Shown: positions 1-64,000 of the stretch, piece after piece
How the letters are laid out: each line of letters opens with the position of its first letter
How positions within the stretch are numbered: position 1 is the first letter of the stretch
IMG/VR virus record: IMGVR_UViG_3300027754_000045
Span: 1-64,000 of that record
Source of the DNA: a virus
Length of the DNA: 64,000 nucleotides
Strand: one strand, 5' to 3'
The notes under the pieces: model-generated
The model's input: only the letters and a program-made list of their open reading frames with translations
What the model was told of the DNA's origin: nothing
The model's database searches: none
Position numbers and translations under genes: made by a program

Positions 1-75
1 AACCACGCAGACCCCCCATCCCCATTCCCCCCTATTTGATTTTCATGGATCCCCCTCTGGAAATTTTTTTTTTTT

Positions 76-83
76 TATAAATA
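76..83 (+). promoter_or_regulatory. Late promoter box TATAAATA
   Basis: The sequence is an exact match to the T4 late promoter -10 element, preceded by a long T run. It ends 4 nt before the GTG start at 88. With T4-like geometry the transcript would begin at or next to the start codon. Confidence 0.75.
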
Positions 84-87
84 TATC

Positions 88-660
88 GTGCTATCCTTTA
101 TCCAATACCTCGCAGAAGCTAAAACTGCAATGGAGCGCATAGAGAGTCGTGCCCTGGCAAGAATGCGTAGACAACCTGCTCCAGCCGAGTCTCCTCTGGC
201 TTCTTTGCGCACACAATCACCTACACAATGGGGAACACACCCAGGAACCAAGTATTGGTATCACCCAGACACTCAGAAACTAGTACCTGTTGGAACCGAT
301 AATTATATCGGAATACACGCAGAAACTGTATCAGAGAACCCTGGTATATTTGGTGTTAAAAAGTCTAGCTCTAAAAATCCCATTCACGCCGCCATACAGA
401 ATGGCTGGGTGCGACTAGACTCCAGAGGATCAGGACTAACCCTGCAAGGAACTCAAACGCAATCTCATAAAGTGATAAGGGATCACTATGCAGCCACTGC
501 AGGAAAAATTCCAAAGTATTATGTGGATCATTTCACCAAAGACCAAGCATCACACAGCGGCATGTTGGCAGGTGCCGAACAGATTCAGCACTACGTTGAT
601 CATGCTGGCACTCCTCCCATGGGAGCAGGCTGGCGACACCAAACAGACGAACTGAACTAA
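88..660 (+). CDS. Candidate internal head protein with capsid-targeting leader (190 aa)
   Basis: The function of the body is unknown. Residues 1-11 (MLSFIQYLAEA) match the T4 internal-protein capsid-targeting sequence MKTYQEFIAEA in length, aromatic positions and the E10/A11 cut site. LAE|A fits the [LI]xE|[AG] rule of prohead protease gp21. The start is GTG, chosen because it creates this leader and lies 4 nt after a late promoter box. The middle, around residues 55-110, has a Tyr/His/Gly-rich section followed by a GWVR motif; no catalytic pattern was recognised. The base composition is visibly richer in G+C than genes after 2.1 kb, hinting at a different history. It is the first of a run of leader-bearing genes. 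That it is a packaged cargo protein is inference. Confidence 0.75.
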   Translation: MLSFIQYLAEAKTAMERIESRALARMRRQPAPAESPLASLRTQSPTQWGTHPGTKYWYHPDTQKLVPVGTDNYIGIHAETVSENPGIFGVKKSSSKNPIHAAIQNGWVRLDSRGSGLTLQGTQTQSHKVIRDHYAATAGKIPKYYVDHFTKDQASHSGMLAGAEQIQHYVDHAGTPPMGAGWRHQTDELN

Positions 661-675
661 TTCCGATAATATTTT

Positions 676-683
676 TATAAATA
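676..683 (+). promoter_or_regulatory. Late promoter box TATAAATA
   Basis: Exact match to the T4 late element, ending 4 nt before the ATG at 688. The spacing is the same as for the gene at 88. Confidence 0.75.
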
Positions 684-687
684 CGGT

Positions 688-1152
688 ATGCTATCCTTTC
701 TTCAGTACTTGACAGAAATACTGACTCCTCCCGAACAAGTTCCCCTGACGCACCCCGACACTGATTATTTTGAGAGTGACCACGCCAGCTATTTCAATCA
801 AGACCAAAGAGTAAGAACCAACATGCTTCGTTCAGCAACAGAACCCAGCTCTGCCTGGGTGGATTTCGCTGTGAAGGGCTTGACGAAAAAACCAACCAGA
901 CGCTCCGCACTAGGTGCCGTATCAAATCCAGCCACTATTACTCCTGCTTCCATGCAAGCCATGAACACTGTGCTGGGGCATGTGAAGCATTACCTGGACA
1001 CTAATGCAGCCGCAGGCTCTCCCATTAAAACACTGCAGTACCACACCGACGACGACGAACTTGGCGCAAGAAAACATTCCATCTATCAGAGAATGGCAAA
1101 AAAACTTGGCGTAAACACAGAGCGTGTCAGCACAATAGATCGCATGATTTAA
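688..1152 (+). CDS. Candidate internal head protein with capsid-targeting leader (154 aa)
   Basis: The protein opens with MLSFLQYLTE, nearly identical to the leader of the preceding gene, with Glu at position 10. Residue 11 is Ile rather than Ala/Gly, so cleavage there would be non-canonical. The C-terminal part (about residues 105-150) has an Asp-rich stretch (TDDDE) followed by a basic helix-like region (ARKHSIYQRMAKKLG), a layout I associate with a conserved T4-like phage family of unknown function. The gene is separated from its neighbours by short gaps, each carrying its own late promoter box, so each cargo gene appears to be transcribed separately. Biochemical function is not assigned. 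Confidence 0.72.
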   Translation: MLSFLQYLTEILTPPEQVPLTHPDTDYFESDHASYFNQDQRVRTNMLRSATEPSSAWVDFAVKGLTKKPTRRSALGAVSNPATITPASMQAMNTVLGHVKHYLDTNAAAGSPIKTLQYHTDDDELGARKHSIYQRMAKKLGVNTERVSTIDRMI

Positions 1153-1162
1153 ATAATATTAT

Positions 1163-1170
1163 TATAAATA
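1163..1170 (+). promoter_or_regulatory. Late promoter box TATAAATA
   Basis: Exact late element ending 7 nt before the ATG at 1178. The predicted leader would be 0-2 nt. Confidence 0.72.
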
Positions 1171-1177
1171 CAGTACA

Positions 1178-2107
1178 ATGAAGCCTTTTATTGAATATCT
1201 ACGAGAAGATGACCTCACACTAGAGTATCACGACACTCTGAATCCCAAAATTTGGGACGGAGACCAGCTAAAACCAGAAGTTCAGGCTAAATTGCTCCAG
1301 ATTGCCAAGAAATGGGCAGTTTTCGCCAAGATTCCAGACTTTGCGGTCACAGACATCATCCTGGTTGGTGGCAATGCGAACTACAACTGGACAAAATTCT
1401 CGGATCTTGACCTGCATGTCGTGGTGAATCGTGAAGATCTCGCTGATTGTCCTGATTTATTAGACGATTATCTGCAAAATAAAAAACAATTATGGGCCCT
1501 AGTGCACGACATCACCGTTTACGGTCACGACGTGGAGCTTTACGCTCAAGACAAGCAGACTGCTTACCCGAAAAAGCAGGGAGTCTACAGCATCAAGGAT
1601 AAAAACTGGATTGTGCAGCCAAAACATGAGGATGTGGACTTTCGTGGACCCGCTTTACTAGCAAAAGTGAAGCAGTACACGGAAAGAATCGACACCCTGA
1701 TCTCTACCAATGCCGAAGACGAGAGTTTTTCCAAATTAAAAGAAAAATTTAAAAATATGCGCTCCTCAGGCTTGAAAAAAATCGGGGAATTCTCTATGGA
1801 GAATTTAATTTTTAAAGAATTACGAAATCGTGGAGTAATTGACCGAATGACCCAGTATTTACAGTCACGACAAGACGAAAAACTGAGTCTGACCGAGAAT
1901 TATCCGTTTCAAATTCAGATTCACAAAAAAGACGGCAACAAATTAGTTGATGTGATGCAGTTAAACAGCGAAACCAAGTATAAAGCAATGTCCGAAGGAC
2001 TTCGCAGCATGCAATCCATTAAAAGAGAGTACCCGAATGTTGGAGAACATCACTTTTCTGTGAGATATCCGCACGACACGGATTGGATTGCTCCATCTTC
2101 AGAATAA
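1178..2107 (+). CDS. Nucleotidyltransferase-fold protein with capsid-targeting leader (309 aa)
   Basis: After the leader MKPFIEYLRE (E10) comes a nucleotidyltransferase-like domain. It has Gly-Gly at residues 64-65, the SDLDLH metal-binding pair at 75-80 and a third acidic position in DVELYAQD at about 119-125. This is the classic GG/GS-x(n)-DxD plus third-carboxylate layout of the Pol-beta/MNT superfamily. The region around 140-155 (VYSI...NW) and the C-terminal part (about 235-305) have no match I recognise. The leader is followed by DD, so gp21 cleavage directly after E10 would be non-canonical. With the leader and late promoter, the simplest inference is an enzyme packed in the head and delivered at infection, perhaps modifying a host nucleotide, RNA or protein. 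The substrate is unknown. Confidence 0.8.
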   Translation: MKPFIEYLREDDLTLEYHDTLNPKIWDGDQLKPEVQAKLLQIAKKWAVFAKIPDFAVTDIILVGGNANYNWTKFSDLDLHVVVNREDLADCPDLLDDYLQNKKQLWALVHDITVYGHDVELYAQDKQTAYPKKQGVYSIKDKNWIVQPKHEDVDFRGPALLAKVKQYTERIDTLISTNAEDESFSKLKEKFKNMRSSGLKKIGEFSMENLIFKELRNRGVIDRMTQYLQSRQDEKLSLTENYPFQIQIHKKDGNKLVDVMQLNSETKYKAMSEGLRSMQSIKREYPNVGEHHFSVRYPHDTDWIAPSSE

Positions 2108-2108
2108 T

Positions 2109-2116
2109 ACTAAATA
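2109..2116 (+). promoter_or_regulatory. Possible variant late promoter (ACTAAATA)
   Basis: A degenerate form of the late box lies 16 nt before the ATG at 2133, with an AAGGAA ribosome site in between. Weak match. Confidence 0.35.
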
Positions 2117-2132
2117 GAATAAAGGAAATTAT

Positions 2133-3695
2133 ATGAACCCGCTCCACCGATCTTTTATTCAACGTGCTGTTACTAAAAATAAACAATTAAAAGAAGCGGT
2201 TAAGTATGCTGCCACCACTAATCCTAGATTAGTTTCTCCTCGAATAGTGCCAGGTGCACCAAACTACGGAGCCAATAGAAATACTATGGTTGGTCTAGAG
2301 CATAGTTCTGCATTAGACCCAACCCTTATGCCAAGGACTGCCAAGCTTCTTGGAAGTTTAGATATGGCTGGTCCAGAAAAATCACAACCAAAAGATCCAA
2401 AAGAATTAATTGGCATGGTTCAGGGTCGCATGCAAGATAACCTTAACTTTACTTTAAATAGACACAGAGAAGAAAGTCTTAATAAAGAAATACACGAAAG
2501 AAGTCCACAGTGGTATTCTTCTGCTTCTAAAATGAATAAGGGTTTTGCAAAAAATGAAGGAGTCAGAGAAGATACTGCTCACGCTGTAACTGCTGCATTA
2601 TCTCCACAGACTCCATGGCCCACAAATGCATCAATGTCGGAAAGAATAATTCACACATACAAACAAAAAAGACATCTTCCTTTTTCTCCAGAAATGGGTA
2701 GTTTTGTTGATAAAATTACAGCAATGTCTACGGTGGATGGAAAAATGTCAGACCTACAACGACACATGTCAGAAATAAAAGGAAAGGGGTACAACGAACT
2801 TCCAACACTAGAACATAAAGCTGCGTGGATTCGTGCATACGACGAAGCGCACCATAGTCAAGCCTATAGAGAGCCTTTGCCAGACGGAGGATTTTCTAAA
2901 GATTTCATGAAAAATCAAGACGGAAAAAACACAAAAATGCAGTGGGGAAATCCATCAAATATTGCTAAAGCTTTATCTGTATTAGAATCTGAAGATAAAA
3001 TGAAATCAGATAAATCTCATACCGAAGATCATCACCTTGGAGTTATAAGTACTGCAGTTGGCGAAAATCCTAAAGTTCGTAGTTTTTATAATAACATGTC
3101 ACAGCCTGACGCTCCTCCAACAGCTGCTGGAGAAATGCCAGACGTTACTGCAGACATTCACACTAGTGCCGATGCATACGGTAGAGCAGACCTAACTTCC
3201 ATGTTACACACAAATAAAAAAATAAAAAGTGAAAGACCAGAATTTTCTAGAGATTTTGGTAAAATGGTTATGAGTGGTGCTCCTTCAAGTAAACAGTCTG
3301 GAAGTGTTGGACTGTATCCAGTTGTGGCTCAGGCAGTAACCAATGTAGGAAAACAAAGAGATCTGCGTGGAAGTCAAACACAATCTTTGGGTTGGGTTCC
3401 TAGAAAATTAGACAGCGAAGCAGTTCAAGCAAATCCTGCGGCAAGTAAACAAGTTCGTGATATGCATACCGCTATGAGTACTGGAGAATTGTCTCATCCA
3501 CAATTCTTAAAACAATACGGTAAGTTAATTGATACCTTACCAGCAAGAAAGCTTAGTTGGATAGGAACTCCTGCCAATGATATTTCCACTTCGTTTCAGG
3601 ATATCTCAAAAAGTAATAGAGTGATAACAGAACACACCAAGTGGATCACTAACTGGGTGAGTAGTCGATTACGACAAAAATATTTAATTAATTAG
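2133..3695 (+). CDS. Phage protein of unknown function, possible processed head protein (520 aa)
   Basis: A hydrophilic protein with no membrane segment. Residues about 150-175 contain a short motif (TAALSPQTPWPTN) resembling an uncharacterised phage family (DUF7178-like, from memory). The N-terminus is basic and helix-like, with LKE|A at residues 19-22, a possible gp21 cleavage site. It lacks the exact 10-residue leader of its neighbours, so membership of the cargo set is only suggested by position. An AAGGAA site precedes the ATG. The gene is more AT-rich than the genes before it. Its end overlaps by 8 bp the end of the convergent gene at 3688-4356, and no terminator lies between them. Confidence 0.7.
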   Translation: MNPLHRSFIQRAVTKNKQLKEAVKYAATTNPRLVSPRIVPGAPNYGANRNTMVGLEHSSALDPTLMPRTAKLLGSLDMAGPEKSQPKDPKELIGMVQGRMQDNLNFTLNRHREESLNKEIHERSPQWYSSASKMNKGFAKNEGVREDTAHAVTAALSPQTPWPTNASMSERIIHTYKQKRHLPFSPEMGSFVDKITAMSTVDGKMSDLQRHMSEIKGKGYNELPTLEHKAAWIRAYDEAHHSQAYREPLPDGGFSKDFMKNQDGKNTKMQWGNPSNIAKALSVLESEDKMKSDKSHTEDHHLGVISTAVGENPKVRSFYNNMSQPDAPPTAAGEMPDVTADIHTSADAYGRADLTSMLHTNKKIKSERPEFSRDFGKMVMSGAPSSKQSGSVGLYPVVAQAVTNVGKQRDLRGSQTQSLGWVPRKLDSEAVQANPAASKQVRDMHTAMSTGELSHPQFLKQYGKLIDTLPARKLSWIGTPANDISTSFQDISKSNRVITEHTKWITNWVSSRLRQKYLIN

Positions 3696-4356
3696 TTTTG
3701 TATGCGGCATCAATTGCTTCGTAGTACTTAGGATCTTCTTGGCGAGACGCACCACGCCAAGACTGAACAAATCTTTCACGATCTTGAGGCGACATTTCCT
3801 TGGTGTCATCAATCTTTAGTTCACGCATCTTTCCACGCATCACACCCGTTGCCATTTGTTGGTATGGTTTATGATATTTTTCATCACTCAGAGTGCCGCA
3901 ACCACCAGGACCACAAGCGTCTCCCACCTTTACATTACCTAACATGCTCTTTCCTTGGGCCACATACTGATTCACGTAATCCTCTTGTCCTTTAAACAGA
4001 TCAGGCTGTGTTCGCATAAAACCAGCAGCAGTTGATTTGGTAATTTGAACTGGACCATAGGCAGTGGATTTTCCTGATCTCTCTTTTGTTCTGATATATT
4101 GTCCTGCATTATAGTCTAAAGCATTTCCAATATCAGTTCCTCTGTGTTCTGCACCAACAAGAGCTTTATATAATTTTGTATTTTGTTCTCCACCAAAATG
4201 AGCATACGGATCCACTACTGGAGCAGCAGCTTGAGTTACGGGTGCGGCTGGTGCCTGTATAGGAGCGGTTTGTGGGCTTCCTGCCATCATGCCAGCAGCT
4301 AAAGCCATCGGAGCCAACAGGGAACCTTCTTGAATATATTCAATAAATGTTTTCAT
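3688..4356 (-). CDS. Transglycosylase/lysozyme-like head protein with capsid-targeting leader (222 aa)
   Basis: The leader MKTFIEYIQE|G is the best local match to the T4 targeting sequence: same length, MKT start, E10, and Gly at the cut. It is followed by a hydrophobic stretch (about 13-26) and an Ala/Pro linker (about 30-50). Residues 60-180 look lysozyme-like: a candidate catalytic Glu in GAEHRG (E70) and the STAYGPVQIT motif (97-106), like the Gly-x-x-Gln-Ile segment of lytic transglycosylases. A Cys pair flanks Gly-Pro at about 148-153. Family knowledge suggests peptidoglycan cleavage. Packaging in the head rather than the tail is inferred from the leader. The gene is divergent from the peptidase gene at 4389, sharing a 32-bp gap. 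Confidence 0.72.
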   Translation of the reverse strand: MKTFIEYIQEGSLLAPMALAAGMMAGSPQTAPIQAPAAPVTQAAAPVVDPYAHFGGEQNTKLYKALVGAEHRGTDIGNALDYNAGQYIRTKERSGKSTAYGPVQITKSTAAGFMRTQPDLFKGQEDYVNQYVAQGKSMLGNVKVGDACGPGGCGTLSDEKYHKPYQQMATGVMRGKMRELKIDDTKEMSPQDRERFVQSWRGASRQEDPKYYEAIDAAYKTN

Positions 4357-4373
4357 ATAAAGTATATATTTAA

Positions 4374-4381
4374 CATAAATA
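4374..4381 (+). promoter_or_regulatory. Late promoter box CATAAATA
   Basis: One mismatch to TATAAATA, ending 7 nt before the ATG at 4389. In the same 32-bp gap the minus strand carries a weaker TTAAATAT (4373-4366) for the divergent gene, so the gap may hold back-to-back late promoters. Confidence 0.55.
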
Positions 4382-4388
4382 ATGATGT

Positions 4389-4760
4389 ATGAAACGATTC
4401 ACCCAATACCTGACCGAGAATGCTTTGCTGGAATCTCATATTCAAAGCTTTATTGATTTTGCCAGCAATCACCTTGGTCTGAAAGATAAGCCAAAAGTTG
4501 ACTTGGTTCATGAGAGAGACAACACTATGACTACTGCTAGTTACTGCCCAGAGACTAAAATGGTAAAAGTATACGCAAAGGGTCGAGCTAGTTTTGATGT
4601 TTGTCGCAGTATTGCCCACGAACTGGTTCATGCCGACCAGCAAGAAAAAGGCGAATACTTGGACGGTGAAACTGGTTCGGATTGTGAGAATCATGCCAAC
4701 TCCATGGCTGGTCAAATTGTTCGTTTGTACGGTAAACAAAATCCAGACTTCTACGAGTAA
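4389..4760 (+). CDS. HExxH zinc metallopeptidase-like protein with capsid-targeting leader (123 aa)
   Basis: The protein opens with MKRFTQYLTE (E10), another copy of the cargo leader, here followed by Asn. The body carries the zinc-binding helix HELVH at 77-81 and a downstream GSDCENHANSMAG segment (about 96-108), whose Glu-100 could be the third ligand, as in gluzincin-type peptidases. The small, single-domain architecture is like short metallopeptidase-like proteins often found in T4-like aquatic phages. The leader and late promoter imply head packaging and release into the host on injection, or a role in head maturation. The target is unknown. The peptidase motif is clear; the delivery role is inference. 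Confidence 0.82.
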   Translation: MKRFTQYLTENALLESHIQSFIDFASNHLGLKDKPKVDLVHERDNTMTTASYCPETKMVKVYAKGRASFDVCRSIAHELVHADQQEKGEYLDGETGSDCENHANSMAGQIVRLYGKQNPDFYE

Positions 4761-4763
4761 CCT

Positions 4764-5333
4764 ATGGCAAAGCCTAAAGGTCCACCAAATCCAAAAACAG
4801 GAAACAAGTTTCCTGCACAATCATCCATAGAAATTACAGAAAAGGCAAAGCCTTCTTCTCTAGATCTTCAACTACAACAACTTAAATTAGATAAAGAATC
4901 TAAAAAACAAAAAATACAAGAAGCCCAAGAAGAATTAAATGGTTCTTCCAAACAAGAAACTCAATTAGAAGGAGGTATTGCTTGGTTGGCAAAACGTCTT
5001 GCTCGTGACAGAGTAATTAATGATAAAAAGAGAGAAGAAGAAAAACAAAAAAAACCCAAAACTGTTGTTTTAGGTCCAAAAGTTGGTATTAAAAGATATA
5101 TTTTTGAATTAACTCAAGGCGAATGTACTATAGAATTTTATAAAAAAACATCAAGACCGTCTGGAGAATTTAGAAAAATGCGGTGCACTCTAAAAGATAA
5201 AAATGTGATACCACAAAATCCATTAAAACCAGGAATAGTTACTGTTTGGGATCTAGACAAATCTAATTGGAGAAGTTTTTATCATAACAGAATATCAAAA
5301 TTAATAAGAAACGAACAAACGGATTCAGAATAA
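4764..5333 (+). CDS. WYL_2-like (Sm/SH3-like) protein with coiled-coil N-terminus (189 aa)
   Basis: The first ~105 residues are highly charged, Lys/Glu/Gln-rich and probably coiled coil. The C-terminal ~80 residues (about 108-185) form a small beta-rich domain with an RKMRCTL...IP...VTVWDLDKSNWRSFYHNRI pattern, which I associate with the WYL_2 family (Sm-like SH3 barrel) of phages. Such domains are thought to bind nucleic acid or ligands, but no specific role is known. The start ATG lies 4 nt after the peptidase stop codon, suggesting co-transcription with it. Confidence 0.65.
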   Translation: MAKPKGPPNPKTGNKFPAQSSIEITEKAKPSSLDLQLQQLKLDKESKKQKIQEAQEELNGSSKQETQLEGGIAWLAKRLARDRVINDKKREEEKQKKPKTVVLGPKVGIKRYIFELTQGECTIEFYKKTSRPSGEFRKMRCTLKDKNVIPQNPLKPGIVTVWDLDKSNWRSFYHNRISKLIRNEQTDSE

Positions 5334-5334
5334 T

Positions 5335-5535
5335 ATGGGAGAATCAAATATGTTTGAAGATAAACCAAAAGATATTTTGTTACGGGCTTCCGAGAATCTT
5401 GCCAAAGCATCCGAAGAGAGTATCGACATATACGAATTATATCTGTTAGACGAAACAGATTGGCGTAAACTAGCCAAAACCATGACTCGGCTTCGTTCTG
5501 CCTTGGCACAATATTATGCTGCTGGTGGCAAATAA
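5335..5535 (+). CDS. Small phage protein of unknown function (66 aa)
   Basis: A mostly helical, acidic then basic small protein. The listed ATG is 1 nt after the upstream stop. An alternative ATG at 5350 has a better ribosome site (GGGAGA, 5337-5342) and would give 61 residues. No family recognised. Confidence 0.55.
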   Translation: MGESNMFEDKPKDILLRASENLAKASEESIDIYELYLLDETDWRKLAKTMTRLRSALAQYYAAGGK

Positions 5536-5538
5536 TAC

Positions 5539-5566
5539 TTGACTTGATCTAGATGTGTGATATATT
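5539..5566 (+). promoter_or_regulatory. Host-type promoter TTGACT-16-TATATT
   Basis: The -35 box is at 5539-5544 and the -10 box at 5561-5566. The start would fall at about 5573, right at the 5' end of the tRNA-Leu gene. Confidence 0.65.
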
Positions 5567-5574
5567 AGTATTAC

Positions 5575-5647
5575 GAGACGGTAGACCAACGGCAGAGTCA
5601 AGACACTTAAAATGTCTGTAGTGTGGGTTCAACTCCCACTCGTCTTA
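5575..5647 (+). tRNA. tRNA-Leu (UAA), short variable loop
   Basis: Complete cloverleaf by eye: 7-bp acceptor stem with G·U pairs at both ends, D stem GAC/GTC, anticodon stem AGACA/TGTCT with loop CTTAAAA (anticodon TAA), T stem GTGGG/CCCAC. No encoded CCA. Odd: leucine tRNAs normally have a long variable arm, but here it is only about 5 nt. Confidence 0.85.
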
Positions 5648-5670
5648 TTAAAAAATATTTTAAAGATTAC

Positions 5671-5698
5671 TTGACTTCTTGATTTTAGGTGGTATAAT
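5671..5698 (+). promoter_or_regulatory. Host-type promoter TTGACT-16-TATAAT
   Basis: The -35 is at 5671-5676 and the -10 at 5693-5698, with TTTTAGGTGG before the -10. It drives the HTH gene at 5773 with a leader of about 65-70 nt. Confidence 0.8.
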
Positions 5699-5709
5699 TA
5701 CTTATCGTA

Positions 5710-5749
5710 ATGAATTGAAACGGACACAATTCATATTAAACATAGTCCG
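5710..5749 (+). promoter_or_regulatory. Predicted H-type pseudoknot in the 5' leader of the HTH gene
   Basis: An 8-bp stem (5710-5717 with 5727-5734) closes a 9-nt loop. Five loop bases (CGGAC, 5721-5725) are complementary to GTCCG at 5745-5749. This forms a classical H-type pseudoknot 23 nt before the start codon, a position suited to translational control. It was found by hand pairing only. Confidence 0.55.
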
Positions 5750-5772
5750 AATTTTAACAGAAAGGCTACTAT

Positions 5773-6057
5773 ATGATTACTTCTCCTCGTCGTCCTGCAA
5801 CCAAGATGCAAAAGGTTATTTCGTATCTTGCTACAGGTAAGACCCTTACTGCGCCTGAGGCTCGTTCTCGTTTTGGTGTCGCTAATCTTCGTGCAACAAT
5901 CAGCGATATTCGTGAAGTTGTCGAAGCTTTTGGCAACTGGCAAGTTATTCGTGAAACCAGCGCAACTGGCAAGACACGATACACCATGAAGGACATGTAC
6001 AAGGGCAAGCGAAAGATGGGTTTCCGTAAGGACGGAACTCGGTTTTCTCTTCGCTAA
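5773..6057 (+). CDS. Small helix-turn-helix DNA-binding protein (94 aa)
   Basis: A very basic protein. Residues about 12-55 read as a winged-helix/HTH unit: MQKVISYLATGKTLTAPEA, then RFGVANLRATISDIREV, the usual layout of a recognition helix after a short turn, followed by a beta-hairpin (about 57-75) ending in TGKTRYTM. The C-terminus is Lys/Arg-rich. It has its own consensus promoter, a structured leader and a terminator, so it is a separate transcription unit and probably an early regulator or nucleoid-type protein. The AGAAAGG ribosome site supports the ATG. Operator sites were not identified. Confidence 0.75.
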   Translation: MITSPRRPATKMQKVISYLATGKTLTAPEARSRFGVANLRATISDIREVVEAFGNWQVIRETSATGKTRYTMKDMYKGKRKMGFRKDGTRFSLR

Positions 6058-6088
6058 AGATACTTTTGAGTGGTTACTTTTTATTATG

Positions 6089-6120
6089 GGGATGCATTGG
6101 TAAAACAATGCATCCCTTTT
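6089..6120 (+). terminator. Rho-independent terminator
   Basis: A perfect 11-bp stem (6089-6099 with 6106-6116) with loop GTAAAA is followed by TTTT. It ends the HTH transcription unit. Confidence 0.85.
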
Positions 6121-6147
6121 CTGGAATATATAAGATGGAGGTTCATT

Positions 6148-6375
6148 ATGGAAGAACAACTATTTTACGCTAAAGCAAACATCAGTGGTCGTGATGTGGA
6201 TCTTGTGTTGTCAGAGGCACAAATTCTTGAAGGTATGAAAACAGCAATGAATAATACCGAGTTTGTTTGTGACCAAAATCCTGGCAATTGTTGGCCTATT
6301 GAGAAACCGCAAGGATGTTCTTTGTGGAAGAAACTATTTAATCTTTGCGGTTGCAAAGAAGAAAAGAAAGAGTAA
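6148..6375 (+). CDS. Small cysteine-containing phage protein (75 aa)
   Basis: Unknown function. The start is ATG 6148, which has a GGAGG ribosome site at 6136-6140; the longer upstream reading would run through the terminator hairpin. The C-terminal third has four Cys (two as CGC), a possible metal-binding or disulphide site, and a Lys/Glu tail. It is followed 2 nt later by the Sm-like gene. Confidence 0.65.
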   Translation: MEEQLFYAKANISGRDVDLVLSEAQILEGMKTAMNNTEFVCDQNPGNCWPIEKPQGCSLWKKLFNLCGCKEEKKE

Positions 6376-6377
6376 AT

Positions 6378-6692
6378 ATGGAAACTTTGATTTTGCGTGT
6401 TAAGACTGGTGAGGATGTTTTGTGTCGTGCAACAAAGAATGATACTGGGTATTTGATTCAAGATGCTATGGCTCTTGTTCCAACACCAGATGGTCGTTTG
6501 GCGTTTGTTGGTTGGATGCCTTATGTTGATTCCAAGAATGGTATTCAACTTCCGCATGATTTTGTGATGTTGTCGTTGAAGCCAGAGGCTAGCATTGAAA
6601 CTCAATATATGGGTTTTAAGACAGGTCTCGTTTCACCTCCACAAAAGAATGTGGTTGGTCCAGGCGGAATGCAACTCGTTGGGGCTCAATAA
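6378..6692 (+). CDS. Sm-like phage protein (104 aa)
   Basis: The pattern ILRVKTGEDVLCRA...YLIQDAMALVP...GRLAFVGWMPY resembles Sm/LSm-fold small proteins widespread in aquatic T4-like phages: a loop after the KTGEDV strand, then a Pro-rich middle segment and a final hydrophobic strand at about 67-73. The C-terminal ~30 residues are Gly/Pro-rich. The ATG at 6378 is chosen over the upstream TTG because it begins at the conserved strand and has an AGAAAGAG site. If the fold is right it may bind RNA as a ring; this is untested. Confidence 0.6.
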   Translation: METLILRVKTGEDVLCRATKNDTGYLIQDAMALVPTPDGRLAFVGWMPYVDSKNGIQLPHDFVMLSLKPEASIETQYMGFKTGLVSPPQKNVVGPGGMQLVGAQ

Positions 6693-6705
6693 TTTAAAAG
6701 AGTTA

Positions 6706-6780
6706 ACACTCGTAGCTCAGTTGGATAGTAGCAGCATTTTTCTAAAGTGCAGGTCATTGGTTCGAATCCAATCGGGTGTG
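6706..6780 (+). tRNA. tRNA-Arg (UCU)
   Basis: Cloverleaf: acceptor ACACTCG/CGGGTGT, anticodon stem GCATT/AGTGC with loop TTTCTAA (anticodon TCT), T loop TTCGAAT. Reads AGA. No encoded CCA. Confidence 0.93.
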
Positions 6781-6791
6781 TTAAAAATATC

Positions 6792-6986
6792 ATGGAAATA
6801 ACATTTATAATTTTTGCAACATTACTTATTGTGTTACAGGGTTTACAGATATATTTACAAGGTTATGAGAATGGTTATTTAAGGAGTAACAAAGATGAAA
6901 AACAAAATGCCAGAAAATTACATTCCAGGACACGCTTACAAACAGGGTCACCAAGCAAGAATAAGCGGAAGAGATATGCCAGATAG
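6792..6986 (+). CDS. Possible small single-membrane-segment protein (64 aa)
   Basis: ATG 12 nt after tRNA-Arg. Residues 3-22 are strongly hydrophobic (a membrane segment), followed by a Tyr/Gly-rich piece. The last ~30 codons overlap the RMF-like gene in another frame and look like a shadow of it. No clear ribosome site. Possibly a real overlapping gene. Confidence 0.35.
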   Translation: MEITFIIFATLLIVLQGLQIYLQGYENGYLRSNKDEKQNARKLHSRTRLQTGSPSKNKRKRYAR

Positions 6987-7104
6987 TGGTAATGTTGGTG
7001 TGTATTGGGATGAGTATCGTGCTGGATGGTTTGATGCTGATCGTGGTATAATTGAGTCTGCTCGTAAAGACATTACAGAAAATAAACAATTTTTACAGGA
7101 TTAA
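6895..7104 (+). CDS. Ribosome modulation factor-like small protein (69 aa)
   Basis: A strong AAGGAG site (6881-6886) supports the start. Residues 14-26 (AYKQGHQARISGR) and the later WDEYRAGW (38-45) reproduce the A-x3-G-[YH]-x-A-x2-G-[RK] ... W-x3-GW pattern of bacterial ribosome modulation factor, which dimerises 70S ribosomes into inactive 100S particles. If the match is genuine the phage could use it to adjust host translation. The Cys and basic residues of E. coli RMF are only partly present, so the family call is tentative. It sits among tRNA genes and other small early genes. Confidence 0.5.
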   Translation: MKNKMPENYIPGHAYKQGHQARISGRDMPDSGNVGVYWDEYRAGWFDADRGIIESARKDITENKQFLQD

Positions 7105-7108
7105 TAAT

Positions 7109-7402
7109 ATGGTAGATAAACATTTTACTGTTGATGCAGTTTCTACAGTTACTCACGAAAGAAAACCAGTAATTCGAGTATATCGAGATCCTCATTGCTC
7201 TGGAGCAATGCTAGCCGCATTCGATAATATGAACACAGAAGAAGCAATTGACGGATATACTTATAGTGAATTAGTGTCTATTCGTAATATTCTAAATGAA
7301 GTTCTGAATCATATCGATGTTCAAGAAAGTATTGCAGAATATAATATAAACTTTCCAAAGTCATTAGAACTAGACGAGTGGGGAACTACTTCTTCAGATT
7401 AA
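7109..7402 (+). CDS. Phage protein of unknown function (97 aa)
   Basis: The ATG at 7109, 4 nt after the upstream stop, is preferred to an upstream TTG; a weak AGGA lies 8 nt before it. Mixed alpha/beta composition with an acidic C-terminus. No family recognised. It is followed directly by tRNA-Lys. Confidence 0.6.
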   Translation: MVDKHFTVDAVSTVTHERKPVIRVYRDPHCSGAMLAAFDNMNTEEAIDGYTYSELVSIRNILNEVLNHIDVQESIAEYNINFPKSLELDEWGTTSSD

Positions 7403-7411
7403 CAATTACGA

Positions 7412-7484
7412 GCCCTTATAGCTCAGTTGGTAGAGCATAAAGCTTTTAACTTTGTGGTCACAGGTTCAAGTCCTGTTGAGGGCA
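7412..7484 (+). tRNA. tRNA-Lys (UUU)
   Basis: Cloverleaf: acceptor GCCCTTA/TGAGGGC, D stem GCTC/GAGC, anticodon stem TAAAG/CTTTG with loop CTTTTAA (anticodon TTT), T arm ACAGG-TTCAAGT-CCTGT. Reads AAA. No encoded CCA. Confidence 0.95.
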
Positions 7485-7503
7485 TTTTGTATGGAGATTT
7501 TGT

Positions 7504-7641
7504 ATGAGCAGTAAACACGATGCAGGTAAAGGTGATACTTATCGTCCTGTTGATAAAAACAAGTTTGCTAAAAACTGGGACATGATCTTTAAGAAAAAGA
7601 AGCGTAAGAAAAAAAGTAATGAGAAACGCAATACCAAATAA
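7504..7641 (+). CDS. Small basic phage protein (45 aa)
   Basis: It has the pattern KGDTYRPVDKNKFAKNWDMIF (residues 9-29), which I recognise as recurring in tiny phage proteins of unknown function, followed by a Lys/Arg tail with a run of ten basic residues out of eleven. A GGAGA site precedes the ATG. The basic tail suggests nucleic-acid contact. Confidence 0.65.
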   Translation: MSSKHDAGKGDTYRPVDKNKFAKNWDMIFKKKKRKKKSNEKRNTK

Positions 7642-7652
7642 AGGAGTTGTCA

Positions 7653-7811
7653 ATGTCTGATCTAAGAGATAGACAAGTTCTAACAGCAGTAATGCAAGAA
7701 ATACATAATATTAGTGTTAATCTTATTATATTAAATAAAAAATTAAAAGAATTACAGACACAAGTAAAAGAATTTTATGAACAACCAACCAACACAGAAC
7801 CTTCTGCCTGA
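7653..7811 (+). CDS. Small coiled-coil protein (52 aa)
   Basis: An AAGGAG site (7641-7646) overlaps the upstream stop codon and supports the ATG. Residues about 8-42 have regular hydrophobic spacing consistent with a short coiled coil. The end overlaps the HNH gene by 35 bp in another frame. Unknown function. Confidence 0.6.
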   Translation: MSDLRDRQVLTAVMQEIHNISVNLIILNKKLKELQTQVKEFYEQPTNTEPSA

Positions 7812-8196
7812 TTTTGTTGTTCCTGATTTACATCTATTTGAATATTTTCGAATAGGCGGAACAAGACCAGGTTCAATAAGATATAAAGAAACTCAAATAT
7901 CTAAAGGTAATCTTGATCTTCAGTTTCTTCAAGACCTTTGGATAAAACAAAAAGGTAGATGTTTAATTGGGGGCAACTTACTGTATATTAAAAAGGGTGG
8001 TAAGTGGGCAAAAGGAATTAGGACATGGGACAAGGCAAGCATTGACCGCATTGATAACAACAAACTATATACTGAAGATAATGTTCAGTTTCTTTCTTTA
8101 ACTATGAATTACGCAAAAAACCGAGATGATATGGAAGGTTTTAGTGAATACATGAAACAGATTGCTCCATTTAATTTAAGGACACCAAATGTTTAG
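7777..8196 (+). CDS. HNH endonuclease-like protein (139 aa)
   Basis: Residues 60-115 match the HNH layout: KGRCLIGG (59-66) in place of the usual Cys-x-x-Cys turn, SIDRIDN (88-94), YTEDNVQFLS (98-107) and N-Y-A-K (111-114). Cleavage of DNA is expected if the metal site is intact, although the zinc-knuckle cysteines of many HNH proteins are reduced to one. It could be a homing-type enzyme, but it sits in frame with normal spacing between small genes, so a domesticated phage nuclease is also possible. It overlaps the next gene by 8 bp. Confidence 0.75.
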   Translation: MNNQPTQNLLPDFVVPDLHLFEYFRIGGTRPGSIRYKETQISKGNLDLQFLQDLWIKQKGRCLIGGNLLYIKKGGKWAKGIRTWDKASIDRIDNNKLYTEDNVQFLSLTMNYAKNRDDMEGFSEYMKQIAPFNLRTPNV

Positions 8197-8443
8197 ATTA
8201 CACATTGATATTCCTTTGTCGGGTGATGAATCAGAATCCGCACAAACTGCTCAGGCTATTATTGCATTATTAGAACACAAGGTGCATCCTAGCAGAAACG
8301 TCTTTGCTGTTGATGTGATCAACTACCGATTAGGTAATGACCAGGATCGTCAAAAGTCTAATTACCTGATTAAAAACCAGAATGGTCATGTGGCAAATAA
8401 AAAACTTAAAATTAACTTGACAACAGAAAATCAGGATGTATAA
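8189..8443 (+). CDS. Phage protein of unknown function (84 aa)
   Basis: Begins FRLHIDIPLSGDE, resembling small proteins conserved in aquatic T4-like phages; the rest has an alpha-helix (about 15-30) and a basic, polar C-terminus. Overlaps the HNH gene by 8 bp, so probably co-translated. No function known. Confidence 0.6.
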   Translation: MFRLHIDIPLSGDESESAQTAQAIIALLEHKVHPSRNVFAVDVINYRLGNDQDRQKSNYLIKNQNGHVANKKLKINLTTENQDV

Positions 8444-8452
8444 TTCTCTTAT

Positions 8453-8524
8453 GGGATGTACGTGCCTGGTGGCGCAGGATTGCTTATAACGATCTACCGC
8501 AGGGTTCGACTCCCTGGCATCCTA
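8453..8524 (+). tRNA. tRNA-Ile (UAU)
   Basis: Cloverleaf: acceptor GGGATGT/GCATCCT (with wobble pairs), D stem GTGC/GCGC, anticodon stem GATTG/CGATC with loop CTTATAA (anticodon TAT), T arm CAGGG-TTCGACT-CCCTG. Reads AUA, a rare codon in many bacteria. Confidence 0.88.
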
Positions 8525-8558
8525 TTTGTTTGATTTAGTTAGAAACATATATACTATT

Positions 8559-9281
8559 ATGATTATACAATACTCAACTCCATTAGTAGAAAGTTCAATG
8601 ACTCGTATTATGTCCCACATGGGAAGTAATAGGAATGTTGGTATTATTAGTGCAAGTCGAGCCGTTGGTAGTCCTAATCCTGATGGTACTGTTAGAACTG
8701 GTGCACAAAATGCAAAATTAACAAAACAACTGTCTAGTGAACTTCAAAAACGTGGACTAAGTTTTGCTAAAATTTCAGGAAGAACTATAGAAAATATCGG
8801 CGCACCAACCGAAGCTCCAGTATCAGAACATTCGTTTATGGTTATTGGTAGTCATGGAGACGATAATGGAATGTTACACAAACATCTTACTAAACTTGCA
8901 ACCACGTTTGGACAAGATTCTATTATAATGAAACCTCATGATACAACAAGAGCCCATCTTGTTGGTACATCATCAAGTCAAAATGCATGGCCGAGTTTAG
9001 GAACAACTGCCGATCTTGGAGTATTTCATCCTGGTATTAATTATTCCAGAACTCTTCCAAACGGGTCTCCAGACAGAACAAGCACACCAGCAGATCAATA
9101 TTTTTCTGGGGTAAAACGAACAAGTCCAAAAAGAGGAGCAGAGGCTAGTAAGCCTTGGTCTCTTGGTGAACAAACTAATAGTCAAACAATAATTATTGAA
9201 GAAGTTACTTCTGCTCTATTAGGAACAAGTTGGATGACTGGTTATTGTGAATATGTAAAAAAATTGCATGATGCAAAATAA
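8559..9281 (+). CDS. DUF3293-like protein (240 aa)
   Basis: Residues 27-125 follow the pattern I know from DUF3293: a strand (VGIISASRA), then NAKLTKQLSSELQKRGLSF (51-69), SGRTIEN (73-79), VSEHSFMVIG (88-97) and LATTFGQDSII (113-123). Function of the family is unknown. The C-terminal ~110 residues are polar and end in a helix. The ATG at 8559 is preferred to the upstream TTG at 8526, because the latter leaves only a few bases after the tRNA. The N-terminus contains PLVE|S at residues 8-12, reminiscent of a head-protease site, but without the cargo leader pattern. Confidence 0.55.
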   Translation: MIIQYSTPLVESSMTRIMSHMGSNRNVGIISASRAVGSPNPDGTVRTGAQNAKLTKQLSSELQKRGLSFAKISGRTIENIGAPTEAPVSEHSFMVIGSHGDDNGMLHKHLTKLATTFGQDSIIMKPHDTTRAHLVGTSSSQNAWPSLGTTADLGVFHPGINYSRTLPNGSPDRTSTPADQYFSGVKRTSPKRGAEASKPWSLGEQTNSQTIIIEEVTSALLGTSWMTGYCEYVKKLHDAK

Positions 9282-9301
9282 AAATTTATTTTATATTTAT
9301 T

Positions 9302-9493
9302 ATGAACGACATACAAAATAAAATCTGCAAAGAACTGACTTCTAAAATCGTTTCCTATTTACAACACTCAGGAGTTCCGATGAATCCTCAACACGTAAAT
9401 GGTATATTTGCTATTTGTAGTTCTCTATACGGCAAAAATAATAAAATGCCGTTAGTGCCTAGAAAAGTAAAAGCAAAACGTCTCGAATCTTAA
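9302..9493 (+). CDS. Small phage protein of unknown function (63 aa)
   Basis: Predicted helical N-terminal half and a basic C-terminus (RKVKAKRLES). No strong ribosome site. No family recognised. Confidence 0.5.
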   Translation: MNDIQNKICKELTSKIVSYLQHSGVPMNPQHVNGIFAICSSLYGKNNKMPLVPRKVKAKRLES

Positions 9494-9538
9494 ATTACTG
9501 TTTGATTTAACAACGGGCTATGCCCAAGAAAGGTTACT

Positions 9539-10051
9539 ATGCGTAATAATGTTTTTTTTAGTTTGTTTGGTATTACTAGTGTGGTGTTTGGTGTGTTTAC
9601 ATTGGCTGCAAGTTATCCAACTGGTTTGAGTTATACCTTGTTTGGAATTGGTGCCATGCTTATGTTGACTGGTGTTGTGTTTGAGACAATGAATTATATG
9701 CAACAAAATTTCTATAATAAATTTGAGACGCTTAGTCGCAATGTTGATGATATGATTAGTGATTTGCAGAGAACTTTTAATAATTCTCAGCAACAAACGA
9801 ATCAGACTATTCAGAGAAATTTTGAATCAGTTCAGCATAATATTTCAGAACAGGTTCGTAGTATTCAACTACAAATGGAGTCTTTTGAAGTATCAAAGCA
9901 TAATCTGTTTGATGAGATGGATAGCCGTCTGACTGATCTCGCTGTTGAAGTAGACTCTGCCATTATGGATAGAGATTTCTCTGATGATGAGGGCTACAAC
10001 CCAAATCCACCAAAGGGATCTCGTAAGTGCTGTGCCACAAAGAAGAGTTAA
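9539..10051 (+). CDS. Two-membrane-segment protein with coiled-coil domain (170 aa)
   Basis: Two hydrophobic segments (about residues 5-25 and 32-52) form a membrane hairpin. They are followed by a long Gln/Asn-rich coiled coil (about 55-140) and a short C-terminal tail with a Cys pair. An AAAGG site precedes the ATG. The architecture suggests an inner-membrane anchor with a cytoplasmic rod. It lies just before tRNA-Glu, among early-type genes, so a membrane-remodelling or superinfection role is possible but unproven. Confidence 0.7.
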   Translation: MRNNVFFSLFGITSVVFGVFTLAASYPTGLSYTLFGIGAMLMLTGVVFETMNYMQQNFYNKFETLSRNVDDMISDLQRTFNNSQQQTNQTIQRNFESVQHNISEQVRSIQLQMESFEVSKHNLFDEMDSRLTDLAVEVDSAIMDRDFSDDEGYNPNPPKGSRKCCATKKS

Positions 10052-10058
10052 ACACTCA

Positions 10059-10131
10059 GGTCCTATAGATTAACTGGCTAAATCATTGCTTTTTCACAGC
10101 AAATATCTGGATTCGAGTTCCAGTAGGATCA
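10059..10131 (+). tRNA. tRNA-Glu (UUC)
   Basis: Cloverleaf: acceptor GGTCCTA/TAGGATC, D stem GAT/ATC, anticodon stem TTGCT/AGCAA with loop TTTTCAC (anticodon TTC), T arm CTGGA-TTCGAGT-TCCAG. Reads GAA. Confidence 0.93.
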
Positions 10132-10148
10132 TTCAAGGAGATACTAAT

Positions 10149-10424
10149 ATGAGTCACATGAGCGAAAAAGCAATTGATGAGATGAACGAATTAAACAATC
10201 TTCGTACAGAGAATGCTGTACTGCGTGGAGTAAATGAAGTTCTTCGTTCATTAGTTCACGGTAAATTTAAAACCAATGAATGGAACTGTGCAGGCATTCC
10301 GAAGTGGGAAGGATTCAAGCAGGATGATTGGAAGACTGGAGACACCAAAGAATTCTTAGGTCTCACAGACGCTGAAGTCGATACTCTAGATAAATGGATG
10401 AAAGATAATAAAGAAAACAAATGA
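10149..10424 (+). CDS. Phage protein of unknown function (91 aa)
   Basis: The ATG at 10149 has an AAGGAGAT site (10136-10143); longer readings run back through tRNA-Glu. The N-terminal half is a leucine-zipper-like helix; the C-terminal half contains three Trp and a short acidic helix. Overlaps the next gene by 4 bp (ATGA). Confidence 0.65.
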   Translation: MSHMSEKAIDEMNELNNLRTENAVLRGVNEVLRSLVHGKFKTNEWNCAGIPKWEGFKQDDWKTGDTKEFLGLTDAEVDTLDKWMKDNKENK

Positions 10425-11029
10425 GTAAAACAGCATTTTTAATCGGTTGCACACATTTCGGTCACGACAAGATGTATAAGTTTATTGATATATACGGCAA
10501 CAAGGTGCGTCCATTTGAAAACGCTAAAGAAGCGGATGCTGTCATGCTTGAGCGTTGGAACAGCGTTGTTGGGGTTGACGACAAGGTGTATGTGCTTGGT
10601 GATGTTGCTTTTACAAGCGAGTCCCTGTCTATCTTAAAGAAGTGCAACGGCAAGAAGATTCTGATTCAAGGAAACCACGATAATCTGAGTGTTTCAGAGT
10701 ATATGAAATACTTCAAGGACATTCGTTCTTCTCATAAATTGGATGGTGAAATATTATCACACATTCCCATTCACCCAAATTCCCTATGGAGACAAAAAAA
10801 GCACACAAATTGGTTGAATATTCATGCACACTTACACAACCAAACAGTATTATTAACACAAGCGGATCCTGACGTTGAACAAGGATCTATCGTCGATATG
10901 GAAAGAATGCACGGCATAGAAGGAAAAAAAGATCCTCGTTACTTCTCTGTGTGTGTTGAACGCATTGGCTATAAACCAATTAGCATTGATGAAATTCGGA
11001 ACTTGACAAACCCCAAATCGGTGGTATAA
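10421..11029 (+). CDS. Metallophosphoesterase with altered metal motif (202 aa)
   Basis: Calcineurin-like fold motifs in order: GCTHFGH (9-15), GDVAF (60-64), GNHDN (84-88), a His in SHIPIH (113-118) and HAHLH (135-139). These form the two-metal centre of phosphodiesterases and phosphatases that act on nucleotides or nucleic acids. In the first motif the Asp usually found in DxH is Cys-10, so one metal ligand appears substituted. All other ligands are present, so activity may remain. Overlaps the previous gene by 4 bp, and the promoter of the next gene lies inside its 3' end. Confidence 0.8.
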   Translation: MSKTAFLIGCTHFGHDKMYKFIDIYGNKVRPFENAKEADAVMLERWNSVVGVDDKVYVLGDVAFTSESLSILKKCNGKKILIQGNHDNLSVSEYMKYFKDIRSSHKLDGEILSHIPIHPNSLWRQKKHTNWLNIHAHLHNQTVLLTQADPDVEQGSIVDMERMHGIEGKKDPRYFSVCVERIGYKPISIDEIRNLTNPKSVV

Positions 11030-11030
11030 T
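11003..11030 (+). promoter_or_regulatory. Host-type promoter TTGACA-16-TATAAT
   Basis: Perfect -35 (11003-11008) and -10 (11025-11030) boxes. The ATG at 11037 begins 7 nt after the -10, so the mRNA is probably leaderless. The promoter overlaps the end of the phosphoesterase gene. Confidence 0.85.
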
Positions 11031-11036
11031 TAGATT

Positions 11037-11606
11037 ATGAATATTTTTGTACTTGATAAAGATCCTGTTATTGCAGCAAACATGATGTGCGATAAGCATG
11101 TCGTTAAAATGATTGTTGAAAGTTGCCAACTACTTTCTACGGCACATCGTATATTAGACGGACATCAATCAACACATTATGGACCATCAGGAAGACTAAG
11201 AAAAACATTTTTCTTATCTGATCCATATATGGAAAGTCGTTTGTGTAAGTATGTAATGCCAAATCATCCATGTTCTATATGGACTAGAAATTCTTCAACT
11301 AACTATAAATGGCTCACTGCTCATAATTTGGCTTTGTGTAATGAATATACCAGACGTTATAATAAAACTCACGCTATGCAGGATTTAGCCAATACTCTAG
11401 ATCTTACTCTTCCTATCAGGATTCCTCTTGGTCCTATTACTAGTTTTCCTCAGGCTATGCCAGAAGGATACAGATGTGATGATCCTGTGGAAGCATATAG
11501 AGCTTATTATTGTTTTGAAAAATCACGATTTGCTAAATGGAAAACTGGTGGTGTGCCAGAATGGTACACTCATTTTCATGAGGAACTAAAGGAAATATCA
11601 CAATGA
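11037..11606 (+). CDS. Conserved T4-like phage protein of unknown function (189 aa)
   Basis: I recognise the motif set from aquatic T4-like phages: FVLDKDPVIAA (4-14), CDKHVVKMIVESCQLLSTAH (18-37), NHPCSIW (about 79-85), NYKWL and a C-terminal EKSRFAKWKTGGVPEWY. The conserved Asp, His, Lys and Cys suggest an enzyme, but no reaction is known to me. A consensus host promoter abuts the ATG, implying early expression of a possibly leaderless mRNA. Overlaps the next gene by 4 bp. Confidence 0.7.
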   Translation: MNIFVLDKDPVIAANMMCDKHVVKMIVESCQLLSTAHRILDGHQSTHYGPSGRLRKTFFLSDPYMESRLCKYVMPNHPCSIWTRNSSTNYKWLTAHNLALCNEYTRRYNKTHAMQDLANTLDLTLPIRIPLGPITSFPQAMPEGYRCDDPVEAYRAYYCFEKSRFAKWKTGGVPEWYTHFHEELKEISQ

Positions 11607-11893
11607 CTCTACCTTACGAAGAAGCAAATAGTCTAAAAGAAACACGCAAGTTCTTGGTGCAGTTAATGTGTAGCAAACCTGCACCACCCAAGTGGATTCG
11701 TCAACGAGCATCGGCTTTGCTTAAGCACTTTCCTTGGGAGTTTCAAGGTGTGAATCTTATTCCTCAAGAAGAAATAGGATTTGAAGAAATGACCTATGCT
11801 AAAGCAGACAAACGCTACGATGAAATGGTTCTGGAAACAGGAAAGAAAATTATAAAGAAATACAAAAAAGCCCTGAAGAAACTAAAGGACTAA
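11603..11893 (+). CDS. BPSL0761-family-like protein (96 aa)
   Basis: The N-terminal 50 residues (LPYEEANSLKETRKFLVQL ... IRQRASALLKHFP) match the layout of the BPSL0761 family of small proteobacterial proteins: a TxPYER-like start, a helix, and R-x-x-A-x-x-LLRHYP. Function of that family is unknown. The C-terminal half is a Lys-rich helix. It may have been acquired from a proteobacterial host. The 3' side carries a structured RNA before the next gene. Confidence 0.6.
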   Translation: MTLPYEEANSLKETRKFLVQLMCSKPAPPKWIRQRASALLKHFPWEFQGVNLIPQEEIGFEEMTYAKADKRYDEMVLETGKKIIKKYKKALKKLKD

Positions 11894-11905
11894 ATACAGA
11901 TCTTG

Positions 11906-11999
11906 AATGCGATTCGGGGGTTGTTCTTATTATGTGGGGAAAGCAGAGATGCATCCCATCAGTAAGAATTCACTGAAAGAACAGCCCTCGAATTGCATT
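11906..11999 (+). ncRNA. Predicted structured RNA A: 22-bp stem closing a three-way junction
   Basis: Bases 11906-11927 pair without interruption with 11978-11999 (22 bp, three of them G·U pairs on the plus-strand RNA). The 50-nt interior can form two further hairpins (11934-11939 with 11954-11959, and 11960-11963 with 11972-11975). It sits between two genes, 18 nt before the ATG at 12018, so it may be a leader element or a processed small RNA. No T run follows, so it is not a simple terminator. Confidence 0.6.
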
Positions 12000-12017
12000 T
12001 AACTATTAAGGAAAAAA

Positions 12018-12419
12018 ATGAAAATTAATAAAAAATTAGAACATCTAGCAGAACAAGCAAAGCTTCGATTGAGTTATCGAGCACAAGGTTTATCGGAAGA
12101 ACACATTGACCAACTCATTGCTGGCAAGTCAGAGAAAAAAGATCCTGTTCCTGTTGGGGACTCAAAGAATTTCTTCTGTAGTTCACGATACAACCAACCT
12201 CGTTACTATGACCTATTACCTAATGGCGACATTCTGCTGTATGGTGAGAGTGAGTTTGTTCGTCAAGGAGAAGGCATGTTTGACTTTGAGGGCGGACCAT
12301 TCATTATGGCTGGTGATCCTCTTATGTCAGACTTTGGTACTATTGGCATTGTTGCGGATGTTGTGTTTCATGACGAAGGTCCCGAAGGGTTCACTTGTTG
12401 TCGCATTACTTTAAAATAA
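12018..12419 (+). CDS. Phage protein of unknown function (133 aa)
   Basis: The N-terminal helix (about 5-35) is followed by a Lys/Asp linker and a beta-rich C-terminal domain with several Gly/Asp turns (about 60-130) and two adjacent Cys near the end. An AAGGA site precedes the ATG. It is preceded by structured RNA A, which could control its translation. No family recognised. Confidence 0.6.
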   Translation: MKINKKLEHLAEQAKLRLSYRAQGLSEEHIDQLIAGKSEKKDPVPVGDSKNFFCSSRYNQPRYYDLLPNGDILLYGESEFVRQGEGMFDFEGGPFIMAGDPLMSDFGTIGIVADVVFHDEGPEGFTCCRITLK

Positions 12420-12432
12420 TACATACTATACT

Positions 12433-12828
12433 ATGGAAAATATTAAAGAAGAATTAAGACAACTGATCAAAGATAAAATCTTATCCACCATTATGGAAGG
12501 TAAGAAGTGTGAGAAGTGTGATAAACCTGTTCATGCTCCTCGTGGTGCTTCTGCTCAAAGACCAAAGAGTTGGAACAAAGGCGTAAAGTCTGGTTCTGAA
12601 GGTAAAAAAGAAAGACGAGAAGGTAAGAAAGAAGCCGCTGGAATGTACGAAGCGTCTGGTCCTTCTGATGGACAGATTCTTACTGATATGATTGAAAAAC
12701 GAGCAAAAGAACTAGCAGCCAACCCAAAATCTACTCCACGTGGACCATCTGTGGATATGAAGGATTTAAAGGTTTCTGACTTACTTTCTCGTTATAAATC
12801 ACTGATAATGAAAAATAAAAAAGCCTAA
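12433..12828 (+). CDS. Basic phage protein with CxxC motif (131 aa)
   Basis: It has a helical N-terminus, CEKC (26-29, a single zinc-knuckle half), a long Lys/Gly/Ser-rich disordered middle (about 35-68) and a C-terminal helical part. IME|G at residues 20-23 fits the [LI]xE|[AG] head-protease rule, but the leader pattern of the cargo genes is absent. Unknown function; nucleic-acid binding is plausible from charge. It is followed at once by structured RNA B and a terminator. Confidence 0.55.
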   Translation: MENIKEELRQLIKDKILSTIMEGKKCEKCDKPVHAPRGASAQRPKSWNKGVKSGSEGKKERREGKKEAAGMYEASGPSDGQILTDMIEKRAKELAANPKSTPRGPSVDMKDLKVSDLLSRYKSLIMKNKKA

Positions 12829-12830
12829 AT

Positions 12831-12914
12831 AACTATGATCGGGCAAAGATAGTGCCAGTGCGAACTGCGCTATTCATGCTGAAGGAGTTTCGTTACCTTT
12901 CGACCATCGTAGTT
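12831..12914 (+). ncRNA. Predicted structured RNA B: three-way junction with GNRA tetraloop
   Basis: Outer stem 12831-12839 with 12906-12914 (9 bp, one U·G). Hairpin 1 pairs 12849-12855 with 12867-12873 and, past a bulged C, 12857-12859 with 12864-12866, capped by a GCGA tetraloop. Hairpin 2 pairs 12881-12885 with 12896-12900. A strong terminator begins 2 nt after the outer stem, so this could be the 3' end of the mRNA or a separate small RNA. No match to a known family was recognised. Confidence 0.6.
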
Positions 12915-12915
12915 C

Positions 12916-12941
12916 AAAAAGAGGCAGCAATGCCTCTTTTT
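12916..12941 (+). terminator. Rho-independent terminator
   Basis: A perfect 11-bp stem (12916-12926 with 12931-12941) capped by GCAA. The 3' arm ends in five T. Confidence 0.88.
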
Positions 12942-13076
12942 GATTCTAGACACCTTTTACACGAATGAACCCCTCCCAAATCACTATCAACATCTAGGAA
13001 CGCTCCAGAATCGATTCTAGAGCCTTACAGGGCATGCTGGCCCCTAACACTAACAAGAAGAAAGCGACTTTATATT
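12942..13076. other. Intergenic stretch with palindrome
   Basis: No gene seen. GATTCTAGA occurs at 12942-12950 and 13013-13021. The second copy overlaps a perfect 12-bp palindrome AGAATCGATTCT at 13007-13018, a possible protein-binding site. A short GGGC/GCCC hairpin follows near 13030. Confidence 0.4.
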
Positions 13077-13397
13077 ATGCGTATATACCTTAAATTTAAA
13101 CGATGGCTCGGCAAGAAGATGATTGACAAGGGATTTGACATTCTGCTCAGTATGGACGAGAAGGATTGGAACCCCAAAACCAACAAATACAGCGGTTCCA
13201 TCAAGCAGGTTAAATATGCCATAGGCTTCTGGATGACCACCTTGGGCATCAAGGCTGAAACTAAAGCCTTGGACAAACTGAATTGGCCTGGCTTCGAGGA
13301 CGGCAAGTACTTTGACAAGAACTTCTATATCAAGAAGCCTATACGAAAGCCACGGCGAAAGCCTTCAGAAGACTCGGACAACGAACCCATGATATAA
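13077..13397 (+). CDS. Phage protein of unknown function (106 aa)
   Basis: It has a basic N-terminal helix, a central Trp-rich segment and a strongly basic, Pro-rich C-terminus (KKPIRKPRRKP). The G+C content is higher than that of neighbours, like the first two kilobases. No clear ribosome site. No family recognised. Confidence 0.6.
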   Translation: MRIYLKFKRWLGKKMIDKGFDILLSMDEKDWNPKTNKYSGSIKQVKYAIGFWMTTLGIKAETKALDKLNWPGFEDGKYFDKNFYIKKPIRKPRRKPSEDSDNEPMI

Positions 13398-13400
13398 TAA

Positions 13401-13432
13401 CAAAGCTCCCACCGTCACAGGTGGGAGCTTTG
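13401..13432. terminator. Probable bidirectional terminator
   Basis: A perfect 13-bp stem (13401-13413 with 13420-13432), loop GTCACA, directly after the gene at 13077. The T tract outside the stem is poor in the plus direction. It also lies downstream of the small minus-strand ORF at 13462-13596. Confidence 0.7.
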
Positions 13433-13705
13433 CTTTGAAAAAACTTTAAATTCGTTTTCTTTTACTTAACCTTCTTAACTCGTTTGACTGGGGGTTTAGG
13501 GGAATAGAAATTCTTTATTTTTGTTACAATCTTATTGATCTTGGATTTAACTTGGGTAAGAATTCGTTTAATGTGTGTTTTAAGCTTTGTTATCATACTG
13601 TATTTAGTAAACTTGTATTTTCTATAGATACTGGTGTATCCGATTGATTAAGGGTTAATCTGTTCAATATTTGAGTATATTAGTTAATAATAGGGGAAAC
13701 TTTCC
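13433..13705. other. Gene-poor stretch before the DUF5856-like gene
   Basis: The only coding signal is a 44-codon minus-strand reading frame (see next entry). The rest (about 13600-13690) is AT-rich with no clear promoter. An AGGGG lies before the ATG at 13706. Confidence 0.4.
13462..13596 (-). CDS. Possible tiny basic peptide (44 aa)
   Basis: Starts at ATG 13596 and reads MITKLKTHIKRILTQVKSK..., with about 15 Lys/Arg in 44 residues. Regular spacing of Ile/Val/Leu suggests an amphipathic helix, followed by a PKPP turn and a VKRVKKVK end. It would be convergent with the gene at 13077 and share its terminator. No ribosome site seen, so coding status is uncertain. Confidence 0.35.
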   Translation of the reverse strand: MITKLKTHIKRILTQVKSKINKIVTKIKNFYSPKPPVKRVKKVK

Positions 13706-14062
13706 ATGATCGACAAACTTCTTGGACTTCAAAATCAACTTCGTGTGTACCACTGGCAGACAAAGAGCTATTCCGAGCATAAAGCTTTAGGAAAGGCTTA
13801 TGATGCTCTGGACGGATCCATTGACAGCTTTGTAGAGAACTGGATTGGCGTACACGGCACAGTTTCAGTAGAAGGCGGTATTCGCATGACCCTACTAGAC
13901 TATGCTTCCAATGGTGTCACTAACCTTCTAGATCAAGCAACAGAGTTCTTTACCACTGGTGAACTGGGCTCTGCCTTGAACGGTAATACTGATCTTGCCA
14001 ATATTCGAGACGATATGCTTGGTACCATTAATCATACCAAGTACCTTCTAAGCCTCAAATAA
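13706..14062 (+). CDS. DUF5856-like helical-bundle protein (118 aa)
   Basis: Residues 5-50 carry LGLQNQLRVYHWQTKSYSEHKALGKAYDALDGSIDSFVE, a pattern I know from phage DUF5856 proteins, whose helices recall Dps/ferritin-like bundles (HWQT ... EHKAL ... DxxID). Whether it binds metal is unknown; the usual His, Glu and Asp are present. The rest is helical. It lies just before the giant structural gene and, like it, may be a virion component or an early protein. An AGGGG site precedes the ATG. Confidence 0.7.
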   Translation: MIDKLLGLQNQLRVYHWQTKSYSEHKALGKAYDALDGSIDSFVENWIGVHGTVSVEGGIRMTLLDYASNGVTNLLDQATEFFTTGELGSALNGNTDLANIRDDMLGTINHTKYLLSLK

Positions 14063-14118
14063 CGCATATACATATTATTAATGAGTGATCCAATATTCGT
14101 TATTGAAAGGTTTATACT

Positions 14119-17100
14119 ATGGGCGTAATGTCTATTCCATGTTGTGATATCTCTGCCACAATTCCTCCTGTTATTGTTCCAAAGACTGGACCTGTATTGG
14201 TTCGTGCTGGCTGGTATCATTTTTTAGTAATGTCTAAAGGAGGAGAAGTTACAACCTTTATAGGTTCTCCGCCATTAGTTTATAAAACTGGAGTTACTGG
14301 TGATTATTGGCAAACTCGCTGGGGAGACACTCCAGCAGATCCAGATCCCACGACTCCTATAGATCCTACAAAAGAAGCTGATAGAACAATATGGCCACCA
14401 CAAGGATCAGAATATATAAAAGGAAATTGGTGGCAAAAGTTTGGTGGTGGAATAAAAAAATACCACCCATGGAGCTACGCAGATTGTTCTTATCATTTAG
14501 GAATCACTGGTTGGGATTCTGGGTGCATAGCAAGAAGCACAAACATTACTGATGGAAAAATAGGAGAACACGGAACGCTAATAGTAAATGCTACTTTAGA
14601 ACCGACAAATGATGGTCCTGGTTATGATTTTGTTGGAATTGCTACTGGACTCGAAGGTTCAGATGATCCTCCAAAATGTACGGAAAAATGTTATTATGAA
14701 GTTTTTAAATGGTATGAGTATCCAGGAAGTGATAATAACAAATATATACGAGAATTTTATCCTGAAATAATAACAGACTATATTAATCTTGATGGATCGT
14801 ATGATGGATTAGGTGTAACGCTATACGAAGCAACGCAATGCTCTAAAGGACTTCCAAAGTATGTCACTCCTTATTCTGCAGCTCAAATAGCTCCTGTTGG
14901 TCATCCACTAGAAACACCAACAAATATTCCTGGTCCAGTTGTTGATATTGTTTGTGGAGCATATCATAATATAATTAAATTGTTTGATAATTCTATAATG
15001 GCTTGGGGTTTAAATAGTATGGGTCAGTCTAATGTCCCAGAATCTTTATTGCCAGATAGTTTAAGACCAATTACTGTTCCGCCACATCCAAAAAAATCTA
15101 AAATATGTAGTCTTCATGCTGGATATTCTACTAGTGCTGTTTTGTTTAATGACGGAACTGTTTTGTGTTGGGGAGATCCAGAAGTTTCTGCAGCTGTTAA
15201 TCAATGGAAACATATAAGAACATCTGTGATAAAACTATTTCCAACCGATGGTCAACAAAAAAGTTGCATAGGAGCTGGATCTGAAGGATATCCTGAATGT
15301 CTGCCTGGAGAAGACTGTACTGCAGCAGAAAATTGGGTTGTGCAGGACAAGATAAAAAATGGTTCTTATAACGCACAAAATGATTGGAATGGTGAATGGC
15401 ACGGCGGAGCAGCTCCAGCATATCCGCATTTTGATCTTGGAGTTGAAACTGAATATGTCTATCCAGTAAATTGGGGTCACGTAGCAGATTTTTCAAGCGG
15501 AAGTGTTGATAAACCTGCTGGTTATGTGATTCCAGGTGACACCGACGAAGAGGGTGTTGATGTTCCGCAATATTCTTACAGGTATGCAAAAAAATGGGCA
15601 AGTCTAGGTGGTAACCAAAGCTTATGCTCGCAAAAAAATAAAATTGTAAAAGATTATGCTGTTGGTATGTTGAGAACTGGGCAAATAGTAACAACAAGAA
15701 AAACTAATGCACCAGAAAGCGGCAAAAATCTTTTGTATTCTAGAGATTGTAATATGGATGCACATACATCAAGATCTGATGGTGTGATAACTGTTACAAA
15801 TAAAGGACCAGCAATAAATTTCAGAGCAAGGATCGGTAGTGACAATCAAACGTGCTCAGACGCTAATAACAATTGTTTTGGTGATAATGAAGTGTTTAAT
15901 TGTAGTACTTTGAGTACACCTAATGGTCCATATAAGGAATGTCTTCCAACAACAACAATTTGTGAAGCTTATAAAAGATGGGAACTTGGAGATAATGGGG
16001 GATGTGAAGATAATGGACCAAGTGCCCAAAACAGACCAGAAGGAATTGGTTGTTTTTGTTCTGCAGATGACGAAGATGGTTATGATCCAAACTGGGCTGG
16101 TGCTGATCTGATTTATAAATCTGCTGGTCATGTTCGTAAAAATTATCCTGGATGGAATTCTGCAGAATCTACATTTGGCTGGTCCAGTTTACCTGTAATA
16201 CAGTCTAGATTTATTCCGACTCCTGGATTTTATGAATCAATTCGTGCTGGGTGTAGAGGTATAGGAGCGGTTACTACTACAATATGTCAAAATTACTTTC
16301 CAGCGAATTTGAAATGTGGATCTGAATGTCCTTCTTCGGATGGTATAGGTGGCAACATAATAGCAGATCCAGGAAAAAGAGGAGCAGGAATTCTTGAAGG
16401 AACTCCTGGTTATTTTACATACCCTACACACATGAATAGTCAAGGATGTGTGGCTGGTACGAATACAGTTTCTTGGTTATCACCTCCTCCTTTATTCCCA
16501 GAAAATTTATTTAATAATCTTCCTTTTTATGGAGTTGATGGGACGAGAACGAATTTTCAAAATCAAGATACATTGAATAATCAATTTCCGCAAAGTAATG
16601 GAGAAGGACCAAACAAAACAGTTAGAATTGGTACTAGAAATTTAACAAGCGGAGTATTTGATAATGGGAGAAGAAATGGAAATGTTTGTAGAGGTTGCGA
16701 TCATGTTGGGTCTCATCGAGAACACAAATATAACATACATCGTGTAACTCATGGAGTAATATTTAATATTAATGAGAAAGATCCAGATGGTGCTATAAAC
16801 CCCTTTACTGGTGGTTCTAAGTGCGGAGTTTGCGAAACCGAGACCGATCCAGGTACTCGGGAACTGGGTGGGTGTAATAATTTCAGACCAATAATATTAC
16901 CACAATACTCTATGAGACCATCAAAATCTTGGGGTCCATTTAATATAGAAAAACATATAGGAATGCTTCCTACTCCTCCTGTTTTGGAGTTGGGTATTTG
17001 GAGATATGGCAATCAATTGCAATTGTGGAGTACATTTAATAGTGGTAGATCTATAAACGAGAATGTGTTTAATTTTGGTTATGTGACGGAGGGATTGGTT

Positions 17101-20100
17101 AGTTTCAAAGAAGGATTTGATGAATCTCCTGGAACTGTAAACAGTTTTAAAAATACTATACCAACATCTACAATACCATGGATGTATATTTTAGCTCAAA
17201 AAGGAGACCAACAACCAACTCAAAAACAATGGCAGGGAGGACGATTAGCATTCGAAATCACTGAAATGTGTGATCAGCGTAATTGTTGGGCTGATGACGA
17301 ATTAAATGGTTTGGGAACAGCACTTGGTGGCGACGGAATGGGTTGTGCTATGTCGGGAGCATATAATATTTACGAACCTCATAGTTCAATGAAGGCGTTT
17401 TGTGCAGGGGAATTTAAGCACAGTTGTGCTGATCCTATTAAAACTTATAATCCAAACAAAAAACAAGAACTGTTAAATTCAAGAGGATTTACTCTATACT
17501 CTCCACCAGAACCTGTCTATCAAAAATCTCCAGAAATTTCTAGTATATCTAAAGATAAATCAAAAATTGCTATTTTAAGTAGAGCAGAGAACGGTATTAT
17601 AAACCTTTTTGTTTGGGATATTACATCCAAAGCAAATAAAAAATTAATAAAATTTAACGCAATTGAATCGGTTATGGTTATTATCAAAACACCATACAAA
17701 ATGAAATGGTTAGAAGATAATACATTATTAGTTATGTTTAATACCCCAGGAGATAGATTGTTTAAGTTGTCTGCTATTATTATTAGCAACTTTATGGGAT
17801 CAAACTATAAAATTAAACCAGTAAAATTTACCAGAGAATACAAAGACAGAAAGGATAATAATGGTAATCCAATATCAAATTTTGTATATACTGATTACAT
17901 AACATGCTTTATAGAAAATGGTAATACTACACACCAAACAATAAACAGTAATGATATAAACTCAAAAGATGGAACAATATGTACTTTATATGACACAACA
18001 ACTGTGGATCAAGGGACTGGTTTCATGAGAGATTATAATAAACAACATGTTAATATTTGGAAAAATAATACTTCTGTCCCAATAAATGGTAATCAAAACA
18101 GAGATAACTATGTGTATTATAAATTATGCGGTGTTAATACAGTTAACGAAATGCTGGATGTTGTTCGTCACACAACATTTTTTTCAAGAACATTGGGTAA
18201 TCCTGATGGTGTTACTTTATCACCAGCTAGAGGTAAAAATTTAAACGACGGTGAAGGTAAAGATATTCATGCTGCTGTTACTAATGATCGCATTCCTGTT
18301 GATACTTTATTCTTAAACGAAAATATCTACATGAGAGCTGGTGGTTATGCACAAACAATTCACTTTAATTCTCTTGGTGATTTAATGTTGTCTAGTAATA
18401 CTTTTAAATCCGTTGTTTGTTGGGGATTGAAAGGAATAACATCAGAGACAAAACAAGACGGAGAATCGGAGTTTTCTAGGGGAGAGTTAAATCCAAATAG
18501 TAGTAAATTACTTCTTGATACGGATATTGATGATACGAATTACACACAAACATTCAATAACCAGCAAGTCGCTATAGAACAAGATATAGAATCAGGTAGC
18601 GAAGAGGGAGCAGTTTTCAATTTTAATTATAATCTTTCCGAGCATTTAGGTGGTGTGGACGCAGAACACGTAAAATCAAACACAACTGGTAATAAAATTG
18701 CAATTTTTGGATGGGATAATACAAATATTAGTGCTTCATTACAAAATTCTGAAAAAGGACGCAAAGTTATTCAAATTAATAAATTAATTTGGGGAACTAC
18801 GTTAGAAGCATATGATAGAGGGGCAAAAATAAGACCAAATCCTGCAACTCCTCCAACAATTAAAGACATTATTCCTGCACCAACAACAATAGAAAAACAA
18901 ATAGACATCTACGAAGACGGATTTACTGTAAACCGAGATCACACTGGGGATAGTGATTTTCGATATAGAGCTGTTAACATGATGACAGATAGAGACACAC
19001 AATCATTCAGCAAATATCTATCAATAGACGATACATTAAATTTTGCTATAGTAATAGATATTTTAAATGATAGGGGCGGTGACAACAATCAAACTGCTAG
19101 GTGTTCGTTTATTCACATAGACGTTTTAGCAAACAAAATAAATAGATTTTTTAATGTATTTCCAGAAACTACTCAAAATTCGTATTCTGGTGTAGAATTA
19201 ATTAAATCTGATATGGCGGTTATTTTATCTTTAAGTGTGCGCCCTTACAAAAAACCAATATTTAATATAACAACAGATATAGAAATTCCAAATGTTTATG
19301 TTTTTGACGGAAAATCTCTTCCTAGTATATACAAACTTTGGCCATTAAGAAACAGACGAATATGTGGTTGGAGACAGGGATTGGGATCACCTCCTCCACT
19401 TGGATGGACTGGTGGTGGTAATTTTGAGTGTTGTGGTGCTAGAGACAATAGCTGTGGTCCAAAAATAATAACGCCAGACAAAAACCCAGGAGACTTAGGA
19501 TGGGTAAAACCAACAGAATGTAACAAACAAGTTCAGTCTAAAGGACTTAATGATGTTTTGTGTCCTGATTGTGAGCAAGATAATACCGACGAATATAGTC
19601 GATGGGCATTCTTAAATTATACTATATCATATGCCACTGGTAGGAGTTGGTCTGTTCATCTAAGAGCAAAACCATGGGATCGTAAAAGAGATAAGGGATC
19701 CTTTTTTCTTAAAGTGAATAATTGCGAAGAAACTTCTGCTTATAACAGCAATGAATTTTTTGACGATGGCGGAATAACTATTCAGAAATCACCAAATCAT
19801 ATTTCTGGTAATTATGACAACGTTAAGATATGGGTTGTTGGTGATTTAACGGATCCTTGCCCTCCGTGGCCACTAAAAACGTGGAATAGCGAATTTGATA
19901 TCGATATAGACAAACCACGAGCATCAACTACAGTTGGTTATACTGTGCAGGGTGGTAAAAATCATACAGGAAACCAAGCACTTAATGGTATTTCTGGTAC
20001 ATTCAATATTAAATATTGTCCACTATATCCTTCTTGGGTTCCGACACCTAATTCTGGTGGTCCCCACAACACCAAGCCAAGACAATCATATAAAGGATCT

Positions 20101-20751
20101 TGGGGTGTTGGCGGAGATTGGAAACAAGCATTATACGGTATTAAAGAGGGAAAATTAAACGGAAAGAATGTTTCTGAATGTGGTTTAAATATTCAAAGTA
20201 TATCAGATATAGAAAGTATAAATTCTAGTATTGGTAGAACTGATGCTGCGTATCAAGATACTAGTTGTGGCATTTGTGAAAAATCTTGGACTAGTCCTCT
20301 ACCTCCAGAATCAGATATTGTTGGCAAGGTATTTTTCAAACAAGGATTTGAAAGTCCTTGGAGTGTTGATGGCGTTGGTTCCGTTGCTGCAACACACGGA
20401 ACACAATATAAACAAGACGACACTATAACTATTGATGCACTACCAATCTGTAATAATTTAAAATTGGGGTCTTGTTGGAGACCAGATGCAACAGAAACTA
20501 GTGGATGGACTTGTTCTTACGGTTCTATAAATGCATGTAGTCATTGTCCAGATTCTACAAATCCAAATGATGCTGGTTATTTTAGAGAAAATGAGCTTTG
20601 TGCAAATAGTCAACAACCACAAGAGACTGAATTATTTGACGAAGAAGGAGAACCTATAAAAAGAGGTTGTGATGTTTATAATAGATGGTGCTGTGAGTGT
20701 CCACCCGACCAACCAGGTTGTGGTTGCGGTAATGACCAGCCAGAAGAATAA
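14119..20751 (+). CDS. Giant virion protein with RCC1-like motifs (2210 aa)
   Basis: The largest gene in the window. The N-terminal sixth has RCC1-like repeats: AGWYHFLVMSKGGEV at about 33, CGAYHNIIKLFDNSIMAWG at about 278 and HAGYSTSAVLFNDGTVLCWG at about 333, each a strand pair ending in W/F-G as in seven-bladed RCC1 propellers. The centre (about 1130-1750) is beta-rich with repeated hydrophobic strands. The C-terminus (about 2080-2205) is rich in Cys, ending in CCECPPDQPGCGCG. No signal peptide or membrane segment. Size, low charge and Asn/Gly/Thr richness fit a long fibre or adhesin; a decoration role is also possible. An AAAGG site precedes the ATG. Two structural-looking genes face it on the other strand. 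Confidence 0.7.
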   Translation: MGVMSIPCCDISATIPPVIVPKTGPVLVRAGWYHFLVMSKGGEVTTFIGSPPLVYKTGVTGDYWQTRWGDTPADPDPTTPIDPTKEADRTIWPPQGSEYIKGNWWQKFGGGIKKYHPWSYADCSYHLGITGWDSGCIARSTNITDGKIGEHGTLIVNATLEPTNDGPGYDFVGIATGLEGSDDPPKCTEKCYYEVFKWYEYPGSDNNKYIREFYPEIITDYINLDGSYDGLGVTLYEATQCSKGLPKYVTPYSAAQIAPVGHPLETPTNIPGPVVDIVCGAYHNIIKLFDNSIMAWGLNSMGQSNVPESLLPDSLRPITVPPHPKKSKICSLHAGYSTSAVLFNDGTVLCWGDPEVSAAVNQWKHIRTSVIKLFPTDGQQKSCIGAGSEGYPECLPGEDCTAAENWVVQDKIKNGSYNAQNDWNGEWHGGAAPAYPHFDLGVETEYVYPVNWGHVADFSSGSVDKPAGYVIPGDTDEEGVDVPQYSYRYAKKWASLGGNQSLCSQKNKIVKDYAVGMLRTGQIVTTRKTNAPESGKNLLYSRDCNMDAHTSRSDGVITVTNKGPAINFRARIGSDNQTCSDANNNCFGDNEVFNCSTLSTPNGPYKECLPTTTICEAYKRWELGDNGGCEDNGPSAQNRPEGIGCFCSADDEDGYDPNWAGADLIYKSAGHVRKNYPGWNSAESTFGWSSLPVIQSRFIPTPGFYESIRAGCRGIGAVTTTICQNYFPANLKCGSECPSSDGIGGNIIADPGKRGAGILEGTPGYFTYPTHMNSQGCVAGTNTVSWLSPPPLFPENLFNNLPFYGVDGTRTNFQNQDTLNNQFPQSNGEGPNKTVRIGTRNLTSGVFDNGRRNGNVCRGCDHVGSHREHKYNIHRVTHGVIFNINEKDPDGAINPFTGGSKCGVCETETDPGTRELGGCNNFRPIILPQYSMRPSKSWGPFNIEKHIGMLPTPPVLELGIWRYGNQLQLWSTFNSGRSINENVFNFGYVTEGLVSFKEGFDESPGTVNSFKNTIPTSTIPWMYILAQKGDQQPTQKQWQGGRLAFEITEMCDQRNCWADDELNGLGTALGGDGMGCAMSGAYNIYEPHSSMKAFCAGEFKHSCADPIKTYNPNKKQELLNSRGFTLYSPPEPVYQKSPEISSISKDKSKIAILSRAENGIINLFVWDITSKANKKLIKFNAIESVMVIIKTPYKMKWLEDNTLLVMFNTPGDRLFKLSAIIISNFMGSNYKIKPVKFTREYKDRKDNNGNPISNFVYTDYITCFIENGNTTHQTINSNDINSKDGTICTLYDTTTVDQGTGFMRDYNKQHVNIWKNNTSVPINGNQNRDNYVYYKLCGVNTVNEMLDVVRHTTFFSRTLGNPDGVTLSPARGKNLNDGEGKDIHAAVTNDRIPVDTLFLNENIYMRAGGYAQTIHFNSLGDLMLSSNTFKSVVCWGLKGITSETKQDGESEFSRGELNPNSSKLLLDTDIDDTNYTQTFNNQQVAIEQDIESGSEEGAVFNFNYNLSEHLGGVDAEHVKSNTTGNKIAIFGWDNTNISASLQNSEKGRKVIQINKLIWGTTLEAYDRGAKIRPNPATPPTIKDIIPAPTTIEKQIDIYEDGFTVNRDHTGDSDFRYRAVNMMTDRDTQSFSKYLSIDDTLNFAIVIDILNDRGGDNNQTARCSFIHIDVLANKINRFFNVFPETTQNSYSGVELIKSDMAVILSLSVRPYKKPIFNITTDIEIPNVYVFDGKSLPSIYKLWPLRNRRICGWRQGLGSPPPLGWTGGGNFECCGARDNSCGPKIITPDKNPGDLGWVKPTECNKQVQSKGLNDVLCPDCEQDNTDEYSRWAFLNYTISYATGRSWSVHLRAKPWDRKRDKGSFFLKVNNCEETSAYNSNEFFDDGGITIQKSPNHISGNYDNVKIWVVGDLTDPCPPWPLKTWNSEFDIDIDKPRASTTVGYTVQGGKNHTGNQALNGISGTFNIKYCPLYPSWVPTPNSGGPHNTKPRQSYKGSWGVGGDWKQALYGIKEGKLNGKNVSECGLNIQSISDIESINSSIGRTDAAYQDTSCGICEKSWTSPLPPESDIVGKVFFKQGFESPWSVDGVGSVAATHGTQYKQDDTITIDALPICNNLKLGSCWRPDATETSGWTCSYGSINACSHCPDSTNPNDAGYFRENELCANSQQPQETELFDEEGEPIKRGCDVYNRWCCECPPDQPGCGCGNDQPEE

Positions 20752-20760
20752 TAAATGTTT

Positions 20761-21618
20761 TTATATAAAGTAGTTTCCACCACGAAATTCGCACTGATAT
20801 TTGGTGCTATATTTTATAGTTGTTCCTAATTTTAAACAGGATCCTTTGGGGATTTCGTTAATGTTTAATGGTACTGTTGTTTCTGCTAATTGTGTTTGAT
20901 ATAAATTAACTATTGTTGGTTGCCCAATCAATTTCTCTACAACTGTTTTTTGTTTTAATAGTATTACTTCTTTTTTGTTTAACATTACGGTATCTATAAT
21001 TTGAAATTTGATATCTCTATTTTGTGATTTTGGGTTTTTAATCTCAATTAAGTCACCAGGATAGAATCCTAAATTTTTCAATACTTTATTTCCTACTGGA
21101 ATAAAAACTATTGCGTTTCTTTGAGAGGTCGTATCGTTGCTTAAAGATAAACCACTCGTGATTTGAGGAGTATTAATAAAAAAAGTATTCATATAAACAT
21201 CAACACTTGGATATTTTTCTTCTGTAGAAATTACTTTGCCGAACAAAAAATCGTTTTTAAATTCTACAAACTCTATATTAGATTCTAAATTTATTGTTGA
21301 TGAACTTACACTTTCGTCCAAATAATTACAATCTGTTAAAGAAATTCCTGTTCCTTGCTGCATATTAATAAAGAATGTTTTCAGATAAGTTTTATCGTCA
21401 TTATTAGCTTGACTATAATCTAATATTATTTTATCTGTATTATTTTCGTTATAGAATATAACGTTTGGTTTTGATGTTAATACTGAATTATTATTATATA
21501 ATTCATTTTCAAAATTAATAAATTCAACAAAGTAAAATATATCAGATCTTGTTATTATATAATTATCAAAATTAGATTGAACATCTGTTATTAGTTGTTT
21601 TGTATTTCGAATAGACAT
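20761..21618 (-). CDS. Probable virion structural protein (285 aa)
   Basis: Unknown family. Beta-rich, Asn/Ile/Thr-rich, without catalytic motifs. It begins 1 nt after the stop of the upstream minus-strand gene (TAATATG), so the two are co-transcribed. It converges on the giant gene with a 9-bp gap and no evident terminator. A tail or fibre accessory role is inferred from context. Confidence 0.6.
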   Translation of the reverse strand: MSIRNTKQLITDVQSNFDNYIITRSDIFYFVEFINFENELYNNNSVLTSKPNVIFYNENNTDKIILDYSQANNDDKTYLKTFFINMQQGTGISLTDCNYLDESVSSSTINLESNIEFVEFKNDFLFGKVISTEEKYPSVDVYMNTFFINTPQITSGLSLSNDTTSQRNAIVFIPVGNKVLKNLGFYPGDLIEIKNPKSQNRDIKFQIIDTVMLNKKEVILLKQKTVVEKLIGQPTIVNLYQTQLAETTVPLNINEIPKGSCLKLGTTIKYSTKYQCEFRGGNYFI

Positions 21619-21619
21619 A

Positions 21620-22849
21620 TTATGTTGCTATATAGCTAATTGTACCAGATCCTGAATTAACATTAAATGAGATGTTATTTAAGTTATTAGTTTCTATAAA
21701 AATTATTTCACCGCCACCAAGAGAATATTTATCAGAGGTTGTTCCGTTACCTTGAATATTAACATCAGAAGAAGATCTGTTTTTAATAGTAATGCCAGTT
21801 TTTAAAGATGTTGATGGTAATGTCAACGACGATCCAGCAGTTATTCCTTTAGTTCCTGTATAAACTATACTAGGAATATTAATACTAGAAATTTTTGCTT
21901 CTAAAGGGTTAATTGAAGCCCCAGTACTACCTCCTAACATACTAAGAATCATTCCTGATGTGGTAGTAATTAGGGTATCTAATTTTTGTTTTATTAAATA
22001 AGTATCAGTCATAACATTAGTAAGATCAACAGTTACTGGATTAGTGATTGATTGTATTGTGGGATTTTCGTAAAATTTCACATATAATGACTCTTCTGCG
22101 CCCTTTGTTCCCTTAATTCTTAATTCAGGACCATAAGTTGCTCCAGCAATATAAAATGGACTTGATTGGCAAACGCCAACCACGGCAGAAACATTAACAG
22201 TTGCTGTTATTCCTGCACCCACAATATTAACATTTAGTGCTCCACCAGACGACCCAATTAAATTTCCACTACCATCTCGTATATTAACGGGTATTAGTGT
22301 TGCTCCTGCAGAACTATAAACTCTAATGCTGTCTTTAGATTGAAGTAGATTAGGAATGATAGAAATTCCAACTGTACTACCAGTAATCGAAATACTGTCT
22401 GTTAAATATGATAACATACGACCACCAGTAATTCCTACTGGGTTGATTAGAGACATAGTACTTCCGCCAAGAATAGTTACACTATTAACATTAACGGTTC
22501 CTGTGATTCCAACCAAAACTCCATTAGTAATGCCCTGAACCAAACCAGCAACCTGGACTGGTGTGTATGCAGAACTAGTAGTTCCGCTGACTATTAAAGT
22601 AGAAGATGTTCCATTAATAACTTTAAAATTACCAAGACCAGTAACACTACCAGTAATTCCTACATTTAAACCAGATGTTGATTCTATTTTTACTGGTAGA
22701 GGATATGATGCGCTTACTCTATTAGATTCTCCTGTACTTCCCCAAGCAAGTTTATTTACTTGAAAATGAGTATTATTAACATAATCGGTAGCAATAGCTG
22801 CGGTGTTTCCCGTAGTATCGACAATTAGATTTGCGTCAGTGTCTGGCAT
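21620..22849 (-). CDS. Probable tail fibre/structural protein, Gly-Ile-Thr-rich (409 aa)
   Basis: The protein is dominated by short beta repeats containing GITG/GITx (e.g. VGITGSVTG, VGITGTVNV, VGITGG), the composition of fibrous phage proteins. The same GIT-type phrases recur in the plus-strand fibre gene at 38217, hinting at common ancestry. The C-terminal ~120 residues (ITAGSSLTLPSTSLKTGITIKNRSSS onward) look like a small globular cap. A GGAG site precedes the ATG. First gene of a two-gene minus-strand unit. Confidence 0.65.
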   Translation of the reverse strand: MPDTDANLIVDTTGNTAAIATDYVNNTHFQVNKLAWGSTGESNRVSASYPLPVKIESTSGLNVGITGSVTGLGNFKVINGTSSTLIVSGTTSSAYTPVQVAGLVQGITNGVLVGITGTVNVNSVTILGGSTMSLINPVGITGGRMLSYLTDSISITGSTVGISIIPNLLQSKDSIRVYSSAGATLIPVNIRDGSGNLIGSSGGALNVNIVGAGITATVNVSAVVGVCQSSPFYIAGATYGPELRIKGTKGAEESLYVKFYENPTIQSITNPVTVDLTNVMTDTYLIKQKLDTLITTTSGMILSMLGGSTGASINPLEAKISSINIPSIVYTGTKGITAGSSLTLPSTSLKTGITIKNRSSSDVNIQGNGTTSDKYSLGGGEIIFIETNNLNNISFNVNSGSGTISYIAT

Positions 22850-22894
22850 TTATTTCTCCAAATAGTTGTATAATCTGTTAAAGCTCTTATATAT

Positions 22895-23134
22895 ATGTGT
22901 ATCATGGTGCTATTTATTGATAATGAAACACAAAACGACTTTTGTCGTCAAGTAGAAAAATATGTAGAAAGATGGAAAAGTACATACATTAATGCTGTTA
23001 TAAGTGTATGTGAATCCAAAGATCTGCCTGTTGAAAGTGTAGCAAAAATTCTTTCTAAGCCTATTGTGGAGAAAATCCAACAAGAAGGTGAAAATTTGAA
23101 TTTTTTACAAAAAACAACAAAATTATTATTTTGA
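22895..23134 (+). CDS. 33: Late-transcription accessory protein gp33 (79 aa)
   Basis: The C-terminal two-thirds follows the gp33 pattern of aquatic T4-likes: YVERWKSTYINAVISVCE, then ESVAKILSKPIVEKI and LNFLQKTTKL. In T4, gp33 binds the RNA polymerase beta flap and links late sigma gp55 to the sliding clamp. Its presence agrees with the TATAAATA boxes in the window; gp55 itself is not in this window. Start may instead be ATG 22904. Position just before gp32 agrees with the T4 order 33-59-32, but no gene 59 lies between. Confidence 0.82.
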   Translation: MCIMVLFIDNETQNDFCRQVEKYVERWKSTYINAVISVCESKDLPVESVAKILSKPIVEKIQQEGENLNFLQKTTKLLF

Positions 23135-23135
23135 C

Positions 23136-23163
23136 TTGACAACTCAGTTTTAGGTTGTATAAT
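23136..23163 (+). promoter_or_regulatory. Host-type promoter TTGACA-16-TATAAT for gene 32
   Basis: -35 at 23136-23141 and -10 at 23158-23163, with TTTTAGGTTG before the -10, as at 5671. The leader is about 17 nt and contains AAAGGAG. The promoter lies just past the stop of gp33. Confidence 0.88.
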
Positions 23164-23186
23164 ATTCTTACAAAAGGAGATACTAC

Positions 23187-24062
23187 ATGTCATTTAAAGA
23201 TTTGAAGAAGAATTCGTCTGATTTCAGCAAACTCCAATCCGAATTGGAGAAGCAAAACAAAACTAACGATTACAAGGATGATCGTATGTGGCGACCAGTA
23301 CTGGATGCAGCCAGTAATGGATATGCCGTAATTCGGTTCTTGCCAGCAATACAAGGCGAGGACATTCCGTGGGTTAAGACCTACCAACATGCATTCCGTG
23401 GTAAGGGTGGATGGTTCATTAATAATTGCCCAACAACACTCGGACAAAAGTGCCCAGTGTGTGAAGGTAATAGTGAACTATGGGCTTCTGGTACGGAAAG
23501 CGATAAGAATATTGCTCGTGATCGTAAGCGTAAACTTACATACACTTCTAATATTTTGGTTGTTGAAGATCCAGCAAGTCCACAAAACAAGGGTAAGGTT
23601 TTCTTGTTTAAGTACGGAAAGAAGATCTTTGACAAGATTCAAGAACAAATGAATCCTGAATTTGCAGACGAATCAACAGTCAATCCATTTGACTTTTGGA
23701 AGGGTGCTAATTTCAAGTTGAAGGTTCGTAAGGTTGAAGGTTATGTTAATTACGACAAGAGTGAGTTTAGCGCAGCATCTGCTTTGTTTGATGGTGATGA
23801 CGCTAAGATCGAAGCTTTGTGGAATAGTCAATATCCACTGAAGCCCTTTGTTGATCCAAAGGAATTTAAGTCATATGCAGAACTCAAGGTAAAGCTTGTG
23901 GATGCCCTTGGCGGAGATCTTCGTAGTGAAGCGGGTGAAGAGGATACTTTTGAGTCAGACACAAAGGCTCGTCAAACGACACGCCCTGGTCGAAATGCTC
24001 CAAAGCAGCAAACTGAAGACGTTGATGTTGATACGTATCTTAAGTCACTTGGTAACGAGTAA
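23187..24062 (+). CDS. 32: Single-stranded DNA-binding protein gp32 (291 aa)
   Basis: Binds ssDNA cooperatively in replication, recombination and repair. N-terminal basic region with F-K-D-L-K-K, then an OB-fold core with the zinc site H68, C81, C89, C92 (HAF ... NCPTTLGQKCPVC), as in T4 gp32 (His-Cys3). The C-terminus is acidic then ends in DVDVDTYLKSLGNE, the usual protein-interaction tail. Length is close to T4 gp32 (301 aa). A consensus promoter, strong ribosome site and strong terminator make it a compact, highly expressed unit. Codon use is less AT-biased than in nearby tail genes. Confidence 0.95.
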   Translation: MSFKDLKKNSSDFSKLQSELEKQNKTNDYKDDRMWRPVLDAASNGYAVIRFLPAIQGEDIPWVKTYQHAFRGKGGWFINNCPTTLGQKCPVCEGNSELWASGTESDKNIARDRKRKLTYTSNILVVEDPASPQNKGKVFLFKYGKKIFDKIQEQMNPEFADESTVNPFDFWKGANFKLKVRKVEGYVNYDKSEFSAASALFDGDDAKIEALWNSQYPLKPFVDPKEFKSYAELKVKLVDALGGDLRSEAGEEDTFESDTKARQTTRPGRNAPKQQTEDVDVDTYLKSLGNE

Positions 24063-24084
24063 TACTTTAAGTTTTCACAGAGTT

Positions 24085-24113
24085 AAAAAACCCCCAGCAA
24101 TGGGGGTTTTTTT
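24085..24113. terminator. Bidirectional rho-independent terminator
   Basis: A perfect 11-bp stem AAAAAACCCCC/GGGGGTTTTTT (24085-24095 with 24102-24112). T tracts in both directions serve gp32 and the convergent minus-strand operon, whose last stop codon is at 24114-24112. Confidence 0.92.
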
Positions 24114-24678
24114 ATCCAATATTATTTCTCCAAGATGGAATTGTTTGGTATTCTCTGCGTAGATTAAAAACATAATCATTAATAATTGAGGTATTTGAAT
24201 TATTATTTACTATACTACTATTATCTGACATATCAGACATGTTTGAATTAGTATTATTTGATTGATTTGGGGTATTAAATTTTGACATTAAATTCATTAC
24301 CTTTCCAGTTTTCGCAGTTATATCTTCTATGCTAGATTTGTTTGTTATTGCACTTTTTGCATCAAATATAAGTTTATTTAAAGAATTTACAGAATTATCT
24401 GGTGGATTACTGTTTTTTTCATATAATTTTAAATTTTCTTTGCTCTTGGCAGCTCTTATTTTCTTTCCTTCAGGATCTGCTCGATCTCTTGCGAGACTTC
24501 TTCGTTCAGCATGCTCTGCTGCCTTTTCTTGCTTTACTGTCTGATTCTCTGTCCATTGATCAACAGTTAATGCATTTCCTTCAGCATCTCTTCCGTAAGG
24601 TGCAGTAAGAGGAGAAGTATCTCGATTTAATATAATGTCTGGATTTGGATTAAAAAAATTGCCATTAGTATTTTTCAT
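24112..24678 (-). CDS. Protein sharing a domain with the 58249 prohead-cluster protein (188 aa)
   Basis: Unknown function. Residues about 25-90 (APYGRDAEGNALT..., WTENQTVK, AAEHAERRSLARDRADPEG, KIRAAKS-ENL-LY) are closely similar to a segment of the 800-residue protein encoded at 58249-60651. The rest is Asn/Ser-rich and probably disordered. It is the last gene of the minus-strand operon, overlapping the hub gene by 4 bp. Shared domain and position suggest a tail or head assembly role, not proven. Confidence 0.65.
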   Translation of the reverse strand: MKNTNGNFFNPNPDIILNRDTSPLTAPYGRDAEGNALTVDQWTENQTVKQEKAAEHAERRSLARDRADPEGKKIRAAKSKENLKLYEKNSNPPDNSVNSLNKLIFDAKSAITNKSSIEDITAKTGKVMNLMSKFNTPNQSNNTNSNMSDMSDNSSIVNNNSNTSIINDYVFNLRREYQTIPSWRNNIG

Positions 24679-25571
24679 TGAAAATTCATTTCTGTTGAGT
24701 TATTTAGTCTATCAGTTTCTTCTTGTAAGTGATTTCTAATTTGTTCTAGATAAATTGATCGTTCCCAAGGAATCATATTTTCTATCTCGTTTAGGGTATA
24801 ATGATGATAATATTTCATTTGAAAATTTTGTATATAATACAAATCTAAACTTAGATGACTAAAAAAAAAATTAATTAGGTTGAAAATTCCCTTTATAGTT
24901 ATACTGCGTTTTACCAAATCAGATGTTACGTAATCAGAAACAATAAAAACCGCAGGCAATGAATCAAAATATTCTATTATTTTATTAAATTGTTTTGGAG
25001 TTAAATTTTGAATAAACTCTATTAATTCTTTTTGGCTTTTGTCTGAACAATCTATGACTTCTTTTTGTGTAACAATTTGTTTAACACAAGAGGCAATAAA
25101 CTGGTATATAGTTTCGTTATCGTCTTTGTAGTTGGGATATTTTAATAATGTTCCTATTGTAGGAACAGACATTACTAAAATTAAATTATCTTGTAGTTTT
25201 ATTTTGTGATTAATTTTATTTTTATTCACAGAAATGTCTGTACTTAAATTTACAGTAATATCTACAGATTCGTTTGTTTCTGGACACGTAATATTGAACG
25301 ATTCTATTTCTCCTAAAGACTTTGATCTCAATAACAAAAAGGCTTGTTCAAAATCACAAATACTATAAGAAAGTATACTTTTTTCGTTAAAACAAGATGA
25401 CATTATGTCTGTTAATGTCTTTAATATGGTTATTTTGTCTTTTGATTGTTTGGCCAATAATAAGGATTTTTCTTCTAGTACTATAATTGGACGAAAAGAA
25501 ACTTGTTTTCCTGATTGTAATTTTTCACAATATTGAGGAAAAGACGAAATTATTATATCTTTTAGTGCCAT
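24675..25571 (-). CDS. 26: Baseplate hub protein, gp26-like with gp51-like C-terminus (298 aa)
   Basis: The N-terminal ~180 residues follow the T4_baseplate (gp26) pattern: VSFRPIIVLEEKSLLLAKQS, then ICDFEQAFLLLRSKSLGEIE and CPETNESVDITVNL, with a further LVMSVPT strand. The last ~60 residues (YYHHYTLNEIENMIPWERSIYLEQIRNHLQEE) resemble gp51, the hub assembly factor encoded separately in T4. Either this is a fusion or the family naturally contains both parts. AAGGA site present. It overlaps the next gene and lies in an operon with gp4 and a tube-like gene. Confidence 0.75.
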   Translation of the reverse strand: MALKDIIISSFPQYCEKLQSGKQVSFRPIIVLEEKSLLLAKQSKDKITILKTLTDIMSSCFNEKSILSYSICDFEQAFLLLRSKSLGEIESFNITCPETNESVDITVNLSTDISVNKNKINHKIKLQDNLILVMSVPTIGTLLKYPNYKDDNETIYQFIASCVKQIVTQKEVIDCSDKSQKELIEFIQNLTPKQFNKIIEYFDSLPAVFIVSDYVTSDLVKRSITIKGIFNLINFFFSHLSLDLYYIQNFQMKYYHHYTLNEIENMIPWERSIYLEQIRNHLQEETDRLNNSTEMNFQ

Positions 25572-25580
25572 ATATAATCC

Positions 25581-26165
25581 TTATGCTACAGTATAATATC
25601 TATAATTCATATCAACTAATAGGGTTAAGTAGGTATTTGATGCATTATTATTCATTTCTGATGGAATAATAAGTTTTGGATAACTATCGTGTAGTGTTAT
25701 TGTGTAATTAACGTCACCATTAATACCTAATGCTTCTATAATTACGGTTCCTACAATATCACTCCAATAATTAACCCTAGAAGAATTATTATAACTTCGA
25801 TCTCGATTTGAGTTATTAGAGTTTACAAACACAGAATCTATCCAAGAGTCAAAGAATTTTCTAATGTTCCATTTAGAATCTACTACAAATTCAATTATAA
25901 ACCTTTCATCAAATACTCTTTTAAACGGAACTTGTATGTTTCCTCCAGACGGAGACATAGTGTCTTCTCTGTATAGTATAGCCTGAGATGGAGTTTGTAT
26001 CATATTAACAAATATATCGTTGTTTGTCAATAGATTTAAATTTCTTAAAATTAATGGTGGTAAAATTTTTACTCTAAATCTATTTGGTCTCTGAAATCCA
26101 GACATTCTAGAAAACAGAGATACTAGAGAGTCAATATTATTGTTATTAGGCGTTGTGGGAGGCAT
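25581..26165 (-). CDS. Tail-tube-fold protein, gp19/gp54 type (194 aa)
   Basis: The layout QRPNRFRVKI (24-33), then IQTPSQAILYREDTMSPSGG (about 56-75), FIIEFVVDSKWNIRKFFDSWID and a C-terminal strand pair, matches the gp19-like fold: outer rim strands, a long helix after the DSK-x-x-R-x-FFD-W motif, and YP near the end. By context with hub genes it is probably the tube-initiating gp54-like or another baseplate-tube junction protein rather than the main tube (gp19 at 54622). Start overlaps the gp4 stop (TAATG). Confidence 0.7.
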   Translation of the reverse strand: MPPTTPNNNNIDSLVSLFSRMSGFQRPNRFRVKILPPLILRNLNLLTNNDIFVNMIQTPSQAILYREDTMSPSGGNIQVPFKRVFDERFIIEFVVDSKWNIRKFFDSWIDSVFVNSNNSNRDRSYNNSSRVNYWSDIVGTVIIEALGINGDVNYTITLHDSYPKLIIPSEMNNNASNTYLTLLVDMNYRYYTVA

Positions 26166-26596
26166 TATTGTTTAAATAGATTATCTTCTGTTAAAATCTT
26201 AAAAATCCAACCTCGTTCTTTACAAAATATTTCTGCCGCTTTCCATTTACAGCTATTAGTTTCGTATAAAATACATTCGTTTAAATACATTTTTTTATTT
26301 TTTTTTGGTAATGGTTTTATTGTTTGTTTTTTTGGTTTAATCTCAATTACATACGTTTCTATTGTTCCGTCTTTTTCTGCTTCAAATAAAAAATCTGGAT
26401 AATATTGATGCATTTTTTTATCTATAGTAGACACATAAGGAATAGTTAATTCTTCACTACACCACCGAATAATAGTGTTATTTTGATCTAAATATTTACA
26501 AAATTTACGTTCCCATGAAGATCTGCATATGATGTTATCGGAATTTCCTACGTATTTTGTAATAAATTTTGGTTTATATTTAGTTTTATATGCCAT
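26165..26596 (-). CDS. 4: Head completion nuclease-fold protein gp4 (143 aa)
   Basis: The pattern SSWERKFCKYLDQNN, IIRWCSEELTIPY, YYPDFLFEA and YVIEIKPKKQT is that of T4 gp4 (gp50/65), which has a TnsA/VRR-like nuclease core: E in the first helix, PD then E-x-K. It acts in head completion after DNA packaging. The ATG at 26596 is chosen because MAYKTKYKPKF fits the family N-terminus; the longer ORF would overlap the divergent gp48-like gene start. First gene of the minus-strand operon, 27 bp from the divergent plus-strand tail operon; that gap contains the palindrome AGTTATAACT. Confidence 0.85.
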   Translation of the reverse strand: MAYKTKYKPKFITKYVGNSDNIICRSSWERKFCKYLDQNNTIIRWCSEELTIPYVSTIDKKMHQYYPDFLFEAEKDGTIETYVIEIKPKKQTIKPLPKKNKKMYLNECILYETNSCKWKAAEIFCKERGWIFKILTEDNLFKQ

Positions 26597-26623
26597 AGTT
26601 ATAACTATATATCTATACAACAC

Positions 26624-27388
26624 ATGACAACAATGCAATTTCCTTCAACAAATGATCCGTTTTTTCCAGATATTCCTGTTTGGATGAACTTCTATGCTGC
26701 CAATTATAGCACATTTTCTCGAAACAGGACGAGAAATTATATTATTTCTCATAACTATCTTCAAATTTCAATACCGTATCCGCAAGATCACACAACCATG
26801 AATAATCAATTTTATGGAAAAGCTGGCTCCAAAAACAACAGAGTTATAGAAAAGGGGTTTGCGGGAGTAGGCCAAATGATAAACGCTCAATTTAATAAAT
26901 TCATCGAAACTAGCAATAGTTTTTTAGAGGGTGGTAATATATTAACATTTGATCATTATGAGACACAATTAGAACCAGGAGCCAGAAGAACTCATAAATT
27001 TAATATTCTTATGATTGCTAAAAACAGAGAACAAGCAAAACAAATAAACGATATAGCATTAGCTTTTCAAACAAACGTATTCCCAATATCAAATACTAGT
27101 TCTATATTAACAATGAGACACCCTCCTTTGTGGTGTTTTAAGGCTTTAGTTATTGGTAATAGTAATTTTCAAACTAATTCTTATTGGGATGGTCAGCCTC
27201 TAGTTTCTGTTTTGGCTAGTGCAGACATCAACAGATCTCCGATTTTAAACACAGCATTTATTACTTCTGATTTTAAGCCAATTGCGGTAAACATAAAACT
27301 TTCGTTTATTGAGCTTGAACCAGCATTACAAGTTGGTGATGGAAGCCTACGAATTTGGAGTAGATCAGAAAGATTAGACGCAAGTTAA
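26624..27388 (+). CDS. 48: Baseplate tail-tube cap protein gp48-like (254 aa)
   Basis: The order of segments (FFPDIPVWMNFYAANYSTF at the start, then ISIPYP, LEPGARRTHKFNILMIAKNREQAKQINDIALAFQTNVFP, later MRHPPLWCFKALVIG, and FIELEPA at the end) matches gp48/gp54-type proteins of T4-like phages that cap the baseplate and start the tail tube. It is shorter than T4 gp48 (364 aa), as in other aquatic relatives. Opens the large plus-strand baseplate operon; overlaps gp53 by 1 bp (TAATG). Confidence 0.8.
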   Translation: MTTMQFPSTNDPFFPDIPVWMNFYAANYSTFSRNRTRNYIISHNYLQISIPYPQDHTTMNNQFYGKAGSKNNRVIEKGFAGVGQMINAQFNKFIETSNSFLEGGNILTFDHYETQLEPGARRTHKFNILMIAKNREQAKQINDIALAFQTNVFPISNTSSILTMRHPPLWCFKALVIGNSNFQTNSYWDGQPLVSVLASADINRSPILNTAFITSDFKPIAVNIKLSFIELEPALQVGDGSLRIWSRSERLDAS

Positions 27389-29247
27389 TGTTTGACTTAT
27401 TTCCAAAAATTAATTACAATTTTGGAGGGTTTACTCTTTCATTGACAAATATTTTTAGTAGTATTAATCTAGAATTAGATAGTCCTCTTGAAATATTTAC
27501 AAAATACATAACTCCTGGCGAACGACCAGATATTATATCTAATAATTTATACAATAAGTCTAGTCTTTATTGGTCTGTGTTTTTAATCAACAATATTAAA
27601 AATCCATTATCAGATTGGTCTAAAAATCAAATTAGCCATGATACACAAATAGAAACAAAGTATAGTGGTTGGGAATATCAATTTGCTAATACGTCGCCTT
27701 TTATTCCAGGAAATACTTTTAATTTTAATATTAATAAAACGAATTCATATACAGGAGTAAATTTTGATGAAATTCTAGAAGGCGATTTAATCATATACGA
27801 GTCTGGGGTTGGATCGTATTCTGTTCAATGTATTGGTTCTGGTGGTTTTACTAGTGATTTTTCCCTTTGTACTAGTCCACAATACGGTCAAAGTAATATT
27901 CCAGACAATTTTGACGATCAGAATTCTGTTGTTCAAACTACGTGTGGTGAATATTTTACTGCGTGTCTTACCTCTGAAGGCAGAATACGAGTATGGGGAA
28001 ACTTTAATACAACTAGTTCTGATCTAACCAAAACTGAAAATATTTGGAAATCTTCCTCGAATGGTTATACTTTTATTCACGGTACTGGAAACGATCTTTT
28101 GGCTATAAAAACAGACGGAAGTATTGTCTGTTATGGCGGATGTACAGCTTTTAATACATTTCAGGTTAGTAGTGGTGGTCCTTACAAAAAAATTGCTTGG
28201 GCTACTAATGGTATTTGTGGTGGAGTTGCTATTACTACTACTGGTGCAACCAAACATTTTGGGTTTACTGGATTTCAAGCAGATATGGGTGCTACGTTTT
28301 CTCATATTGCTTGTGGATCTAATTTTTGTTCAGGAATAAAGGGAAGTAACAAACAAGTAGTAGTATGGAAAGGAAATTTAGGAATAACATTATGTACTAG
28401 TGGTATTACTGCTGGAGGTATTAATGTTTCTGGATTTACTTGTAGTAATATTGCAGCAGGAGATAATCATATAGTAGTATTAAAGGGAGGTAATAACATG
28501 GGAGTAACCTCTTGGGGTGATAATAGTTATGGTCAATGTAATGTTTTTGAATTTGCTAATACTCCTACCCTAATATCTGCTGGTTCTAAACATACTGCAG
28601 CAATTTACACAGACAAAATACAATTTTTAGGCAGTATTGCAACATATAATCAGACTAATGGATGCACTGGCAATCAAAGCAACGTAAACGTTAACGGAAA
28701 GTCTATATCTGGAGAATTTAATAACATATCTTCTGGTAAAGAACATGTATGTTTACAAAAATATGGAACAAACAAAAAATATATTGGTGTCATATCTTCT
28801 GTTGATAGCATTTATAAACGTATTTTTGTAAAATCATTTCAATTTAGTGATTCAAATTCTATTAGTTTTGATGATCCTTCTGGTGTTGTGGTTTCTATTT
28901 GGCGTTGGAGTGATGCGTCAAATAGATATTTACAAGTAAAATTAATACAAAATCAATTACTAAGTATTCAAAAGTATTTGGATTCTACGCTATACATAAA
29001 CGAAAATGATAATTTATTAGATATTACAAGTAATTCTAATTGGATTAATGTGTATATACCAAATTATCTAAACGGAAACAATAGTAATTTTATTACTGTA
29101 AGAAAACAATTAATGAATGATGATTTTGTAAAAAAACAAAAAATTAATTATTTAACAAAGGACAAAATAGAATTATTAAAAGCACAAATAAGATCTAAAT
29201 TGTTATTAAACAGTAATATTAATATAAAATTAAGTGAATTACAATGA
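27388..29247 (+). CDS. 53: Baseplate wedge protein gp53 with inserted RCC1-like propeller (619 aa)
   Basis: Residues 1-100 are gp53-like: LFPKINYNF, ITPGERPDIISNNLYNKSSLYWSVFLINNIKNPLSDW, the pattern by which gp53 clamps wedges into the baseplate. The C-terminal 140 residues (about 480-619, with VSIWRWSD and helical end) look like the other half of the family. Between them, about 180-470, lie RCC1-type repeats: CGEYFTACLTSEGRIRVWG, GTGNDLLAIKTDGSIVCYGG, AAGDNHIVVLK followed by SWGDNSYGQC, and SAGSKHTAAIY. T4 gp53 is only 196 aa, so a propeller of about 300 residues has been added. Probably displayed on the baseplate rim. Overlaps the next gene by ATGA. Confidence 0.82.
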   Translation: MFDLFPKINYNFGGFTLSLTNIFSSINLELDSPLEIFTKYITPGERPDIISNNLYNKSSLYWSVFLINNIKNPLSDWSKNQISHDTQIETKYSGWEYQFANTSPFIPGNTFNFNINKTNSYTGVNFDEILEGDLIIYESGVGSYSVQCIGSGGFTSDFSLCTSPQYGQSNIPDNFDDQNSVVQTTCGEYFTACLTSEGRIRVWGNFNTTSSDLTKTENIWKSSSNGYTFIHGTGNDLLAIKTDGSIVCYGGCTAFNTFQVSSGGPYKKIAWATNGICGGVAITTTGATKHFGFTGFQADMGATFSHIACGSNFCSGIKGSNKQVVVWKGNLGITLCTSGITAGGINVSGFTCSNIAAGDNHIVVLKGGNNMGVTSWGDNSYGQCNVFEFANTPTLISAGSKHTAAIYTDKIQFLGSIATYNQTNGCTGNQSNVNVNGKSISGEFNNISSGKEHVCLQKYGTNKKYIGVISSVDSIYKRIFVKSFQFSDSNSISFDDPSGVVVSIWRWSDASNRYLQVKLIQNQLLSIQKYLDSTLYINENDNLLDITSNSNWINVYIPNYLNGNNSNFITVRKQLMNDDFVKKQKINYLTKDKIELLKAQIRSKLLLNSNINIKLSELQ

Positions 29248-31508
29248 CGGATGTTATAACACAAACTCAAATAGACATCCCAAACATAACTCTTGGTGAG
29301 GTTTCTATAACATCATCTAATCAAAAATATGTACTCTACCCAAGAGAAAACAGTTTATCACAAGAATATTTTATATTCGATCAAATAACTATTACAGAAG
29401 ATATGTTTGCGGAAAGTATTTTTGGAACTTTAGTGTTTAATGATTCATCTTATATAATAGATCAATTAAATCTAACTTCATCTGACAAAATATCTTTTAC
29501 GGTAGATTCAACCTTATACGAATTTAATATTTTAGACGTAATAATTGATTCGAATTTAGCAAGCAAAAATATACACGGTCCAGCTGGTAGTGTACACCAA
29601 GTTATAATTAGATTTTCGTCAAATGAATTCATTTATAAAAATTTTAATGTTAGTTTACTCGAAAACTTTATAGGAAAAATTTCTAAAACTCCTGGTGCTG
29701 CTCCTCCTGAGCAAACTTCTTTAGATTTTGATTCTGGTCAATTATCAGCTGCAGAAGCACAAATGACGGGATTAGTTCAAAAATTATTTAAAGATGATAT
29801 GATGACAAAAGATTCTAAAAAACCCCTAGAAGCACATAACACATACAATGATGTTTGGGTAAAGGCTGAAAATTTTCTTTTTCCTTTTTATAAATTAGGA
29901 AATAATTTACGTATATCGCATTTGATGAATTATGTTTGCGAGTATGCTTGTAGCTTAAATAATAAAAATGCAGTTAATTTTTTTTTCTGGGAAGATCTAC
30001 AAAGCTGGAATTTTAAATGTATTGATGAATTATTAAAAGAGTCTAATAATTATAAAGGAACTTATAATTTAGGCGGCTTGGCAGGAAGTGATAATAGTTT
30101 TCTGAATACTGTAGTTGAAATGAGAATTATTAGCGATATATCTCCGTCTAAATTATTAAATGGTGGAGCAATGTTTGGAGAATATGTTAGAATAATGCCA
30201 GATTGGGGTAATATATATCGTAATTTTTCAGACAATGCAACAGGTTTAACAAAAATGCAAATTACGTATAATTATGAAGAAGATTCCGAAAACTGGGAAA
30301 AAATTTCTCCACATTCATTTTTATCATCAAAAACAAATATTGAATACAAAACGCAAAATGATTATAGTTTTGTCCGTACTTCCGATTATAATTATGGATT
30401 TTATTCTACAGCATATAATTCTGAAAAAAAACCTTGGTGGAATTTTTATGATTTTTCTATTAATAAATATTACGGAAAAAAACTTGGTATAGAAAATAGC
30501 GAAAATATAAAAACTAAAGAAAATTTAATAGACAATATATCAAGTTCAAAAGAAGTTTCTAGAACAGAAAACGAATATTGGCAATCTCAATTTGATTTTT
30601 CAGAACTTCCTGGTGCATTTTTGAAAAAAATATACAAAGAAATAAAATGGCCTTTAACAAAAAATCGTTGGAATTACGCAGAAGCAAAAAAAACTAAAAC
30701 CGAATGGGGCGTTTACAAAAATGTTGTTTGTTGCGATAGTTTTTCTTCTAGCAATGATCAGACTGATTTTTATGCTTTAATATACGCAGCAGACAAAATT
30801 TATGGAGGTAATAGCTTAGGATTTGAAGGAGTTTGTGGAGCCACGGAATTTAATATTGATCCTGGTGGAATATATGCATATTCTTGGCAACAAGTTGAGT
30901 TTTGGCCAAAATCAGAAGTTAAAGACATATTAGAGTCATCCTTTGAAATAATTGAGTTTGAAGATGCTGGTTCGTTTTCATTTCCTTTTGTTTTTGTTAG
31001 TAATAAAAAATCACTAAAGGGGAATTTCGATTATACTGAGGGGTATACTGGACCAGATAATAGAGCTTATAATTTAAGTGAGATTTTAAATACCAGTATT
31101 CCGAAATCGTTTGAAAATAAGAACGATAAAGACCACACAACAATAACGACAAATTCAGGTGTATCTATGCCGTTACATATAGAAGATACAGACAGAAAAT
31201 CATATTCTTCTTATCCAAAAAAATATCAAATGATGCCTGTTGGAAAATTCAGAGTAATTGATAATAACTGTCCAGATTTTTCTCAATCTGGAACAGAAAT
31301 ATCAGAAGAACAAGTAGAAAAAAATGAGTCTGGTATGTATTATGGTGGTAGAATTGTTCACATGAAAGTATTATCGTCCAGTAATCTAAATATGATCAGA
31401 GGATTTACTTTACCTCAAGAATTGCCATTGAAAAAGCAAAGACCGTATATGTTTTTGTTTGATGTTGATAATACACACGATGGCTTGTGTACTGGAGATT
31501 GTGCATAA
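29244..31508 (+). CDS. Baseplate hub-type structural protein (754 aa)
   Basis: The N-terminal ~150 residues (YFIFDQITITEDMFAESIFGTLVFNDS, then ISFTVDSTLYEFNILDVIID and HQVIIRFSS) resemble the first domains of hub proteins such as gp27. The middle is rich in Tyr, Trp and Asn without recognised motifs. Ends with LPLKKQRPYMFLFDVDNTHDG. The next gene, overlapping by 1 bp, carries the matching terminal hub domain, so together they may stand in for one large hub protein. In phage T4 the hub (gp27-gp5) sits at the centre of the baseplate. Assignment is by pattern and position only. Confidence 0.6.
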   Translation: MTDVITQTQIDIPNITLGEVSITSSNQKYVLYPRENSLSQEYFIFDQITITEDMFAESIFGTLVFNDSSYIIDQLNLTSSDKISFTVDSTLYEFNILDVIIDSNLASKNIHGPAGSVHQVIIRFSSNEFIYKNFNVSLLENFIGKISKTPGAAPPEQTSLDFDSGQLSAAEAQMTGLVQKLFKDDMMTKDSKKPLEAHNTYNDVWVKAENFLFPFYKLGNNLRISHLMNYVCEYACSLNNKNAVNFFFWEDLQSWNFKCIDELLKESNNYKGTYNLGGLAGSDNSFLNTVVEMRIISDISPSKLLNGGAMFGEYVRIMPDWGNIYRNFSDNATGLTKMQITYNYEEDSENWEKISPHSFLSSKTNIEYKTQNDYSFVRTSDYNYGFYSTAYNSEKKPWWNFYDFSINKYYGKKLGIENSENIKTKENLIDNISSSKEVSRTENEYWQSQFDFSELPGAFLKKIYKEIKWPLTKNRWNYAEAKKTKTEWGVYKNVVCCDSFSSSNDQTDFYALIYAADKIYGGNSLGFEGVCGATEFNIDPGGIYAYSWQQVEFWPKSEVKDILESSFEIIEFEDAGSFSFPFVFVSNKKSLKGNFDYTEGYTGPDNRAYNLSEILNTSIPKSFENKNDKDHTTITTNSGVSMPLHIEDTDRKSYSSYPKKYQMMPVGKFRVIDNNCPDFSQSGTEISEEQVEKNESGMYYGGRIVHMKVLSSSNLNMIRGFTLPQELPLKKQRPYMFLFDVDNTHDGLCTGDCA

Positions 31509-32491
31509 TGGCTAAAAGATTAAGTAAATTTACAGAATTTAATTTAGATGACTTTTTTGGTATACAGAATGGTCAAGGTTCTAATTTTACGCATGCTCTA
31601 AAACCAACTTCGCCAACTTCATACGAAATTAGTGAATTTGGACCTTGTATGAACCCTGGCGGTTATGTTTCTAATGTAGATTGCCCTGATCTAAACAAAC
31701 CTTACTGCAATTGTCCAAATCAACACCTTATGCCTAAAGGATTTGGGGGAAAAGAGCCGACAGAAAAAGAACTATTATCATTATTAAAAGAGACAAACGA
31801 ATGTGATAAAATAAAAACAGTTTTGTCTGCGGATAAGTGGTTTGGTATTGATTATTCTAATCCTAATTGTTCATATAATTGTTTTTCTGGGATTTGTGCT
31901 GGGTCTCCAAGTGGCGTTAGTAGTGGTTATAAAGAGCTTTCCGAGTTTAATCGTACGACAACTGAACCAGATGCTGGCGAAGAAGATAATTATAGGTTTC
32001 CGTATAGTGAAAGAAAATCGTATACAGACGAAGATACTGGTAAAATAATGTCATTTGTTGGTATTACTGGTTCTACTGGTCCCGATGATCCTACTGATCC
32101 TACTGATCCTGGTGCAACCAGTAATACTGATAAACTTAATAATTTTAAAGATTATTTAGCATATTCTAGAACAAATGCTACTTTTTGGAATACGCCACCA
32201 AAAACTCCACTTTTGAGAAAAGCTCAGACAGCACTATTAACTTATCAGAGAATAAGTATTATGGTGAATGGTCATTTTGATATCAGACCTGGAAACACGA
32301 TTAAACTAAATATTCCTACAGGAGAAGCTAAAAGCATTTCAGAAACTAGGTTTTCTGGTAAATGGATGATTTATAAAATAGAACGAATAATAACTACGCA
32401 AAAACATTCAATGATTTTATCTCTTATGAGAGACGGAAACGCAAAAGATCCAGATACTACAACAAGTGTTGATACTTCAAAAACAGGTTAA
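31508..32491 (+). CDS. Second hub-type protein (327 aa)
   Basis: The start ATG overlaps the upstream stop (TAATG); the GTG start further upstream adds only 7 residues. The Cys/Gly-rich N-terminal half (CPDLNKPYCNCPNQ, then CSYNCFSGICAG) has no match. Around 190-215 there is an STGPDDPTDPTDP linker, coded by near-perfect 9-bp repeats. The C-terminal ~90 residues (ISIMVNGHFDIRPGNTIKL ... SGKWMIYKIERII ... MILSLMRDG) match the final barrel of hub proteins of gp27/gpD type. It may complete the hub begun by the preceding gene. Confidence 0.6.
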   Translation: MAKRLSKFTEFNLDDFFGIQNGQGSNFTHALKPTSPTSYEISEFGPCMNPGGYVSNVDCPDLNKPYCNCPNQHLMPKGFGGKEPTEKELLSLLKETNECDKIKTVLSADKWFGIDYSNPNCSYNCFSGICAGSPSGVSSGYKELSEFNRTTTEPDAGEEDNYRFPYSERKSYTDEDTGKIMSFVGITGSTGPDDPTDPTDPGATSNTDKLNNFKDYLAYSRTNATFWNTPPKTPLLRKAQTALLTYQRISIMVNGHFDIRPGNTIKLNIPTGEAKSISETRFSGKWMIYKIERIITTQKHSMILSLMRDGNAKDPDTTTSVDTSKTG

Positions 32492-32494
32492 TAT

Positions 32495-32869
32495 ATGACA
32501 TTAGTATACAAAGACATAGATTTTTTATTAGAAATAAACGCAGTAAGCGGCGATATGAACATAAAAACAGATTCATATGCAGTATCTCAGACTATAAAAA
32601 ACATAGTATTAACCTCTCAAGGAGAAAAATTATTTGTTCCTGGTTTTGGAGGAAATGCTAATGATTTAATGTATTCTAACTCAAATGTACTGGATTTAGA
32701 AAATAAAAAGATATTTTTTTTAGCGGCATTAGAAACATACGAACCAAGAGCAACTATAACAAATATAAATATCGTAGACTCAACATTAGGTTATTGGCTT
32801 GTAAATATTGAGTATTACTTAAAATTATCACCAGATATTACTCGTTTTGTACAAATAACAACAGAATAA
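32495..32869 (+). CDS. 25: Baseplate wedge subunit gp25 (124 aa)
   Basis: The gp25/lysozyme-like wedge pattern is clear: YKDIDFLLEIN, then SYAVSQTIKNIVLTSQGEKLFVPGFGG, the conserved TxxGE-xxFxPxFG core, and a C-terminal strand with LVNIEYYLK. gp25 joins gp6 in the inner baseplate ring and is conserved in nearly all contractile tails. Length is close to T4 gp25 (132 aa). Gene order gp25-gp6 is typical. Confidence 0.93.
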   Translation: MTLVYKDIDFLLEINAVSGDMNIKTDSYAVSQTIKNIVLTSQGEKLFVPGFGGNANDLMYSNSNVLDLENKKIFFLAALETYEPRATITNINIVDSTLGYWLVNIEYYLKLSPDITRFVQITTE

Positions 32870-32877
32870 ATAAAGAT

Positions 32878-34578
32878 ATGGCAACCCCACAAATAAATAT
32901 AGCTTCTTTGACTTTTGATGATATAAAGGCATCATTAAAAGCTTACTTAACACTTCCAGGTTCTCCGTTTTCTGTATATACTGGTAGTGCATTTGATAGC
33001 TTATTAGATGTTTTTGCGTATAATACTTTGTTTTATTCATTTTATAGTAATATGGTTGCTAATGAATCTTTTCTTGAAACTGCTTCAATAGAAAATAATA
33101 TTGTTTCTTTGTTAAAACCATTAGGTGTTTTTGTGGAAGGAAAACAATCTTCTTTGTGTGGAATTACTGCGAGTTCTATTACTGGCACTGTTCCAGTAGT
33201 ATCGTATTCTACTGTATTTAGTGGTTCTAACACATTAGGAGACTTTAAATTTTATTCTATTGATGATGTTACACTAACCACAACACCAACAAAAATAAAT
33301 TTATATGAATCAAAATTTTTAGTTAAAAATATTCCTATAGCCGTAGATATATCAAATCAAAAAGCATTTCTGGGAGACACAAATATCGATACAAAAACTT
33401 TGTCTGTATTTGTTAACGGAACTAAATGGTCTAAATTTAATAATACACAGATAAACACAGGACCAAATAGTAATATTTATTTTGTTGATAGGACATCTAG
33501 TGGGTTTTATTTAGTTTTTGGCAAAAAAACAATAAACGATTACCAATCATCTTACGGTAAGAACATATTAAATTCAGATATTGTTACTGTTTCGTATATG
33601 ACACCTTCGGGAACAATCTCTAACGAAATTACTACAATAATTAGTAATAATATTGTTATCAGTTCTACAAAAACAACTGGTGGAACTGATAAACCAGATT
33701 TAGATTTATTTCGCAGTTTTGGTCCAAAATTATTTGCTGCTAACGACAGAGCTGTTACTAAGGAAGATTATTATGGTATTTTGTTACAATATTCAGATCT
33801 TTCGTCTCTTATACAAACAAAAAATCAAATAAACATTTGGGGAGGAGACGAATTAGATCCTCCAATTTATGGTAGAGTGTTTGTTTCTTATTCGAATAGT
33901 GCTTTAACACAAACTTCTCCTATTGTTGTACAATCTATGGAATATCTTAAAAGTAAATCTATAGTTACGGTTATTCCCGAATATGTTCGAATGCAACCAA
34001 TTAAGATAAAATTTAAAGCTTTGGTGGCAAATACTTCAAATACCGTAGGAACAATTAAGAGTACAATAGAAGCATACTTTAATACAGTTAAAATATTCAA
34101 TAATCCTATAAACGACACAATCATTACTTCTGTTGTAAAAAGCCTTAGTCAATCCACAAATGCAACAGTTGCTGTGGATCCAAGAGAAACAACGCTATCT
34201 TTATTGGTCAACGGATCTACTACTACCAAGAATTTTTATTTTAAAACTGAGCTGAAACAGCCAGCAGTAAGCACAGTTGGCACTATTGTTAGTTCTGATA
34301 CCTTTCTATATAATACTATTACATCAGTAATAAAGGATGTTAGTAGTAGTGATTCTTCTGTTGTTATTGGTCAGTTGTTTGTATATAATAACGCAAATAA
34401 TCAACCACTCCAAAATTTAGGTTTTGTTAACTACAAAACTGGTTATATAACACTAAAACCAAACATTCTTCCTACAGCATCATCAATTAATATTAATGTT
34501 GTTCCGAAAAATTTTAATACAATTAATATAAAACAAGAATTAGTTCCAGAAGTAGAAGTAACTGTGGAAATATCATAA
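32878..34578 (+). CDS. 6: Baseplate wedge protein gp6 (566 aa)
   Basis: The N-terminus (SLTFDDIKASLKAYLTLPGSPFSVYTGSAFDSLLDVFAYNTLFYSFYSNMVANESFLETA) is diagnostic of gp6/gpJ-type wedge proteins that form the baseplate inner iris. The conserved middle (AANDRAVTKEDYYGILLQYSDLSSLI, then YGRVFVSYS) and C-terminal strands follow the family. About 100 residues shorter than T4 gp6 (660 aa), usual in aquatic relatives. An AATAAATA-like box ends 5 nt before the ATG. Confidence 0.92.
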   Translation: MATPQINIASLTFDDIKASLKAYLTLPGSPFSVYTGSAFDSLLDVFAYNTLFYSFYSNMVANESFLETASIENNIVSLLKPLGVFVEGKQSSLCGITASSITGTVPVVSYSTVFSGSNTLGDFKFYSIDDVTLTTTPTKINLYESKFLVKNIPIAVDISNQKAFLGDTNIDTKTLSVFVNGTKWSKFNNTQINTGPNSNIYFVDRTSSGFYLVFGKKTINDYQSSYGKNILNSDIVTVSYMTPSGTISNEITTIISNNIVISSTKTTGGTDKPDLDLFRSFGPKLFAANDRAVTKEDYYGILLQYSDLSSLIQTKNQINIWGGDELDPPIYGRVFVSYSNSALTQTSPIVVQSMEYLKSKSIVTVIPEYVRMQPIKIKFKALVANTSNTVGTIKSTIEAYFNTVKIFNNPINDTIITSVVKSLSQSTNATVAVDPRETTLSLLVNGSTTTKNFYFKTELKQPAVSTVGTIVSSDTFLYNTITSVIKDVSSSDSSVVIGQLFVYNNANNQPLQNLGFVNYKTGYITLKPNILPTASSININVVPKNFNTINIKQELVPEVEVTVEIS

Positions 34579-35687
34579 TGATATTAATTTTTAAAAAATT
34601 TATAACTAAAAAACCAAGAGAAATTAATGTTGCTATCGATAGTTTTGAAGAAATACAAAACGAAGAAAGCATTAATTTAGTTAATTTTCCACAAGTTTTT
34701 CCATCAGCTGTGCCTCCTTCCTGTGCATATCCATTAGATATTATGAGTTTGTTTCCTCGTTGGTTACATAAAATAAGTATATCGGGAGATGCAAATTTAA
34801 TAGAACTTACAAAACAATATTATGACTGGTTGGTATGTAAATCTAATGACATAAATTCTGTTGGATTTTTAAATTTAGAATCAATAAATGACATAGAAAC
34901 GATGCCAAATAGCTATGTAAAATATTCAGCAAGTTCTTATTTGCCTAGTTTACACACAAATGTAATAAATTATGACGGATATACTGGTGGACACGTAGAT
35001 CAGAATAAAATTCGTTTATTGTTAGATAATGTAAAAACTAATTTATATTCTCGTAAGGGATCTAAGCAAAGTTATGATACTGTTGTTGATACTCTTTTTG
35101 GCATTTCCGCAGAAAATATAAACATTTCTTATCCAAAAAAATTCGTTATGCGTCTTAATTCAGGTAAATATGATTGGATGGGAATAGAAACTGTTGAATT
35201 AGGAGATAATCCAATTGATTTACCAGCAGAATTATCCTCTAGTTTTTTAAATTTTTCAGTTTTACCCGATAATGGTTTATGGCAAGATTATTCTTATGTT
35301 GTTAATGTTTCTGGTCTTTCACTAGAAGCATACACTAACGTAGTGCGACCATTATTGCATCCCGCAGGAACTGCTGATTTCTTTCAAATAAGACAAGATA
35401 TTTTTAATAATAACTCTGAAACTGTACGAGTTTTTACAAGCGAAATTCCAAAAATTAATAATTATTATGGTTACACTATGGGTTCTTTTTCCTCTCTTTC
35501 TTCTTGTGATCAAGGGGCTGGAGGAGACAAAACGTTTGTATTTCCTTCTTGGGACGAAGAAATTTCGTTATATAATTCGGGAGTAACTTTTGGTAATATA
35601 AATATAGTAGATTTTACTACATTAACGCCAAAATCAGGAATGGGTTATCCAAACGAATCAATAATTGCTGAAGGAACGTGTGTATAA
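34578..35687 (+). CDS. Baseplate wedge-region protein (369 aa)
   Basis: It has the segment IRLLLDNVKTNLYSRKGSKQSYDTVVDTLFGIS (about 151-183) followed by YPKKFVMRLNSGKYDW. This is the KGT-x-x-S-x-x-x-x-F-R/D-x-LFG ... YP ... SDGKW signature I know from wedge proteins between gp6 and gp8 in aquatic T4-likes (gp7-type). It is much shorter than T4 gp7 (1032 aa). Starts at a TAATG overlap with gp6. Confidence 0.7.
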   Translation: MILIFKKFITKKPREINVAIDSFEEIQNEESINLVNFPQVFPSAVPPSCAYPLDIMSLFPRWLHKISISGDANLIELTKQYYDWLVCKSNDINSVGFLNLESINDIETMPNSYVKYSASSYLPSLHTNVINYDGYTGGHVDQNKIRLLLDNVKTNLYSRKGSKQSYDTVVDTLFGISAENINISYPKKFVMRLNSGKYDWMGIETVELGDNPIDLPAELSSSFLNFSVLPDNGLWQDYSYVVNVSGLSLEAYTNVVRPLLHPAGTADFFQIRQDIFNNNSETVRVFTSEIPKINNYYGYTMGSFSSLSSCDQGAGGDKTFVFPSWDEEISLYNSGVTFGNINIVDFTTLTPKSGMGYPNESIIAEGTCV

Positions 35688-35689
35688 TA

Positions 35690-37516
35690 ATGACAAATAA
35701 CCAAAAATTATCATCACTAACAATCAATAAAGCACCAGAAGAAATGTTTTTAGTTTTGGGTCAGATTAAAGATTCTGAACTTGGATTTAACATTATTTCT
35801 GATGGAGTTTTTGCAAAAAGAATTCCAGACAAAGAAAAGTGCGTAATTGCTAAAAATAATATATGGCAATCGGGAAAAATATATAATGAGGTTGGATCTC
35901 AAGAAAATTATTATGTTTTAAATAATAATAATAATGTTGTTTATTTGTGTATTTCTAATAATGCAAATAATAATAATCAAGATGTTATTAACATGTCTGT
36001 GGTTATTCCAAACCACACCACACCAACAATAAATCAACTAAGTGATGGTTACTCCTGGCTTCCTCTGTATAGAGTTGATAGCAGCCAATTGAATTTTATT
36101 ACTAACAAAGATCTTCCTACTGCAAAGATATTTGTAGAAAAAGAATATTCTTCGTTTTTTGAAAAATACAAACCATTATGTGGATCTGGGGTTACTTCTT
36201 TTGGTTGTTGTTGTCTTTATTTTAAAGAAAGTAACATAGACGAAATTACTAATGAAGTTTATACCAAAGGTAGTATTACTAATGAAACTATATTTTCGAC
36301 TTGCTATGAATGCCAAAAATTAGCTGATTCTTTAAAAAGAGAAGTTTTATTTCTGGATGGATTGACTGCAGGATCGGTAGAAAATAGCAATAATGATAAA
36401 AATTATTTATGTCCTTCGACAAAATATATAAAAGAAATTTTAGAAGAATTTGAAGATAATAAGTATAACACTATACCCAATAGTAGTAATGCGTTTTCTT
36501 ATGGTCTTTTAAACAACTTTAATAATTTTTCTGGAATTATGTTTGCTCGAATTAATACTAACGATATAACAGAATCAGAAAAAATAATAAGTACTCCAAA
36601 TCCTTTAGTTAATATTGTTGATACCACTGGCTCTGGTGCTGTTGTTAGGCTAAAAACAATTCAAATCAGTACAAACAACCACAAAGTAATTGGAATCGAA
36701 ATAATATCCAGAGGATCAGGTTACAGTAAATTGCCTGATTTTTATGTAGACGGAATTTCAGAAAACAATATTATAAATTCCATTATTAGTATAGGTGTTT
36801 TTCCCGAATCCATATTTATTTCATCTGATGAATATGTTTATCCAATATCGTATAAAATAAAAACATCGATTATAACAGACGAACTTTCTTCTATGATTTC
36901 TTCGGCTAATATTGATAGCTATACTATATTAACAAATCCAGATTATACTGATAATAATTCTAAAATAATTTCTACAAAAAACAATTCTGATTATTTTTCA
37001 CTAGAAACTAGAGTCATTTGCGGTTTATCAGGAGAACAAATATCAATCGTTAATCAACAACAATTGGTAGATAATAGTCTTTCTGGAGGAGGATCTAATC
37101 CAAACTTTAAATCAAACATAGTTAGTGGATTTAGTTTATTAACAGTAAGAAACAATAATGGTGTGTATATTAATAATATATCAAAAAATAATTATCAAGT
37201 ATTTTCTTCTGGTGTACAGACAACAAGCAACGGTGTTATAAAATTTAAACCAGATAGTATTAATACATATTCTATACCTGGAGTTATAGCCTTTACAACA
37301 GACACAAACGATTCTGTTATTAAAGATGATATTTTAAAAATACAGGTTGGAAGCACAACTAAATATTATAATGTTTTGGGTGTAGAGCTTTCTCCACTCA
37401 AAAAAGACTCTGGTAAATCAGTTTCTTCTGGTCTGTTGAGTAATAATATAACAAATAAAACTAACGAAATAACGAAATCTTACGCATTTACTATAAACAT
37501 AGATACAATAGAATAA
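35690..37516 (+). CDS. 8: Baseplate wedge protein gp8-like (608 aa)
   Basis: The N-terminal ~150 residues follow gp8: EMFLVLGQIKDSELGFNII (about 17-35), IPDKEKCVIAKNNIWQSGKIYNEV, YYVLNNNNNVVYLCISNN and LSDGYSWLPLYRV. The remaining 450 residues are Asn/Ser-rich beta structure beyond T4 gp8 (334 aa), so this version is extended. The ATG at 35690 is used instead of the upstream GTG. Follows the gp7-type gene, keeping the T4-like wedge order 6-7-8. Confidence 0.72.
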   Translation: MTNNQKLSSLTINKAPEEMFLVLGQIKDSELGFNIISDGVFAKRIPDKEKCVIAKNNIWQSGKIYNEVGSQENYYVLNNNNNVVYLCISNNANNNNQDVINMSVVIPNHTTPTINQLSDGYSWLPLYRVDSSQLNFITNKDLPTAKIFVEKEYSSFFEKYKPLCGSGVTSFGCCCLYFKESNIDEITNEVYTKGSITNETIFSTCYECQKLADSLKREVLFLDGLTAGSVENSNNDKNYLCPSTKYIKEILEEFEDNKYNTIPNSSNAFSYGLLNNFNNFSGIMFARINTNDITESEKIISTPNPLVNIVDTTGSGAVVRLKTIQISTNNHKVIGIEIISRGSGYSKLPDFYVDGISENNIINSIISIGVFPESIFISSDEYVYPISYKIKTSIITDELSSMISSANIDSYTILTNPDYTDNNSKIISTKNNSDYFSLETRVICGLSGEQISIVNQQQLVDNSLSGGGSNPNFKSNIVSGFSLLTVRNNNGVYINNISKNNYQVFSSGVQTTSNGVIKFKPDSINTYSIPGVIAFTTDTNDSVIKDDILKIQVGSTTKYYNVLGVELSPLKKDSGKSVSSGLLSNNITNKTNEITKSYAFTINIDTIE

Positions 37517-37524
37517 TACCTAAA

Positions 37525-38220
37525 ATGACAATACCTCTACCCTTTTCCGATTCGTTTTCTTTGACACCACCACCATTCAATAGTCGTGTTAGTAATCAAA
37601 TTGATCAAATTAAAAATTATTATGCTGTTGCTTTTAAACCAGGGTATCCTCTTCAAGCATCAGAATTAAACGAAATTCAAGAAATTTTTTATGTACAACA
37701 AACATTAACACAAACTATGATTTCTAATTGGATGTCTACTGGTGTTATTTCAGGGAGTAATATGGTAACTGGGCCAGGTTGGGATGGTTGTACTCCAATA
37801 AATCCGAATTTAATTACATATACTGCTGGTACTAATACTAATACTTTAACTTTTGGTCTTGGTTGGTATTTAATCAAAAAAACTAACGTTAATGGTGGTA
37901 TTGGTGTTTGGGTTTATAATAATAGCATTACAAATATTAGTTCTGTTGTTGCTGGTGATTATGGAATTATTGTTGAACCTATTACGATTAATTGTACATC
38001 TATAAATCCAGAACCATCTAATACAGATTCATCTCTACAGGATCAAATTGGGATTAATGTTATTAATGGTCCTTGTGGTGCGGCACGTTTAAAATTAAAT
38101 GTTCATGCATTTAGTAATATAAATACAGTGACTACAAGATATCTATGCCCCATTTTAACTGTTACTGCTGCGACTGGAGTAAACACGTTAACTTACAAAA
38201 ATAACTACAAAATAACATGA
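37525..38220 (+). CDS. Virion structural protein, DUF4815/gp10-type N-terminus (231 aa)
   Basis: Residues about 28-65 (QIKNYYAVAFKPGYPLQASELNEIQEIFYVQQTLTQ) match the FKPGxxLQxxELNxxQ motif found at the start of gp10-like and DUF4815 baseplate/fibre-attachment proteins. The rest is beta-rich. It probably links the baseplate wedge to the fibre proteins encoded next. It overlaps the next gene by 4 bp (ATGA). Confidence 0.68.
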   Translation: MTIPLPFSDSFSLTPPPFNSRVSNQIDQIKNYYAVAFKPGYPLQASELNEIQEIFYVQQTLTQTMISNWMSTGVISGSNMVTGPGWDGCTPINPNLITYTAGTNTNTLTFGLGWYLIKKTNVNGGIGVWVYNNSITNISSVVAGDYGIIVEPITINCTSINPEPSNTDSSLQDQIGINVINGPCGAARLKLNVHAFSNINTVTTRYLCPILTVTAATGVNTLTYKNNYKIT

Positions 38221-40637
38221 CAACAACACCAAATATAGCAGACAGCAGTACGTTTAAAACGTGGTTTGAAACCACTAATAGTATAATTGATGTTATTAAT
38301 GGTATTAGCTTATATAATGCCTTTGCTGGGGATGGTATAAAGATAACTTCTACTAATAATAATTTTACGTTTAGTCATTCTAATGCTGTTACTACGGGAA
38401 TTACATTTAGTGGATCTGTTTTGTTTAATGGTAGTGTGGATCTTGGATCTCAGGCAACAATTGGTGCACTTACTATTAGTGTGACTCCTAAAATTGCTGG
38501 AGTAACATCGGGAAATATTGTTATTATTAGTCCAACATTGGGTCTTACTTTAGCAAAAGCAGACAATGCTGTTAACGCTGAAGTTTTTGGAATAGTATCA
38601 AATCAAACAAGCACTAGTACTGTAGTTACTGTTGGTGGTAATATAAACAATACGTTATTCAGTAAAACTATTGGAAATTGTTTAGGAATTAGTGGTGCAA
38701 CTCTTATTCCAGGACAAGCGTATTTTTTAAGTCCAACAATAAGCGGAGGAATTACTACATTTGAACCAAATACTTATGGTTCTATTTCTAAACCTATTTT
38801 GTTGGGTATTACTGGTAATTCTGGATTAATATTACAACATCGTGGTATTCTTTTAGAAGGCATAAGTGCTGGCATCACTGCAGAACTAGACAATAAAATT
38901 ATTATCGAGATTAGCGGTATTACTAGTTCAAATATTGTGGATTTTGGGGGGATTACGTGTGATTATGATGCATCCAGACCAGTTAAAATAGGAGATCCCG
39001 TTATTTATTTTACCGACACTAGCAATCCTGATTTTAGTGATTACTCAATGAACCCAGCCGTACAGTTTATTAGAAAGAAATTTAGAGGTAAATTAAATAA
39101 TTCTACAAATTTAAATGTATATGTTCCGAAAAATGCACCAACAAGTGATAGTGAATATCTAGAGCAATTTACAAGTAATCATGTTTTAGGTTTAATATCT
39201 AAAATTCTTTCAGAAACAGTAGACGGTTCTGGAGTCATGACTAAAATTTTTGAAGTTACTACTATTGGTGGTGCATTTAATGTGAATATTAGTGATTTAG
39301 ATCCTTTACTTTATACAAATACTACAATTACTTCTCCTTTAGTTTATAAATCAATTAATGATGGTGGAGCGAATTTTGGACTCACCATAGCCACAGCCAC
39401 ACAGCAAGGAAAATTTTGTGATTATATAAAAACAGATGCTAATACTGCAAAAATAATTTTTTCCAGGGCACAAGCGTACAGTACTTCCAATCCTTTATTT
39501 ACCAACAGTTCTGGTGGTCTTACCTCAGGAACTGAATACGATAATTTGATTCCTAATGGTGCATTTAGTATTTGGCAAAGGCATGTTACTGGATTGACGC
39601 AGGGTTCATTAAATACATACTCAACTCCGTTTGCGGATAGATGGTTTATTGTTAAGAACGGCGTAACTGGTCTAACAGCAAGCATTACCAGACAGACATT
39701 TGATTCATATCAAACCGATGTTCCAGGATCACCGCTATATTTTGTGGATTGTAATTTTCAATATACTTCGGTTTCTGATTTAAAAAACAGACCAAAATTA
39801 GAAAATATTCAAAAAGAAGCTCGATTTCTTCAGGGACAAAACGCAACATTAAGTTTTTGGGGATTTGCTTCTGGCATAACTGGTTGTACTCTAGACCTTG
39901 TTTATAATCGTTATAAAGATCAATATACTACAACACTAGGCGTTACCACGGATTTAATGGCTCGTGAGTTGATTAACACAGAAACCGTATTAATTTCTCC
40001 TGGTGTATGGCAAGAATACAAATATACCTTTAGTGTCGGACCATGGAACACAATGACTACTGCAGAAAATGGTTGGTTTAGTATTGGGTTTGAGTTTCCA
40101 AGTTGTGTATCAACAATTAGTTTGGCTCAAGTTCAATTAGATTATGCAGGTAGCGAAGGACCAGTATTCTATGTTAGTCAAGATAAAGAACTTGAACGAT
40201 GTAAACCTTATTACCAACGATCTTATGATTTAGGTCAAACTGCAGGTTATAATTATTCTGAAAATAATTCAACAAAAAATGAATACACGATTCAGACAGG
40301 AAATCTTACTACTCAGAGTGTTTATTTTGTTAAATTTCCTTCCATGATGGTTGGTGTTCCGCAAGTGGCAATATACACACCAAACGGAATTCTTGGAGAT
40401 GCGTTTAATATTAATGCAAAAAGAAATATGGTAGATGTCAGTACTGGAGAACTTGTACTATATCCTTGGAGTGCTACTCAATTTTACAGGACTAGTAGCT
40501 CAAGTCAATACGGAAATATTACTACGGGAAATGTTAGTAAAAACGGAACAGAAATTGTTATAATGAATGGTGCTCTTTCCTTGGATGCTTTACAATTCCA
40601 CTACATAGCAGATTCGGATTTAAATTTAAATGTATAA
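38217..40637 (+). CDS. Tail fibre protein with C-terminal receptor-binding-type domain (806 aa)
   Basis: Residues 1-450 are Gly/Ile/Thr/Ser-rich fibrous beta repeats containing GITG-type phrases. The C-terminal ~360 residues begin NLIPNGAFSIWQRH, then ADRWFIV, a carbohydrate-binding-like jelly-roll layout common at fibre tips: LQGQNATLSFWGFASG, VWQEYKYTFSVG, AQVQLDYAGSEG and LERCKPYYQRSYD. Role: host receptor recognition (inferred). It is transcribed with the baseplate operon. Confidence 0.8.
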   Translation: MTTTPNIADSSTFKTWFETTNSIIDVINGISLYNAFAGDGIKITSTNNNFTFSHSNAVTTGITFSGSVLFNGSVDLGSQATIGALTISVTPKIAGVTSGNIVIISPTLGLTLAKADNAVNAEVFGIVSNQTSTSTVVTVGGNINNTLFSKTIGNCLGISGATLIPGQAYFLSPTISGGITTFEPNTYGSISKPILLGITGNSGLILQHRGILLEGISAGITAELDNKIIIEISGITSSNIVDFGGITCDYDASRPVKIGDPVIYFTDTSNPDFSDYSMNPAVQFIRKKFRGKLNNSTNLNVYVPKNAPTSDSEYLEQFTSNHVLGLISKILSETVDGSGVMTKIFEVTTIGGAFNVNISDLDPLLYTNTTITSPLVYKSINDGGANFGLTIATATQQGKFCDYIKTDANTAKIIFSRAQAYSTSNPLFTNSSGGLTSGTEYDNLIPNGAFSIWQRHVTGLTQGSLNTYSTPFADRWFIVKNGVTGLTASITRQTFDSYQTDVPGSPLYFVDCNFQYTSVSDLKNRPKLENIQKEARFLQGQNATLSFWGFASGITGCTLDLVYNRYKDQYTTTLGVTTDLMARELINTETVLISPGVWQEYKYTFSVGPWNTMTTAENGWFSIGFEFPSCVSTISLAQVQLDYAGSEGPVFYVSQDKELERCKPYYQRSYDLGQTAGYNYSENNSTKNEYTIQTGNLTTQSVYFVKFPSMMVGVPQVAIYTPNGILGDAFNINAKRNMVDVSTGELVLYPWSATQFYRTSSSSQYGNITTGNVSKNGTEIVIMNGALSLDALQFHYIADSDLNLNV

Positions 40638-40652
40638 AAATAAGGAAATCTA

Positions 40653-41819
40653 ATGGCATCTAATTCGTCTAGTTCGTTAAATACCAGAATATTTGCTCCG
40701 TATGTAATATTATCACAAAACACCTCACGTCTTTTGATAAAAATTAGTACTGGACAAGGTTATAGTATTGTTTCAGGAATTACATTAGGAGACGTTATTA
40801 GATTTGATCCTACTTTTAGTTCTGGTGGTTTAACAGGACAATATGTTAAATCACAAGCAAACACCGACGCAAATGCCGAAGTTCTTGGAGTGGTTGAAAG
40901 TATAGAAAATAATTCGTATACTGTTGTGACTCATGGTTCTATTTTATATCCAAATAACAGATTAGTTGGTCTTTGTGGTGCTAATGGCGGCTTAGATGTT
41001 TTATTTTTAAGTCCAGGAATATCTGGAGGATTAACGGGAACAGCAGAAGTTGGAAGTGTTGCTTCTATAGTAAAACCAGTTATACAAATTGCTCCCCATG
41101 GTTTTTATTATAATGCTGTTGTTGTAAATTATCTTGGTTTTAAGGTTGGTGGTTCAGCTGGAGGTCAGCAGGCGTTACTTGGATCAAACGAAAATGGTAG
41201 AAGTGTAGGAGAAATAATATGGGCATCAGAAGATGCTGTTTTAGAAGAAAATTGGATAAATTTAAGTGAAGATGTTCTTTTAGAAAAAGATAATTATCCA
41301 GAATTGTTTTCTATATACAAAACAGATAATGGTCCTTGGCAAGAACAATTAACTTTTAGTTCTACGCCAAATGTATATCTTCAAAATAAAAATACATATC
41401 AGATTAATGATTCTGGATTTAAAGTAAATTTTGGAACTGTAACAGAAATAAATAATATAGAAAAATCTATTATTATAACTCGAACTACTCCTAATACTAC
41501 AACGGTTTCGTTAGATAAACAATACGTTAATAATGTTGTTAACGGAGCAATAACTGATTTAAATTTTGTTTCTAAGAAAGTTTATAAATTTACTATACCA
41601 GCCGTAAAATCAGATATTAATCCAAAACAAAATGACGTTGTGCTTGTTCCTTATATTAATAGTAGAGCAAAACCGTTTATATTAAATTTTTCAACAAATC
41701 CTGTTTTTGATAATTTAACTATTGGTCAAACTCTTTCTGTGGGCAGTATAACAAATGTGGAAAATAAAATATTGGCAATGCAATATCAAATTGATCAATT
41801 AAATTCTAGGACAACATAA
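40653..41819 (+). CDS. Tail fibre/collar-domain protein (388 aa)
   Basis: The first ~170 residues resemble part of the upstream fibre (GDVIRFDP ... ANAEVLGVVES ... VVTHGSILY), suggesting duplication. Residues about 185-225 (VGEIIWASEDAVLEENWINLSEDVLLEKDNYPELFSIY) match the phage tail-collar pattern. The C-terminus ends in a coiled-coil-like segment (NVENKILAMQYQIDQLNSRT) suited to trimerisation. An AAGGAA site precedes the ATG. Confidence 0.72.
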   Translation: MASNSSSSLNTRIFAPYVILSQNTSRLLIKISTGQGYSIVSGITLGDVIRFDPTFSSGGLTGQYVKSQANTDANAEVLGVVESIENNSYTVVTHGSILYPNNRLVGLCGANGGLDVLFLSPGISGGLTGTAEVGSVASIVKPVIQIAPHGFYYNAVVVNYLGFKVGGSAGGQQALLGSNENGRSVGEIIWASEDAVLEENWINLSEDVLLEKDNYPELFSIYKTDNGPWQEQLTFSSTPNVYLQNKNTYQINDSGFKVNFGTVTEINNIEKSIIITRTTPNTTTVSLDKQYVNNVVNGAITDLNFVSKKVYKFTIPAVKSDINPKQNDVVLVPYINSRAKPFILNFSTNPVFDNLTIGQTLSVGSITNVENKILAMQYQIDQLNSRTT

Positions 41820-41821
41820 TA

Positions 41822-43168
41822 ATGAGTACTATTGGATCTAGTGTTGTTTCTGAATTATCATCAGAAAATTCTTCTGTTGGTTCTACTGGTCCTACTGGTC
41901 CTACTGGTCCTATTGGACCTATTGGTTCTGGTGCAACTGGTGCAACTGGTAATAGCGTTATTGGAATTAGTCTTGTTGATCGTTATATTATAACTACTTT
42001 TTTTGACGGAACTACTTACGGAACTTCAACACAAGCAATAGGTAAAACTGGGGATGGGCTTGTCAAATTAAATTTTTCTAATATTGGAACAGGTAATAGT
42101 TTAGGATATAATATAACAAATAATAAAACACTTGCTATACGACCAATAGTTTTTTTAGAAAACGAAAATTCAAAGTATAGCATAAACTTAAATTCAGAAA
42201 ATAATGCTTATGATATTAATTTAATAACTAATAGTTCTGGTATAACTTTACTTGCTGGAAGTTCATCAAATAAACTATTAACATTCAATTCTACGGGAAA
42301 ACCGCAAACACTAAACAATACATCTGTAAATGAATATGGTGTTAATTTTGTTTCTGCAAATATTTTTGAGTTTGTTCGTGGTGGTGGCTGGACTGGTTCT
42401 ACTGGAGCAATTAATTGTTTTGGAAGTGTTTCTGGTATTACTTGTATTTTAAATCCATGTGTGCCAGAATATGGTAAAATGTATGGTTCAAAATCTCACG
42501 TATATTATACTAATTTTAGAGGAATGACAGCTTCTATAGGAATAATCAACCCCCCAAACGACAAAAGGGTGTATGGATTTGATTTGTTCGTTCGTAATGC
42601 ATTAAATCCTACAAATATTTCTGAAAGGTTTGGTGACAACATTAAATGGTCTTTGAATAGGGCTCCTTGTTTTAGTTTTGGTGGTACTACTTGTGATTTA
42701 AAACTTTCTTTTTTTGGATTAGGAGGTTCTACTTGTTGGTATGGGTCGGCTGTTGCTATTCCAAATTTGAATAATAAAACTTGTCCTGGTCTTTCTTTGT
42801 TTGACTCTAGTTGCTCTGGAGATTCTAATTTTGTAGAAGCAGGAAGTGCTGTTCCTAAAAATATTAACGACATAGGAGCTTGCTGTAGTGTGGATGGTTT
42901 ATGTGTTGAAACTTACGCATCAGAGTGTTCTGGATTTTTCCATGGAGCAGGAACTACTTGCGGTAATATTAATAATTCTATTTGTAATAAAATAGGTGCT
43001 TGTTGTGTTTATATGCCTTCGTATTCTTGTTATGATTACTTAACTTGCACGGAATGTTTGGCTCTTGGTTATGATTCTTCTATTTCAACATTTTTTGGTG
43101 GAAATTTTAGTAATTGTAAAAATGTTAATTGTCTTGAGATAAGCAATAATTATTTTAATTTTTTATAA
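41822..43168 (+). CDS. Collagen-like, cysteine-rich tail fibre protein (448 aa)
   Basis: A short collagen-like tract (STGPTGPTGPIGPIGSGATG, about 21-40) follows an N-terminal helix. The middle is fibrous beta structure. From about 350 two cysteine modules occur: GACCSVDGLC ... C ... C, and GACCVYMPSYSC ... C ... C, each opening with G-x-CC. Such modules may form disulphides once the virion is outside the cell. Four neighbouring genes share this plan. Role is inferred: a fibre or adhesin. Starts 2 nt after the previous stop. Confidence 0.7.
   Translation: MSTIGSSVVSELSSENSSVGSTGPTGPTGPIGPIGSGATGATGNSVIGISLVDRYIITTFFDGTTYGTSTQAIGKTGDGLVKLNFSNIGTGNSLGYNITNNKTLAIRPIVFLENENSKYSINLNSENNAYDINLITNSSGITLLAGSSSNKLLTFNSTGKPQTLNNTSVNEYGVNFVSANIFEFVRGGGWTGSTGAINCFGSVSGITCILNPCVPEYGKMYGSKSHVYYTNFRGMTASIGIINPPNDKRVYGFDLFVRNALNPTNISERFGDNIKWSLNRAPCFSFGGTTCDLKLSFFGLGGSTCWYGSAVAIPNLNNKTCPGLSLFDSSCSGDSNFVEAGSAVPKNINDIGACCSVDGLCVETYASECSGFFHGAGTTCGNINNSICNKIGACCVYMPSYSCYDYLTCTECLALGYDSSISTFFGGNFSNCKNVNCLEISNNYFNFL
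41881..41952 (+). repeat. 9-bp collagen-coding repeats
   Basis: Tandem GGTCCTACT-type units code for Gly-Pro-Thr triplets; similar units occur at about 43235-43300 and, shorter, at 45626-45672. Prone to slippage or recombination between the fibre genes. Confidence 0.85.
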
Positions 43169-43171
43169 ATA
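43164..43171 (+). promoter_or_regulatory. Late promoter box TATAAATA inside the fibre operon
   Basis: An exact late element lies in the last bases of the upstream gene and just after, ending 4 nt before the ATG at 43176. Spacing is identical to the genes at 88 and 688. Confidence 0.7.
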
Positions 43172-43175
43172 TAAT

Positions 43176-45587
43176 ATGAGCAATTTTTATTCTAACAGTA
43201 CATTTAATATTAATTCCTTAGGTTTTGGTTTTGGTGCTACGGGACCAAAAGGACCTACGGGACCAACAGGTCCTACTGGACCTACTGGACCAACAGGCAA
43301 TAGTGGTATAGGATTAAAAAGAATTGATACATGGGTCACTAAAAATAATTCAGATTCAGTTACTATTGTTCTGTCTGACGAAACAAGTATTACTATTAAT
43401 GGTTTGTCTGGAAATTCGTCAGATTTTGATACTAATCTTTTTAATATAATAGGCAGTACTGCAGTTAGGTCATCATCAATAAATATTAATAGTAGTGTTT
43501 CTGGCTCTACTGCTTATTTTACTCCTTTGGCGGGTTTTGGTGAAATATCTCTTAGTAAAATATCAAACGATTTAGTTTTTCACGGAACTACTGCAACATC
43601 TGGTATCACTAATGTTATATTATACTCTAAGGGTAATACTTTAGCAAGTTTAATTGATTCTAGTGGAAATAATACACTATTTAAATATAATATTAATACT
43701 TTTGGTTCTACGACAAATTCTGTTGCAATAGCAAATTTATCTTCGTTTTTATTAAGAACATCTACTACAGGAATAACTAATCATAACGCAACAGCATCTT
43801 TTACTTCTGGAATTACTGGTATAGTTTCTAATTTTACCGATATGTCTGTTTACAACACAACTATTAGTAGTCAGGCTGTTGTGAGTAAACAATTTTATCA
43901 TAGTTCTAATCAAGACGTTAGATCTATTGTTAATTCTGCTGGTGAAGTACAGAACAGCGGAATAACTTCTTTTTTCAATACTATTTTTGCTAATATTTCT
44001 CAAGGAATTTCGTATGGATTTAGAAACTTTGGATCTTGTTTTTATAAAGGATGCAAGTGTTTAGACTACGCAACAAAAGAATATTGTGACACAATTGGCG
44101 GAACATTTTCCTCTTCTTCTCTATGTAGAGATATTGTGGGTAGTAGTCCTAATTCAACTGGTTCTTGTTGCCGAGGAATAACTTGCGTTAATACAACAGA
44201 AGCACAATGTGGTTTTGTTGGTGGTCACTGGGGTGGAAATAATACAAATTGTGCTGGAGCTTTTTGTGGAGGAGAGTTTACTCATATTGCAGCTGGATAT
44301 GATCATGCTGCTGTGGTTTATAAAAGTCCTAGTAATATAAATTATTTAATTGGCTGGGGACGAAATCTTGATGGTCAATGTAAAGGAACAACTTCCACTA
44401 ACGGAATCATTGTTAGTGAATCTGAAACAGCAATTCAACCACACGTAATAAAATTAAAGGGTCAATTTTTATCTAATATTAAAGGGGAAAGTTTGATATG
44501 CAGCGATTCGAAGACTGCGGTTATTAGTAATGATGGCAACATTATTATGATTGGAGGAAATACCGAATTAAGCCAGGCAAAGCTGAATCCAAACACAACA
44601 TTTGGTAGATCAATATATGGTACGTTAAATAGCAGTGGAACTCCTAATCTAGATCCTGGTTGCGTTAAAATACACGGAATTACAATAACAAATCCTACAC
44701 AAATTTCAATGTGGCACACAACTCATGCATTAATGCCTGATAAAACAGTTCGTACTTGGTGTGATCAAGGATATCAAGATGGTGCTTATAATGCAAGCAC
44801 TATGTTTGGTGTTAGTGGTAGAGGAGGAGGGCCTAATGGATTAACTGGATTTACTGCAGATTATGTTTATGCTGGACCATATGCAACATATTTTGCTCAC
44901 CAAAATGGAATGACGCATACTACGGTTTTTAACGAAACACCAGCGCAGTGCGATGGAAACCGCTTTGCCGTTGCTGGAGATAGATTGCAAACAAAAACTT
45001 GTGCAGGAGATGTTGCTGCTCCAGCATTTTATTATAATAGCGTTAATAATTTTCCTGGTTTATCTTTCGGGATACCTCTAGAATATTTTGGTAATAGTAA
45101 TGACTTGAAAGGAGTATTCAGAGTAAAACAATTTGTTGCTTCACGATCACAAATAGTTTGGTTGTCTTATGATCCTAGTGGTTCAACGAATTGGACTTAC
45201 ATCCAGAATCACCAAAATAAACCAGGAATGAAAGGACATTGTGGAGATGGGCGTGATGAGTCAGACAACGGAATAACATATGATGGAGATATTGCTTTTA
45301 CAAAATTAGCATCAGGAGCTTATCACATAATTGCCTTAAAGAATGACGGAAATATAATAGTATATGGAGAAAATGATTTGGGGGAATCTACTATTTCAGA
45401 TGAAGCGGACGAGGCTTCTAGAATTCGTGGAGTAAAATTTATAGATGTGGCTGCTACAGCTCATAATACATTTGTTCTTGGAGAAGACAGCATAATATAT
45501 GCTTGGGGTGATCCATTAACAAATTTAATTCAGAATGTGCCAAAAATAGAAGATATTCCAGCAATATTTAACAGAAGTCTATCATGA
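43176..45587 (+). CDS. Modular fibre protein: collagen, cysteine and RCC1 modules (803 aa)
   Basis: Order of modules: collagen tract (GPKGPTGPTGPTGPTGPTG, about 24-42); fibrous region; cysteine modules at about 286-365 (GSCFYKGCKC ... GGTF ... C, and GSCCRGITC ... GGHWGG ... C); then RCC1 repeats to the C-terminus (IAAGYDHAAVVYKS ... GWGRNLDGQC, LASGAYHIIALKNDGNIIVYGENDLGES, DVAATAHNTFVLGEDSIIYAWG). RCC1 propellers bind partners on their faces, so this may be the tip or a lateral adhesin. It has its own late promoter box. Overlaps the next gene by ATGA. Confidence 0.75.
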   Translation: MSNFYSNSTFNINSLGFGFGATGPKGPTGPTGPTGPTGPTGNSGIGLKRIDTWVTKNNSDSVTIVLSDETSITINGLSGNSSDFDTNLFNIIGSTAVRSSSININSSVSGSTAYFTPLAGFGEISLSKISNDLVFHGTTATSGITNVILYSKGNTLASLIDSSGNNTLFKYNINTFGSTTNSVAIANLSSFLLRTSTTGITNHNATASFTSGITGIVSNFTDMSVYNTTISSQAVVSKQFYHSSNQDVRSIVNSAGEVQNSGITSFFNTIFANISQGISYGFRNFGSCFYKGCKCLDYATKEYCDTIGGTFSSSSLCRDIVGSSPNSTGSCCRGITCVNTTEAQCGFVGGHWGGNNTNCAGAFCGGEFTHIAAGYDHAAVVYKSPSNINYLIGWGRNLDGQCKGTTSTNGIIVSESETAIQPHVIKLKGQFLSNIKGESLICSDSKTAVISNDGNIIMIGGNTELSQAKLNPNTTFGRSIYGTLNSSGTPNLDPGCVKIHGITITNPTQISMWHTTHALMPDKTVRTWCDQGYQDGAYNASTMFGVSGRGGGPNGLTGFTADYVYAGPYATYFAHQNGMTHTTVFNETPAQCDGNRFAVAGDRLQTKTCAGDVAAPAFYYNSVNNFPGLSFGIPLEYFGNSNDLKGVFRVKQFVASRSQIVWLSYDPSGSTNWTYIQNHQNKPGMKGHCGDGRDESDNGITYDGDIAFTKLASGAYHIIALKNDGNIIVYGENDLGESTISDEADEASRIRGVKFIDVAATAHNTFVLGEDSIIYAWGDPLTNLIQNVPKIEDIPAIFNRSLS

Positions 45588-46960
45588 GTATAAAAGGAAA
45601 TAGTATAATTACGGCAGGAACTTGCGGTTCTGTTGGACCAATTGGTCCTATTGGAAATACAGGTCCAAAGGGATCATTTAATTCTGCTACAGGTGGAATA
45701 GGTCAAACAGGAGCATATATTGATCAAGTTATTTCTGATTTAGAAAATAATACTATTACCTTTTATAGTTCTGATCAAAGAAATTGTATAAGTTTGTTTG
45801 GTTTTACTGGCTCAGAAACAAATACCTCAATTATCAGAGGTGTTTCTTCCTATATTAATCCTTTATATTTTTCTGCCTTATCTTCTATTATTGGTGGTTC
45901 TACCTTTGAGTTTTTTGGAATTTCTGGATCTGGTACAATTTCTGCGAATCTTTCTGCAGATAATAGAGAAATTTTATTATCAAGATCAGTATCATTTCCT
46001 AATATTGTATACGGAAACACCTCGTCAAATTTAATAATATACACAACACCTAGTTTTTCAGCAACAACTACTAAAATTGGTATAACTGGTGGAACCACAA
46101 ATCCAATTTTATATTTTGGATTAACTGCTCATAAAGGAGCAACCACAACAGACATAAATGTGTATTCTGATTTTACAGAATCTTATTATGAAATTAATTT
46201 TGGAATTACGTTGGGGTATTCTACTTCTGGTATCACTAATGATTCTGTTATTGTTGGAAATGATAATGGTGGATTAATACTAGACTTGAAAAATTACACA
46301 ACATACAAAATAAAAACCCCAATAGGAATTACTTCTATAATAGGCAATAGCCAATCAAACACATACCAATTTTACACCTTATTTATTGACGGTGCAGATG
46401 TTTGGAATTTTCCAAAAAATGTTAAATTTGATACAAGACAAAGTGGAATTAGTGGTCCTTGTTTTCTAGACGGAATGAATATAGTTAGTCTGTTTAGTAA
46501 TGATGGAGGAAGTAATTGGTTTGCTTCATTTGTTGCTAAAGGTGTCGGTGATTCAAACCTAACATACGATTATTCACAAATTGGTAGATGTACCAAAGAT
46601 GGTGTTTGTTTAGACCAACAAACAAGATTGTCGTGTAAAAACAATACTGGAACATTTGAATCTATGAAAATTTGTGACTCTAACGTATCTCATTGTGTAT
46701 TAGATTCAGTATGCAGCACGGATGAAGTAGAAACTAGTGTTTGTATAAGTCTTGGTGGTACTCCAGTAGCAAATTGTCCTGCTGCATTTAAAATTCTAAA
46801 TCCAACTTCAGTAACAATTGTACAACCAGAAACGTATAATATTACAGAAAAATATGTAACATATAAAAGAAATACAAAAAATAAAAAAATAAATAATAAT
46901 TGTGTTAGTATATGTTGTGATGGAATAGAACAATATTGTCAAAGCTTAGGAGATTGTTAA
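45584..46960 (+). CDS. Collagen-like, cysteine-rich tail fibre protein (458 aa)
   Basis: A short collagen-like tract (GSVGPIGPIGNTGPKG, about 15-30) is followed by fibrous beta structure and, from about 334, cysteine modules (GRCTKDGVC ... C ... GTF ... C and C ... C ... GGT ... C). Ends in a basic Lys/Asn patch and a final CC ... C. Similar in plan to the genes at 41822 and 43176 but lacking RCC1 repeats. Likely a paralog of those, diverged by domain loss or gain. Confidence 0.7.
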   Translation: MSIKGNSIITAGTCGSVGPIGPIGNTGPKGSFNSATGGIGQTGAYIDQVISDLENNTITFYSSDQRNCISLFGFTGSETNTSIIRGVSSYINPLYFSALSSIIGGSTFEFFGISGSGTISANLSADNREILLSRSVSFPNIVYGNTSSNLIIYTTPSFSATTTKIGITGGTTNPILYFGLTAHKGATTTDINVYSDFTESYYEINFGITLGYSTSGITNDSVIVGNDNGGLILDLKNYTTYKIKTPIGITSIIGNSQSNTYQFYTLFIDGADVWNFPKNVKFDTRQSGISGPCFLDGMNIVSLFSNDGGSNWFASFVAKGVGDSNLTYDYSQIGRCTKDGVCLDQQTRLSCKNNTGTFESMKICDSNVSHCVLDSVCSTDEVETSVCISLGGTPVANCPAAFKILNPTSVTIVQPETYNITEKYVTYKRNTKNKKINNNCVSICCDGIEQYCQSLGDC

Positions 46961-46961
46961 A

Positions 46962-48200
46962 ATGAGTATTCAATTTAGAGCAAGAACAATAACAAAAACT
47001 CTCGATAGTTATAGCCCTACTGTTTTAGAATCTGACATTGGGTGTTGTTGCCGAAGTACTAAAGCCACAAGTAATCAGTCATATCTAAGATCAAAATGTA
47101 TTTCTTCTGGTGGATATTTTACAAATGCTACTAATTGTGATGATTGTGATGATGATACTACTGCAGCATGTCCTGCCGCATTTAACTTTCTTTCTAATAA
47201 TTCAGGATCTTGTTGTTATTCTTATAAAGAAAATAATATATATTATTTTAATTGTGTAAATAAACAATCTGATATTGAGTGTTTAAATATTCACGAAGGA
47301 CGGGAAGAAGGTATTAAATATAAATTTACACCTAATAGTAATTGTGAAGATAATTTGCCTTGTACAATGAATAAACAATTAGGAAATTGTTGCACACAAC
47401 AATTAGACAATTCTGTTTTGTGCTCTATATCTCAAAGAAAACAGTGTAGTGGTTTTTGGTCTCGTAATGATTATATTCAATCCTGTTCTGGATCTACTCA
47501 TTGTAATGGCGTATATTTTTCTGGAGTTACCGCAGAAAGATCTTCAGCAATTGCTGTTTTGTCAGAACTACAATTATCAAATAATCCTATAGAAAAATTA
47601 CCAGAACCAAACAGCATTTATCAAGGAGGATTATATGTTGGAATATTTGTTCCTGGAACACCAATAAACTCGATAGGATCTAAAGTTTTTGGAAATCCTT
47701 TATCTGGTATGCCCAAAGAATACACAGCAAGGGGGAATACTAATAAAACAAAAACCTCTAGCTGGATATTAATAGCAGCACAGCAAGATTTCCCAGTTCC
47801 AAAAAATTGCAAAATGAGTTCAATTACACTTAACAATTCCTCTTACGACGGAGCATTTAATACAAATAAATCAACTTACGTAAAAGATGATTTGTATGAT
47901 AAAGTTAAAAATTTTTCATATAATGGATTTAATGATTGGTATATCCCAAGTCAGGACGAACTAGCATTTTATGCCAAAACTACAGTTAATTATAGTGATA
48001 TACCATATTTTATTAAATTTCACGAATCGTTATATCTGTCGTCTACTGTATATTCTGAAAACCAAAATCAAAGCTTTAAGAGTAATTATTTAGTATATTC
48101 ACAGAATTTTAATAAAGAAAATTATGGAGAAGTTTCTCTTGTTTCAAGAAATACTTTTGTAAATATTCGTCTTTTTAGAAGAATTTATTTAAAAAATTAA
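46962..48200 (+). CDS. Cysteine-module protein with DUF1566/lectin-like C-terminus (412 aa)
   Basis: It has three N-terminal cysteine modules starting at about 27 (GCCCRS), 83 (GSCCYS) and 141 (GNCCTQ), each with a later C ... GG/GF ... C. The C-terminal ~230 residues contain SWILIAAQQDF ... AFNTNKSTY and GFNDWYIPSQDELAFY (about 322-337), followed by LYLSSTVYSEN and VRLFRR-like end (VNIRLFRRIYL). This is the Lcl/DUF1566 pattern (DWYIPS-x-DEL), related to C-type-lectin folds such as Mtd of Bordetella phages. That points to a receptor-binding tip. No VR/TR template repeat was seen. Confidence 0.72.
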   Translation: MSIQFRARTITKTLDSYSPTVLESDIGCCCRSTKATSNQSYLRSKCISSGGYFTNATNCDDCDDDTTAACPAAFNFLSNNSGSCCYSYKENNIYYFNCVNKQSDIECLNIHEGREEGIKYKFTPNSNCEDNLPCTMNKQLGNCCTQQLDNSVLCSISQRKQCSGFWSRNDYIQSCSGSTHCNGVYFSGVTAERSSAIAVLSELQLSNNPIEKLPEPNSIYQGGLYVGIFVPGTPINSIGSKVFGNPLSGMPKEYTARGNTNKTKTSSWILIAAQQDFPVPKNCKMSSITLNNSSYDGAFNTNKSTYVKDDLYDKVKNFSYNGFNDWYIPSQDELAFYAKTTVNYSDIPYFIKFHESLYLSSTVYSENQNQSFKSNYLVYSQNFNKENYGEVSLVSRNTFVNIRLFRRIYLKN

Positions 48201-48225
48201 CATATATAACGTAGGAGTATATATT

Positions 48226-48813
48226 ATGGGATGTAATTGTAATAAAAATAAATCTTTACAAAACGTCAATACAAACAAAATTAATATGGAAAATGTAAAT
48301 AAAGAAAATAGCAGTCCTATAGAGTTTCGTAAAGAAGCAATAAATGATAAAAAAACTATTTCTGATAAAATAGGAATGGTTAAAAGTTTCTCTAGGGCTA
48401 TAGTTAGTAGAGGATTTAATAACGAAAAAATAAACAAACCAACAAAACAAATAAGAGCTTTGAGTTGTTTTGGCAATTTACAATCTGGAGGAGAACTTCC
48501 TCCTTGTGAGTTTTTAAAGAACAGCCAAACACCGAATAAATTTTTCTGTGGTGGATGTGGTTGTGGCGACAAACCACAAACTTGGTTGACTATTGAAGGA
48601 GAAGCTTATAGTAAATTAGATTATCCTAAACTATCTTGTCCATTAAAGATGCCTGGATTTTCTAATTACGAATCTAGCGCACCAGACGAACAAACCGTCC
48701 CAATAACCAGGAGATATTACATAGAGCAAATTAATTTTGAAGAAGTTTTGAAGGTGTATGTTACTTCCCCCGATCCAATCGTAGTTCCAGACCAACAACC
48801 AAAATCAGAATAA
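48226..48813 (+). CDS. Cysteine-rich protein of unknown function (195 aa)
   Basis: Starts MGCNCNKNK, a short Cys motif seen in many small phage proteins. A disordered Asn/Lys stretch follows, then a second Cys cluster (ALSCFGN ... PPCEF ... FFCGGCGCGDKPQTWL, about 82-120), a plausible metal or Fe-S/zinc site. A TAGGAG site precedes the ATG. It lies between the fibre genes and the neck operon. Confidence 0.6.
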   Translation: MGCNCNKNKSLQNVNTNKINMENVNKENSSPIEFRKEAINDKKTISDKIGMVKSFSRAIVSRGFNNEKINKPTKQIRALSCFGNLQSGGELPPCEFLKNSQTPNKFFCGGCGCGDKPQTWLTIEGEAYSKLDYPKLSCPLKMPGFSNYESSAPDEQTVPITRRYYIEQINFEEVLKVYVTSPDPIVVPDQQPKSE

Positions 48814-48829
48814 TGAAAATTTATATTGC

Positions 48830-48837
48830 CATAAATA
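48830..48837 (+). promoter_or_regulatory. Late promoter box CATAAATA for the neck/terminase operon
   Basis: One mismatch to consensus. The ATG of gp13 is 15 nt downstream, with AAGGA between: a leadered late gene, unlike the leaderless ones. Confidence 0.6.
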
Positions 48838-48852
48838 GTATAAAGGAACCCT

Positions 48853-49653
48853 ATGGCAACACCAATATCAAGAGAAACTCTTATAGAATACAGCTTTAGA
48901 CAACTTGGATCTCCTGTTGTAGAAATCAATGTTGACTGGGAACAATGCGAGGATCGTCTAGATGATGCTCTTCAGTATTTTACAGAACGTCATTTTGATG
49001 GGGTAGAAAAGGTATTCTTTAAATATCAACTAACTGCAAACGATTTAATAAACAAATATATTCCAACAGAAGATATTACTTCTCCAAACGAAGCTGACGG
49101 ACCTACTGGAAAACAAATTGTGTCTATTGTTAAGGTTATGCAATTTGGAATGTTTGCTAATATCAATATGTTTGATGTTCGCTATCAACTAGCATTATCA
49201 GATTATTTTGGTGTGAATAGAAATCTTGGTGGTAATGCTTCTATGGGTCTTGCTGCTTATGATTCAACAAAACGTTACATTAAACTTATTGAAGATCTGT
49301 TTCAGCCAGAAAAGGCATTAACCTTCAGTAAAGTAACAAATAGATTATATTTAGATATGAAGTGGAGCAATGAAGTTAAGGTTGGTGATTGGCTAGTAAT
49401 TCAAGCATATGCTGCATTAGATCCACAAAAATTTACAGAAATATTTAATGATCGATATCTTAAACGATATGTTACTGCATTAATTAAACGTCAATGGGGA
49501 GCAAACATGTCTAAGTTTGATGGTGTTGCTCTTCCAGGAGGAATTGTGATGCGTGGTGCACAAATTCATTCGGAAGCTGTTAGCGAAATTGCTGCAATAG
49601 AACAAGAAATGATTCATAATTATGAACTTCCAGTAGATTTTATGACGGGTTAA
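48853..49653 (+). CDS. 13: Neck protein gp13 (266 aa)
   Basis: The N-terminus (ISRETLIEYSFRQLGSPVVEINVDWEQCEDRLDDALQYFTERHFDGVEKVFFKY) is diagnostic for gp13, which with gp14 seals the filled head and forms the tail-docking neck. The C-terminal half (LYLDMKWSNEVKVGDWLVIQAYAALDP ... RYLKRYVTALIKRQWGANMSKF) is equally typical. Length near T4 gp13 (309 aa). First of the plus-strand neck-terminase-capsid run. Confidence 0.93.
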   Translation: MATPISRETLIEYSFRQLGSPVVEINVDWEQCEDRLDDALQYFTERHFDGVEKVFFKYQLTANDLINKYIPTEDITSPNEADGPTGKQIVSIVKVMQFGMFANINMFDVRYQLALSDYFGVNRNLGGNASMGLAAYDSTKRYIKLIEDLFQPEKALTFSKVTNRLYLDMKWSNEVKVGDWLVIQAYAALDPQKFTEIFNDRYLKRYVTALIKRQWGANMSKFDGVALPGGIVMRGAQIHSEAVSEIAAIEQEMIHNYELPVDFMTG

Positions 49654-49654
49654 C

Positions 49655-50602
49655 ATGGCAGTAAATCCATATTTTAAAAAGGATTATTCTGGTCAACAAG
49701 ATATTGTTGAAGAGCTTACTATAGAAATAATTAAAACTATGGGAAGAGACATGATTTATATTCCCAGAAATATTTTAGAAACTGATCTTTTGTTTGGGGA
49801 AGGCAATATTGTTAATTATAATACTGGTATTCCGTTAGAAATGTATATAGATTCTGTGTCTGGTTTTGACGGTCAGGGAGATATTTCTACTAAATTTGGA
49901 ATAGAAATTAAAGATAATATTAATTTAACTTTATCCAAAAAAAGATTCAATCAAGAAATTACAAATTCTTTCTCGCAAATAACAAGACCAAGAGAAGGTG
50001 ATTTAATATATTTTCCATTAGCAAAGGCTTTATTTGAAATCAATTTTGTTGAACACGAAAATCCATTTTATCAATTTGGAAAATTATTTTGTTACAAATT
50101 AATATGTGAGTTGTTTACTTATAATCAAGAAGAAATTTCTACAGGCAATACAGATATAGATAGTGTTCAGGAAGAACACCAAGAAGCTATTACTATACTA
50201 CAATTAACCAATATTTCTGGTCAGACCTTATCATTATATCAAGGAGAGACGATATATCAAGTAGACGGTATAACTGGAAATTTGGCAACAATTGATAAAC
50301 AAACTATGACAGCAGTTGTTCTTTCAAAAATGCCTTATTTAAGCGGAAATACAGCATCTATAGAAATAAGCAATATTAATGGAACTCTAAAAACTTCTAA
50401 TGTATTTACGCAAACCATCAAAGGAAGTTCTAGTAATTTAGAATTTTATGCAACTTCCAAAACTATTTCACAATCAATTGCAATCAAAAATAATATTGGT
50501 AATGTCTTAGAAGGTGATAACGATATTCTATCACTAGAAAATGAAATTAAAAATGTTATAAATTATTCAGAAAAAGATCCATTTTCAGAAGGTAAATATT
50601 AA
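49655..50602 (+). CDS. 14: Neck protein gp14 (315 aa)
   Basis: Follows the gp14 pattern: VNPYFKKDYSGQQDIVEELTIEIIKTMGRDMIYIPRN, then LLFGEG, AIPLEMYIDSV-like GIPLEMYIDSVSGFDGQGD and the CYKLICELFTYNQEEI region. It pairs with gp13 in the neck. Begins 1 nt after gp13, and the next gene starts at its stop (TAATG), indicating translational coupling. Confidence 0.92.
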   Translation: MAVNPYFKKDYSGQQDIVEELTIEIIKTMGRDMIYIPRNILETDLLFGEGNIVNYNTGIPLEMYIDSVSGFDGQGDISTKFGIEIKDNINLTLSKKRFNQEITNSFSQITRPREGDLIYFPLAKALFEINFVEHENPFYQFGKLFCYKLICELFTYNQEEISTGNTDIDSVQEEHQEAITILQLTNISGQTLSLYQGETIYQVDGITGNLATIDKQTMTAVVLSKMPYLSGNTASIEISNINGTLKTSNVFTQTIKGSSSNLEFYATSKTISQSIAIKNNIGNVLEGDNDILSLENEIKNVINYSEKDPFSEGKY

Positions 50603-51282
50603 TGTTTACTCATTTTAAAAACGATTCAATTAGGAAATTAGTTGTCGGATTTGGTAATTTGTTTAATGGTATTATTATCGAACAAATTAATGCAGACAAT
50701 AGTAAAAGAATGTTTAATGTTCCTTTGTCTTATGCTACAAAAGAAAAATTTATAAAACGATTGACTGATAATAGTTCTATTACTGATACTACACGTATAG
50801 AGATTGGTGTACCTCAAATGGCATTTGAGTTACAAGGAATGGTTTATGATTCTGCTAGAAAACTAAATAAACTTTCTAAAAAAATTAATATTAGCTCTAA
50901 TTTAAATACAGCTGGTGTTTTGTATAGTGAAGTTCCTTATAATTTTACATTTAATGTTTATGTTTATACTAGAAATATAGAAGATAATTTACAAATATTA
51001 GAACAAATTTTACCACATTTTTCTCCTGAATTTATAATTTCTTTAAACATGAACGAACTTAATACTTCTGTAGATATACCGATTGTTCTTGTTGAAACGA
51101 ATTTGTCTCAAAATTCTGAAGGAAGTTTTGATGACAGGAGAAATATTATTACTACTTATCAATTTTTGGCGAAGTCTTATATATATTCTGGAATCAAAAC
51201 AGATCAAACTATTAGAGATATACAAGTGACTACTAAAAATTTACCATTTACATTCACTGATACGTTTGGTTTGACTGGATAA
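50602..51282 (+). CDS. 15: Tail completion/sheath stabiliser gp15-like (226 aa)
   Basis: The pattern THFKNDSIRKLVVGFGNLFNGIIIEQI ... FNVPLSYATKEKFIKRL is that of gp15, which caps the tail and joins it to the neck. It continues with MAFELQGMVYDSARKLNKL and a C-terminal DDRRNIITTYQFLAKSYIY. Length is near T4 gp15 (272 aa). Located in the T4 order between gp14 and gp16. Confidence 0.88.
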   Translation: MFTHFKNDSIRKLVVGFGNLFNGIIIEQINADNSKRMFNVPLSYATKEKFIKRLTDNSSITDTTRIEIGVPQMAFELQGMVYDSARKLNKLSKKINISSNLNTAGVLYSEVPYNFTFNVYVYTRNIEDNLQILEQILPHFSPEFIISLNMNELNTSVDIPIVLVETNLSQNSEGSFDDRRNIITTYQFLAKSYIYSGIKTDQTIRDIQVTTKNLPFTFTDTFGLTG

Positions 51283-51285
51283 AAA

Positions 51286-51726
51286 ATGAACGATGATATT
51301 ATCTCAAAATCTTTAGGGTTATCCTTTTCTGGTGCAACAGGAGACATAGTTGCAGTTTCTTCAAAAAATTTAGGAATTGAAAATGATTTTGATTATGCTC
51401 GTGAAAATATAAAATCATTAATTAATAATGGTTCTGATGCAATAGACGAAATTATAAAAATAGCAAAGGCTGGAGACAACCCAAGAGCGTTTGAAGTTGT
51501 AAGTCTTTTGTTAAAAACTGTAGCAGATATGAACAAAGATCTTATAGATCTTTATCAAAAAACTAAAATTGCAAAAAAAGAAGACGTTACTGTTAATAAT
51601 ACTACCAATAATTCTATATTTGTTGGTTCTACAAGCGAATTACAGGATTTAATTAACAAAGATCGTAGTAGAATTAAATCGACAAACAGTCAACATTTTT
51701 TAGAAAATAATAGTGATGGGAAGTAA
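51286..51726 (+). CDS. 16: Terminase small subunit gp16 (146 aa)
   Basis: Central helices (DFDYARENIKSLINNGSDAIDEIIKIAKAGDNPRAFEVVSLLLKTVADMNKDLIDLYQK) form the gp16 ring-forming coiled region that recognises concatemeric DNA and feeds it to gp17. Flexible ends. Overlaps gp17 by about 11 bp. Confidence 0.9.
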   Translation: MNDDIISKSLGLSFSGATGDIVAVSSKNLGIENDFDYARENIKSLINNGSDAIDEIIKIAKAGDNPRAFEVVSLLLKTVADMNKDLIDLYQKTKIAKKEDVTVNNTTNNSIFVGSTSELQDLINKDRSRIKSTNSQHFLENNSDGK

Positions 51727-53398
51727 AAAAAAACACGGATATCTTGGTAATCCTAATTTAAAACAAATTAGTACTGAAGTAGAATTTACCAAAGAACAAG
51801 TTGCCGAGTACATGAAATGTGCAAATGATCCTATTTATTTTATTAAAAAATACATAAAAATTGTTACTTTGGACAAAGGATTAGAACCATTTGAACTTTA
51901 TGATTATCAAGAAAAGATGGTTGAAACGATTCAAAATAATCGATATGTTATTGCAAAGCTTCCACGCCAGACAGGAAAAACTACAACAATTGTTGCCTGG
52001 TGTGTTCATTACATTTTATTTAATCAAAGCGTAAATGTTGCTATTTTGGCTAATAAATTAAAAACTGCATTAGAAATTATGAAGCGATTGAAAGAAGCAT
52101 ATGAATATCTTCCAAAATGGCTTCAGCAAGGAGTAGTAGAATGGAACAAAACATCTATTCAAATAGAAAATGGATCTCGTGTTATTGCATCTGCTACCTC
52201 TGCCAGTGCGGTTCGTGGTGGTTCGTATAACGTAATTTTTTTAGACGAATTTGCACACGTTCCTTCAAACATAGCAGACGATTTCTTTAGTTCAGTTTAC
52301 CCTACTATTACTTCTGGACAAACAACTAAAGTTATTATAGTTTCTACTCCTAATGGTATGAACATGTTTTATAGTTTGTGGCAAGGAGCAATTCGTAAAG
52401 ACGGAGAAGAAGGAAAAAGTGAATATGTTCCAATTGAGGTTCATTGGGGACAAGTTCCTCTTTATCCTACAGGACCACTTAGGGACGAAAAATGGAAAGA
52501 AAGAACTATTAAACAATTAGGTGGAGGAGCAGGAGGAGAACAGAGATTTCAAAGCGAGTATGAGTGTGATTTTATTGGTTCGTCTAATACTTTAATTTCC
52601 ACATCAAAGCTTCATAATTTGACTTACAAAAAACCAAAATCAAAATCAAAAGAAGGACTTTGGGTTTATGAAGAACCAGAAGAAAAAAAAGCATACGTAT
52701 TGACTGTAGACACATCAAGAGGTCAGGGTAAAGATTATAGTGCAATATTAGTTTTTGATGTTTCTGATACTCCGTATAAAATAGTTGCAAAGTATAAAAA
52801 TAATATAATTTCTCCAATGTTGTTTCCTACTATGATATATGCTTTAGGAAAAAAGTATAATACGGCTTATGTTTTGGTAGAAGTAAATGATATTGGTGGG
52901 CAAGTTGCAGACATTCTTCATTATGATTTAGAATACGACAATGTTTTAATGAGTACTAATAAAGGCAGAAGTGGTCAGGTACTGAATGGAGGGTTTGGAA
53001 AGGGACAAACTGTTTTTGGAGTTCGCACTACTATGCCAGTCAAAAAACTTGGTTGTTCTATACTTAAAAGTTTAATAGAACAGGACAAACTTCTAATTGA
53101 AGATGAAGAAATTATTCAAGAATTATTGACTTTTGTTTCCAAACACAATACTTATGCCGCAGACGATACTCATACTGATGATTTAGTTATGTGTATGGTG
53201 TTGTTTTCTTGGTTAACAAAACAACCATACTTTAAGGACTTGACTAGTGTTGACATTAGAAAAGAACTTTTTGAGGGGGAAATAAAGAAAATAGAAGAAG
53301 ATGATTGGTTTAGTTTTGGTTTTATTTCTAATGTAGACGAAAATATAGACATTTTGCCTACAGAATCAAAAGACGAAGACTTTTGGCATAAACTCTAA
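51716..53398 (+). CDS. 17: Terminase large subunit gp17 (560 aa)
   Basis: The DNA-packaging motor ATPase and headful nuclease. Walker A LPRQTGKTT at about 82-90, Walker B VIFLDEF (about 173-179) with catalytic Glu after Asp, followed by a coupling STPNG motif (about 210-214). The RNase H-like nuclease has VLTVDTSRGQGKDYSA (about 328-343), and an Asp pair near DDTHTDDLVMC (about 482-492) completes the metal site. ATG 51716 is preferred to the adjacent GTG at 51713. Length is near T4 gp17 (610 aa). Confidence 0.97.
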   Translation: MGSKKKHGYLGNPNLKQISTEVEFTKEQVAEYMKCANDPIYFIKKYIKIVTLDKGLEPFELYDYQEKMVETIQNNRYVIAKLPRQTGKTTTIVAWCVHYILFNQSVNVAILANKLKTALEIMKRLKEAYEYLPKWLQQGVVEWNKTSIQIENGSRVIASATSASAVRGGSYNVIFLDEFAHVPSNIADDFFSSVYPTITSGQTTKVIIVSTPNGMNMFYSLWQGAIRKDGEEGKSEYVPIEVHWGQVPLYPTGPLRDEKWKERTIKQLGGGAGGEQRFQSEYECDFIGSSNTLISTSKLHNLTYKKPKSKSKEGLWVYEEPEEKKAYVLTVDTSRGQGKDYSAILVFDVSDTPYKIVAKYKNNIISPMLFPTMIYALGKKYNTAYVLVEVNDIGGQVADILHYDLEYDNVLMSTNKGRSGQVLNGGFGKGQTVFGVRTTMPVKKLGCSILKSLIEQDKLLIEDEEIIQELLTFVSKHNTYAADDTHTDDLVMCMVLFSWLTKQPYFKDLTSVDIRKELFEGEIKKIEEDDWFSFGFISNVDENIDILPTESKDEDFWHKL

Positions 53399-53409
53399 AA
53401 AACTAAAAA

Positions 53410-53417
53410 TATAAATA
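53410..53417 (+). promoter_or_regulatory. Late promoter box TATAAATA for the sheath gene
   Basis: Exact match, giving a leader of about 45-50 nt before the gp18 ATG at 53471, with an AAGGA ribosome site. High, leadered late expression of the sheath is expected. Confidence 0.75.
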
Positions 53418-53470
53418 TACAATAAGGCAACAATAATCATTAATTCTAATTTTAAGGAAAATAATTAATC

Positions 53471-54610
53471 ATGGCATCATTCGAAGAGGCATCAACACTT
53501 ATTGCAGGAATGATATCATTTAACGGTTTAATACCTATTTTTGGTATTACTGGTTCTGATGGTAGTTCCGAAACAGAAATAGGTATTATGACGATTCCTT
53601 CGTATAATAACTGGTTGGCTAGACTAAACGATAGTTCATACAAAAATACGGGGCCTACTGGTGCTTGGGCTGGAGAGTGGTGGAGTATCTACAATTATCT
53701 TCAATATGGAGGTATTTGCGTTGTTGGAAGTACGGGGTCTACTGGGGCATATTTCGTACAAAATGGTGTTTTGGATCCTTTAGCTACACCACTACATAAC
53801 GCAAATTTAATAAATATAGATGTTGTTTTTGATGGAGGAAATGCAAATTCTTCTATATCTGCTGCCAGCATAGCAAACACAAGAAAAGATTGTTTAGCCT
53901 TTTTGGGAAACAATAAATTGATGGTTATACCTACTGGTTCTGGATACACGTTTCATGGTAGAGATTTTGGTGTTACCGCTGGTAGTGAATACGTTTGTTA
54001 TTTTGCTGGTCGTAAAAATTCAATCAATGATGTTTCTGTTCCGTCTTCTGCTGACCCGATTAAAACTAGTCCAGGATCAGATGCTGCTGGGTGCTTGGCA
54101 AGAACATTCAGAACAAACAATAGGTGGACTAGTCCAGCTGGAACCACGAGAGGACGAATATTGAGTGTTGTTGCATTAGAACAAACTATTACTGAACCCG
54201 AATCATCAAGTTTGTTATTGGGTGGTGTAAATCCTATAATACCAATTAATAGTTCTGGATATATTTTAATGGGAAACAAAACTAGTTATACTGGAACAGA
54301 AGCACTTAAGAATATTCATACTATAAATTTAATTATATTTTTAAAGAAAGAATTAAAAAATATATTAGACAATTATTTGTTTGAACAAAACAACGAAGAA
54401 ACTCGACTAAATATATCAAATTCAGTAAAACCTATTCTTAACAACATACTGTCTTCTGGTGGTATACTAAGTTATGCTGTTGTTTGTGACTCTGTAAACA
54501 ACACAGATAATATTATATCTCAAGGAAAATTAATAATAGATTTGACCATAAAACAATCAGTAACTGCAGAAACTATAGTAATAAACTTTATAATTGATGC
54601 TAGTATTTAA
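53471..54610 (+). CDS. 18: Contractile tail sheath protein gp18, short form (379 aa)
   Basis: Recognised from position between gp17 and gp19 and from sheath-like segments: ISFNGLIPIFGITGS near the start, AGEWWSIYNYLQYGGICVVGS (about 66-86), a central domain with DCLAFLGNNKLMVIP, and the C-terminal sheath fold (KNIHTINLIIFLKKELKNILDNYLFEQNNEETRLNI ... TAETIVINF). T4 gp18 is 659 aa, so the outer variable domains are largely absent. The contracting core is kept. Confidence 0.88.
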   Translation: MASFEEASTLIAGMISFNGLIPIFGITGSDGSSETEIGIMTIPSYNNWLARLNDSSYKNTGPTGAWAGEWWSIYNYLQYGGICVVGSTGSTGAYFVQNGVLDPLATPLHNANLINIDVVFDGGNANSSISAASIANTRKDCLAFLGNNKLMVIPTGSGYTFHGRDFGVTAGSEYVCYFAGRKNSINDVSVPSSADPIKTSPGSDAAGCLARTFRTNNRWTSPAGTTRGRILSVVALEQTITEPESSSLLLGGVNPIIPINSSGYILMGNKTSYTGTEALKNIHTINLIIFLKKELKNILDNYLFEQNNEETRLNISNSVKPILNNILSSGGILSYAVVCDSVNNTDNIISQGKLIIDLTIKQSVTAETIVINFIIDASI

Positions 54611-54621
54611 AAGGAATTAAA

Positions 54622-55176
54622 ATGGCAGGAAATCATATAACAGACTTTATTACTAAATTTGGTGGTGGCACAAGACAAAACAGATTTCTTGTTTCTGGTA
54701 GTATTGGTGGTAGAGGCACTACTAAATTTTCTGATTTTACAAAAAATCAAATTCATGTCAGAGCAGCTAGCCTTCCTGCTTCTACTATCTCAGTAATTCC
54801 AGTTAATTGGAGAGGAAGAACGGTCAATTATCCAGGAGATAGAGTATATTCGCCATGGCAGATAACAGTTCTAGACGACAAACCAAAGGGCAAAGAAAGG
54901 CTATTTGAAGCATTTCATGCTTGGAGTAATGAAATAAATGATCACGGAACAAACGTTTCTAAATCTTTGGATTTAAAAAATCATTTCAGTACTGATTGGT
55001 CAGTAAGTCATTTAGACACTAATGGAAATACCACAAATAAACGCAATTTTATTTTAAAAAATTGTTGGCCAATTACCATTGGTGAAATTAGCCTAGATAT
55101 GGGAGCGGATAATACTCTTGTTAGTTTTGCAGTGGGTATAGCGTATAGTCACTTTGAATATGATGCAGTAACTTAA
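54622..55176 (+). CDS. 19: Tail tube protein gp19 (184 aa)
   Basis: Pattern: FGGGTRQNRFLVSGSIGG, FHVRAASLPASTISVIPVNWRGR-like (IHVRAASLPAS), YSPWQITVLDDKPKGKERLFEAFHAWSNEIN and the end VSFAVGIAYSHFEYD. gp19 stacks as hexamers to form the tube through which DNA passes. Directly after the sheath gene with an AAAGGA site. Length near T4 gp19 (163 aa). Confidence 0.95.
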   Translation: MAGNHITDFITKFGGGTRQNRFLVSGSIGGRGTTKFSDFTKNQIHVRAASLPASTISVIPVNWRGRTVNYPGDRVYSPWQITVLDDKPKGKERLFEAFHAWSNEINDHGTNVSKSLDLKNHFSTDWSVSHLDTNGNTTNKRNFILKNCWPITIGEISLDMGADNTLVSFAVGIAYSHFEYDAVT

Positions 55177-55185
55177 ATTTGAGGA

Positions 55186-55193
55186 TATAAATA
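55186..55193 (+). promoter_or_regulatory. TATAAATA box immediately before the portal ATG
   Basis: An exact late box ends only 2 nt before the ATG at 55196 and shares bases with the gene's GAGGAT ribosome site. A transcript from it would start inside the portal gene, so it may serve downstream genes or be fortuitous. Confidence 0.4.
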
Positions 55194-55195
55194 TT

Positions 55196-56785
55196 ATGGA
55201 ATTAGAATTATTTGGTTTTACAATAGGCAAAAAAAAGGCACAGGAAAATACTCCTGTAAATCCCGAAGTCATTACTCCCGACAGTTATGATGGTTCTTAT
55301 GTTTTAGAAACTGGTGGAGTTTTTGGAACATTTGCTGATTTTTCTGGAAATGCCAGAGACGAAAATCAATTAATTACTCATTATAGATCTATGGCATTGC
55401 ATCCAGAAGTGGATGCTGCTATTGAGGATATTGTTAATGAGTCTATTGTGCTAGATTTGGACAGAAAACCTATCAAGTTAGATTTAGATAGAGTGAATCT
55501 TTCTGAAGTTATTAAAACTAAAATTTATAGTGAATTCAATCACATATTAAAACTTTTAGATTTTTCAAACAAATCTCATGATATTTTTAGAAGATGGTTT
55601 ATTGATGCCAAGACATTTTATTATAAAAAAATTGATAAAAACGATATTCGAAAAGGTATTATTGAGTTGGTTCCTATTGATCCTGTGAAGATTAAAAAGG
55701 TCAGAAAAGTAGAAAAGGATAAGACTGTTTATGGTGGTGCTGCTCCTTTTTCCCCGATTAAAAGTATTCAAGAATATTATGTTTATACTGACACAGATAA
55801 GGAAGCAAACTTTCCAACAAATCCAACGGGATGGAAAATTGCACCAGATACAATTGCTTATGTTCATTCTGGTATTATTGACTCCACCACAAAACGTGTA
55901 GTTGGTTATTTGCAGAAGGCAGTTCGACCCCTAAATCTTCTTCGGCAGATTGAAGATGCTGTAGCCATCTACAGAATTTCTCGTGCTCCAGAACGACGAG
56001 TATTTTACGTAGACGTTGGTAATTTGCCAAAGCAAAAGGCAGAACAATATCTTCGTGAAATCATGAACCGATATCGTAATAAAACAATTTATGATCCTAG
56101 CACTGGCGAAATCAAAGATGAGCGTAATCATATGAGCATGCTCGAAGATTACTGGATGCCTCGACGTGATGGTGGTCGTGGTACAGAAATCAGCACTCTT
56201 GATGGTGGTCAAAATCTTGGTCAAATGGATGATGTTAATTATCTACTACAAAAGCTTTACCGAGCTCTTGGTGTTCCCCTATCACGCATGATGCCTGATG
56301 GTGGTTTTAATATGGGCAAAAGTGCTGAGATTACTCGTGACGAAGTTAAATTTAATAAATTTGTTGACCGTTTACGACAACGATTTAGCAGTATATTTTT
56401 TGATCTTTTAAAGACTCAAGTAATTCTTAAAGGGTTGATGACTGAAGAAGATTGGAACAGAATTGTTCAAGATATTGGTTTTAAATTTAATAATGATTCT
56501 TATTTTGCTGAACTCAAGAACAACGACATTCTTCGTGAACGTCTAGACATTATTGCTGCTGTGACTCCTTATGTTGGTCGTTTCTTTTCTGCAGAGTATG
56601 TTCGTAAGAATTTCTTGAAACAGACCGATGAGGACATTATTGAAATTGACGCACAGATAAATAGAGAAATGCAGAAACAAATCGAAGCGCAAGAAGCACA
56701 GGCATATCAGCAAATGTTAGCAGGAGAAGAGCCTGGTCAAGAAGAAGAACAACAGCCAGAAGGCGAACAACCACCCCCACAATGA
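55196..56785 (+). CDS. 20: Portal protein gp20 (529 aa)
   Basis: The dodecameric vertex through which DNA enters and leaves. Diagnostic segments: DENQLITHYRSMALHPEVDAAIEDIVNESIV, RRWFIDAKTFYYKKID, LRQIEDAVAIYRISRAPERRVFYVDVGNLPKQKAEQYLREIMNRYRNK, MLEDYWMPRRDGGRGTEISTL, and ALGVPLSRMMPDGGFNMGKSAEITRDEVKFNKFVDRLRQRFS. The C-terminus is acidic and Gln-rich. Length is close to T4 gp20 (524 aa). Overlaps the next gene by ATGA. Confidence 0.97.
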   Translation: MELELFGFTIGKKKAQENTPVNPEVITPDSYDGSYVLETGGVFGTFADFSGNARDENQLITHYRSMALHPEVDAAIEDIVNESIVLDLDRKPIKLDLDRVNLSEVIKTKIYSEFNHILKLLDFSNKSHDIFRRWFIDAKTFYYKKIDKNDIRKGIIELVPIDPVKIKKVRKVEKDKTVYGGAAPFSPIKSIQEYYVYTDTDKEANFPTNPTGWKIAPDTIAYVHSGIIDSTTKRVVGYLQKAVRPLNLLRQIEDAVAIYRISRAPERRVFYVDVGNLPKQKAEQYLREIMNRYRNKTIYDPSTGEIKDERNHMSMLEDYWMPRRDGGRGTEISTLDGGQNLGQMDDVNYLLQKLYRALGVPLSRMMPDGGFNMGKSAEITRDEVKFNKFVDRLRQRFSSIFFDLLKTQVILKGLMTEEDWNRIVQDIGFKFNNDSYFAELKNNDILRERLDIIAAVTPYVGRFFSAEYVRKNFLKQTDEDIIEIDAQINREMQKQIEAQEAQAYQQMLAGEEPGQEEEQQPEGEQPPPQ

Positions 56786-57195
56786 GCACCGCAAATAGAC
56801 TAGTCCAGATGATTCTTAGGGGTAAACCCGATCAATTTAATACTGTTATTAAGGAGTATTTGAATGATCGAGCTTCTATTATGATGGAGCAAGTCTATCT
56901 AGAAGAGAGTAAAAATATACTAAAATTATTAGAACCTATTCAAATTCAATTAGAATCATTAAAGCCAGAACCAATTGTAATGACTCAATTTGTCCCTGAA
57001 AATTCATACCAATTACGAGACGGAGCTGTTGGTATTTTGGACGAATCTCAACAAGATTCCGTGGGTAAACTATATAAAAGTCTAAATACTGATAACAGGC
57101 AACGTTTAGTTAAATTACTCTCAGAATCACAAGAATCATTTAATCGCATATTAAATTTAGCAAAAATAGAAAGTACTAAAAATGGAAACAAATAA
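56782..57195 (+). CDS. Prohead core-region protein of unknown function (137 aa)
   Basis: A helical, charged protein in the position of the T4 core genes 67/68 between portal and protease. No motif recognised. Overlaps gp20 by 4 bp and the next gene by 14 bp. Function as an assembly-core component is inferred from place alone. Confidence 0.65.
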
Positions 57196-57601
57196 TCAAA
57201 TTCACTCATTTATTCGACTAGTTATGAACGAAAATCTTGCTCAAGCACAGGGAGTGATTCGTGACACTCTTAATGAAAAATTGAATGCTGCTCTTGATGA
57301 AAAGTTTGAAGCTTATGCTCCTGCTATTTTTGAAGAACTAGATCCTGTCGGAGAAGAAGATGGTGATATTGATAATGATGGAGATGAAGACAAAACCGAT
57401 GGTTATCTAAAGAATCGCCGCAAAACTGTTAGTGCTGCAATAAATGAAGAAGGCGAAGAAGAAGGCGACGAAGGCGGCGAAGAAGAAGGCGAAGAAGGCG
57501 AAGAAGAAACCACTCAATCTGCTCCTCCAGTTCAAAACTCTATGCCTCAGATTATGCCACAATCTGGTGGTTCTAGCTCTTCTGATTCAGATGGATATTA
57601 A
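57182..57601 (+). CDS. 67: Acidic prohead core protein, gp67-like (139 aa)
   Basis: A helical N-terminal half is followed by a loop [17 protein letters not shown] (about 60-76), like an EF-hand/dockerin calcium-binding loop, and a highly acidic stretch of Glu/Gly repeats (about 90-110). Acidic composition and position before gp21 fit T4 gp67 (PIP), a small acidic core protein digested by gp21. The Ca-loop is common in aquatic T4-like homologs, from memory. Confidence 0.7.
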
Positions 57602-57604
57602 TTC

Positions 57605-58252
57605 ATGAAGCTAATAACCGAAACATCTCAGGACGTTAAATTTCTAACCGAAGCCGCTGATGGTGGAGGAAAGAATTATTTCATTGAAGGTGTCTTTATG
57701 CAATCAGACACACTCAATCGCAACAAGAGAATGTATCCAACTCAAATTCTTATGAATGAAGCTCGTCGTTATGACCGAGAGTATGTTCAAAACAAGAGAG
57801 CATTTGGTGAGTTGAACCATCCAACAAATCCTGTTGTTAATTTGGATCGTGTTTCTCATATAATTCTAGAGTTCAGAAATAGCGGAAAAGATGTTCATGG
57901 TCGTGCAAAAATCATGGGTACTCCGATGGGAGAGATCGTAAAGAGTCTTATCAACGAAGGAGCTAGTCTTGGTGTGTCCACACGAGGAATGGGTTCATTG
58001 AGTCCAAAGAATGGTTACAGCGAAGTATGCAAAGATTTCACTCTTAGTGCAGTGGATATTGTTGCGGATCCTAGTGCTCCTGGTGCGTTTGTAAACGGCA
58101 TCATGGAAGGTAAAGAATGGATTTGGGACAATGGTATTTTGGTTGAACAAGAGATTGAACGATACCACAGAGAACTCAAGAAGACTTCGAGTAGACAATT
58201 AGAGGCAAAGGCAATTAAACTTTTTGAAAATTTTCTAAAACGATTAAAATGA
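57605..58252 (+). CDS. 21: Prohead protease gp21 (215 aa)
   Basis: A serine protease of the herpesvirus-assemblin fold, which cleaves core and shell proteins after [LI]xE. Catalytic His in GELNHP (H72) and Ser in LGVSTRG (S125); TLNRNKRMYP and SAVDIVADPSAPGAF are typical. Its own N-terminus has FLTE|AADG (E16), a likely self-cleavage site. It would process gp22, gp23 (ISE|A), the core proteins and, if the hypothesis is right, the capsid-targeted cargo of the left end. Confidence 0.96.
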   Translation: MKLITETSQDVKFLTEAADGGGKNYFIEGVFMQSDTLNRNKRMYPTQILMNEARRYDREYVQNKRAFGELNHPTNPVVNLDRVSHIILEFRNSGKDVHGRAKIMGTPMGEIVKSLINEGASLGVSTRGMGSLSPKNGYSEVCKDFTLSAVDIVADPSAPGAFVNGIMEGKEWIWDNGILVEQEIERYHRELKKTSSRQLEAKAIKLFENFLKRLK

Positions 58253-60651
58253 GTAAATCAAAATTCCAATCAGAAAAAGATAAACAACAATCAATATTTA
58301 ATTGTATTGGTTCGATTACTGGCAATTTGTCTGAAGCAGTTATTTCTAATACCAATCCTCTTGTTTTAAATAATAAAAAATCACAACAATCTCCATCATT
58401 TAATCAAACGGCATCTTCGCCAACATTTAATCAGACTGCATCTTCGCCAACATTTAATCAGCCTCAACCTGGAGTACAAGATGTTTGGAATCGGTTATTA
58501 TTACCAAAAAACCCACAACCAGTTGCTCCTGTTGCTGGTGTACAATCTAATATAGAAACAAATAAAACTAGCGGTTTAGGTTCTAGCCCAAATATTAATG
58601 GTGTATCAAAATCAATCAATAATCAATCTCAAACTAAAAAAACATTTAATAAATTTTTCAAAAGTTCGGCAACTAATGGTCAAGATATGGATTTGGCAGA
58701 TCAGATTACATTACATAATAACCGAGTAGCTCAACTTTCAAGAAATCCGTCAAGTCCAAATTTTGTAGGACCTCCAGCCCCAGGCAGAACACAAAGAGAT
58801 ACTATTGGCAATGATGTATTAGGAAATCCTGTAGTTAATGGGGTTCAGATGGATTCTCCGTTTAATAATTCAGCAAAAGTTCCGTTTAAATATGATTTTA
58901 GTGGTGACGCTGCTCCAAATCTTAATCTTAGTTCTAGTGGGAATAAAACAAATCCAGCAGCTCCTGCTGTGGCTCGTTTAGGTTATGGTGCTTCTGTTCG
59001 TACACCAAAAGCAGCATCAACATCTAAAAATGAGCAAACACCAATGCGTGGTGATGAAGATCAAGGAGCATCAGAAACAAATCAGATGATTACTCCTAAT
59101 TATTCAGGTGAAGCACAACATCAAGATATGTTTGCTGGTAGTGGTAGACCTGCAGATACTGATCGTCGTCCAGGAGGAGTAGAAAATGTTGCTGCAGGAA
59201 TTGTTAATAAACAAGATACTATAGGCACTCCTAATACAACTGGTACTGGTATTTTTACATCAAAAACAGGTGACTTTGCGGCTAAATCACAAAATAATAA
59301 TCCGCCATCTAATCCTGGCTTTATGACTTCTCCTCAAGGTGCACCTTCTCCTGAATTACCAAGGAGATCATCTCAAACTGGTGATTTTAAAGTTACTCCA
59401 ACAAATCCTAATACTCCAGCATCTAATCCTGGTTTTATGAGTTCTTCTCAAGGTTCTCCTGTGATTAACAGTAATCAATCTGTAGAACAAAGAGCCGATA
59501 AACAAACTGGAACCAATGGAAGAAATATTGGTGATATGCGAAAAGAAAACGAACAATATGCACAAGCAGCTAGAGATAGAGGAGAACCGCTTATTGGGTC
59601 TCCAGAATGGGTTACTTGGAATAGAGCAAAAAATCAAAAACGTCTTGATGATGCTGGAATTAACCAAACAGTAGATCAGGTAGTTTCTTCGCAAAAGAAA
59701 GAAGAGAGACAGATTGTTAATCCAGATGATTATCTGAAGAGATCTAAGCAAAGAGATGTTGCTGCTCCTTATGGAAGAAATGCTGATGGAAATGTATTAA
59801 CTTTTGACGATTATACCGAGAATCAAACAGTAAAGCTGGTAACGGCAGCAAAGCATGCAGAGCGAAGAAGAGTTGCAAGAGATCAAGCAGATCCTGAAGG
59901 AGCGAAAATAAGAGCTGCCAAGAGCCTGGAAAATTTAGAATTATACGGTAATGATAATAGAGGCAACAGAAATACTGGTGGCGGCGGTGGTGATATAGCA
60001 AACAGAGCTGGAAATCAGCCGATGACGGAAGGTTTTTCAGATGTTCTTGGGATGCTTGGTAAAAGTGCAGTTGTTGCTGCAACAACTCCTTGGGGACAAG
60101 CAACGTCTTATGGTTTAGGTGCTATGGGGGATATAGGATATGATCCTGCGAACGTAAAACAACAAGGAGATCATTATTCCAATATATTATCTGGAGGAGG
60201 TAATTTATCAAAATATTTTATTAATAAAATACCTGGAGCAAAAAATCTACCTCTAATAGATCCTATTGGTGTAGCGGCGGGAGGTGTTCTTAACCAACTT
60301 CCTAAACATTTAGTGCGAATGGCATTTGATCCAAGATCCGAATATAAATCAAACTATAAATCAAACATAGAGACTACAGATACTTCAAAAGAAAATGCTA
60401 AGAAAGAACCAGATACCACAACAGGAACTTCAACAGAACCTTCAACGGAACCTTCAACAGGAACTCCAGCAAAAAAACTAAAAAAACCAGCAAAAAAACC
60501 AGTAGAAACTTCAGAAGGACCTGAGGCGACAGAGACAGGTCGTAAACCAGGAACAGACTCTACTTGGGAAGCTAATGCCAGACTACTAGACACAAATTAC
60601 AAAACTCGAAAAGCAGGAGTCGCAGATGCGGCAAAAATATCACTAGCTTAA
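58249..60651 (+). CDS. Low-complexity head-cluster protein with domain shared with 24112 gene (800 aa)
   Basis: Lies between gp21 and gp22, where T4 has nothing of this size. Mostly Asn/Ser/Pro/Gln-rich and probably disordered, with internal duplications (e.g. SNPGFM-x-SPQG twice). Residues about 500-560 contain the APYGR, TENQTVK, KHAERRR and ADPEG segment shared with the minus-strand gene at 24112. A Lys/Pro/Thr C-terminal tail has TEPS repeats. NLSE|A at 26-30 fits the gp21 cleavage rule, so it may be an internal or core protein. Overlaps gp21 by ATGA. Confidence 0.65.
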   Translation: MSKSKFQSEKDKQQSIFNCIGSITGNLSEAVISNTNPLVLNNKKSQQSPSFNQTASSPTFNQTASSPTFNQPQPGVQDVWNRLLLPKNPQPVAPVAGVQSNIETNKTSGLGSSPNINGVSKSINNQSQTKKTFNKFFKSSATNGQDMDLADQITLHNNRVAQLSRNPSSPNFVGPPAPGRTQRDTIGNDVLGNPVVNGVQMDSPFNNSAKVPFKYDFSGDAAPNLNLSSSGNKTNPAAPAVARLGYGASVRTPKAASTSKNEQTPMRGDEDQGASETNQMITPNYSGEAQHQDMFAGSGRPADTDRRPGGVENVAAGIVNKQDTIGTPNTTGTGIFTSKTGDFAAKSQNNNPPSNPGFMTSPQGAPSPELPRRSSQTGDFKVTPTNPNTPASNPGFMSSSQGSPVINSNQSVEQRADKQTGTNGRNIGDMRKENEQYAQAARDRGEPLIGSPEWVTWNRAKNQKRLDDAGINQTVDQVVSSQKKEERQIVNPDDYLKRSKQRDVAAPYGRNADGNVLTFDDYTENQTVKLVTAAKHAERRRVARDQADPEGAKIRAAKSLENLELYGNDNRGNRNTGGGGGDIANRAGNQPMTEGFSDVLGMLGKSAVVAATTPWGQATSYGLGAMGDIGYDPANVKQQGDHYSNILSGGGNLSKYFINKIPGAKNLPLIDPIGVAAGGVLNQLPKHLVRMAFDPRSEYKSNYKSNIETTDTSKENAKKEPDTTTGTSTEPSTEPSTGTPAKKLKKPAKKPVETSEGPEATETGRKPGTDSTWEANARLLDTNYKTRKAGVADAAKISLA
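58397..58461 (+). repeat. 27-bp tandem repeat, 2.4 copies, within the 800-aa gene
   Basis: Units at 58397-58423 and 58424-58450 differ at two or three bases; a partial third ends at about 58461. Codes for FNQTASSPT. Confidence 0.9.
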
Positions 60652-60671
60652 TGTTCAGAAATAACAATTAT

Positions 60672-60679
60672 TATAAATA
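60672..60679 (+). promoter_or_regulatory. Late promoter box TATAAATA for gp22
   Basis: Exact late box, with a leader of about 16 nt containing AAGGAA before the ATG at 60702. Confidence 0.78.
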
Positions 60680-60701
60680 AGAAAGACTAAGGAACTAATA
60701 T

Positions 60702-61619
60702 ATGGAACCACAAAATAACAATGTTGCTCAACCGTCTAATGTATTGATTGATGCTCGTACATACACCAAGGATGCTTCTGGTAAAGGAGTTGTTCTTGGT
60801 ACTGAAGATTTGAGCTGGCTTGAGGGTCGTGCTCAACAGAATCAAGGCAGTCTTCGCCCAATGAGCGGAGGCGTAGAAGCTCCACCTCCACAAGGAGCAC
60901 AGGCTGCAATGAACGAACAACTTCAGAATCTTTTTAGTGGTGAAAATCTTTCCGAAGAATTCATGGGCAAGGCTTCAGTTGTATTTGAAGCTGCTCTGAA
61001 CGAAAGAACCGAAACGATTCGTCAAGCCATGTTGACCGAAGCCAGCACTCTTGTGGAACAAGAAGTCGGCAATGCAGTCAATGAACTTGCCACACGTTTA
61101 GATGAATATCTGAGCTATGCTGTGGATGAGTGGATGAAGGAAAACAAGTTGGCTGTGGAGAGCGGTATTCGCACAGAAATTTCTGAAAGCTTTATCAGTG
61201 GTCTCAAGTCGTTGTTTGAAACACACTACATTGAAGTTCCAGAAAACAAGCATGATATTCTTGAGGATCTGTTCTCAGAGAATCAAGAACTAGAAACCAC
61301 ACTGAACGAGCAGATTCAAACAAACATGAAGTTTAAGCAAGAACTTGACCAAGGTGCTGCACGAGCAGTATTCATGGAAGCAGTTTCGGACTTAACTCAA
61401 GTTGACGCAGAGCGTCTTGCTAGTCTTGCAAACAGTATCAACTACACAAGCCCACAAGAATTTCACAACAAGCTTGTGGTACTTAAGGAAAATTATCTCA
61501 AGGCAGCACCAGTTGTTGCAAGAGAACCAGAAACATTGACCGAACAAAAGATTATTCCACAAGCGGATAGTTTGATGTCTGGTTATGTACATGCACTTGG
61601 TCGTCACTCAAAGAAGTAA
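60702..61619 (+). CDS. 22: Prohead scaffold (core) protein gp22 (305 aa)
   Basis: The main scaffold around which the gp23 shell forms, later digested by gp21. Helical, acidic, with a Gly/Pro-rich N-terminal part and long coiled stretch (about 85-240). Its motifs FSGENLSEEFMGKASVVFEAALNERTETIRQAMLTEA and VDEWMKENKLAVESGIRTEIS are typical of gp22 of T4-likes. LTE|A at residue 113 and FME|A near the end fit the protease rule. Less AT-biased codons, as for gp23. Confidence 0.92.
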   Translation: MEPQNNNVAQPSNVLIDARTYTKDASGKGVVLGTEDLSWLEGRAQQNQGSLRPMSGGVEAPPPQGAQAAMNEQLQNLFSGENLSEEFMGKASVVFEAALNERTETIRQAMLTEASTLVEQEVGNAVNELATRLDEYLSYAVDEWMKENKLAVESGIRTEISESFISGLKSLFETHYIEVPENKHDILEDLFSENQELETTLNEQIQTNMKFKQELDQGAARAVFMEAVSDLTQVDAERLASLANSINYTSPQEFHNKLVVLKENYLKAAPVVAREPETLTEQKIIPQADSLMSGYVHALGRHSKK

Positions 61620-61632
61620 GTAACTAATTTAC

Positions 61633-61640
61633 TATAAATC
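61633..61640 (+). promoter_or_regulatory. Late promoter box TATAAATC for gp23
   Basis: One mismatch, and a leader of about 30 nt with a strong AAAGGAGAT site before the ATG at 61672, consistent with very high expression. Confidence 0.6.
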
Positions 61641-61671
61641 TAACATTATACTCAAAAGGAGATAAATTAAA

Positions 61672-63096
61672 ATGGATTTCAATCAGAACTCATCGTACGA
61701 CACTTTACTAGAAAAATGGGACCCCCTTCTCAATCACGAGTCGATCCCTTCAATTCAAGATTCATACAAGAAGAAGGTAACTGCCGTCCTCTTGGAGAAT
61801 CAAGAAGTTGCTTTGCGTCAACAATACATCTCAGAAGCCAACACCATGGGTGGTAATTTTACTACTGGTCAAGTTGGTTCCGCAGGTAATCTTGCTGGTT
61901 ACGATCCAATCCTTATCAGCTTGGTTCGTCGTAGCATGCCAAACTTGATGGCTTATGACATTGCAGGCGTTCAGCCGATGAGTGCTCCTACGGGCCTTAT
62001 CTTTGCAATGCGCAGCCGTTATGACGGTACTACTCTTGGCGGAGAAGCTCTCTTCCAAGAACCATACGCAGCATTCTCTGGTTCAGGTAACGGTGCTACT
62101 GGTGCCGCTTCTGGTGTTACAGGTGCTTGCCAAGGCGTAGATCCTTCTTACGGTGGCACAGGTTCACAAGCTGGTGGTAGTGTACTTCGTGCTGACGGTT
62201 TAACCTTTGGTATTCGCAACGCTTCATTTAACATGGGTGCCTTTAGAGGCATGTTAACGGGAGAAGGCGAATCTCTTGGTGGCTCTGGTGCTAGCAAGGT
62301 TTTCCGAGAAATGGGTTTCAGCATTGAACGTATCGCTGTCGAAGCAAAGACACGTGCTCTCAAGGCAGAATACACAACTGAATTGGCTCAAGACTTGAAG
62401 GCTGTTCACGGCTTAGACGCTGAGAGCGAACTTGCTAATATTCTTAGCACTGAAATTCTCAACGAAATCAATCGTGAATTGATCTACACTCTTTATCGTG
62501 TAGCCAAGACTGGTTGTGGTCAAGGTGATCTTTCTACTGCTGGTGTTTACGATCTCAATACGGATTCAGATGGTCGCTGGAGCGCAGAACGCTTCCGTGG
62601 TCTGATGTTCCAAATTGAACGTGAAGCCAACGTCATTGCAAAGGAAACTCGTCGTGGTAAGGGTAACTTTATTGTTTGCTCTTCAGACGTTGCTTCTGCT
62701 CTTGCAATGGGTGGTTTCCTTAATGTCAGCCCAGCACTAAACGTGCAACTTGAAGTTGATGATACTGGCAATACGTTTGCTGGTATTCTTAACGGCAAGT
62801 TCAAGGTTTACATCGATCCTTATGCCAAGACCAATGCCAACTTCGTAATGGTTGGTTATCGTGGAGCAAGTCCATACGATGCTGGCGTGTTCTACTGCCC
62901 ATACGTTCCTCTCCAAATGGTGAGAGCCGTTGATCAGTCAACATTCCAACCAAAGATTGGATTTAAGACTCGTTACGGTATGGTTCAAAATCCTTTTGCT
63001 GATAATGCAGCGGGTATTGATACTGTTGGTTCAAATCAGTACTATCGTATCTTTGCAGTAAGTAACTTGCATGGTAACACAGGTTTCGGACTTTAA
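61672..63096 (+). CDS. 23: Major capsid protein gp23 (474 aa)
   Basis: HK97-fold shell protein. The N-terminal delta region (1-55) ends at QQYISE|ANTMGG, an IxE|A site like the T4 cleavage that triggers expansion. Then DPILISLVRRSMPNLMAYDIAGVQPMSAPTGLIFAMRSRY, diagnostic for T4-like gp23, EMGFSIERIAVEAKTRALKAEYTTELAQDLKAVHGLDAESELANILSTEI, and a C-terminal YCPYVPLQMVRAVDQSTFQPKIGFKTRYG. Length near T4 gp23 (521 aa). No separate gp24 vertex gene is seen in this window. Confidence 0.98.
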   Translation: MDFNQNSSYDTLLEKWDPLLNHESIPSIQDSYKKKVTAVLLENQEVALRQQYISEANTMGGNFTTGQVGSAGNLAGYDPILISLVRRSMPNLMAYDIAGVQPMSAPTGLIFAMRSRYDGTTLGGEALFQEPYAAFSGSGNGATGAASGVTGACQGVDPSYGGTGSQAGGSVLRADGLTFGIRNASFNMGAFRGMLTGEGESLGGSGASKVFREMGFSIERIAVEAKTRALKAEYTTELAQDLKAVHGLDAESELANILSTEILNEINRELIYTLYRVAKTGCGQGDLSTAGVYDLNTDSDGRWSAERFRGLMFQIEREANVIAKETRRGKGNFIVCSSDVASALAMGGFLNVSPALNVQLEVDDTGNTFAGILNGKFKVYIDPYAKTNANFVMVGYRGASPYDAGVFYCPYVPLQMVRAVDQSTFQPKIGFKTRYGMVQNPFADNAAGIDTVGSNQYYRIFAVSNLHGNTGFGL

Positions 63097-63123
63097 TCCA
63101 AAACTTAAGTAAATAACGAATAT

Positions 63124-63152
63124 GGGGAGGCCTTAAAAAGCCTCCCCTTTTT
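63124..63152 (+). terminator. Rho-independent terminator after gp23
   Basis: An 8-bp GC-rich stem (GGGGAGGC/GCCTCCCC) with loop CTTAAAAA and a run of five T. Confidence 0.92.
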
Positions 63153-63156
63153 GTTA

Positions 63157-63164
63157 TATAAATA
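63157..63164 (+). promoter_or_regulatory. Late promoter box TATAAATACTAT
   Basis: Matches the extended T4 late consensus and ends 4 nt before the ATG at 63169; no room for a ribosome site. It starts just after the gp23 terminator, so the next mRNA is likely leaderless. Confidence 0.82.
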
Positions 63165-63168
63165 CTAT

Positions 63169-63669
63169 ATGGCAACAATCCCAGCAACACATAATGCACT
63201 TATAGTCAATTATTTTCAATTTGTTTTGGATAGAGTTCCTAATATGTCATATTTTTGTCAAAGTGCAAACCTTCCAGGAATAGCATTTGGATCAGCAGAA
63301 CAACCAACTGTTTTGGGTCATCCAGTCAAAGTTCCTACAGGAGCATTTCGGTTTGAAGATCTTGAACTGACTTTTCGTGTTGACGAGAATTTAACAAATT
63401 GGAGAGAGATACATAACTGGATTAAAAGTATTGGAAATTATGATTCTGATGAAGACACTCTTCCGTATGATAAAAAAACATCAGATGCTGATTTGTCGAT
63501 AACCAACAGTTCTTATCGTCCAAAAATTAATATACATTTCAAGCACGTATTTCCCATTTCTTTAAGTGGTTTAAATTTTAATACTACTGCTATAGACTCT
63601 ATGGAAATGACTGCTACTGTAAAATTTGCATTTACTGGTTATGAAATTAAAAATTTAGTTACTCCTTAA
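63169..63669 (+). CDS. Second tail-tube-fold protein (166 aa)
   Basis: The pattern NYFQFVLDRVPNMSYFCQSANLPGIAFG, VKVPTGAFRFEDLELTFRVDENLTNWREIHNWIKSIGN, and MTATVKFAFTGYEI is of the gp19/tail-tube superfamily, with rim strands, the DE-N-x-x-x-x-x-I-x-x-WI helix and a C-terminal strand. It is distinct from gp19 at 54622 and from the 25581 gene, so the window has three tube-fold proteins. It could be a tail-terminal or baseplate tube component. Start is ATG 63169; upstream codons lie in the promoter. Confidence 0.78.
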   Translation: MATIPATHNALIVNYFQFVLDRVPNMSYFCQSANLPGIAFGSAEQPTVLGHPVKVPTGAFRFEDLELTFRVDENLTNWREIHNWIKSIGNYDSDEDTLPYDKKTSDADLSITNSSYRPKINIHFKHVFPISLSGLNFNTTAIDSMEMTATVKFAFTGYEIKNLVTP

Positions 63670-63686
63670 TAACAGGAATTTATATT

Positions 63687-64000
63687 ATGAATTTAAATGA
63701 TATTAAAAATATGGTTAAAACTGACCTGAGTATTGATCAAACTGTTTTAGATACGGAATCTAGTAGAACTCCACAACTCCATAATAAATATTTGGTTTTA
63801 TTTATGGACGAACGTTTAAAATTAAAACGTATAGAAAATGAATTATTAGTTTTACGAAGAAATAAATGGTTATACTATACTGGTCGTATGAGTAAAGAAG
63901 AACTTACACAATTTGGATGGGAACCATTCGAATTAAATGTACTAAAAACAGAATCTAATGATCTGATAGACTCTGATAATGATTACATTAAAATGTCTGA
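63687..64000 (+). CDS. uvsY: UvsY recombination mediator, partial at right edge (>104 aa)
   Basis: UvsY helps UvsX load onto gp32-coated ssDNA. The visible part has the layout of UvsY: helix LNDIKNMVKTDLSIDQTVLDTESSRTPQLHNKY, then FMDERLKLKRIENELLVLRRNKWLYYTGRMSKEELTQFGWEPF, matching the D-x-T-x-L ... W/YYSG ... segment of T4 UvsY. The sequence runs off the window. An AGGAA site lies upstream. Position next to capsid genes is known from aquatic T4-like phages. Confidence 0.85.
   Translation, partial: MNLNDIKNMVKTDLSIDQTVLDTESSRTPQLHNKYLVLFMDERLKLKRIENELLVLRRNKWLYYTGRMSKEELTQFGWEPFELNVLKTESNDLIDSDNDYIKMS

Follow-up and report, generated by a model that had tools for sequence, protein, structure and literature searches.

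What does a common N-terminus do on five neighboring phage proteins that are otherwise unrelated? The question is raised by a stretch of 64,000 nucleotides (hereafter the window) that forms bases 1–64000 of the 153,850-base virus record IMGVR_UViG_3300027754_000045. A preliminary description of this DNA pointed to genes starting at 88, 688, 1178 and 4389 on the plus strand and at 4356 on the minus strand, and proposed that their products share a leader that directs them into the phage head and, eventually, into the host.

The leader-bearing block and its phage

All five open reading frames and their leaders are present at these positions (Table 1). The leader takes the form M-x-x-F-x-[QE]-Y-[LI]-x-E, i.e., ten N-terminal residues with an aromatic residue at positions 4 and 7, L/I at 8 and E at 10. 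Across the whole record, the strict pattern occurs in the five block genes and in one further gene outside the window (118335–118709, minus strand, MKSFREYLKE). These six observed starts compare with a chance expectation of 0.0045, estimated by shuffling columns over 1,819 candidate starts, and the maximum over 2,000 such shuffles was a single match. The bodies that follow the leader, grouped in a variable locus, are unrelated as claimed: once the leader is removed, no pairwise similarity is significant (best E = 0.36).

Table 1. Positions of the block genes, their upstream promoter elements and the head genes of the window
Feature	Position	Strand	Remarks
Late promoter TATAAATA	76..83	+	4 nt before start codon of gene 88
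Leader gene 1 (gene 88)	88..660	+	190 aa; GTG start; MLSFIQYLAE|A at 88–117; mature body pI 9.5
Late promoter TATAAATA	676..683	+	4 nt before start codon of gene 688
Leader gene 2 (gene 688)	688..1152	+	154 aa; MLSFLQYLTE|I at 688–717
Late promoter TATAAATA	1163..1170	+	7 nt before start codon of gene 1178
Leader gene 3 (gene 1178)	1178..2107	+	309 aa; MKPFIEYLRE|D at 1178–1207; pol-beta/MNT-type nucleotidyltransferase
DUF7178 protein	2133..3695	+	520 aa; inside block; no leader; Shine-Dalgarno present
Leader gene 4 (minus-strand gene)	3688..4356	-	222 aa; MKTFIEYIQE|G at 4356–4327
Variant TTAAATA	4367..4373	-	10 nt before minus-strand gene start; promoter role uncertain
Late promoter CATAAATA	4374..4381	+	7 nt before start codon of gene 4389
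Leader gene 5 (gene 4389)	4389..4760	+	123 aa; MKRFTQYLTE|N at 4389–4418; HELVH metallopeptidase-like body
gp21-type prohead protease (phrog_207)	57605..58252	+	own site KFLTE16|A; codon 16 at 57650–57652
gp22-type scaffold (phrog_237)	60702..61619	+	[LI]xE sites: 11 vs 5.0 expected
gp23-type major head protein (phrog_138)	61672..63096	+	cut site QYISE55|A; codon 55 at 61834–61836

The first and last 152 bases of the record are identical at 151 positions (window 1–152 versus genome 153699–153850), so that the map is effectively circular and the left end of the window arbitrary; despite being classed as linear, the genome is probably a complete one with circular permutation. It belongs to a T4-like phage, with genes for the portal, gp21-type protease, gp22-type scaffold, gp23-type head protein, sheath and tube at 53–63 kb and a gp55 homologue at 66518–66841 of the record. 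Its gp23 is at most 56% identical to that of cultured phages, the nearest being Kyanoviridae, and the first 8 kb have no DNA-level relative in the phage collection. The phage thus encodes both a gp21-type protease and a gp22-type core with L/I-x-E sites, and its own gp21 and gp23 do carry matching cut sites (FLTE16|A and YISE55|A). Between the protease and the scaffold lies a gene for an 800-aa Asn/Ser/Thr/Pro-rich protein (58249–60651) with no PHROG or phage match and one L/I-x-E site versus 2.7 expected. Two tail-tube-like genes, both of phrog_45, are found at 54622–55176 and, directly behind gp23, at 63151–63669.

The nucleotidyltransferase of the block matches phrog_36119 (E 5e-84), retains an invariant catalytic pattern (G64, S75-D76-x-D78, E120) and displays both the G[SG]...D-x-D motif and the nucleotidyltransferase fold. 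Its score against Pfam NTP_transf_2 is 20.9 bits, just below the cut-off of 21, and its structure model (pLDDT 82) finds as best Foldseek match AAD(9) (E 1.8e-3, low TM); the nearest folds, all with weak scores, are aminoglycoside adenylyltransferases and the MNT antitoxin. In the minus-strand protein, a pattern noted by eye only, E70...GKSTAYGPVQIT, recalls lysozymes and transglycosylases. The protein has no Pfam, PHROG or PDB match, no lysozyme or lytic transglycosylase domain or fold was found in it, and AlphaFold2 (AF2) with three sequences gave no usable fold (pLDDT 43); the peptidoglycan-hydrolase idea therefore stays a motif-level guess. The body of gene 88 has no known homologue, and that of gene 688 is weakly related to a leader-bearing protein at locus L031 (25%, E 3e-4). 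The label "multi-enzyme" given to the block hence holds for one member backed by fold and family and for one with a clear HExxH motif, and not for the hydrolase suggested by eye or for the two bodies without assignable function. The picture of a five-gene block also needs correction, as the 520-aa gene at 2133 lies inside it without a leader. No plausible RNA element was found in the block except a tRNA.

The leader and the T4 capsid-targeting sequence

The internal proteins of phage T4 carry the capsid-targeting sequence MKTYQEFIAE|A, and gp21 cleaves after L/I-x-E. The first ten residues of T4 IPIII suffice for entry into the head, and mutations in this protein assign residues 4 and 7 to targeting and residues 8 and 10 to processing, with Asp10 blocking the latter (PMC9026906). 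The fixed positions of the leader, F4, Y7, L/I8 and E10, are those mapped in IPIII, and the same pattern recovers T4 ipII and ipIII.

Searching IMG/VR with a pattern of TATAAATA-N2-9-ATG followed by the leader, we recovered at least 119 stretches, compared with 9 when Asp replaces Glu at position 10 and 23 when the promoter is scrambled (some of these being the same loci), though the contigs may be redundant and the three figures are therefore not independent counts. The leader alone gave 47 matches over 46 whole records versus 1 with a reversed control. Several tagged genes stand together at many environmental loci, and family matches of tagged bodies elsewhere include nucleotidyltransferase, HAD phosphatase/NT5C nucleotidase, zeta toxin, FMN reductase, DnaJ, methyltransferase and DUF7178. 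Applied to nine reference T4-like genomes, a looser pattern matched 11 times versus 5 times for the control, which points to few tagged genes in cultured T4-like phages and to a multi-gene block that is not universal. Two matches in Caulobacter phage Cr30 were discarded as chance, as neither lies at an annotated gene start. In T4 itself, gp61.1 (NC_000866 18966–19130, minus strand; 54 aa, hypothetical) starts with the capsid-targeting-like MKTFKEFIKE, and from this N-terminus we predict that it is an internal protein of T4.

The leader is also found on cytidylyltransferases of cyanophages (P-SSM2 gene 194, Syn9 gp184 and genes of MA01 and DSL-LC02). Mass spectrometry of S-SM1 virions detected this family, designated T4-GC190 (PMC3037559). 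In S-SM1 its gene (recovered as L288) starts MKKFSAFLNE|AERS. In 48 distinct T4-GC190 N-termini F4, F7, L8, E10 and position 11 are invariant while position 9 varies; the search used six peptides, among them MKKFSAFL, so that positions 1–8 are biased but position 10 is not. The presence of T4-GC190 in S-SM1 virions shows packaging of a tagged protein only, and not its cleavage or injection. Neither the leader nor a probable cleavage comes up in the passages on this family in PMC3037559, and the literature searched contained a single, unrelated mention of the leader in cyanophages. Were T4-GC190 cut after Glu10, it should yield the peptide AERSFAAK from residue 11, whereas the uncut form would yield FSAFLNEAERSFAAK only. 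Like the block, T4-GC190 (S-SM1, Syn9, P-SSM2) joins an enzyme to this leader; unlike the block, it is a single core gene of cyanophages.

The leader therefore behaves as the preliminary description had it, namely like the T4 capsid-targeting sequence: it keeps the residues with assigned roles in IPIII, strongly favors Glu10 over Asp10, sits on late-promoter genes and is borne by the virion protein T4-GC190. Targeting and cutting as in T4 are, with good probability, the best explanation for it. Another origin for the likeness would be a recent tandem duplication whose bodies were replaced later, leaving a leader without targeting function. The adjacent genes 88 and 688, which both begin [GA]TGCTATCCTTT, would fit such a history. 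Against it, the similarity of the leader DNA in the window stands at the level expected from amino acids and codon usage (161 observed versus a recoded mean of 164), the same residues recur in unrelated phages, T4 ipII/ipIII and T4-GC190, and Asp10 is rare; we give this origin scarcely any credence. Since the codons are no more alike than the amino acids demand, the likeness is kept at the protein level. Exchange at the DNA level at the leader, considered for the window, is likewise not supported, the similarity being only what codon usage predicts.

The individual late promoters ascribed to the block genes stand for the four plus-strand members, each with [TC]ATAAATA 4–7 nt before its start; the minus-strand gene has only the variant TTAAATA at 10 nt. 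Among 68 tagged genes (from 80 loci and this genome), 50 have TATAAATA exactly 5 nt before the ATG, and as this set was chosen with the octamer 2–9 nt upstream, only the peak inside that range is informative. The same 5 nt is the commonest spacing at untagged starts (27/99), which were not so chosen, and scrambled octamers show no such peak. T4 late promoters occupy -13 to -6 (PMC1524935); together, this geometry and the 5-nt spacing predict transcripts that start at the AUG, i.e., leaderless late mRNAs. Late octamers 2–7 nt (mode 5) before the ATG, without a Shine-Dalgarno, are seen at many late genes, tagged or untagged (e.g., window 43164, 63157, 55186 and 32865; genome 97434, 98714 and 132167; loci L011–L090), while other late genes have a spacing of 14–22 nt and a Shine-Dalgarno. 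One gene with the octamer 4 nt upstream (genome 97446–98711) codes for a collagen-like repeat protein starting MKRFYNYFQST, which is leader-like without Glu10.

This promoter arrangement bears on a further alternative, in which the leader takes the proteins to another destination (membrane, tail or baseplate) or serves leaderless late mRNAs at the start of translation. With most tagged genes having TATAAATA 5 nt before the ATG and no Shine-Dalgarno, the first codons might indeed matter for initiation. However, late genes of the same phages without the leader have equally close promoters and no such motif, operon-internal tagged genes without a promoter (L027, L047, L073) keep the leader, and the motif, which ends in the gp21 site, is a pattern of protein sequence. 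This alternative thus appears very unlikely.

Modularity of the tag and fused precursors

The tag is a transferable unit: within one slot the bodies change, and a given body can occur with or without it. In the slot that lies beside, and faces, the metallopeptidase gene 4389, upstream DNA that is 90–93% identical precedes bodies that are 27–28% identical; for the window and L018, the upstream identity is 90% and the bodies differ. IMG/VR contains 78 relatives of the nucleotidyltransferase encoded by gene 1178, most of which start without the leader; the freshwater Synechococcus relatives that were checked also lack it, and some of these adjoin replication genes. DUF7178 is untagged at 2133 and tagged in L048 (a 31%-identical homologue). 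Other homologues keep the leader: those of gene 4389 in L132 and L133 (52–54%) and in the cultured phage B23 (38%; leader MNYKQFLRE, one residue shorter), and that of the minus-strand protein in L041 (45%). No further relatives of this last family occur in the phage collection, nor did the final scan of IMG/VR bring any.

In the two closest relatives, L018 and L131, the nucleotidyltransferase forms the C-terminal part of tagged proteins of 783 and 798 aa. The fusion junctions (IKPFIRFLSE|EDLTLEYH and IKPFLKYLTE|EDLTLEYH) align with the start of gene 1178 (MKPFIEYLRE|DDLTLEYH). One additional internal site, DYITE|D, lies in a tagged repeat protein of 2,120 aa from L018. Overall, internal [FY][LI]xE sites in tagged bodies number 7 versus 9.1 expected, a depletion that is not significant; they are informative only in that three of them fall at leader-like junctions. 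The tagged giant proteins, of up to 2,120 aa, consist of HEAT-like repeats of about 33 residues (HSDPAVALAALAHKDAD...TTHYAA; L018 2950–9312 and 9320–11671; L131 6906–9302).

Probable head cargo and its possible delivery

The same tag loads T4 proteins into the head and is then cut off; the block proteins are thus probably carried in the particle and delivered with the DNA. We infer packaging and cleavage of the five proteins with good support. Each protein would be bound into the prohead core of gp22 type through residues 4 and 7, and cleavage after Glu10 by the gp21-type protease would then free five different proteins inside the head: a nucleotidyltransferase, a metallopeptidase, a possible peptidoglycan hydrolase and two without an assigned role. 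The fused precursors keep an internal copy of the tag that the protease could cut. The freed proteins probably leave the head with the DNA and may act early on the host or its defenses. Ejection and effector roles are drawn from T4 Ip1–3, all of which are injected and inhibit type IV restriction enzymes (PMC12373910).

Some features fit this reading less well. The pI of the mature bodies is 9.5, 8.9 and 8.7 in three cases and 6.0 and 5.4 in the other two, whereas T4 internal proteins are small and basic, a trait that is typical of the kind though it may not define it, and the relative's 2,120-aa tagged protein would be a lot for passage through the portal. The tagged proteins might instead be scaffold-like components of the prohead core that are targeted, cut and then expelled or kept in the head, without any action on the host. 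T4 IPIII contributes to morphogenesis, internal proteins reside with gp22 in the T4 core (PMC9026906), and large repeat proteins occur among the tagged bodies elsewhere, all of which would suit a core component. A conserved core is, however, unlike bodies that differ between close relatives; enzymes with intact motifs (nucleotidyltransferase and HExxH here; HAD phosphatase, zeta-like kinase and methyltransferase elsewhere) also argue against it, as does the action of T4 Ip1–3 in the host (PMC12373910). We accordingly consider a purely structural role rather unlikely.

Among the closest known parallels, T4 IPI/IPII/IPIII share with the block the leader residues 4, 7, 8 and 10, unrelated bodies, clustered variable loci and a gp21-type protease with a gp22-type core. 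The block bodies differ in being larger, partly acidic and in some cases predicted enzymes, close relatives of the block have fused precursors with internal leader copies, and most of its genes have a late promoter right at the start codon. T4 Alt, an ADP-ribosyltransferase, is similar by description, being a head enzyme that is cleaved by gp21 and, once injected, modifies a host target, but has a 7-residue propeptide (PMC9026906). An ART-like YHxT start, recognized by eye only, is seen on five bodies from other phages. The propeptide ejection proteins of phiKZ-like phages (SPN3US) are likewise described as head proteins cut by the prohead protease and delivered into the host, but belong to a separate giant-phage head lineage.

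The statement that such a block is little described was too strong. In T-even phages, at least ten internal proteins with nothing in common but the leader are encoded at two variable loci (Repoila 1994, as cited in PMC12373910 and PMC3012670); as multi-gene leader-tagged loci are thus known, the block is not a new system. The searched literature yielded no enzyme-bearing cassettes outside the T-evens and no internal leader sites in fused precursors. What is new here is a block that is partly enzymatic, modular and outside the T-evens, and whose close relatives have fused precursors containing further copies of the leader inside them.

More tentatively, in environmental T4-like phages a single 10-residue tag might serve as a general delivery platform for a shuffled multi-enzyme payload, with fused precursors split at internal tags, late leaderless mRNAs beginning at the start codon of the tag, and proteins injected to act before any phage gene expression; we hold this wider picture to be possible rather than probable. 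Sequence alone seldom reveals which phage proteins are injected. If the tag is a reliable mark of packaging well beyond the T-evens, it would offer a simple handle on candidate injected effectors in the genomes of uncultured phages, and would predict that two known genes, those of T4 gp61.1 and of the cyanophage cytidylyltransferase, encode proteins that are cleaved and carried in the head.

Follow-up and report, generated by a model that had tools for sequence, protein, structure and literature searches.

Head-delivered enzymes are known from bacteriophage T4, where Alt, an ADP-ribosyltransferase, is injected into the host, and the leader of head cargo is known from the T4 internal proteins IPI-IPIII, which are restriction inhibitors. 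In IPIII, targeting depends on residues 4 and 7, and processing on residues 8 and 10 (PMC9026906). Injected Pol-beta nucleotidyltransferases (NTases) have been predicted elsewhere: PMC5512222 describes Pol-beta NTases of polyvalent proteins, mainly from firmicute conjugative elements and as fusions to ArdC-N, as predicted to travel with the mobile element and to modify a host target.

The open reading frame described here lies at 1178-2107 (+ strand) of a 64,000-nucleotide stretch of viral DNA, referred to below as the window, which forms the first part of a 153,850-base record. Like the T4 cargo proteins, its predicted product starts with a ten-residue leader that has aromatic residues at positions 4 and 7, I/L at 8 and E at 10 (as in IPII/IPIII); late genes and a T4-type gp21/gp22 core are also common to both, and Alt shows that such cargo may be an enzyme. 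It differs from the T4 cargo in catalytic class, being a predicted Pol-beta NTase where Alt is an ADP-ribosyltransferase and the IPs are restriction inhibitors, and its relatives include multi-cargo fusions with an internal leader. The polyvalent-protein NTases (PMC5512222) resemble it in the predicted transfer to a host target, and some relatives of the ORF are joined to a lysozyme or to a metallopeptidase-like domain; the family considered here, however, belongs to phages, has an additional helical domain and is addressed by a T4 leader, and the window ORF is free-standing. The spectinomycin/streptomycin adenylyltransferases AAD(9)/AadA, which are among the best fold matches, likewise place a helical domain after the NTase domain, yet only about 10-17% identity was found in the aligned parts, and it is implausible that a protein carried in a phage head would serve to modify antibiotics. 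A further comparison is offered by T4-GC190, which we take to be a HIGH-type cytidylyltransferase: it is leader-bearing, annotated as nucleotidyl-transferring and reported in virions of cyanophage S-SM1, and its annotation as a cytidylyltransferase sets it apart from the NTase. Among the papers listed by our search of the literature, in which few subscription journals were covered, we found neither a T4-like phage reported to pack a Pol-beta NTase into its head nor cargo polyproteins with an internal leader.

A predicted Pol-beta nucleotidyltransferase with an invariant active site

The ORF encodes 309 amino acids from an ATG start and comprises the leader, a Pol-beta NTase domain, a helical domain and a small C-terminal alpha/beta domain. 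Its sole strong family match is phrog_36119 (5e-84), to which no function is assigned. The Pfam family NTP_transf_2 matched the window protein with E=4.9e-4 and 20.9 bits, marginally below the cut-off of 21, and was matched by 47/49 relatives at E<=0.1 (best 5.7e-6). An NCBIfam search with the window protein gave no match, and the PADLOC candidate PDC-S09 matched 42/49 relatives (best 2.2e-5) and not the window protein.

An initial annotation, made from the letters of the DNA alone, had proposed a Pol-beta/MNT-type active site composed of GG at residues 64-65, SDLDLH at 75-80 and a third carboxylate near residue 120. All three elements are present. The active-site loop (1367-1417; residues 64-80) has the arrangement G64-X11-D76-X-D78, which is the spacing of Pol-beta NTases, followed by H80, and the third carboxylate is E120 (1535-1537), located within HDVELY (117-122) on a strand of the central sheet (117-125). 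Conservation was assessed in two alignments: A1, consisting of the window protein and 48 of 78 viral loci, and A2, in which the window protein was aligned with 116 loci taken from viral contigs and from assemblies of bacteria and archaea after thinning of near-duplicates. G64, S75, D76, D78, H80 and E120 were invariant in both (49/49 and 117/117), so the catalytic carboxylates that the annotation had asked to be checked in homologs are retained throughout; position 65 is G or S and thus not invariant. Further invariant residues in A2 were W144, P148, R195, E204, N209, K213 and R216, the last five of which lie in the four-helix domain (1649-1885; residues 158-236).

Structure prediction, likewise suggested by the initial annotation, returned a Pol-beta NTase fold. 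The whole-protein model had a mean pLDDT of 82.9, and an AlphaFold model of residues 11-241 built from a deeper alignment reached a pLDDT of 94.0 and a pTM of 0.86. The top Foldseek match was the CD-NTase 6wt9 (E 2.8e-4), the sole match at E<=1e-3, followed by AAD(9), CdnD, CdnG and a minimal NTase. Among the 50 VIA-align matches listed, ranks 1-35 were all nucleotidyltransferases by title; the best had a Z of 6.9 with an rmsd of 4.2 over 103 residues, a middling score that by itself proves little, and the earliest unrelated match stood at rank 36 with a Z of 4.7. Because the matches are uniform in class and the catalytic residues are invariant, we regard the superfamily as settled, and a Pol-beta-superfamily fold for the product of ORF 1178-2107 is well supported by the models.

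The fold does not settle the substrate, which could be a protein, an RNA or a small molecule, nor whether AMP or another nucleoside monophosphate would be transferred. Antibiotic adenylyltransferases, CD-NTases (Z 5-6.4), MNT antitoxins and RNA-tailing enzymes are only about one to two Z units apart. The aminoglycoside adenylyltransferase family PF04439 was matched by 1/49 alignment members, weakly (E=0.041), and is otherwise represented by the fold match alone. Profile searches of the PDB gave weak matches; the best, to the Legionella AMPylating effector DrrA, had E=0.0029 with A1 and weakened to 0.031 with the wider A2, and we draw no conclusion from it. Two more specific identities were considered and rejected. 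RlaP (PF10127) did not match the window protein at E<=1; T4 NrdC.11 matches RlaP at 4.6e-12, yet is not matched by the profile of the NTase family. Finally, a HEPN/MNT operon was dropped, since the neighbouring ORFs at 88-660, 688-1152 and 2133-3695 showed no HEPN match at E<=1.

The small alpha/beta domain (1901-2083; residues 242-302) occurs in the nearest relatives only. Searched alone it returned one relative, as though restricted to this lineage; similarities in fold to PurS, PaaB, AcrIF9 and Dmd (Z about 5) seem to reflect a common arrangement.

A leader of the capsid-targeting type

Residues 1-10 of the NTase ORF (1178-1207) read MKPFIEYLRE, in which F4, Y7, L8 and E10 occupy the positions with assigned roles in T4 IPIII; gp21 is predicted to cut after E10. 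We scanned the start codons of all ORFs of at least 60 amino acids for the pattern M..[FYW]..[FYW][ILV].E. Across the whole record it was found at 6/2257 start codons, and five of these six lie within 88-4760, at 88, 688, 1178 and 4389 on the + strand and at 4356 on the - strand; the sixth is at 118709 (-). Inside proteins the leader spacing occurred at 4/42,198 positions, from which 0.016 chance matches are expected in 170 gene starts compared with 5 observed (the greedy gene caller replaces the 4389 gene by an antisense ORF). The leader is thus far above background, bearing out the cargo leader that the initial annotation had placed before the active site.

The four leader-bearing neighbours are a GTG-initiated ORF at 88-660 (+, 190 aa) and an ORF at 688-1152 (+, 154 aa), both without a Pfam match; an ORF at 3688-4356 (-, 222 aa) that appears transglycosylase-like by eye; and an ORF at 4389-4760 (+, 123 aa) that is metallopeptidase-like, with HELVH. 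A 520-aa ORF at 2133-3695, which matches DUF7178 (6e-14), lies inside this cluster and has no leader.

Two genomes, scanned with a somewhat broader pattern, served as controls. T4 gave matches at 2/2051 start codons, namely those of ipII and ipIII, and ipI and Alt were missed; of the four cargoes known from T4 (Alt and IPI-III) the rule thereby recovered two, without any further T4 match, and is specific, not complete. In cyanophage S-SM1 the single matching ORF was SSM1_190, which is T4-GC190. This protein is reported in PMC3037559 to be among those detected by mass spectrometry in purified S-SM1 virions, and the possession of the same leader would explain its presence there. The record of S-CREM2 annotates a leader-bearing T4-GC190 homologue as a virion protein. 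The S-SM1 gene lies at 148256-149419, and the leader was also seen at the start of genes for this cyanophage core cytidylyltransferase at L089:5411-6283, L086:6701-7558 and L191:97-957.

Late-promoter matches and packaging genes

A match to the T4-type late promoter, TATAAATA, occupies 1163-1170 (+), which leaves 7 nt between it and the start codon of the NTase ORF. The same element stands 4 nt upstream of both the 88-660 and the 688-1152 ORF, and CATAAATA stands 7 nt upstream of the ORF at 4389-4760. Altogether, ATAAATA was found 4-7 nt upstream of 4/6 leader ORFs of the record, compared with 17/170 gene starts overall (leader genes included); it was absent within 60 nt upstream of 4356 (-) and 118709 (-). 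The window encodes a gp21-type prohead protease (57605-58252, +; Pfam Peptidase_S77, 2e-34), a gp22-type prohead core scaffold (60702-61619, +; T4_CASP, 5e-58) and the gp23 major capsid protein (61672-63096, +; 2e-141), and gp20 and gp17 are encoded in the record along with these three. The late-transcription genes gp55 and gp33 are present in the same record and, taken with the promoter match, point to late expression of the NTase ORF.

The proposal of the initial annotation that the enzyme is head cargo gains support from the IPIII-like leader, the late-promoter matches, the presence of gp21, gp22 and gp55, the leader in relatives (see below) and the two control genomes. We consider the predicted head-cargo address of the NTase well supported.

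Distribution of the leader among relatives

A tblastn search identified relatives in 45 phage records, among them freshwater cyanophages, Caulobacter phage Cr30, Lak megaphages and Maribacter phages, and a second viral scan confirmed at least 585 relatives among 600 candidate stretches, of which the best 80 were kept. The leader starts 30/178 NTase ORFs (G000 included), and 7 more carry it in frame without a start codon; counted as distinct ORFs, 27/150 start with the leader, 6/150 have it in frame and 117/150 are without it. Gene calling in 175 loci placed it at the start of 32/174 NTase genes versus 29/1840 other genes (P=1.5e-19). After removal of near-duplicates and of ORFs that had no ATG or fewer than 60 nt upstream, ATAAATA was found within 60 nt upstream of 19/25 leader-bearing versus 15/97 other NTase genes (P=1.6e-8).

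In a tree of 123 rows, a clade of 72 rows holds 23/24 leader rows and 4/5 in-frame rows, the remaining leader row (L006) being placed just outside this clade. None of the 49 rows of the other main branch starts with the leader, and one (L095) has it in frame. The address, as read from these sequences, hence occurs in one broad lineage, where leaderless rows are interspersed, and this pattern suggests that it was gained or lost repeatedly. The L095 gene (5986-7146) is found on a 254-kb contig binned as Bacteroidetes; its leader pattern begins three residues in (MKH-LKPYTSFINE), ATAAATA lies upstream, and a phage of Bacteroidetes may be using the same address here.

An intact leader was absent from the NTases of all annotated isolates examined. 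That of Cr30 is partial (L7, D10), and the N-termini in S-H34, S-N03, S-B68, S-CREM2, S-CRM01, DSL-LC02, DSL-LC03 and Maribacter phage Molly are short or altered. The NTases of S-H34, S-N03, S-B68 and S-CREM2 begin with MK[KR]L[LI]SEL; the LxE-like end is thus retained, and positions 4 and 7 are lost. In S-H34, S-B68, S-CREM2 and S-CRM01 the NTase gene lies two genes past a leader-bearing gene that either carries the annotation of the virion cytidylyltransferase or resembles it. Isolate annotations of the NTase are mostly hypothetical, with one aminoglycoside nucleotidyltransferase.

Many relatives, leader-bearing ones included, are situated near hsp20 and DNA polymerase, and replication-gene surroundings were seen for 12/29 leader-bearing relatives outside the window. 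A scenario in which an early gene was recruited to the head was dropped, as leader-bearing relatives also occupy replication regions. Since most relatives are without the leader, the enzyme is presumably useful without packaging, and on this evidence it appears to be deployed both with and without the address. T4 pairs the packaged Alt with the early ModA and ModB, an arrangement that the two forms of the NTase recall.

Fusions and putative cargo polyproteins

The NTase ORF of the window is itself unfused, but in several relatives the domain is part of a larger protein. In the two nearest relatives, L001 and L002 (84% and 83% identical), it forms the final portion of ORFs some 790 aa long, which start with a leader of their own and continue through unlike first domains, repeats of about 26 residues and the stretch IKPF[IL].[FY]L.EE into the NTase. 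At this internal leader the ATG has become ATT, yet F4, Y/F7, L8 and E10 are kept, and we infer that gp21 would cut there. The number of the roughly 26-aa repeats (DPAVALAALAHKDA...) between the two leaders was seen to vary (L001:3597-5945, L002:3552-5945). In L110 (4001-5479) leader and NTase are followed by a phage lysozyme (Pfam 4e-7), and in L093 the NTase is joined to a 38% relative of the metallopeptidase-like ORF at 4389-4760 of the window. Because such fusions occur, and because that in L093 unites the counterparts of two separate leader-bearing window genes, a shared delivery of these proteins can be argued. A leader-NTase with a tail that looks transglycosylase-like by eye was noted at L113:3594-5153. 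ORFs in L002, L006 and L098 might be read as ADP-ribosyltransferase-like from a motif judged by eye, but no ADP-ribosyltransferase Pfam match was obtained for them.

A more general scheme, which we put forward tentatively and hold to be somewhat doubtful, is that T4-like heads take up shuffled enzyme cassettes, each bearing a leader, that gp21 would separate fused polyproteins at internal leaders within the head, and that the NTase would be an injected counterpart of Alt with a different chemistry.

Proposed mechanism and alternatives

From the putative leader, the late-promoter match, the intact conserved active site and the packaging and protease machinery, all read from the genes, we consider it probable that the protein is a late Pol-beta NTase that is packaged, trimmed by gp21, delivered with the DNA and active in transferring a nucleoside monophosphate to a host macromolecule. 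The gene would be expressed late in infection, and its ten-residue T4-type leader would carry the enzyme into the prohead core. Trimming by the gp21 protease after E10 would leave the conserved domain whole, because this domain starts near residue 17. The trimmed enzyme would stay in the head beside the DNA and be ejected with it into the next host, where the D76/D78/E120 site would move a nucleoside monophosphate to a host macromolecule, a protein in the first place and RNA in the second, so that the host may be disarmed or redirected ahead of any phage gene expression. Packaging, cleavage, entry, activity and the kind of target are the steps that we infer. A host protein is ranked first because proteins are what the injected Alt of T4 modifies, and the same is predicted for the Pol-beta domains of polyvalent proteins (PMC5512222); RNA and then a defence toxin follow, with nothing to separate the three.

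If the packaged enzyme acted on RNA instead, it could extend, repair or block tRNA or mRNA ends at entry, for example undoing an anticodon-nuclease defence. Poly(A)/TUT-type enzymes are among the fold neighbours at similar Z, the helical domain has the invariant K213 and R216, and the median pI of the leader-bearing group (7.97) is above that of the family (6.26); the window protein, however, has a pI of 6.0 and falls outside RlaP, the Pol-beta family known for RNA repair in phages, and this reading strikes us as rather unlikely. We also think it unlikely that the protein is an MNT-like neutraliser which, on entry, would AMPylate a toxin of the host's defences, for instance a HEPN RNase, in a counter-defence comparable to that of T4 IPI-III against GmrSD. 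MNT antitoxins are among the fold matches (Z 5.8 and Z 5.6) and T4 IP1-3 are all anti-restriction proteins (PMC12373910), but fold similarity fails to separate MNT from other NTases, and with no HEPN gene beside the NTase ORF the toxin would have to be the host's.

The remaining alternatives concern packaging and catalysis themselves. An ordinary infection-time enzyme whose leader is a chance or relict N-terminus would fit the relatives that have no leader and lie close to DNA polymerase, UvsX and primase, the replication-gene location of many relatives, which is associated with early expression, and S-H34 and similar isolates lacking positions 4 and 7. It fits poorly with a leader that exceeds background in the window and in relatives, is accompanied by a late-promoter match and is kept as an internal linker after loss of the ATG, and is in our estimation quite improbable. 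Some T4 core proteins have no enzymatic role, and the NTase might similarly be packaged yet idle, serving as core filler or as a DNA-condensing protein; given catalytic residues that are invariant in 117/117 sequences, leader or not, this seems very improbable indeed.

Should the proposed delivery of an active NTase hold true, time-zero host modification by T4-like phages would exceed ADP-ribosylation, the head carrying a further chemistry that acts post-translationally or on RNA. With the leader as a simple rule, injected proteins could be read from the genomes of phages other than coliphages, and the orphan family phrog_36119 would become testable in a defined way.

Late-gene signals elsewhere in the record

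In several late genes, including that of the portal, TATAAATA ends 2-7 nt before the ATG and no Shine-Dalgarno sequence is visible. Such short-spaced sites were noted at 676-690, 1163-1180, 43164-43178 and 55186-55198 of the window and at 97434, 98714 and 132167 of the record, as if the corresponding late mRNAs were leaderless transcripts. Two ORFs among the tail/fibre genes, at 27388-29247 and 43176-45587, contain RCC1-like repeats as judged by eye.

Follow-up and report, generated by a model that had tools for sequence, protein, structure and literature searches.

What does an RCC1-type domain do in a phage tail? The RCC1-like virion proteins published so far, from jumbo phages and phage W70, have no assigned place or function, and DNA condensation is a guess in print. 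In the available part of the phAPEC6 report, that phage has eleven RCC1-like proteins, proposed to order DNA by analogy with eukaryotic RCC1 (PMC7247149). The available sections on GAP32 describe gp1 as RCC1-like and detected by mass spectrometry, and mention multiple homologues of it in 121Q and PBEC04 (PMC5259590); those on W70 give three RCC1-like virion proteins (W70_237-239, 40-43 kDa) and repeat the DNA-ordering idea (PMC11370258). As far as these portions of the sources go, the proteins of the Rak2-like jumbo phages and of W70 resemble the protein studied here in having an RCC1/BLIP-II type domain in a virion protein, but they are separate, unplaced, and unfused to any named baseplate or sheath protein.

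We analyzed a 64,000-nucleotide stretch of viral DNA (the window), for which an earlier note had claimed an RCC1 beta-propeller inserted into baseplate protein gp53. A propeller that is covalently part of a wedge protein of known tail place, together with RCC1 repeats in a sheath paralogue, makes the location of such a module predictable and its role testable.

Anatomy of the gp53-RCC1 protein

The open reading frame at 27388..29247 (plus strand) is uninterrupted and encodes 619 amino acids, which profile matches and an AlphaFold model describe as a gp53-type baseplate wedge protein with an RCC1 propeller. The virus record to which the window belongs has 153,850 bases, and no second copy was found in it.

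Judged by its sequence profiles, the N-terminal part (residues 1-100; 27388..27687, plus strand) is gp53. Residues 1-94 matched PHROG_232 'baseplate wedge subunit' (E 7.8e-15), residues 2-87 matched Pfam Phage_gp53 (PF11246; 29.8 bits against a cut-off of 21), and hhalign aligned residues 2-100 when a profile of 10 RCC1-bearing proteins was compared with 14 insert-less gp53s (E 3.5e-21). These three matches bear out the gp53-type N-terminal flank that the earlier note had proposed. Sequence matches to solved structures were found for residues 36-92 (wedge chain 9f4a, E 2e-5) and residues 16-88 (T4 gp53, 5hx2, E 0.023). According to the available part of its source, gp53 has as its ortholog Baseplate Wedge 4, a LysM-fold protein that is universally conserved (PMC10811340). 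The N-terminal part, for which a LysM fold would be expected, was modelled in blocks of pLDDT 59-89; the fold-search lists were filled by the propeller. T4 gp53 is like the window protein in its N-terminal part and in the place of its gene between gp48 and gp5, but at 196 aa (5hx2, the length that the earlier note had given) it is too short to hold a propeller, as are 17 insert-less gp53s of 183-313 aa.

A linker and the strand 'EGDLIIYE' follow at residues 101-141 (27688..27810, plus strand), where the model has low confidence from 101 to 122. Residues 142-460 (27811..28767, plus strand) are predicted with good confidence to form an RCC1-type propeller, which we read as seven-bladed. The RCC1_2 family (PF13540) matched at 51.1 bits against a cut-off of 22. 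PF25390 aligned to residues 171-455 at 40.6 bits, under its cut-off of 150, and PF00415 matched at 16.6 bits, under its cut-off of 21.7. The RCC1-like repeats of the earlier note were thus present, with a length of some 320 residues (~142-460) rather than the claimed 290 or so.

The earlier note had also called for a structure prediction, and the AlphaFold model does contain a propeller in the middle part of the protein, which VIA-align matched to known propellers at Z 24-26. A first model, from 8 sequences, was confident in the propeller and poor in the flanks (mean pLDDT 54.5). A second drew on 29 rows (17 RCC1-bearing gp53s, 2 of them partial, and the N-terminal pieces of 12 insert-less gp53s) and had a mean pLDDT of 72.0; its propeller blocks were mostly at pLDDT 64-93, with weak stretches at ~151-170, 331-350, 381-390 and 421-430. 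The domain joints of this second model (101-122, 487-499 and 549-569) were of low confidence, and for this reason the pose of the propeller against the wedge is not fixed by the model.

The best solved Foldseek match was BLIP-II (1jtd, E 6e-14). By VIA-align, RCC1, RPGR, HERC2, UVR8 and BLIP-II matched query residues ~142-460 at Z 24-26 with 254-312 aligned residues; RCC1 (1a12) scored Z 24.5, as did BLIP-II (3qhy) with 256/271 residues aligned. Eukaryotic RCC1, RPGR and HERC2, and BLIP-II, therefore share the propeller fold at 13-22% identity, but they are not phage structural parts. The blade number of seven was taken from the RCC1-like families and from our own count of strands in the predicted model; the propellers of the RCC1 and BLIP-II families have seven blades. 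No match to the whole architecture was found among the 50 best BFVD models per search (TM by query at most 0.38), and no rows for the flanks were seen in the Foldseek and VIA lists, which were filled by the propeller.

The remaining residues, 461-619 (28768..29244, plus strand), form beta strands followed by a helix-strand-helix in the second model, with a beta region at 502-529 and the helix-strand-helix, in blocks of pLDDT 67-88, at 571-605. The Pfam and PHROG gp53 matches end at residues 87 and 94, and the gp53-type C-terminal part that the earlier note had claimed was not borne out, as profile tests did no better than shuffles. An HMM-HMM comparison (hhalign) of residues 460-619 from 15 sequences with insert-less gp53s gave a probability of 0.2% for gp53 homology. 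The last 60 residues scored 10.0 against gp53 tails; of 200 column shuffles, 24 did at least as well, and a reversed control reached 10.3. The C-terminal profile had no match among solved structures at E up to 10, and its search of genome contigs returned no confirmed relative. The predicted helix-strand-helix at 571-605 resembles a pattern that we read by eye in gp53 tails, with no significant profile match. Attractive by eye too, but rejected, was the reading of a small barrel interrupted by the propeller, with 'EGDLIIYE' before it and 'KYIGVISSVDSIYKRIFVK' after it (compare 'VGETITGSTSGAKGTL' in cyanophage-type gp53); 16 of 200 shuffles did equally well. The wording 'inserted into gp53' holds by position, but the sequence comparisons gave no support for a gp53 identity of the C-terminal flank.

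Gene neighbourhood and phage

The gp4-gp48-gp53-gp5 order of T4-like baseplates holds at the window locus. A gp48-like tail tube cap gene lies directly upstream (26624..27388, plus strand; PHROG_230 and synteny), and a hub/tail protein gene in the gp5 position directly downstream (29244..31508, plus strand; first half of PHROG_350 and synteny). Behind gp53-RCC1, two open reading frames correspond to the two halves of PHROG_350, and gp25 and gp6 follow. Homologues of gp4, gp48, gp53 and the gp5-position gene occurred in this order in 17 of 17 loci (2 of them identical to the window), and the same order is annotated around the gp53 genes of Ochrobactrum phage OC (187 aa) and phage C48C1 (238 aa). 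As a side observation, the 436 positions of PHROG_350 are split over two overlapping open reading frames at 29244-32491, positions 35-341 corresponding to a 754-aa frame and positions 340-432 to a 334-aa frame, which describes a split hub/tail protein.

The major capsid protein is of the T4 gp23 type (Pfam, 472 bits), and its closest relatives among ten records listed (54-56% identity) were cyanophages such as S-8S55, and Kyanoviridae phage C48C1. We therefore regard the virus, whose only source is environmental DNA, as a T4-like phage near Kyanoviridae. Neither psbA nor a reverse transcriptase was found in the record, and because no reverse transcriptase was found there, we saw no sign of a diversity-generating retroelement. 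Separately, the open reading frame at 46962-48200 matched Lcl_C weakly, at 24.2 bits and thus under the cut-off of 34.9.

Distribution and evolution of the architecture

Scans of IMG/VR with several queries recovered 15 distinct full-length gp53-RCC1 proteins, counting the one in the window, and 2 partial ones (L047 and L048); the protein encoded on contigs L001 and L003 is identical. Among the full-length homologues, identity to the window protein ranged from 71% down to 34%. All 15 kept both the N-terminal gp53 part and the propeller, which excludes a chance joining. One homologue, at L047 (G005:C1, about 55600-56320), lies in two open frames of 404 and 228 aa, either a frameshift or an assembly error. 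One of the IMG/VR scans returned 40 loci and 26 distinct proteins, 9 with the insert and 17 without; the latter were 183-313 aa long (one was cut at a contig end), and the absence of a propeller was judged in these 17 by length and, for the record of L017 (also that of L060), by family search.

None of the 50,697 named phage records searched showed the architecture. With the whole protein as a tblastn query, the best 60 of 213 records matched residues 1-102 only, and no named phage record covered 80% of the query. Used alone as a query, the propeller matched 1 named record (E 0.8), and the part from residue 295 onward had no match up to E 1; a relative's propeller matched 4 records, none of which covers the architecture. 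Searches of the open papers in PubMed Central brought up no description of an RCC1 propeller within gp53 or a tail sheath. We concluded that the gp53-propeller architecture is real and old. Its anatomy is well established and, within the scope of the searches, has no earlier description. As a kind of finding, the addition of a domain to a known wedge protein is familiar.

Mean pairwise identity among the 15 sequences was 59.3% for residues 1-100, 53.6% for residues 101-141, 51.5% for the propeller and 53.6% for the C-terminal part. In 8 pairs, dN/dS was 0.09-0.46 for the propeller, 0.04-0.18 for residues 1-141 and 0.06-0.31 for the C-terminal part; these values came from our own Nei-Gojobori script applied to 9 of the 15 sequences, and the three pairs formed by L104, L106 and L107 differ by few changes. 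The propeller was under purifying selection in all eight tested pairs. Its rate of change was slightly above that of the flanks, both in identity and, for most pairs, in dN/dS.

Eight cysteine positions were conserved, all within the propeller, seven of them in 15 of 15 sequences and C148 in 14; the 14 insert-less gp53s had none or one cysteine each. The conserved positions span codons 148-426 (27829-28665) and include CxxxC and CxxxxC pairs. From this pattern, disulfides or metal sites are possible.

Other RCC1-bearing open reading frames

A six-frame RCC1_2 search of the record gave 11 matches at E up to 1, all in four open reading frames, each with at least one match above the family cut-off. 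At E up to 1 the search also matched 7 of 14 control genomes, none of them over the cut-off. RCC1 repeats thus occur in three further open reading frames of the same genome, including a second tail sheath, which is new here.

One of the three is a collagen-like tail-fibre-type protein of 803 aa (43176..45587, plus strand), recognised by a GPTGPT stretch and tail-fibre profile matches. Another is a giant open reading frame of 2210 aa (14119..20751, plus strand) with RCC1 repeats (RCC1_2) near its N-terminus; a homologue that also has RCC1 repeats lies on the contig of L049 (34%). The third lies outside the window on the minus strand (G000:C1:121817-125380; L038:2817-6380) and is a long tail sheath paralogue of 1187 aa with an RCC1-bearing insert. 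It matched PHROG_23 (E 4e-16), T4 gp18 (9mkb, E 7e-16) and the sheath C-terminal domain Phage_sheath_1C (30.6 bits against a cut-off of 26.9). The genome also has a short tail sheath of 379 aa without the insert (53471..54610, plus strand; sheath profile matches), which aligned with the long sheath at long-sheath residues 8-125 (54%) and 878-1182 (32%). Since the clear sheath part of the long protein starts near 977, this alignment puts the insert at ~840 residues (roughly 130-970); RCC1 matches fall within it near 289-314 and 802-818. In IMG/VR, 5 loci were related to the long sheath, but they matched over 350-368 residues only, the size of the short sheath, and the insert had no match among named phages.

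The four RCC1 open reading frames are weakly alike, the best blastp match being that of the giant frame to the fibre (E 9e-4); gp53 and the long sheath matched at E 0.006. This weak likeness rules out recent copying inside the genome as the origin of the propeller. Among named phages, Synechococcus phage BUCT-ZZ01, a phage of lake Synechococcus elongatus, has RCC1 repeats in a protein encoded one gene from a tail fibre gene (UTS52180.1), but this protein is a separate open reading frame of ~700 aa, and all 13 RCC1 matches of the 156-kb record fall within it.

Discussion

What, then, might the propeller do on the baseplate? RCC1 propellers elsewhere have diverse partners. With modest confidence, somewhat short of an even chance, we favor a rigid docking platform on the gp53 wedge protein over a host-binding tip. 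We propose this because gp53 is the counterpart of Baseplate Wedge 4 and because of two proteins of Anabaena cyanophage A-1(L): in the available part of that report, a LysM protein is anchored on the hub and joins hub to wedge, and an insertion domain of the wedge protein gp31 holds the long tail fibre (PMC10966104). The A-1(L) gp31 protein is like the window protein in having an extra domain in a wedge protein, but it is a different wedge protein, and the word 'propeller' is absent from the text of the paper (PMC10966104). The same comparison makes doubtful the peripheral position that the earlier note had given to the propeller, since gp53 is the counterpart of the LysM-fold Baseplate Wedge 4 and, in the sections available, the A-1(L) LysM protein anchors on the hub (PMC10811340, PMC10966104).

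Taking the fold and the gene identity from computation and the place in the particle from the gp53 family, we envisage a wedge protein enlarged by a predicted seven-bladed RCC1-type propeller between a LysM-type N-terminal part and a C-terminal domain. The N-terminal part would lock into the baseplate in the manner known from other contractile tails, and the propellers would be displayed on the baseplate, in six copies by analogy. As to the partner, we infer that the propeller most likely holds another virion protein, either a fibre or an outer baseplate part, as the A-1(L) wedge insertion domain does. The RCC1 repeats of the sheath paralogue, the fibre and the giant open reading frame may be the same kind of module elsewhere on the tail.

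Because the propeller evolves slowly and no reverse transcriptase was found, a conserved partner fits better than a fast-changing receptor-binding tip. Slow evolution fits docking and is also compatible with a conserved host ligand, and host contact is the main alternative, plausible though less probable: the propeller would bind a conserved glycan or protein of the host surface and so strengthen attachment or signal landing to the wedge. The RCC1 repeats in the collagen-like fibre-type protein and the sheath paralogue, both outward-facing parts, speak for such contact, as does the slightly faster change of the propeller relative to its flanks. They are countered by the lack of hypervariability, by a record in which no reverse transcriptase was found, by purifying selection in 8 of 8 pairs and by the conserved cysteine pattern. 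That the insert is a passive spacer or filler without a binding role would agree with its having no known ligand, but seems improbable for a domain that all 15 full-length homologues retain, even at 34% identity to the window protein, and that is under purifying selection in the 8 tested pairs.

Two further roles suggested by relatives of the fold appear much less likely. Since Foldseek placed BLIP-II, which binds beta-lactamases, first among solved structures (1jtd, E 6e-14), the propeller might inhibit or decoy a periplasmic or cell-wall enzyme of the host. We consider this very improbable, given that BLIP-II is short (268-273 residues) and gains on coverage, that RCC1, RPGR and HERC2 tie with it by Z, and that gp53 is a fixed wedge part and not an injected protein. 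Fainter still is the prospect that the propeller organizes or condenses phage DNA, the idea that the available parts of the reports propose for phAPEC6 (PMC7247149) and repeat for W70 (PMC11370258) by analogy with eukaryotic RCC1. In the present genome the domain forms part of a wedge protein, a sheath paralogue and a fibre-type protein, none of which touches capsid DNA; its fusion to wedge protein and sheath therefore speaks against DNA condensation in this phage and for a role at the tail surface.

The comparison also shows that gp53, which is small and present in nearly all contractile tails, can bear an extra domain of 320 residues that is kept throughout a clade. What would surprise specialists is a set of RCC1 modules across one tail, the sheath paralogue included. 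It is possible, though we would not yet wager on it, that the contractile tail of this clade bears RCC1 propellers as a reusable external module, on the gp53 of all its members and, in the phage studied here, on the second sheath, the fibre and the giant protein as well, and that the RCC1 virion proteins of other phages are likewise parts of the tail surface and not DNA condensers. If this is true, the RCC1-bearing sheath could mix with plain sheath to give a decorated tail.

Follow-up and report, generated by a model that had tools for sequence, protein, structure and literature searches.

Six-cysteine modules in a putative fibre cassette of an uncultured T4-like phage

Four adjacent genes (A–D) of an uncultured T4-like phage were found to carry eight copies of one small cysteine module, which is conserved in relatives of the phage; behind the conserved stems and modules, the distal heads appear from sequence comparison to have been gained, lost and swapped. 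The genes, all on the plus strand at positions 41822–48200, are read as a cassette of fibre genes at the host-recognition locus, with the modules acting as disulphide-stapled connectors between stem and head, a reading for which we judge the chances slightly better than even. The window, i.e., the whole stretch of DNA analysed, comprises 64,000 nucleotides of a virus record (IMGVR_UViG_3300027754_000045) of 153,850 bases (153.9 kb).

Locus, gene layout and module copies

In profile searches, the DNA upstream of the cassette (32.9–37.5 kb) matched baseplate wedge families, among them the gp6 type and phrog_219 (3e-59); downstream, from 48.9 kb, are genes for neck, sheath, terminase, portal and capsid (Ad2, 1.8e-36; Hc2, 6.8e-64; sheath stabiliser also matched). 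The order of baseplate genes, cassette and neck genes is that of a T4-like host recognition cluster. The baseplate-to-neck interval of pelagimyophages and cyanomyophages has been described as such a cluster, at the same place in the structural operon and also variable, with collagen repeats and carbohydrate-binding domains reported there (PMC7029224); the word "cysteine" is absent from the available text of that source, whereas the four genes of the window have a six-cysteine module in common. In isolated phages, no megablast match was obtained for positions 49655–60651, and tblastn found nothing for gene A (E limit 0.01), gene D (E limit 0.1) or a four-module array of a relative (L067, E limit 1); the matches of module B2 were all weak (E ≥ 1) and fell within genes for portal and polymerase.

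The proteins encoded by A, B, C and D comprise 448, 803, 458 and 412 aa with 21, 18, 16 and 20 cysteines, respectively. Collagen-like Gly-X-Y tracts of 13–21 residues occur in A, B and C, and D has no Gly-X-Y run that reaches four triplets. The module (consensus G-x-C-C...C...C...GxF...C...C; about 40 residues, six cysteines) was searched for with a family HMM seeded by the window copies. Eight copies were obtained (domain E ≤ 1.1e-3; Table 1), in line with the initial annotation, which had proposed a repeated cysteine module in these four genes; its figure of two to three copies per gene applies to A, B and D, and gene C has one. No further module in the rest of the record scored better than 0.024, and ORFs of the window and its relatives with shuffled residues gave no match at E ≤ 1e-3 (best scores 0.065 with the phage HMM and 1.9 with the bacterial HMM). 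The literal spacing pattern proposed at first, absent from 2000 shuffles of the four proteins, proved too narrow, fitting one copy of the eight (B2). The vicinal CC is present in six copies (A1, A2, B2 and D1–D3) and is missing from B1 and C1, and relatives have GSCC at the B1 position; copies hold between four and six cysteines, and the losses in B1 and C1 imply that a module can decay. Two further candidates were rejected: the CC of gene C (SICCDG), which lies outside the module in a C-terminal peptide common to relatives, and a gene tail at 20761–21618 on the minus strand (E 1.3, not significant). The A1–A2 module pair was modelled with AlphaFold2 at pLDDT 91; fold searches with this pair (Foldseek, VIA-align) gave no convincing match (best Z 2.6).

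Table 1. Positions of the four genes, their modules and other parts in the window.
Feature	Position	Strand	Evidence
Gene A: collagen-like tract (41888–41950), stem, two C-terminal CC modules	41822–43168	+	ORF
Module A1 (GACC...C)	42875–42985	+	HMM; bacterial-only HMM 2.3e-4; AlphaFold2 pair
Module A2 (GACC...C, longer loop)	42995–43132	+	HMM; AlphaFold2 pair; bacterial-only HMM E 38
Gene B: collagen-like tract (43242–43298), stem, two modules, RCC1 head	43176–45587	+	ORF, Pfam
Module B1 (degenerate, GSCF for GxCC)	44031–44126	+	HMM 6.8e-7
Module B2 (GSCC...C)	44160–44267	+	HMM; bacterial-only HMM 6.8e-4
Distal RCC1-repeat head of gene B	44304–45584	+	Pfam; blastp
Gene C: short collagen-like tract (45635–45673), stem, one module, junction	45584–46960	+	ORF, blastp
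Module C1 (GRCT, no CC)	46583–46696	+	HMM 2e-6; bacterial-only HMM 0.06
Possible degenerate second gene C module	46697–46777	+	position of second module in orthologues; domain E 97, not significant
Conserved C-terminal peptide of gene C, 29 residues	46871–46957	+	66–69% identity to L016/L018 C-termini
Gene D: three modules and C-type-lectin-like (Lcl/DUF1566-like) head	46962–48200	+	ORF, Pfam, predicted fold
Module D1	47040–47147	+	HMM 1.1e-3; Cys conserved in 31 gene D sequences; model poor here
Module D2	47205–47363	+	HMM; gene D alignment
Module D3	47382–47504	+	HMM; gene D alignment
Lectin-like head of gene D	47556–48197	+	structure comparison; invariant residues

Relatives, inheritance of modules and exchange of heads

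Relatives were collected via the neck gene. The cassette, or the part of it covered by the contig, was seen at 35 of 46 scorable loci, many of which are contig ends showing gene D alone or a partial cassette. Modules were present at 36 loci (including L028, with a single module in a different small gene) and absent at 10. Ahead of the neck gene, the arrangement A-B-C-D is found repeatedly, together with a small 8-Cys protein. Mapped onto a tree, module presence and absence requires at least four label changes forced by well-supported branches, and six by parsimony; the tree excludes 16 loci with short upstream DNA, two copies of the window (L011, L012) and a partial locus (L070), and one of its rows (L073) has a very long branch. 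Module presence thus varies and heads differ, as in a hypervariable host recognition cluster.

Among 169 unique aligned modules, the first to fifth cysteines were kept in 167, 162, 160, 167 and 166, the sixth was in its aligned column in 90, and the vicinal CC stood at 96%, all counts being biased by the selection of the modules with the HMM. The 173-module set includes near-identical contigs; being copies of the window, L009–L012 were dropped from it. Across 31 gene D sequences the module cysteines were mostly invariant or nearly so. Conservation of the cysteines thus holds from copy to copy as well as across relatives, and the lack of conservation that was to tell against the initial annotation was not observed.

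Nearest neighbours were determined for 144 modules from 18 loci, genes being named by position, possibly wrongly so in L056 and L072. The nearest neighbour lay in the same-lettered gene in 133 cases (expected 42), in the same genome in three, and still in the same-lettered gene in 114 when neighbours were restricted to less than 50% identity. The explanation first offered for the locus, that shuffling of cysteine modules between the four genes changes the host range, would account for one module type in four neighbouring genes, for its varying number (one to seven per gene where present) and for the paralogy of B and C, which extends over the whole stem (window B vs. L018 C: 25% over 445 columns); the nearest-neighbour counts make it quite improbable. 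From these comparisons the modules were probably for the most part inherited vertically, with additional copies in gene C in some lineages. What stands of the exchange initially proposed is thus the gain, loss and swapping of heads on putative fibre or adsorption genes, through which the host range might change.

Head exchange is most evident in gene B. Its collagen-like stem matches a phage fibre profile (phrog_5073, 2.1e-7) and its distal part consists of predicted RCC1 repeats (PF13540, RCC1_2, 7.1e-12; 45.2 bits vs. a cut-off of 22). Its blastp matches to genes of other loci stop at the second module (ORF residue 375), the exception being a match to the truncated gene C of L015, which overruns to residue 397. 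Compared with the B genes of 14 other loci, the RCC1 head gave no blastp match; eight of these genes stop directly after module 2 (369–382 aa), and four, among them that of L016, have long tails of other kinds. Relatives of the entire gene B were found in viral contigs at two loci, both near-identical to the window. The RCC1 regions of gene B, 27388–29247 and 14119–20751 were considered as mutual copies and rejected, their similarity being weak (best 0.015 and 4e-5).

Gene A, with orthologues in L016 and L018 (51–52% identity over 431–445 columns), ends in modules and has no head in the window. By blastp, the gene C ORF matches its counterparts at the same two loci over residues 1–402 and over the final 29 residues; relatives have about 800 extra residues at the junction, and gene C of the window appears to have lost this middle part. 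Contigs L009 and L010 also have an ORF of this shorter gene's length.

For the head of gene D, Lcl_C scored below the Pfam cut-off (24.2 vs. 34.9 bits). Comparison of the predicted structure with the C-terminal domain of Legionella Lcl (8q4e) gave Z 10.1 and an rmsd of 2.8 over 123 aligned residues, C-type lectins scoring lower (Z ~5.5), which supports an Lcl_C/DUF1566 fold for the modelled head. The Lcl domain is described as a glycan-binding trimer, C-type-lectin-like and linked to collagen repeats (PMC11162425). Unlike Lcl and other collagen plus DUF1566 proteins, gene D has no collagen tract in the same protein, such tracts being contributed by neighbouring genes; three cysteine modules precede its head, whereas the Lcl head appears in the available text of that source without disulphides (PMC11162425). 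Of the partner domains named initially, collagen (A, B and C) and RCC1 (B) therefore hold, and a lectin-like domain (D) holds with Lcl_C below its cut-off. Taken together, the observation of the initial annotation was largely, though not fully, confirmed, and its interpretation was supported in part.

Proposed role of the modules

In the proposed arrangement, A, B and C would each run from a short collagen-like tract through a conserved stem of about 250 residues into the cysteine modules, and D from three modules into its lectin-like head. Each module would be a separate micro-domain with up to three disulphides, forming a compact, rigid and protease-resistant link from a presumably trimeric stem to a receptor-binding head (RCC1, lectin-like or other), and several modules in line would form rods. 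With such a self-contained module, the stem would stay undisturbed as heads behind it are gained, lost or exchanged. No evident export signal was recognised at the N-termini of A–D when these were read by eye; with synthesis in the cytoplasm, oxidation of the cysteines would probably follow the release of virions at lysis. Observations that count against connectors are the missing collagen tract in gene D, the headless gene A of the window, the outcome of the fold search with the module pair, the cysteines lost from B1 and C1, and the absence of any thioredoxin or DsbA match in the record.

That A–D are instead surface or secreted factors of the infected cell, not parts of the virion, would suit their cysteine content and the extracellular domains carried by bacterial module proteins; given the position inside a structural operon, the lack of an evident signal peptide and the fibre-profile match of gene B, we consider this very improbable. 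If the modules are connectors, these phages place them at the junction of stem and receptor-binding head, which offers a means of interpreting head exchange among T4-like phages that are uncultured and raises the question of how module proteins are oxidised.

Modules in bacteria and their sequence match in iRhoms

With at most 150 candidates scored, at least 144 module matches were found in each of three Planctomycetota genomes, and 17 and 13 in genomes filed under Bacteroidota and Myxococcota, respectively; among the matches listed for one fixed pattern, 94 of 117 genome stretches were from Planctomycetota. The phage HMM recognised 457 modules in 116 of the 117 stretches, which had been preselected by the motif pattern (E ≤ 0.01). 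An HMM built from bacterial modules alone recovered 69 phage modules (E < 1e-3), among them A1 and B2, and scored weakly for C1, B1 (1.3) and A2, so the profile match holds in both directions. The tandem CC repeats of Planctomycetota are like the phage modules in six-cysteine spacing and in G and GxF positions; they are regular and occur in large proteins, some with extracellular domains (LTD, VWA, or TSP_3 plus dockerin in three of six proteins scanned), whereas those of the phages diverge more and stand behind collagen-like stems. One array (L153) has a period of about 41 residues and ten pattern matches. No Pfam family was above cut-off over the module stretches of the proteins scanned, and 42 modules searched against NCBIfam and PHROGs gave single stray matches (E 0.035 or weaker); nor was a paper describing the module evident among those listed for phage fibres, planctomycete cysteine repeats and iRhom. 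Curated family libraries thus miss a small cysteine domain matched more than 100 times in single planctomycete genomes.

This abundance, together with the headless ends of gene A and of the eight short B genes, would fit modules that themselves bind the receptor: the phage would use a module plentiful on the surface of a planctomycete-like host, and would dock by contact between modules or compete for the ligand of the host module. The portal, however, is nearest to cyanophages and one pelagiphage (~51%), and the phage modules are inherited within genes and are not recent host copies; we regard this explanation as unlikely.

Among 177,635 distinct PDB sequences, iRhoms alone reached E < 1, with the phage-only as with the bacterial-only profile (1.8e-6 and 2.6e-4; 9xy4, 8snl). 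The iRhom homology domain (iRhom1/iRhom2 ectodomain) has cysteine spacings x7, x13 and x4 equal to those of the module, and non-cysteine positions of the segment fit as well (z 4.4–5.4), the segment having been picked by its score and the shuffle p being uncorrected for that choice. In contrast to the phage proteins, iRhom is a eukaryotic membrane pseudoprotease, human included, in which a complete copy and a partial one are widely separated, and it was not listed by Foldseek or VIA-align for the phage module pair.

Zinc or another metal bound by the cysteines in the cytoplasm, in place of disulphides, was also weighed. The cytoplasm in which the structural proteins of phages are synthesised is reducing, each copy has four to six cysteines, and no phage-encoded DsbA or thioredoxin was found; the module columns, however, contain no conserved His or Asp ligand, and their prevalent vicinal CC is unlike usual zinc sites. 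The bacterial relatives occur in proteins with extracellular domains, and the iRhom ectodomain is described in the available text as having eight disulphides and a homology domain of unprecedented fold, without known relatives (PMC11248996, PMC12184519). Metal binding seems improbable, and disulphides are retained for the proposed connectors.

We tentatively suggest, at somewhat less than even chance, that an undescribed disulphide micro-domain is common by descent to Planctomycetota repeats, T4-like phage fibres and the iRhom homology domain, serving in phages as an oxidation-locked connector that permits head exchange, and that the iRhom ectodomain came from a bacterial repeat. The sequence link offers a testable lead on the iRhom ectodomain.

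The cysteine module and its copies in the putative fibre genes

A profile HMM of the module, a unit of about 40 residues with six cysteines, was built from an alignment of the eight window copies and iterated through relatives. At E ≤ 1e-3 the HMM recovered 173 modules in 76 ORFs of 34 records, with zero matches in shuffled ORFs at the same threshold. Cysteines 1–5 were present in 167, 162, 160, 167, and 166 of 169 unique aligned copies, respectively, and the sixth lay within the aligned column in 90. The window copies (A1, A2, B1, B2, C1, D1, D2, and D3) are distributed over four adjacent putative fibre genes, A–D; no module scored better than E 0.024 in the remainder of the 153,850-base virus record, of which the window covers bases 1–64000. 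The cysteine modules proposed in the initial annotation are real, with corrections: they exist in all four genes according to the HMM, but the literal pattern then given matches B2 alone. The vicinal cysteine pair (CC) is missing from B1 and C1, and the CC of gene C sits outside the module, in a C-terminal peptide common to relatives. No curated family covering the module was found in the scans made (Pfam, NCBIfam, PHROGs). For the module pair of gene A, structure prediction together with 117 related pairs (mean pLDDT 91, pTM 0.76) gives each module a few short strands and a short helical turn.

Inheritance of modules and exchange of heads

In 133 of 144 cases (42 expected) a module had its nearest neighbour in the gene of the same letter, and in three of 144 in the same genome; with neighbours limited to <50% identity, the same-lettered gene was found in 114 of 144 (40 expected). 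These counts argue that the modules are old and have stayed with their genes, except for additional modules within gene C in some lineages (up to seven modules). Shuffling of modules among the four genes, as originally proposed, was accordingly replaced by exchange of heads (the distal, presumed receptor-binding parts) behind inherited modules. Sequence comparison indicates that heads, unlike modules, move. Similarity of the window gene B to other B genes is confined to the module pair and the preceding stem; its RCC1 head had no match among the other B genes compared, eight of 14 of which end directly after the second module, and the gene B of contig L016 carries a long tail different from that of the window. 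Relative to the gene C ORFs of L016 and L018 (1257 and 1327 residues), the window gene C retains ORF residues 1–402 and the last 29 residues, the intervening ~800 being missing. A private assembly error is an unlikely cause of this shortening, because an ORF of equal length is present in contigs L009 and L010.

We think that the modules act as stapled connectors joining stem to head, the strongest evidence being that conservation of gene B stops at the second module, beyond which the sequence is different or missing. Oxidation of the cysteines would be expected to follow lysis; thioredoxin and DsbA had no match in the record.

The predicted model of gene D (31 sequences) has a mean pLDDT of 78 and is poor over its first 80 residues. 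Its head (residues 199–408) resembled a Bacteroides fimbrial protein (Z 10.7, rmsd 3.9, 178 residues) and the C-terminal domain of Legionella Lcl (Z 10.1, rmsd 2.8, 123 residues), with C-type lectins behind both (Z near 5.5); uncultured-phage DUF1566 models were also matched (4e-6). Lcl is described as a trimer on a collagen stalk, binding sulphated glycans (PMC11162425). Gene D shares the fold in prediction but scores below the Pfam cut-off and is without a collagen tract, so it is not counted as a member. Because its predicted head resembles that of a glycan binder, a glycan-binding role is a well-grounded working likeness.

Possible relation to iRhom and occurrence in bacteria

PDB searches with the phage profile, and with a bacterial one made independently of it, gave clear matches to iRhom1 and iRhom2 only (best E 1.8e-6 and 2.6e-4, respectively; next unrelated E 1.5). 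Module and iRhom have equal cysteine spacings (x7, x13, x4). With cysteines excluded, iRhom segments, picked by score, gave z 4.4–5.4 against shuffles (uncorrected for that choice), within the range of 60 true modules (4.2–8.7, median 6.7). Against the link, iRhom was not among the matches listed by a fold search with the module pair, although the domain is very small for such a search. The iRhom homology domain has been termed unprecedented or unique (PMC11248996, PMC10148629, PMC8233286). Because eight disulphides are reported to stabilise it (PMC11248996), disulphides are favoured in the module family. To a specialist, the module family itself and its apparent link to iRhom would be the unexpected parts.

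A fixed-spacing DNA pattern retrieved at least 117 stretches from bacterial genomes; among those listed, 94 belonged to Planctomycetota, 13 were unplaced, and 10 came from other phyla. Five genomes searched whole contained at least 149, 144, and 148 module matches in three cases, close to the limit of 150 candidates scored, and 17 and 13 in two. Six bacterial module proteins were scanned: three carried extracellular-type domains (a lamin-tail domain; VWA; thrombospondin-3 together with dockerin), a fourth gave a single weak, stray hit, and the remaining two gave none. The modules may themselves contact the host, particularly if it is a planctomycete. Planctomycete proteins (L153; genomes of L101, L139, and L142) carry CC modules at ~41 residues, up to ten or more each, with >140 matches in a single genome and no curated family. 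With a looser pattern, 45 viral stretches were obtained, 37 of which contain modules by HMM and many of which include collagen-like tracts.

The locus and neighbouring genes

Baseplate wedge families and a neck, sheath, terminase, portal, and capsid gene block indicate that the window derives from a T4-like phage. The portal is ~51% identical to the portals of cyanophages and of one pelagiphage, and the cassette sits where pelagimyophages and cyanomyophages are described as having their host recognition cluster (PMC7029224).

Features of the window and of related contigs
Feature	Position	Remarks
Candidate anti-restriction gene (possible)	8526–9281	DUF3293 match; weak S-adenosylmethionine lyase match under its cut-off
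2210-aa protein	14119–20751	68 cysteines, cysteine-rich C-terminus; short RCC1-like stretch similar to gene B head (4e-5); no PHROG match
Protein with truncated module-like tail at end	20761–21618 (−)	GSC...C...GGNYF; HMM E 1.3, not significant
gp53-like baseplate N-terminus joined to RCC1 repeats	27388–29247	Phage_gp53, 6e-7; RCC1_2, 9.9e-14
gp6-like baseplate gene	32878–34578	Weak alginate-lyase match, 22 of 29.7 bits (under Pfam cut-off)
Baseplate wedge families	32.9–37.5 kb	
Gene A	41822–43168	Between baseplate and neck/capsid blocks
Gene B	43176–45587	Between baseplate and neck/capsid blocks
Gene C	45584–46960	Between baseplate and neck/capsid blocks
Gene D	46962–48200	Followed by the 195-aa protein, then neck gene
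195-aa protein	48226–48813	Eight cysteines; between gene D and neck gene
Head-tail adaptor, head closure, sheath stabiliser, terminase, sheath, portal, capsid	from 48.9 kb	
Small cysteine-rich gene, then larger gene	L026 1938–3580; L028 2256–3571	Relatives without cassette
Planctomycete protein	L153 2–1978	

With the neck gene as anchor, 64 loci were collected. Modules occurred upstream of it at 36 of 46 scorable loci (window counted) and were absent at 10; the 36 include L028, which has a lone module in a different small gene. On the neck-protein tree the presence/absence label has to change six times, and well-supported branches force four or more of these changes; the cassette has thus been gained and lost over time. 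The order A-B-C-D, small eight-cysteine protein, neck gene recurs in loci with enough DNA.

Counterparts of the small protein in relatives have eight (sometimes nine) cysteines, both with and without the cassette. The small gene of L028 encodes one clear CC module, and the larger gene of L026 and L028 ends in a conserved C-terminal cysteine cluster. At least two of the phage's structural genes make use of RCC1.
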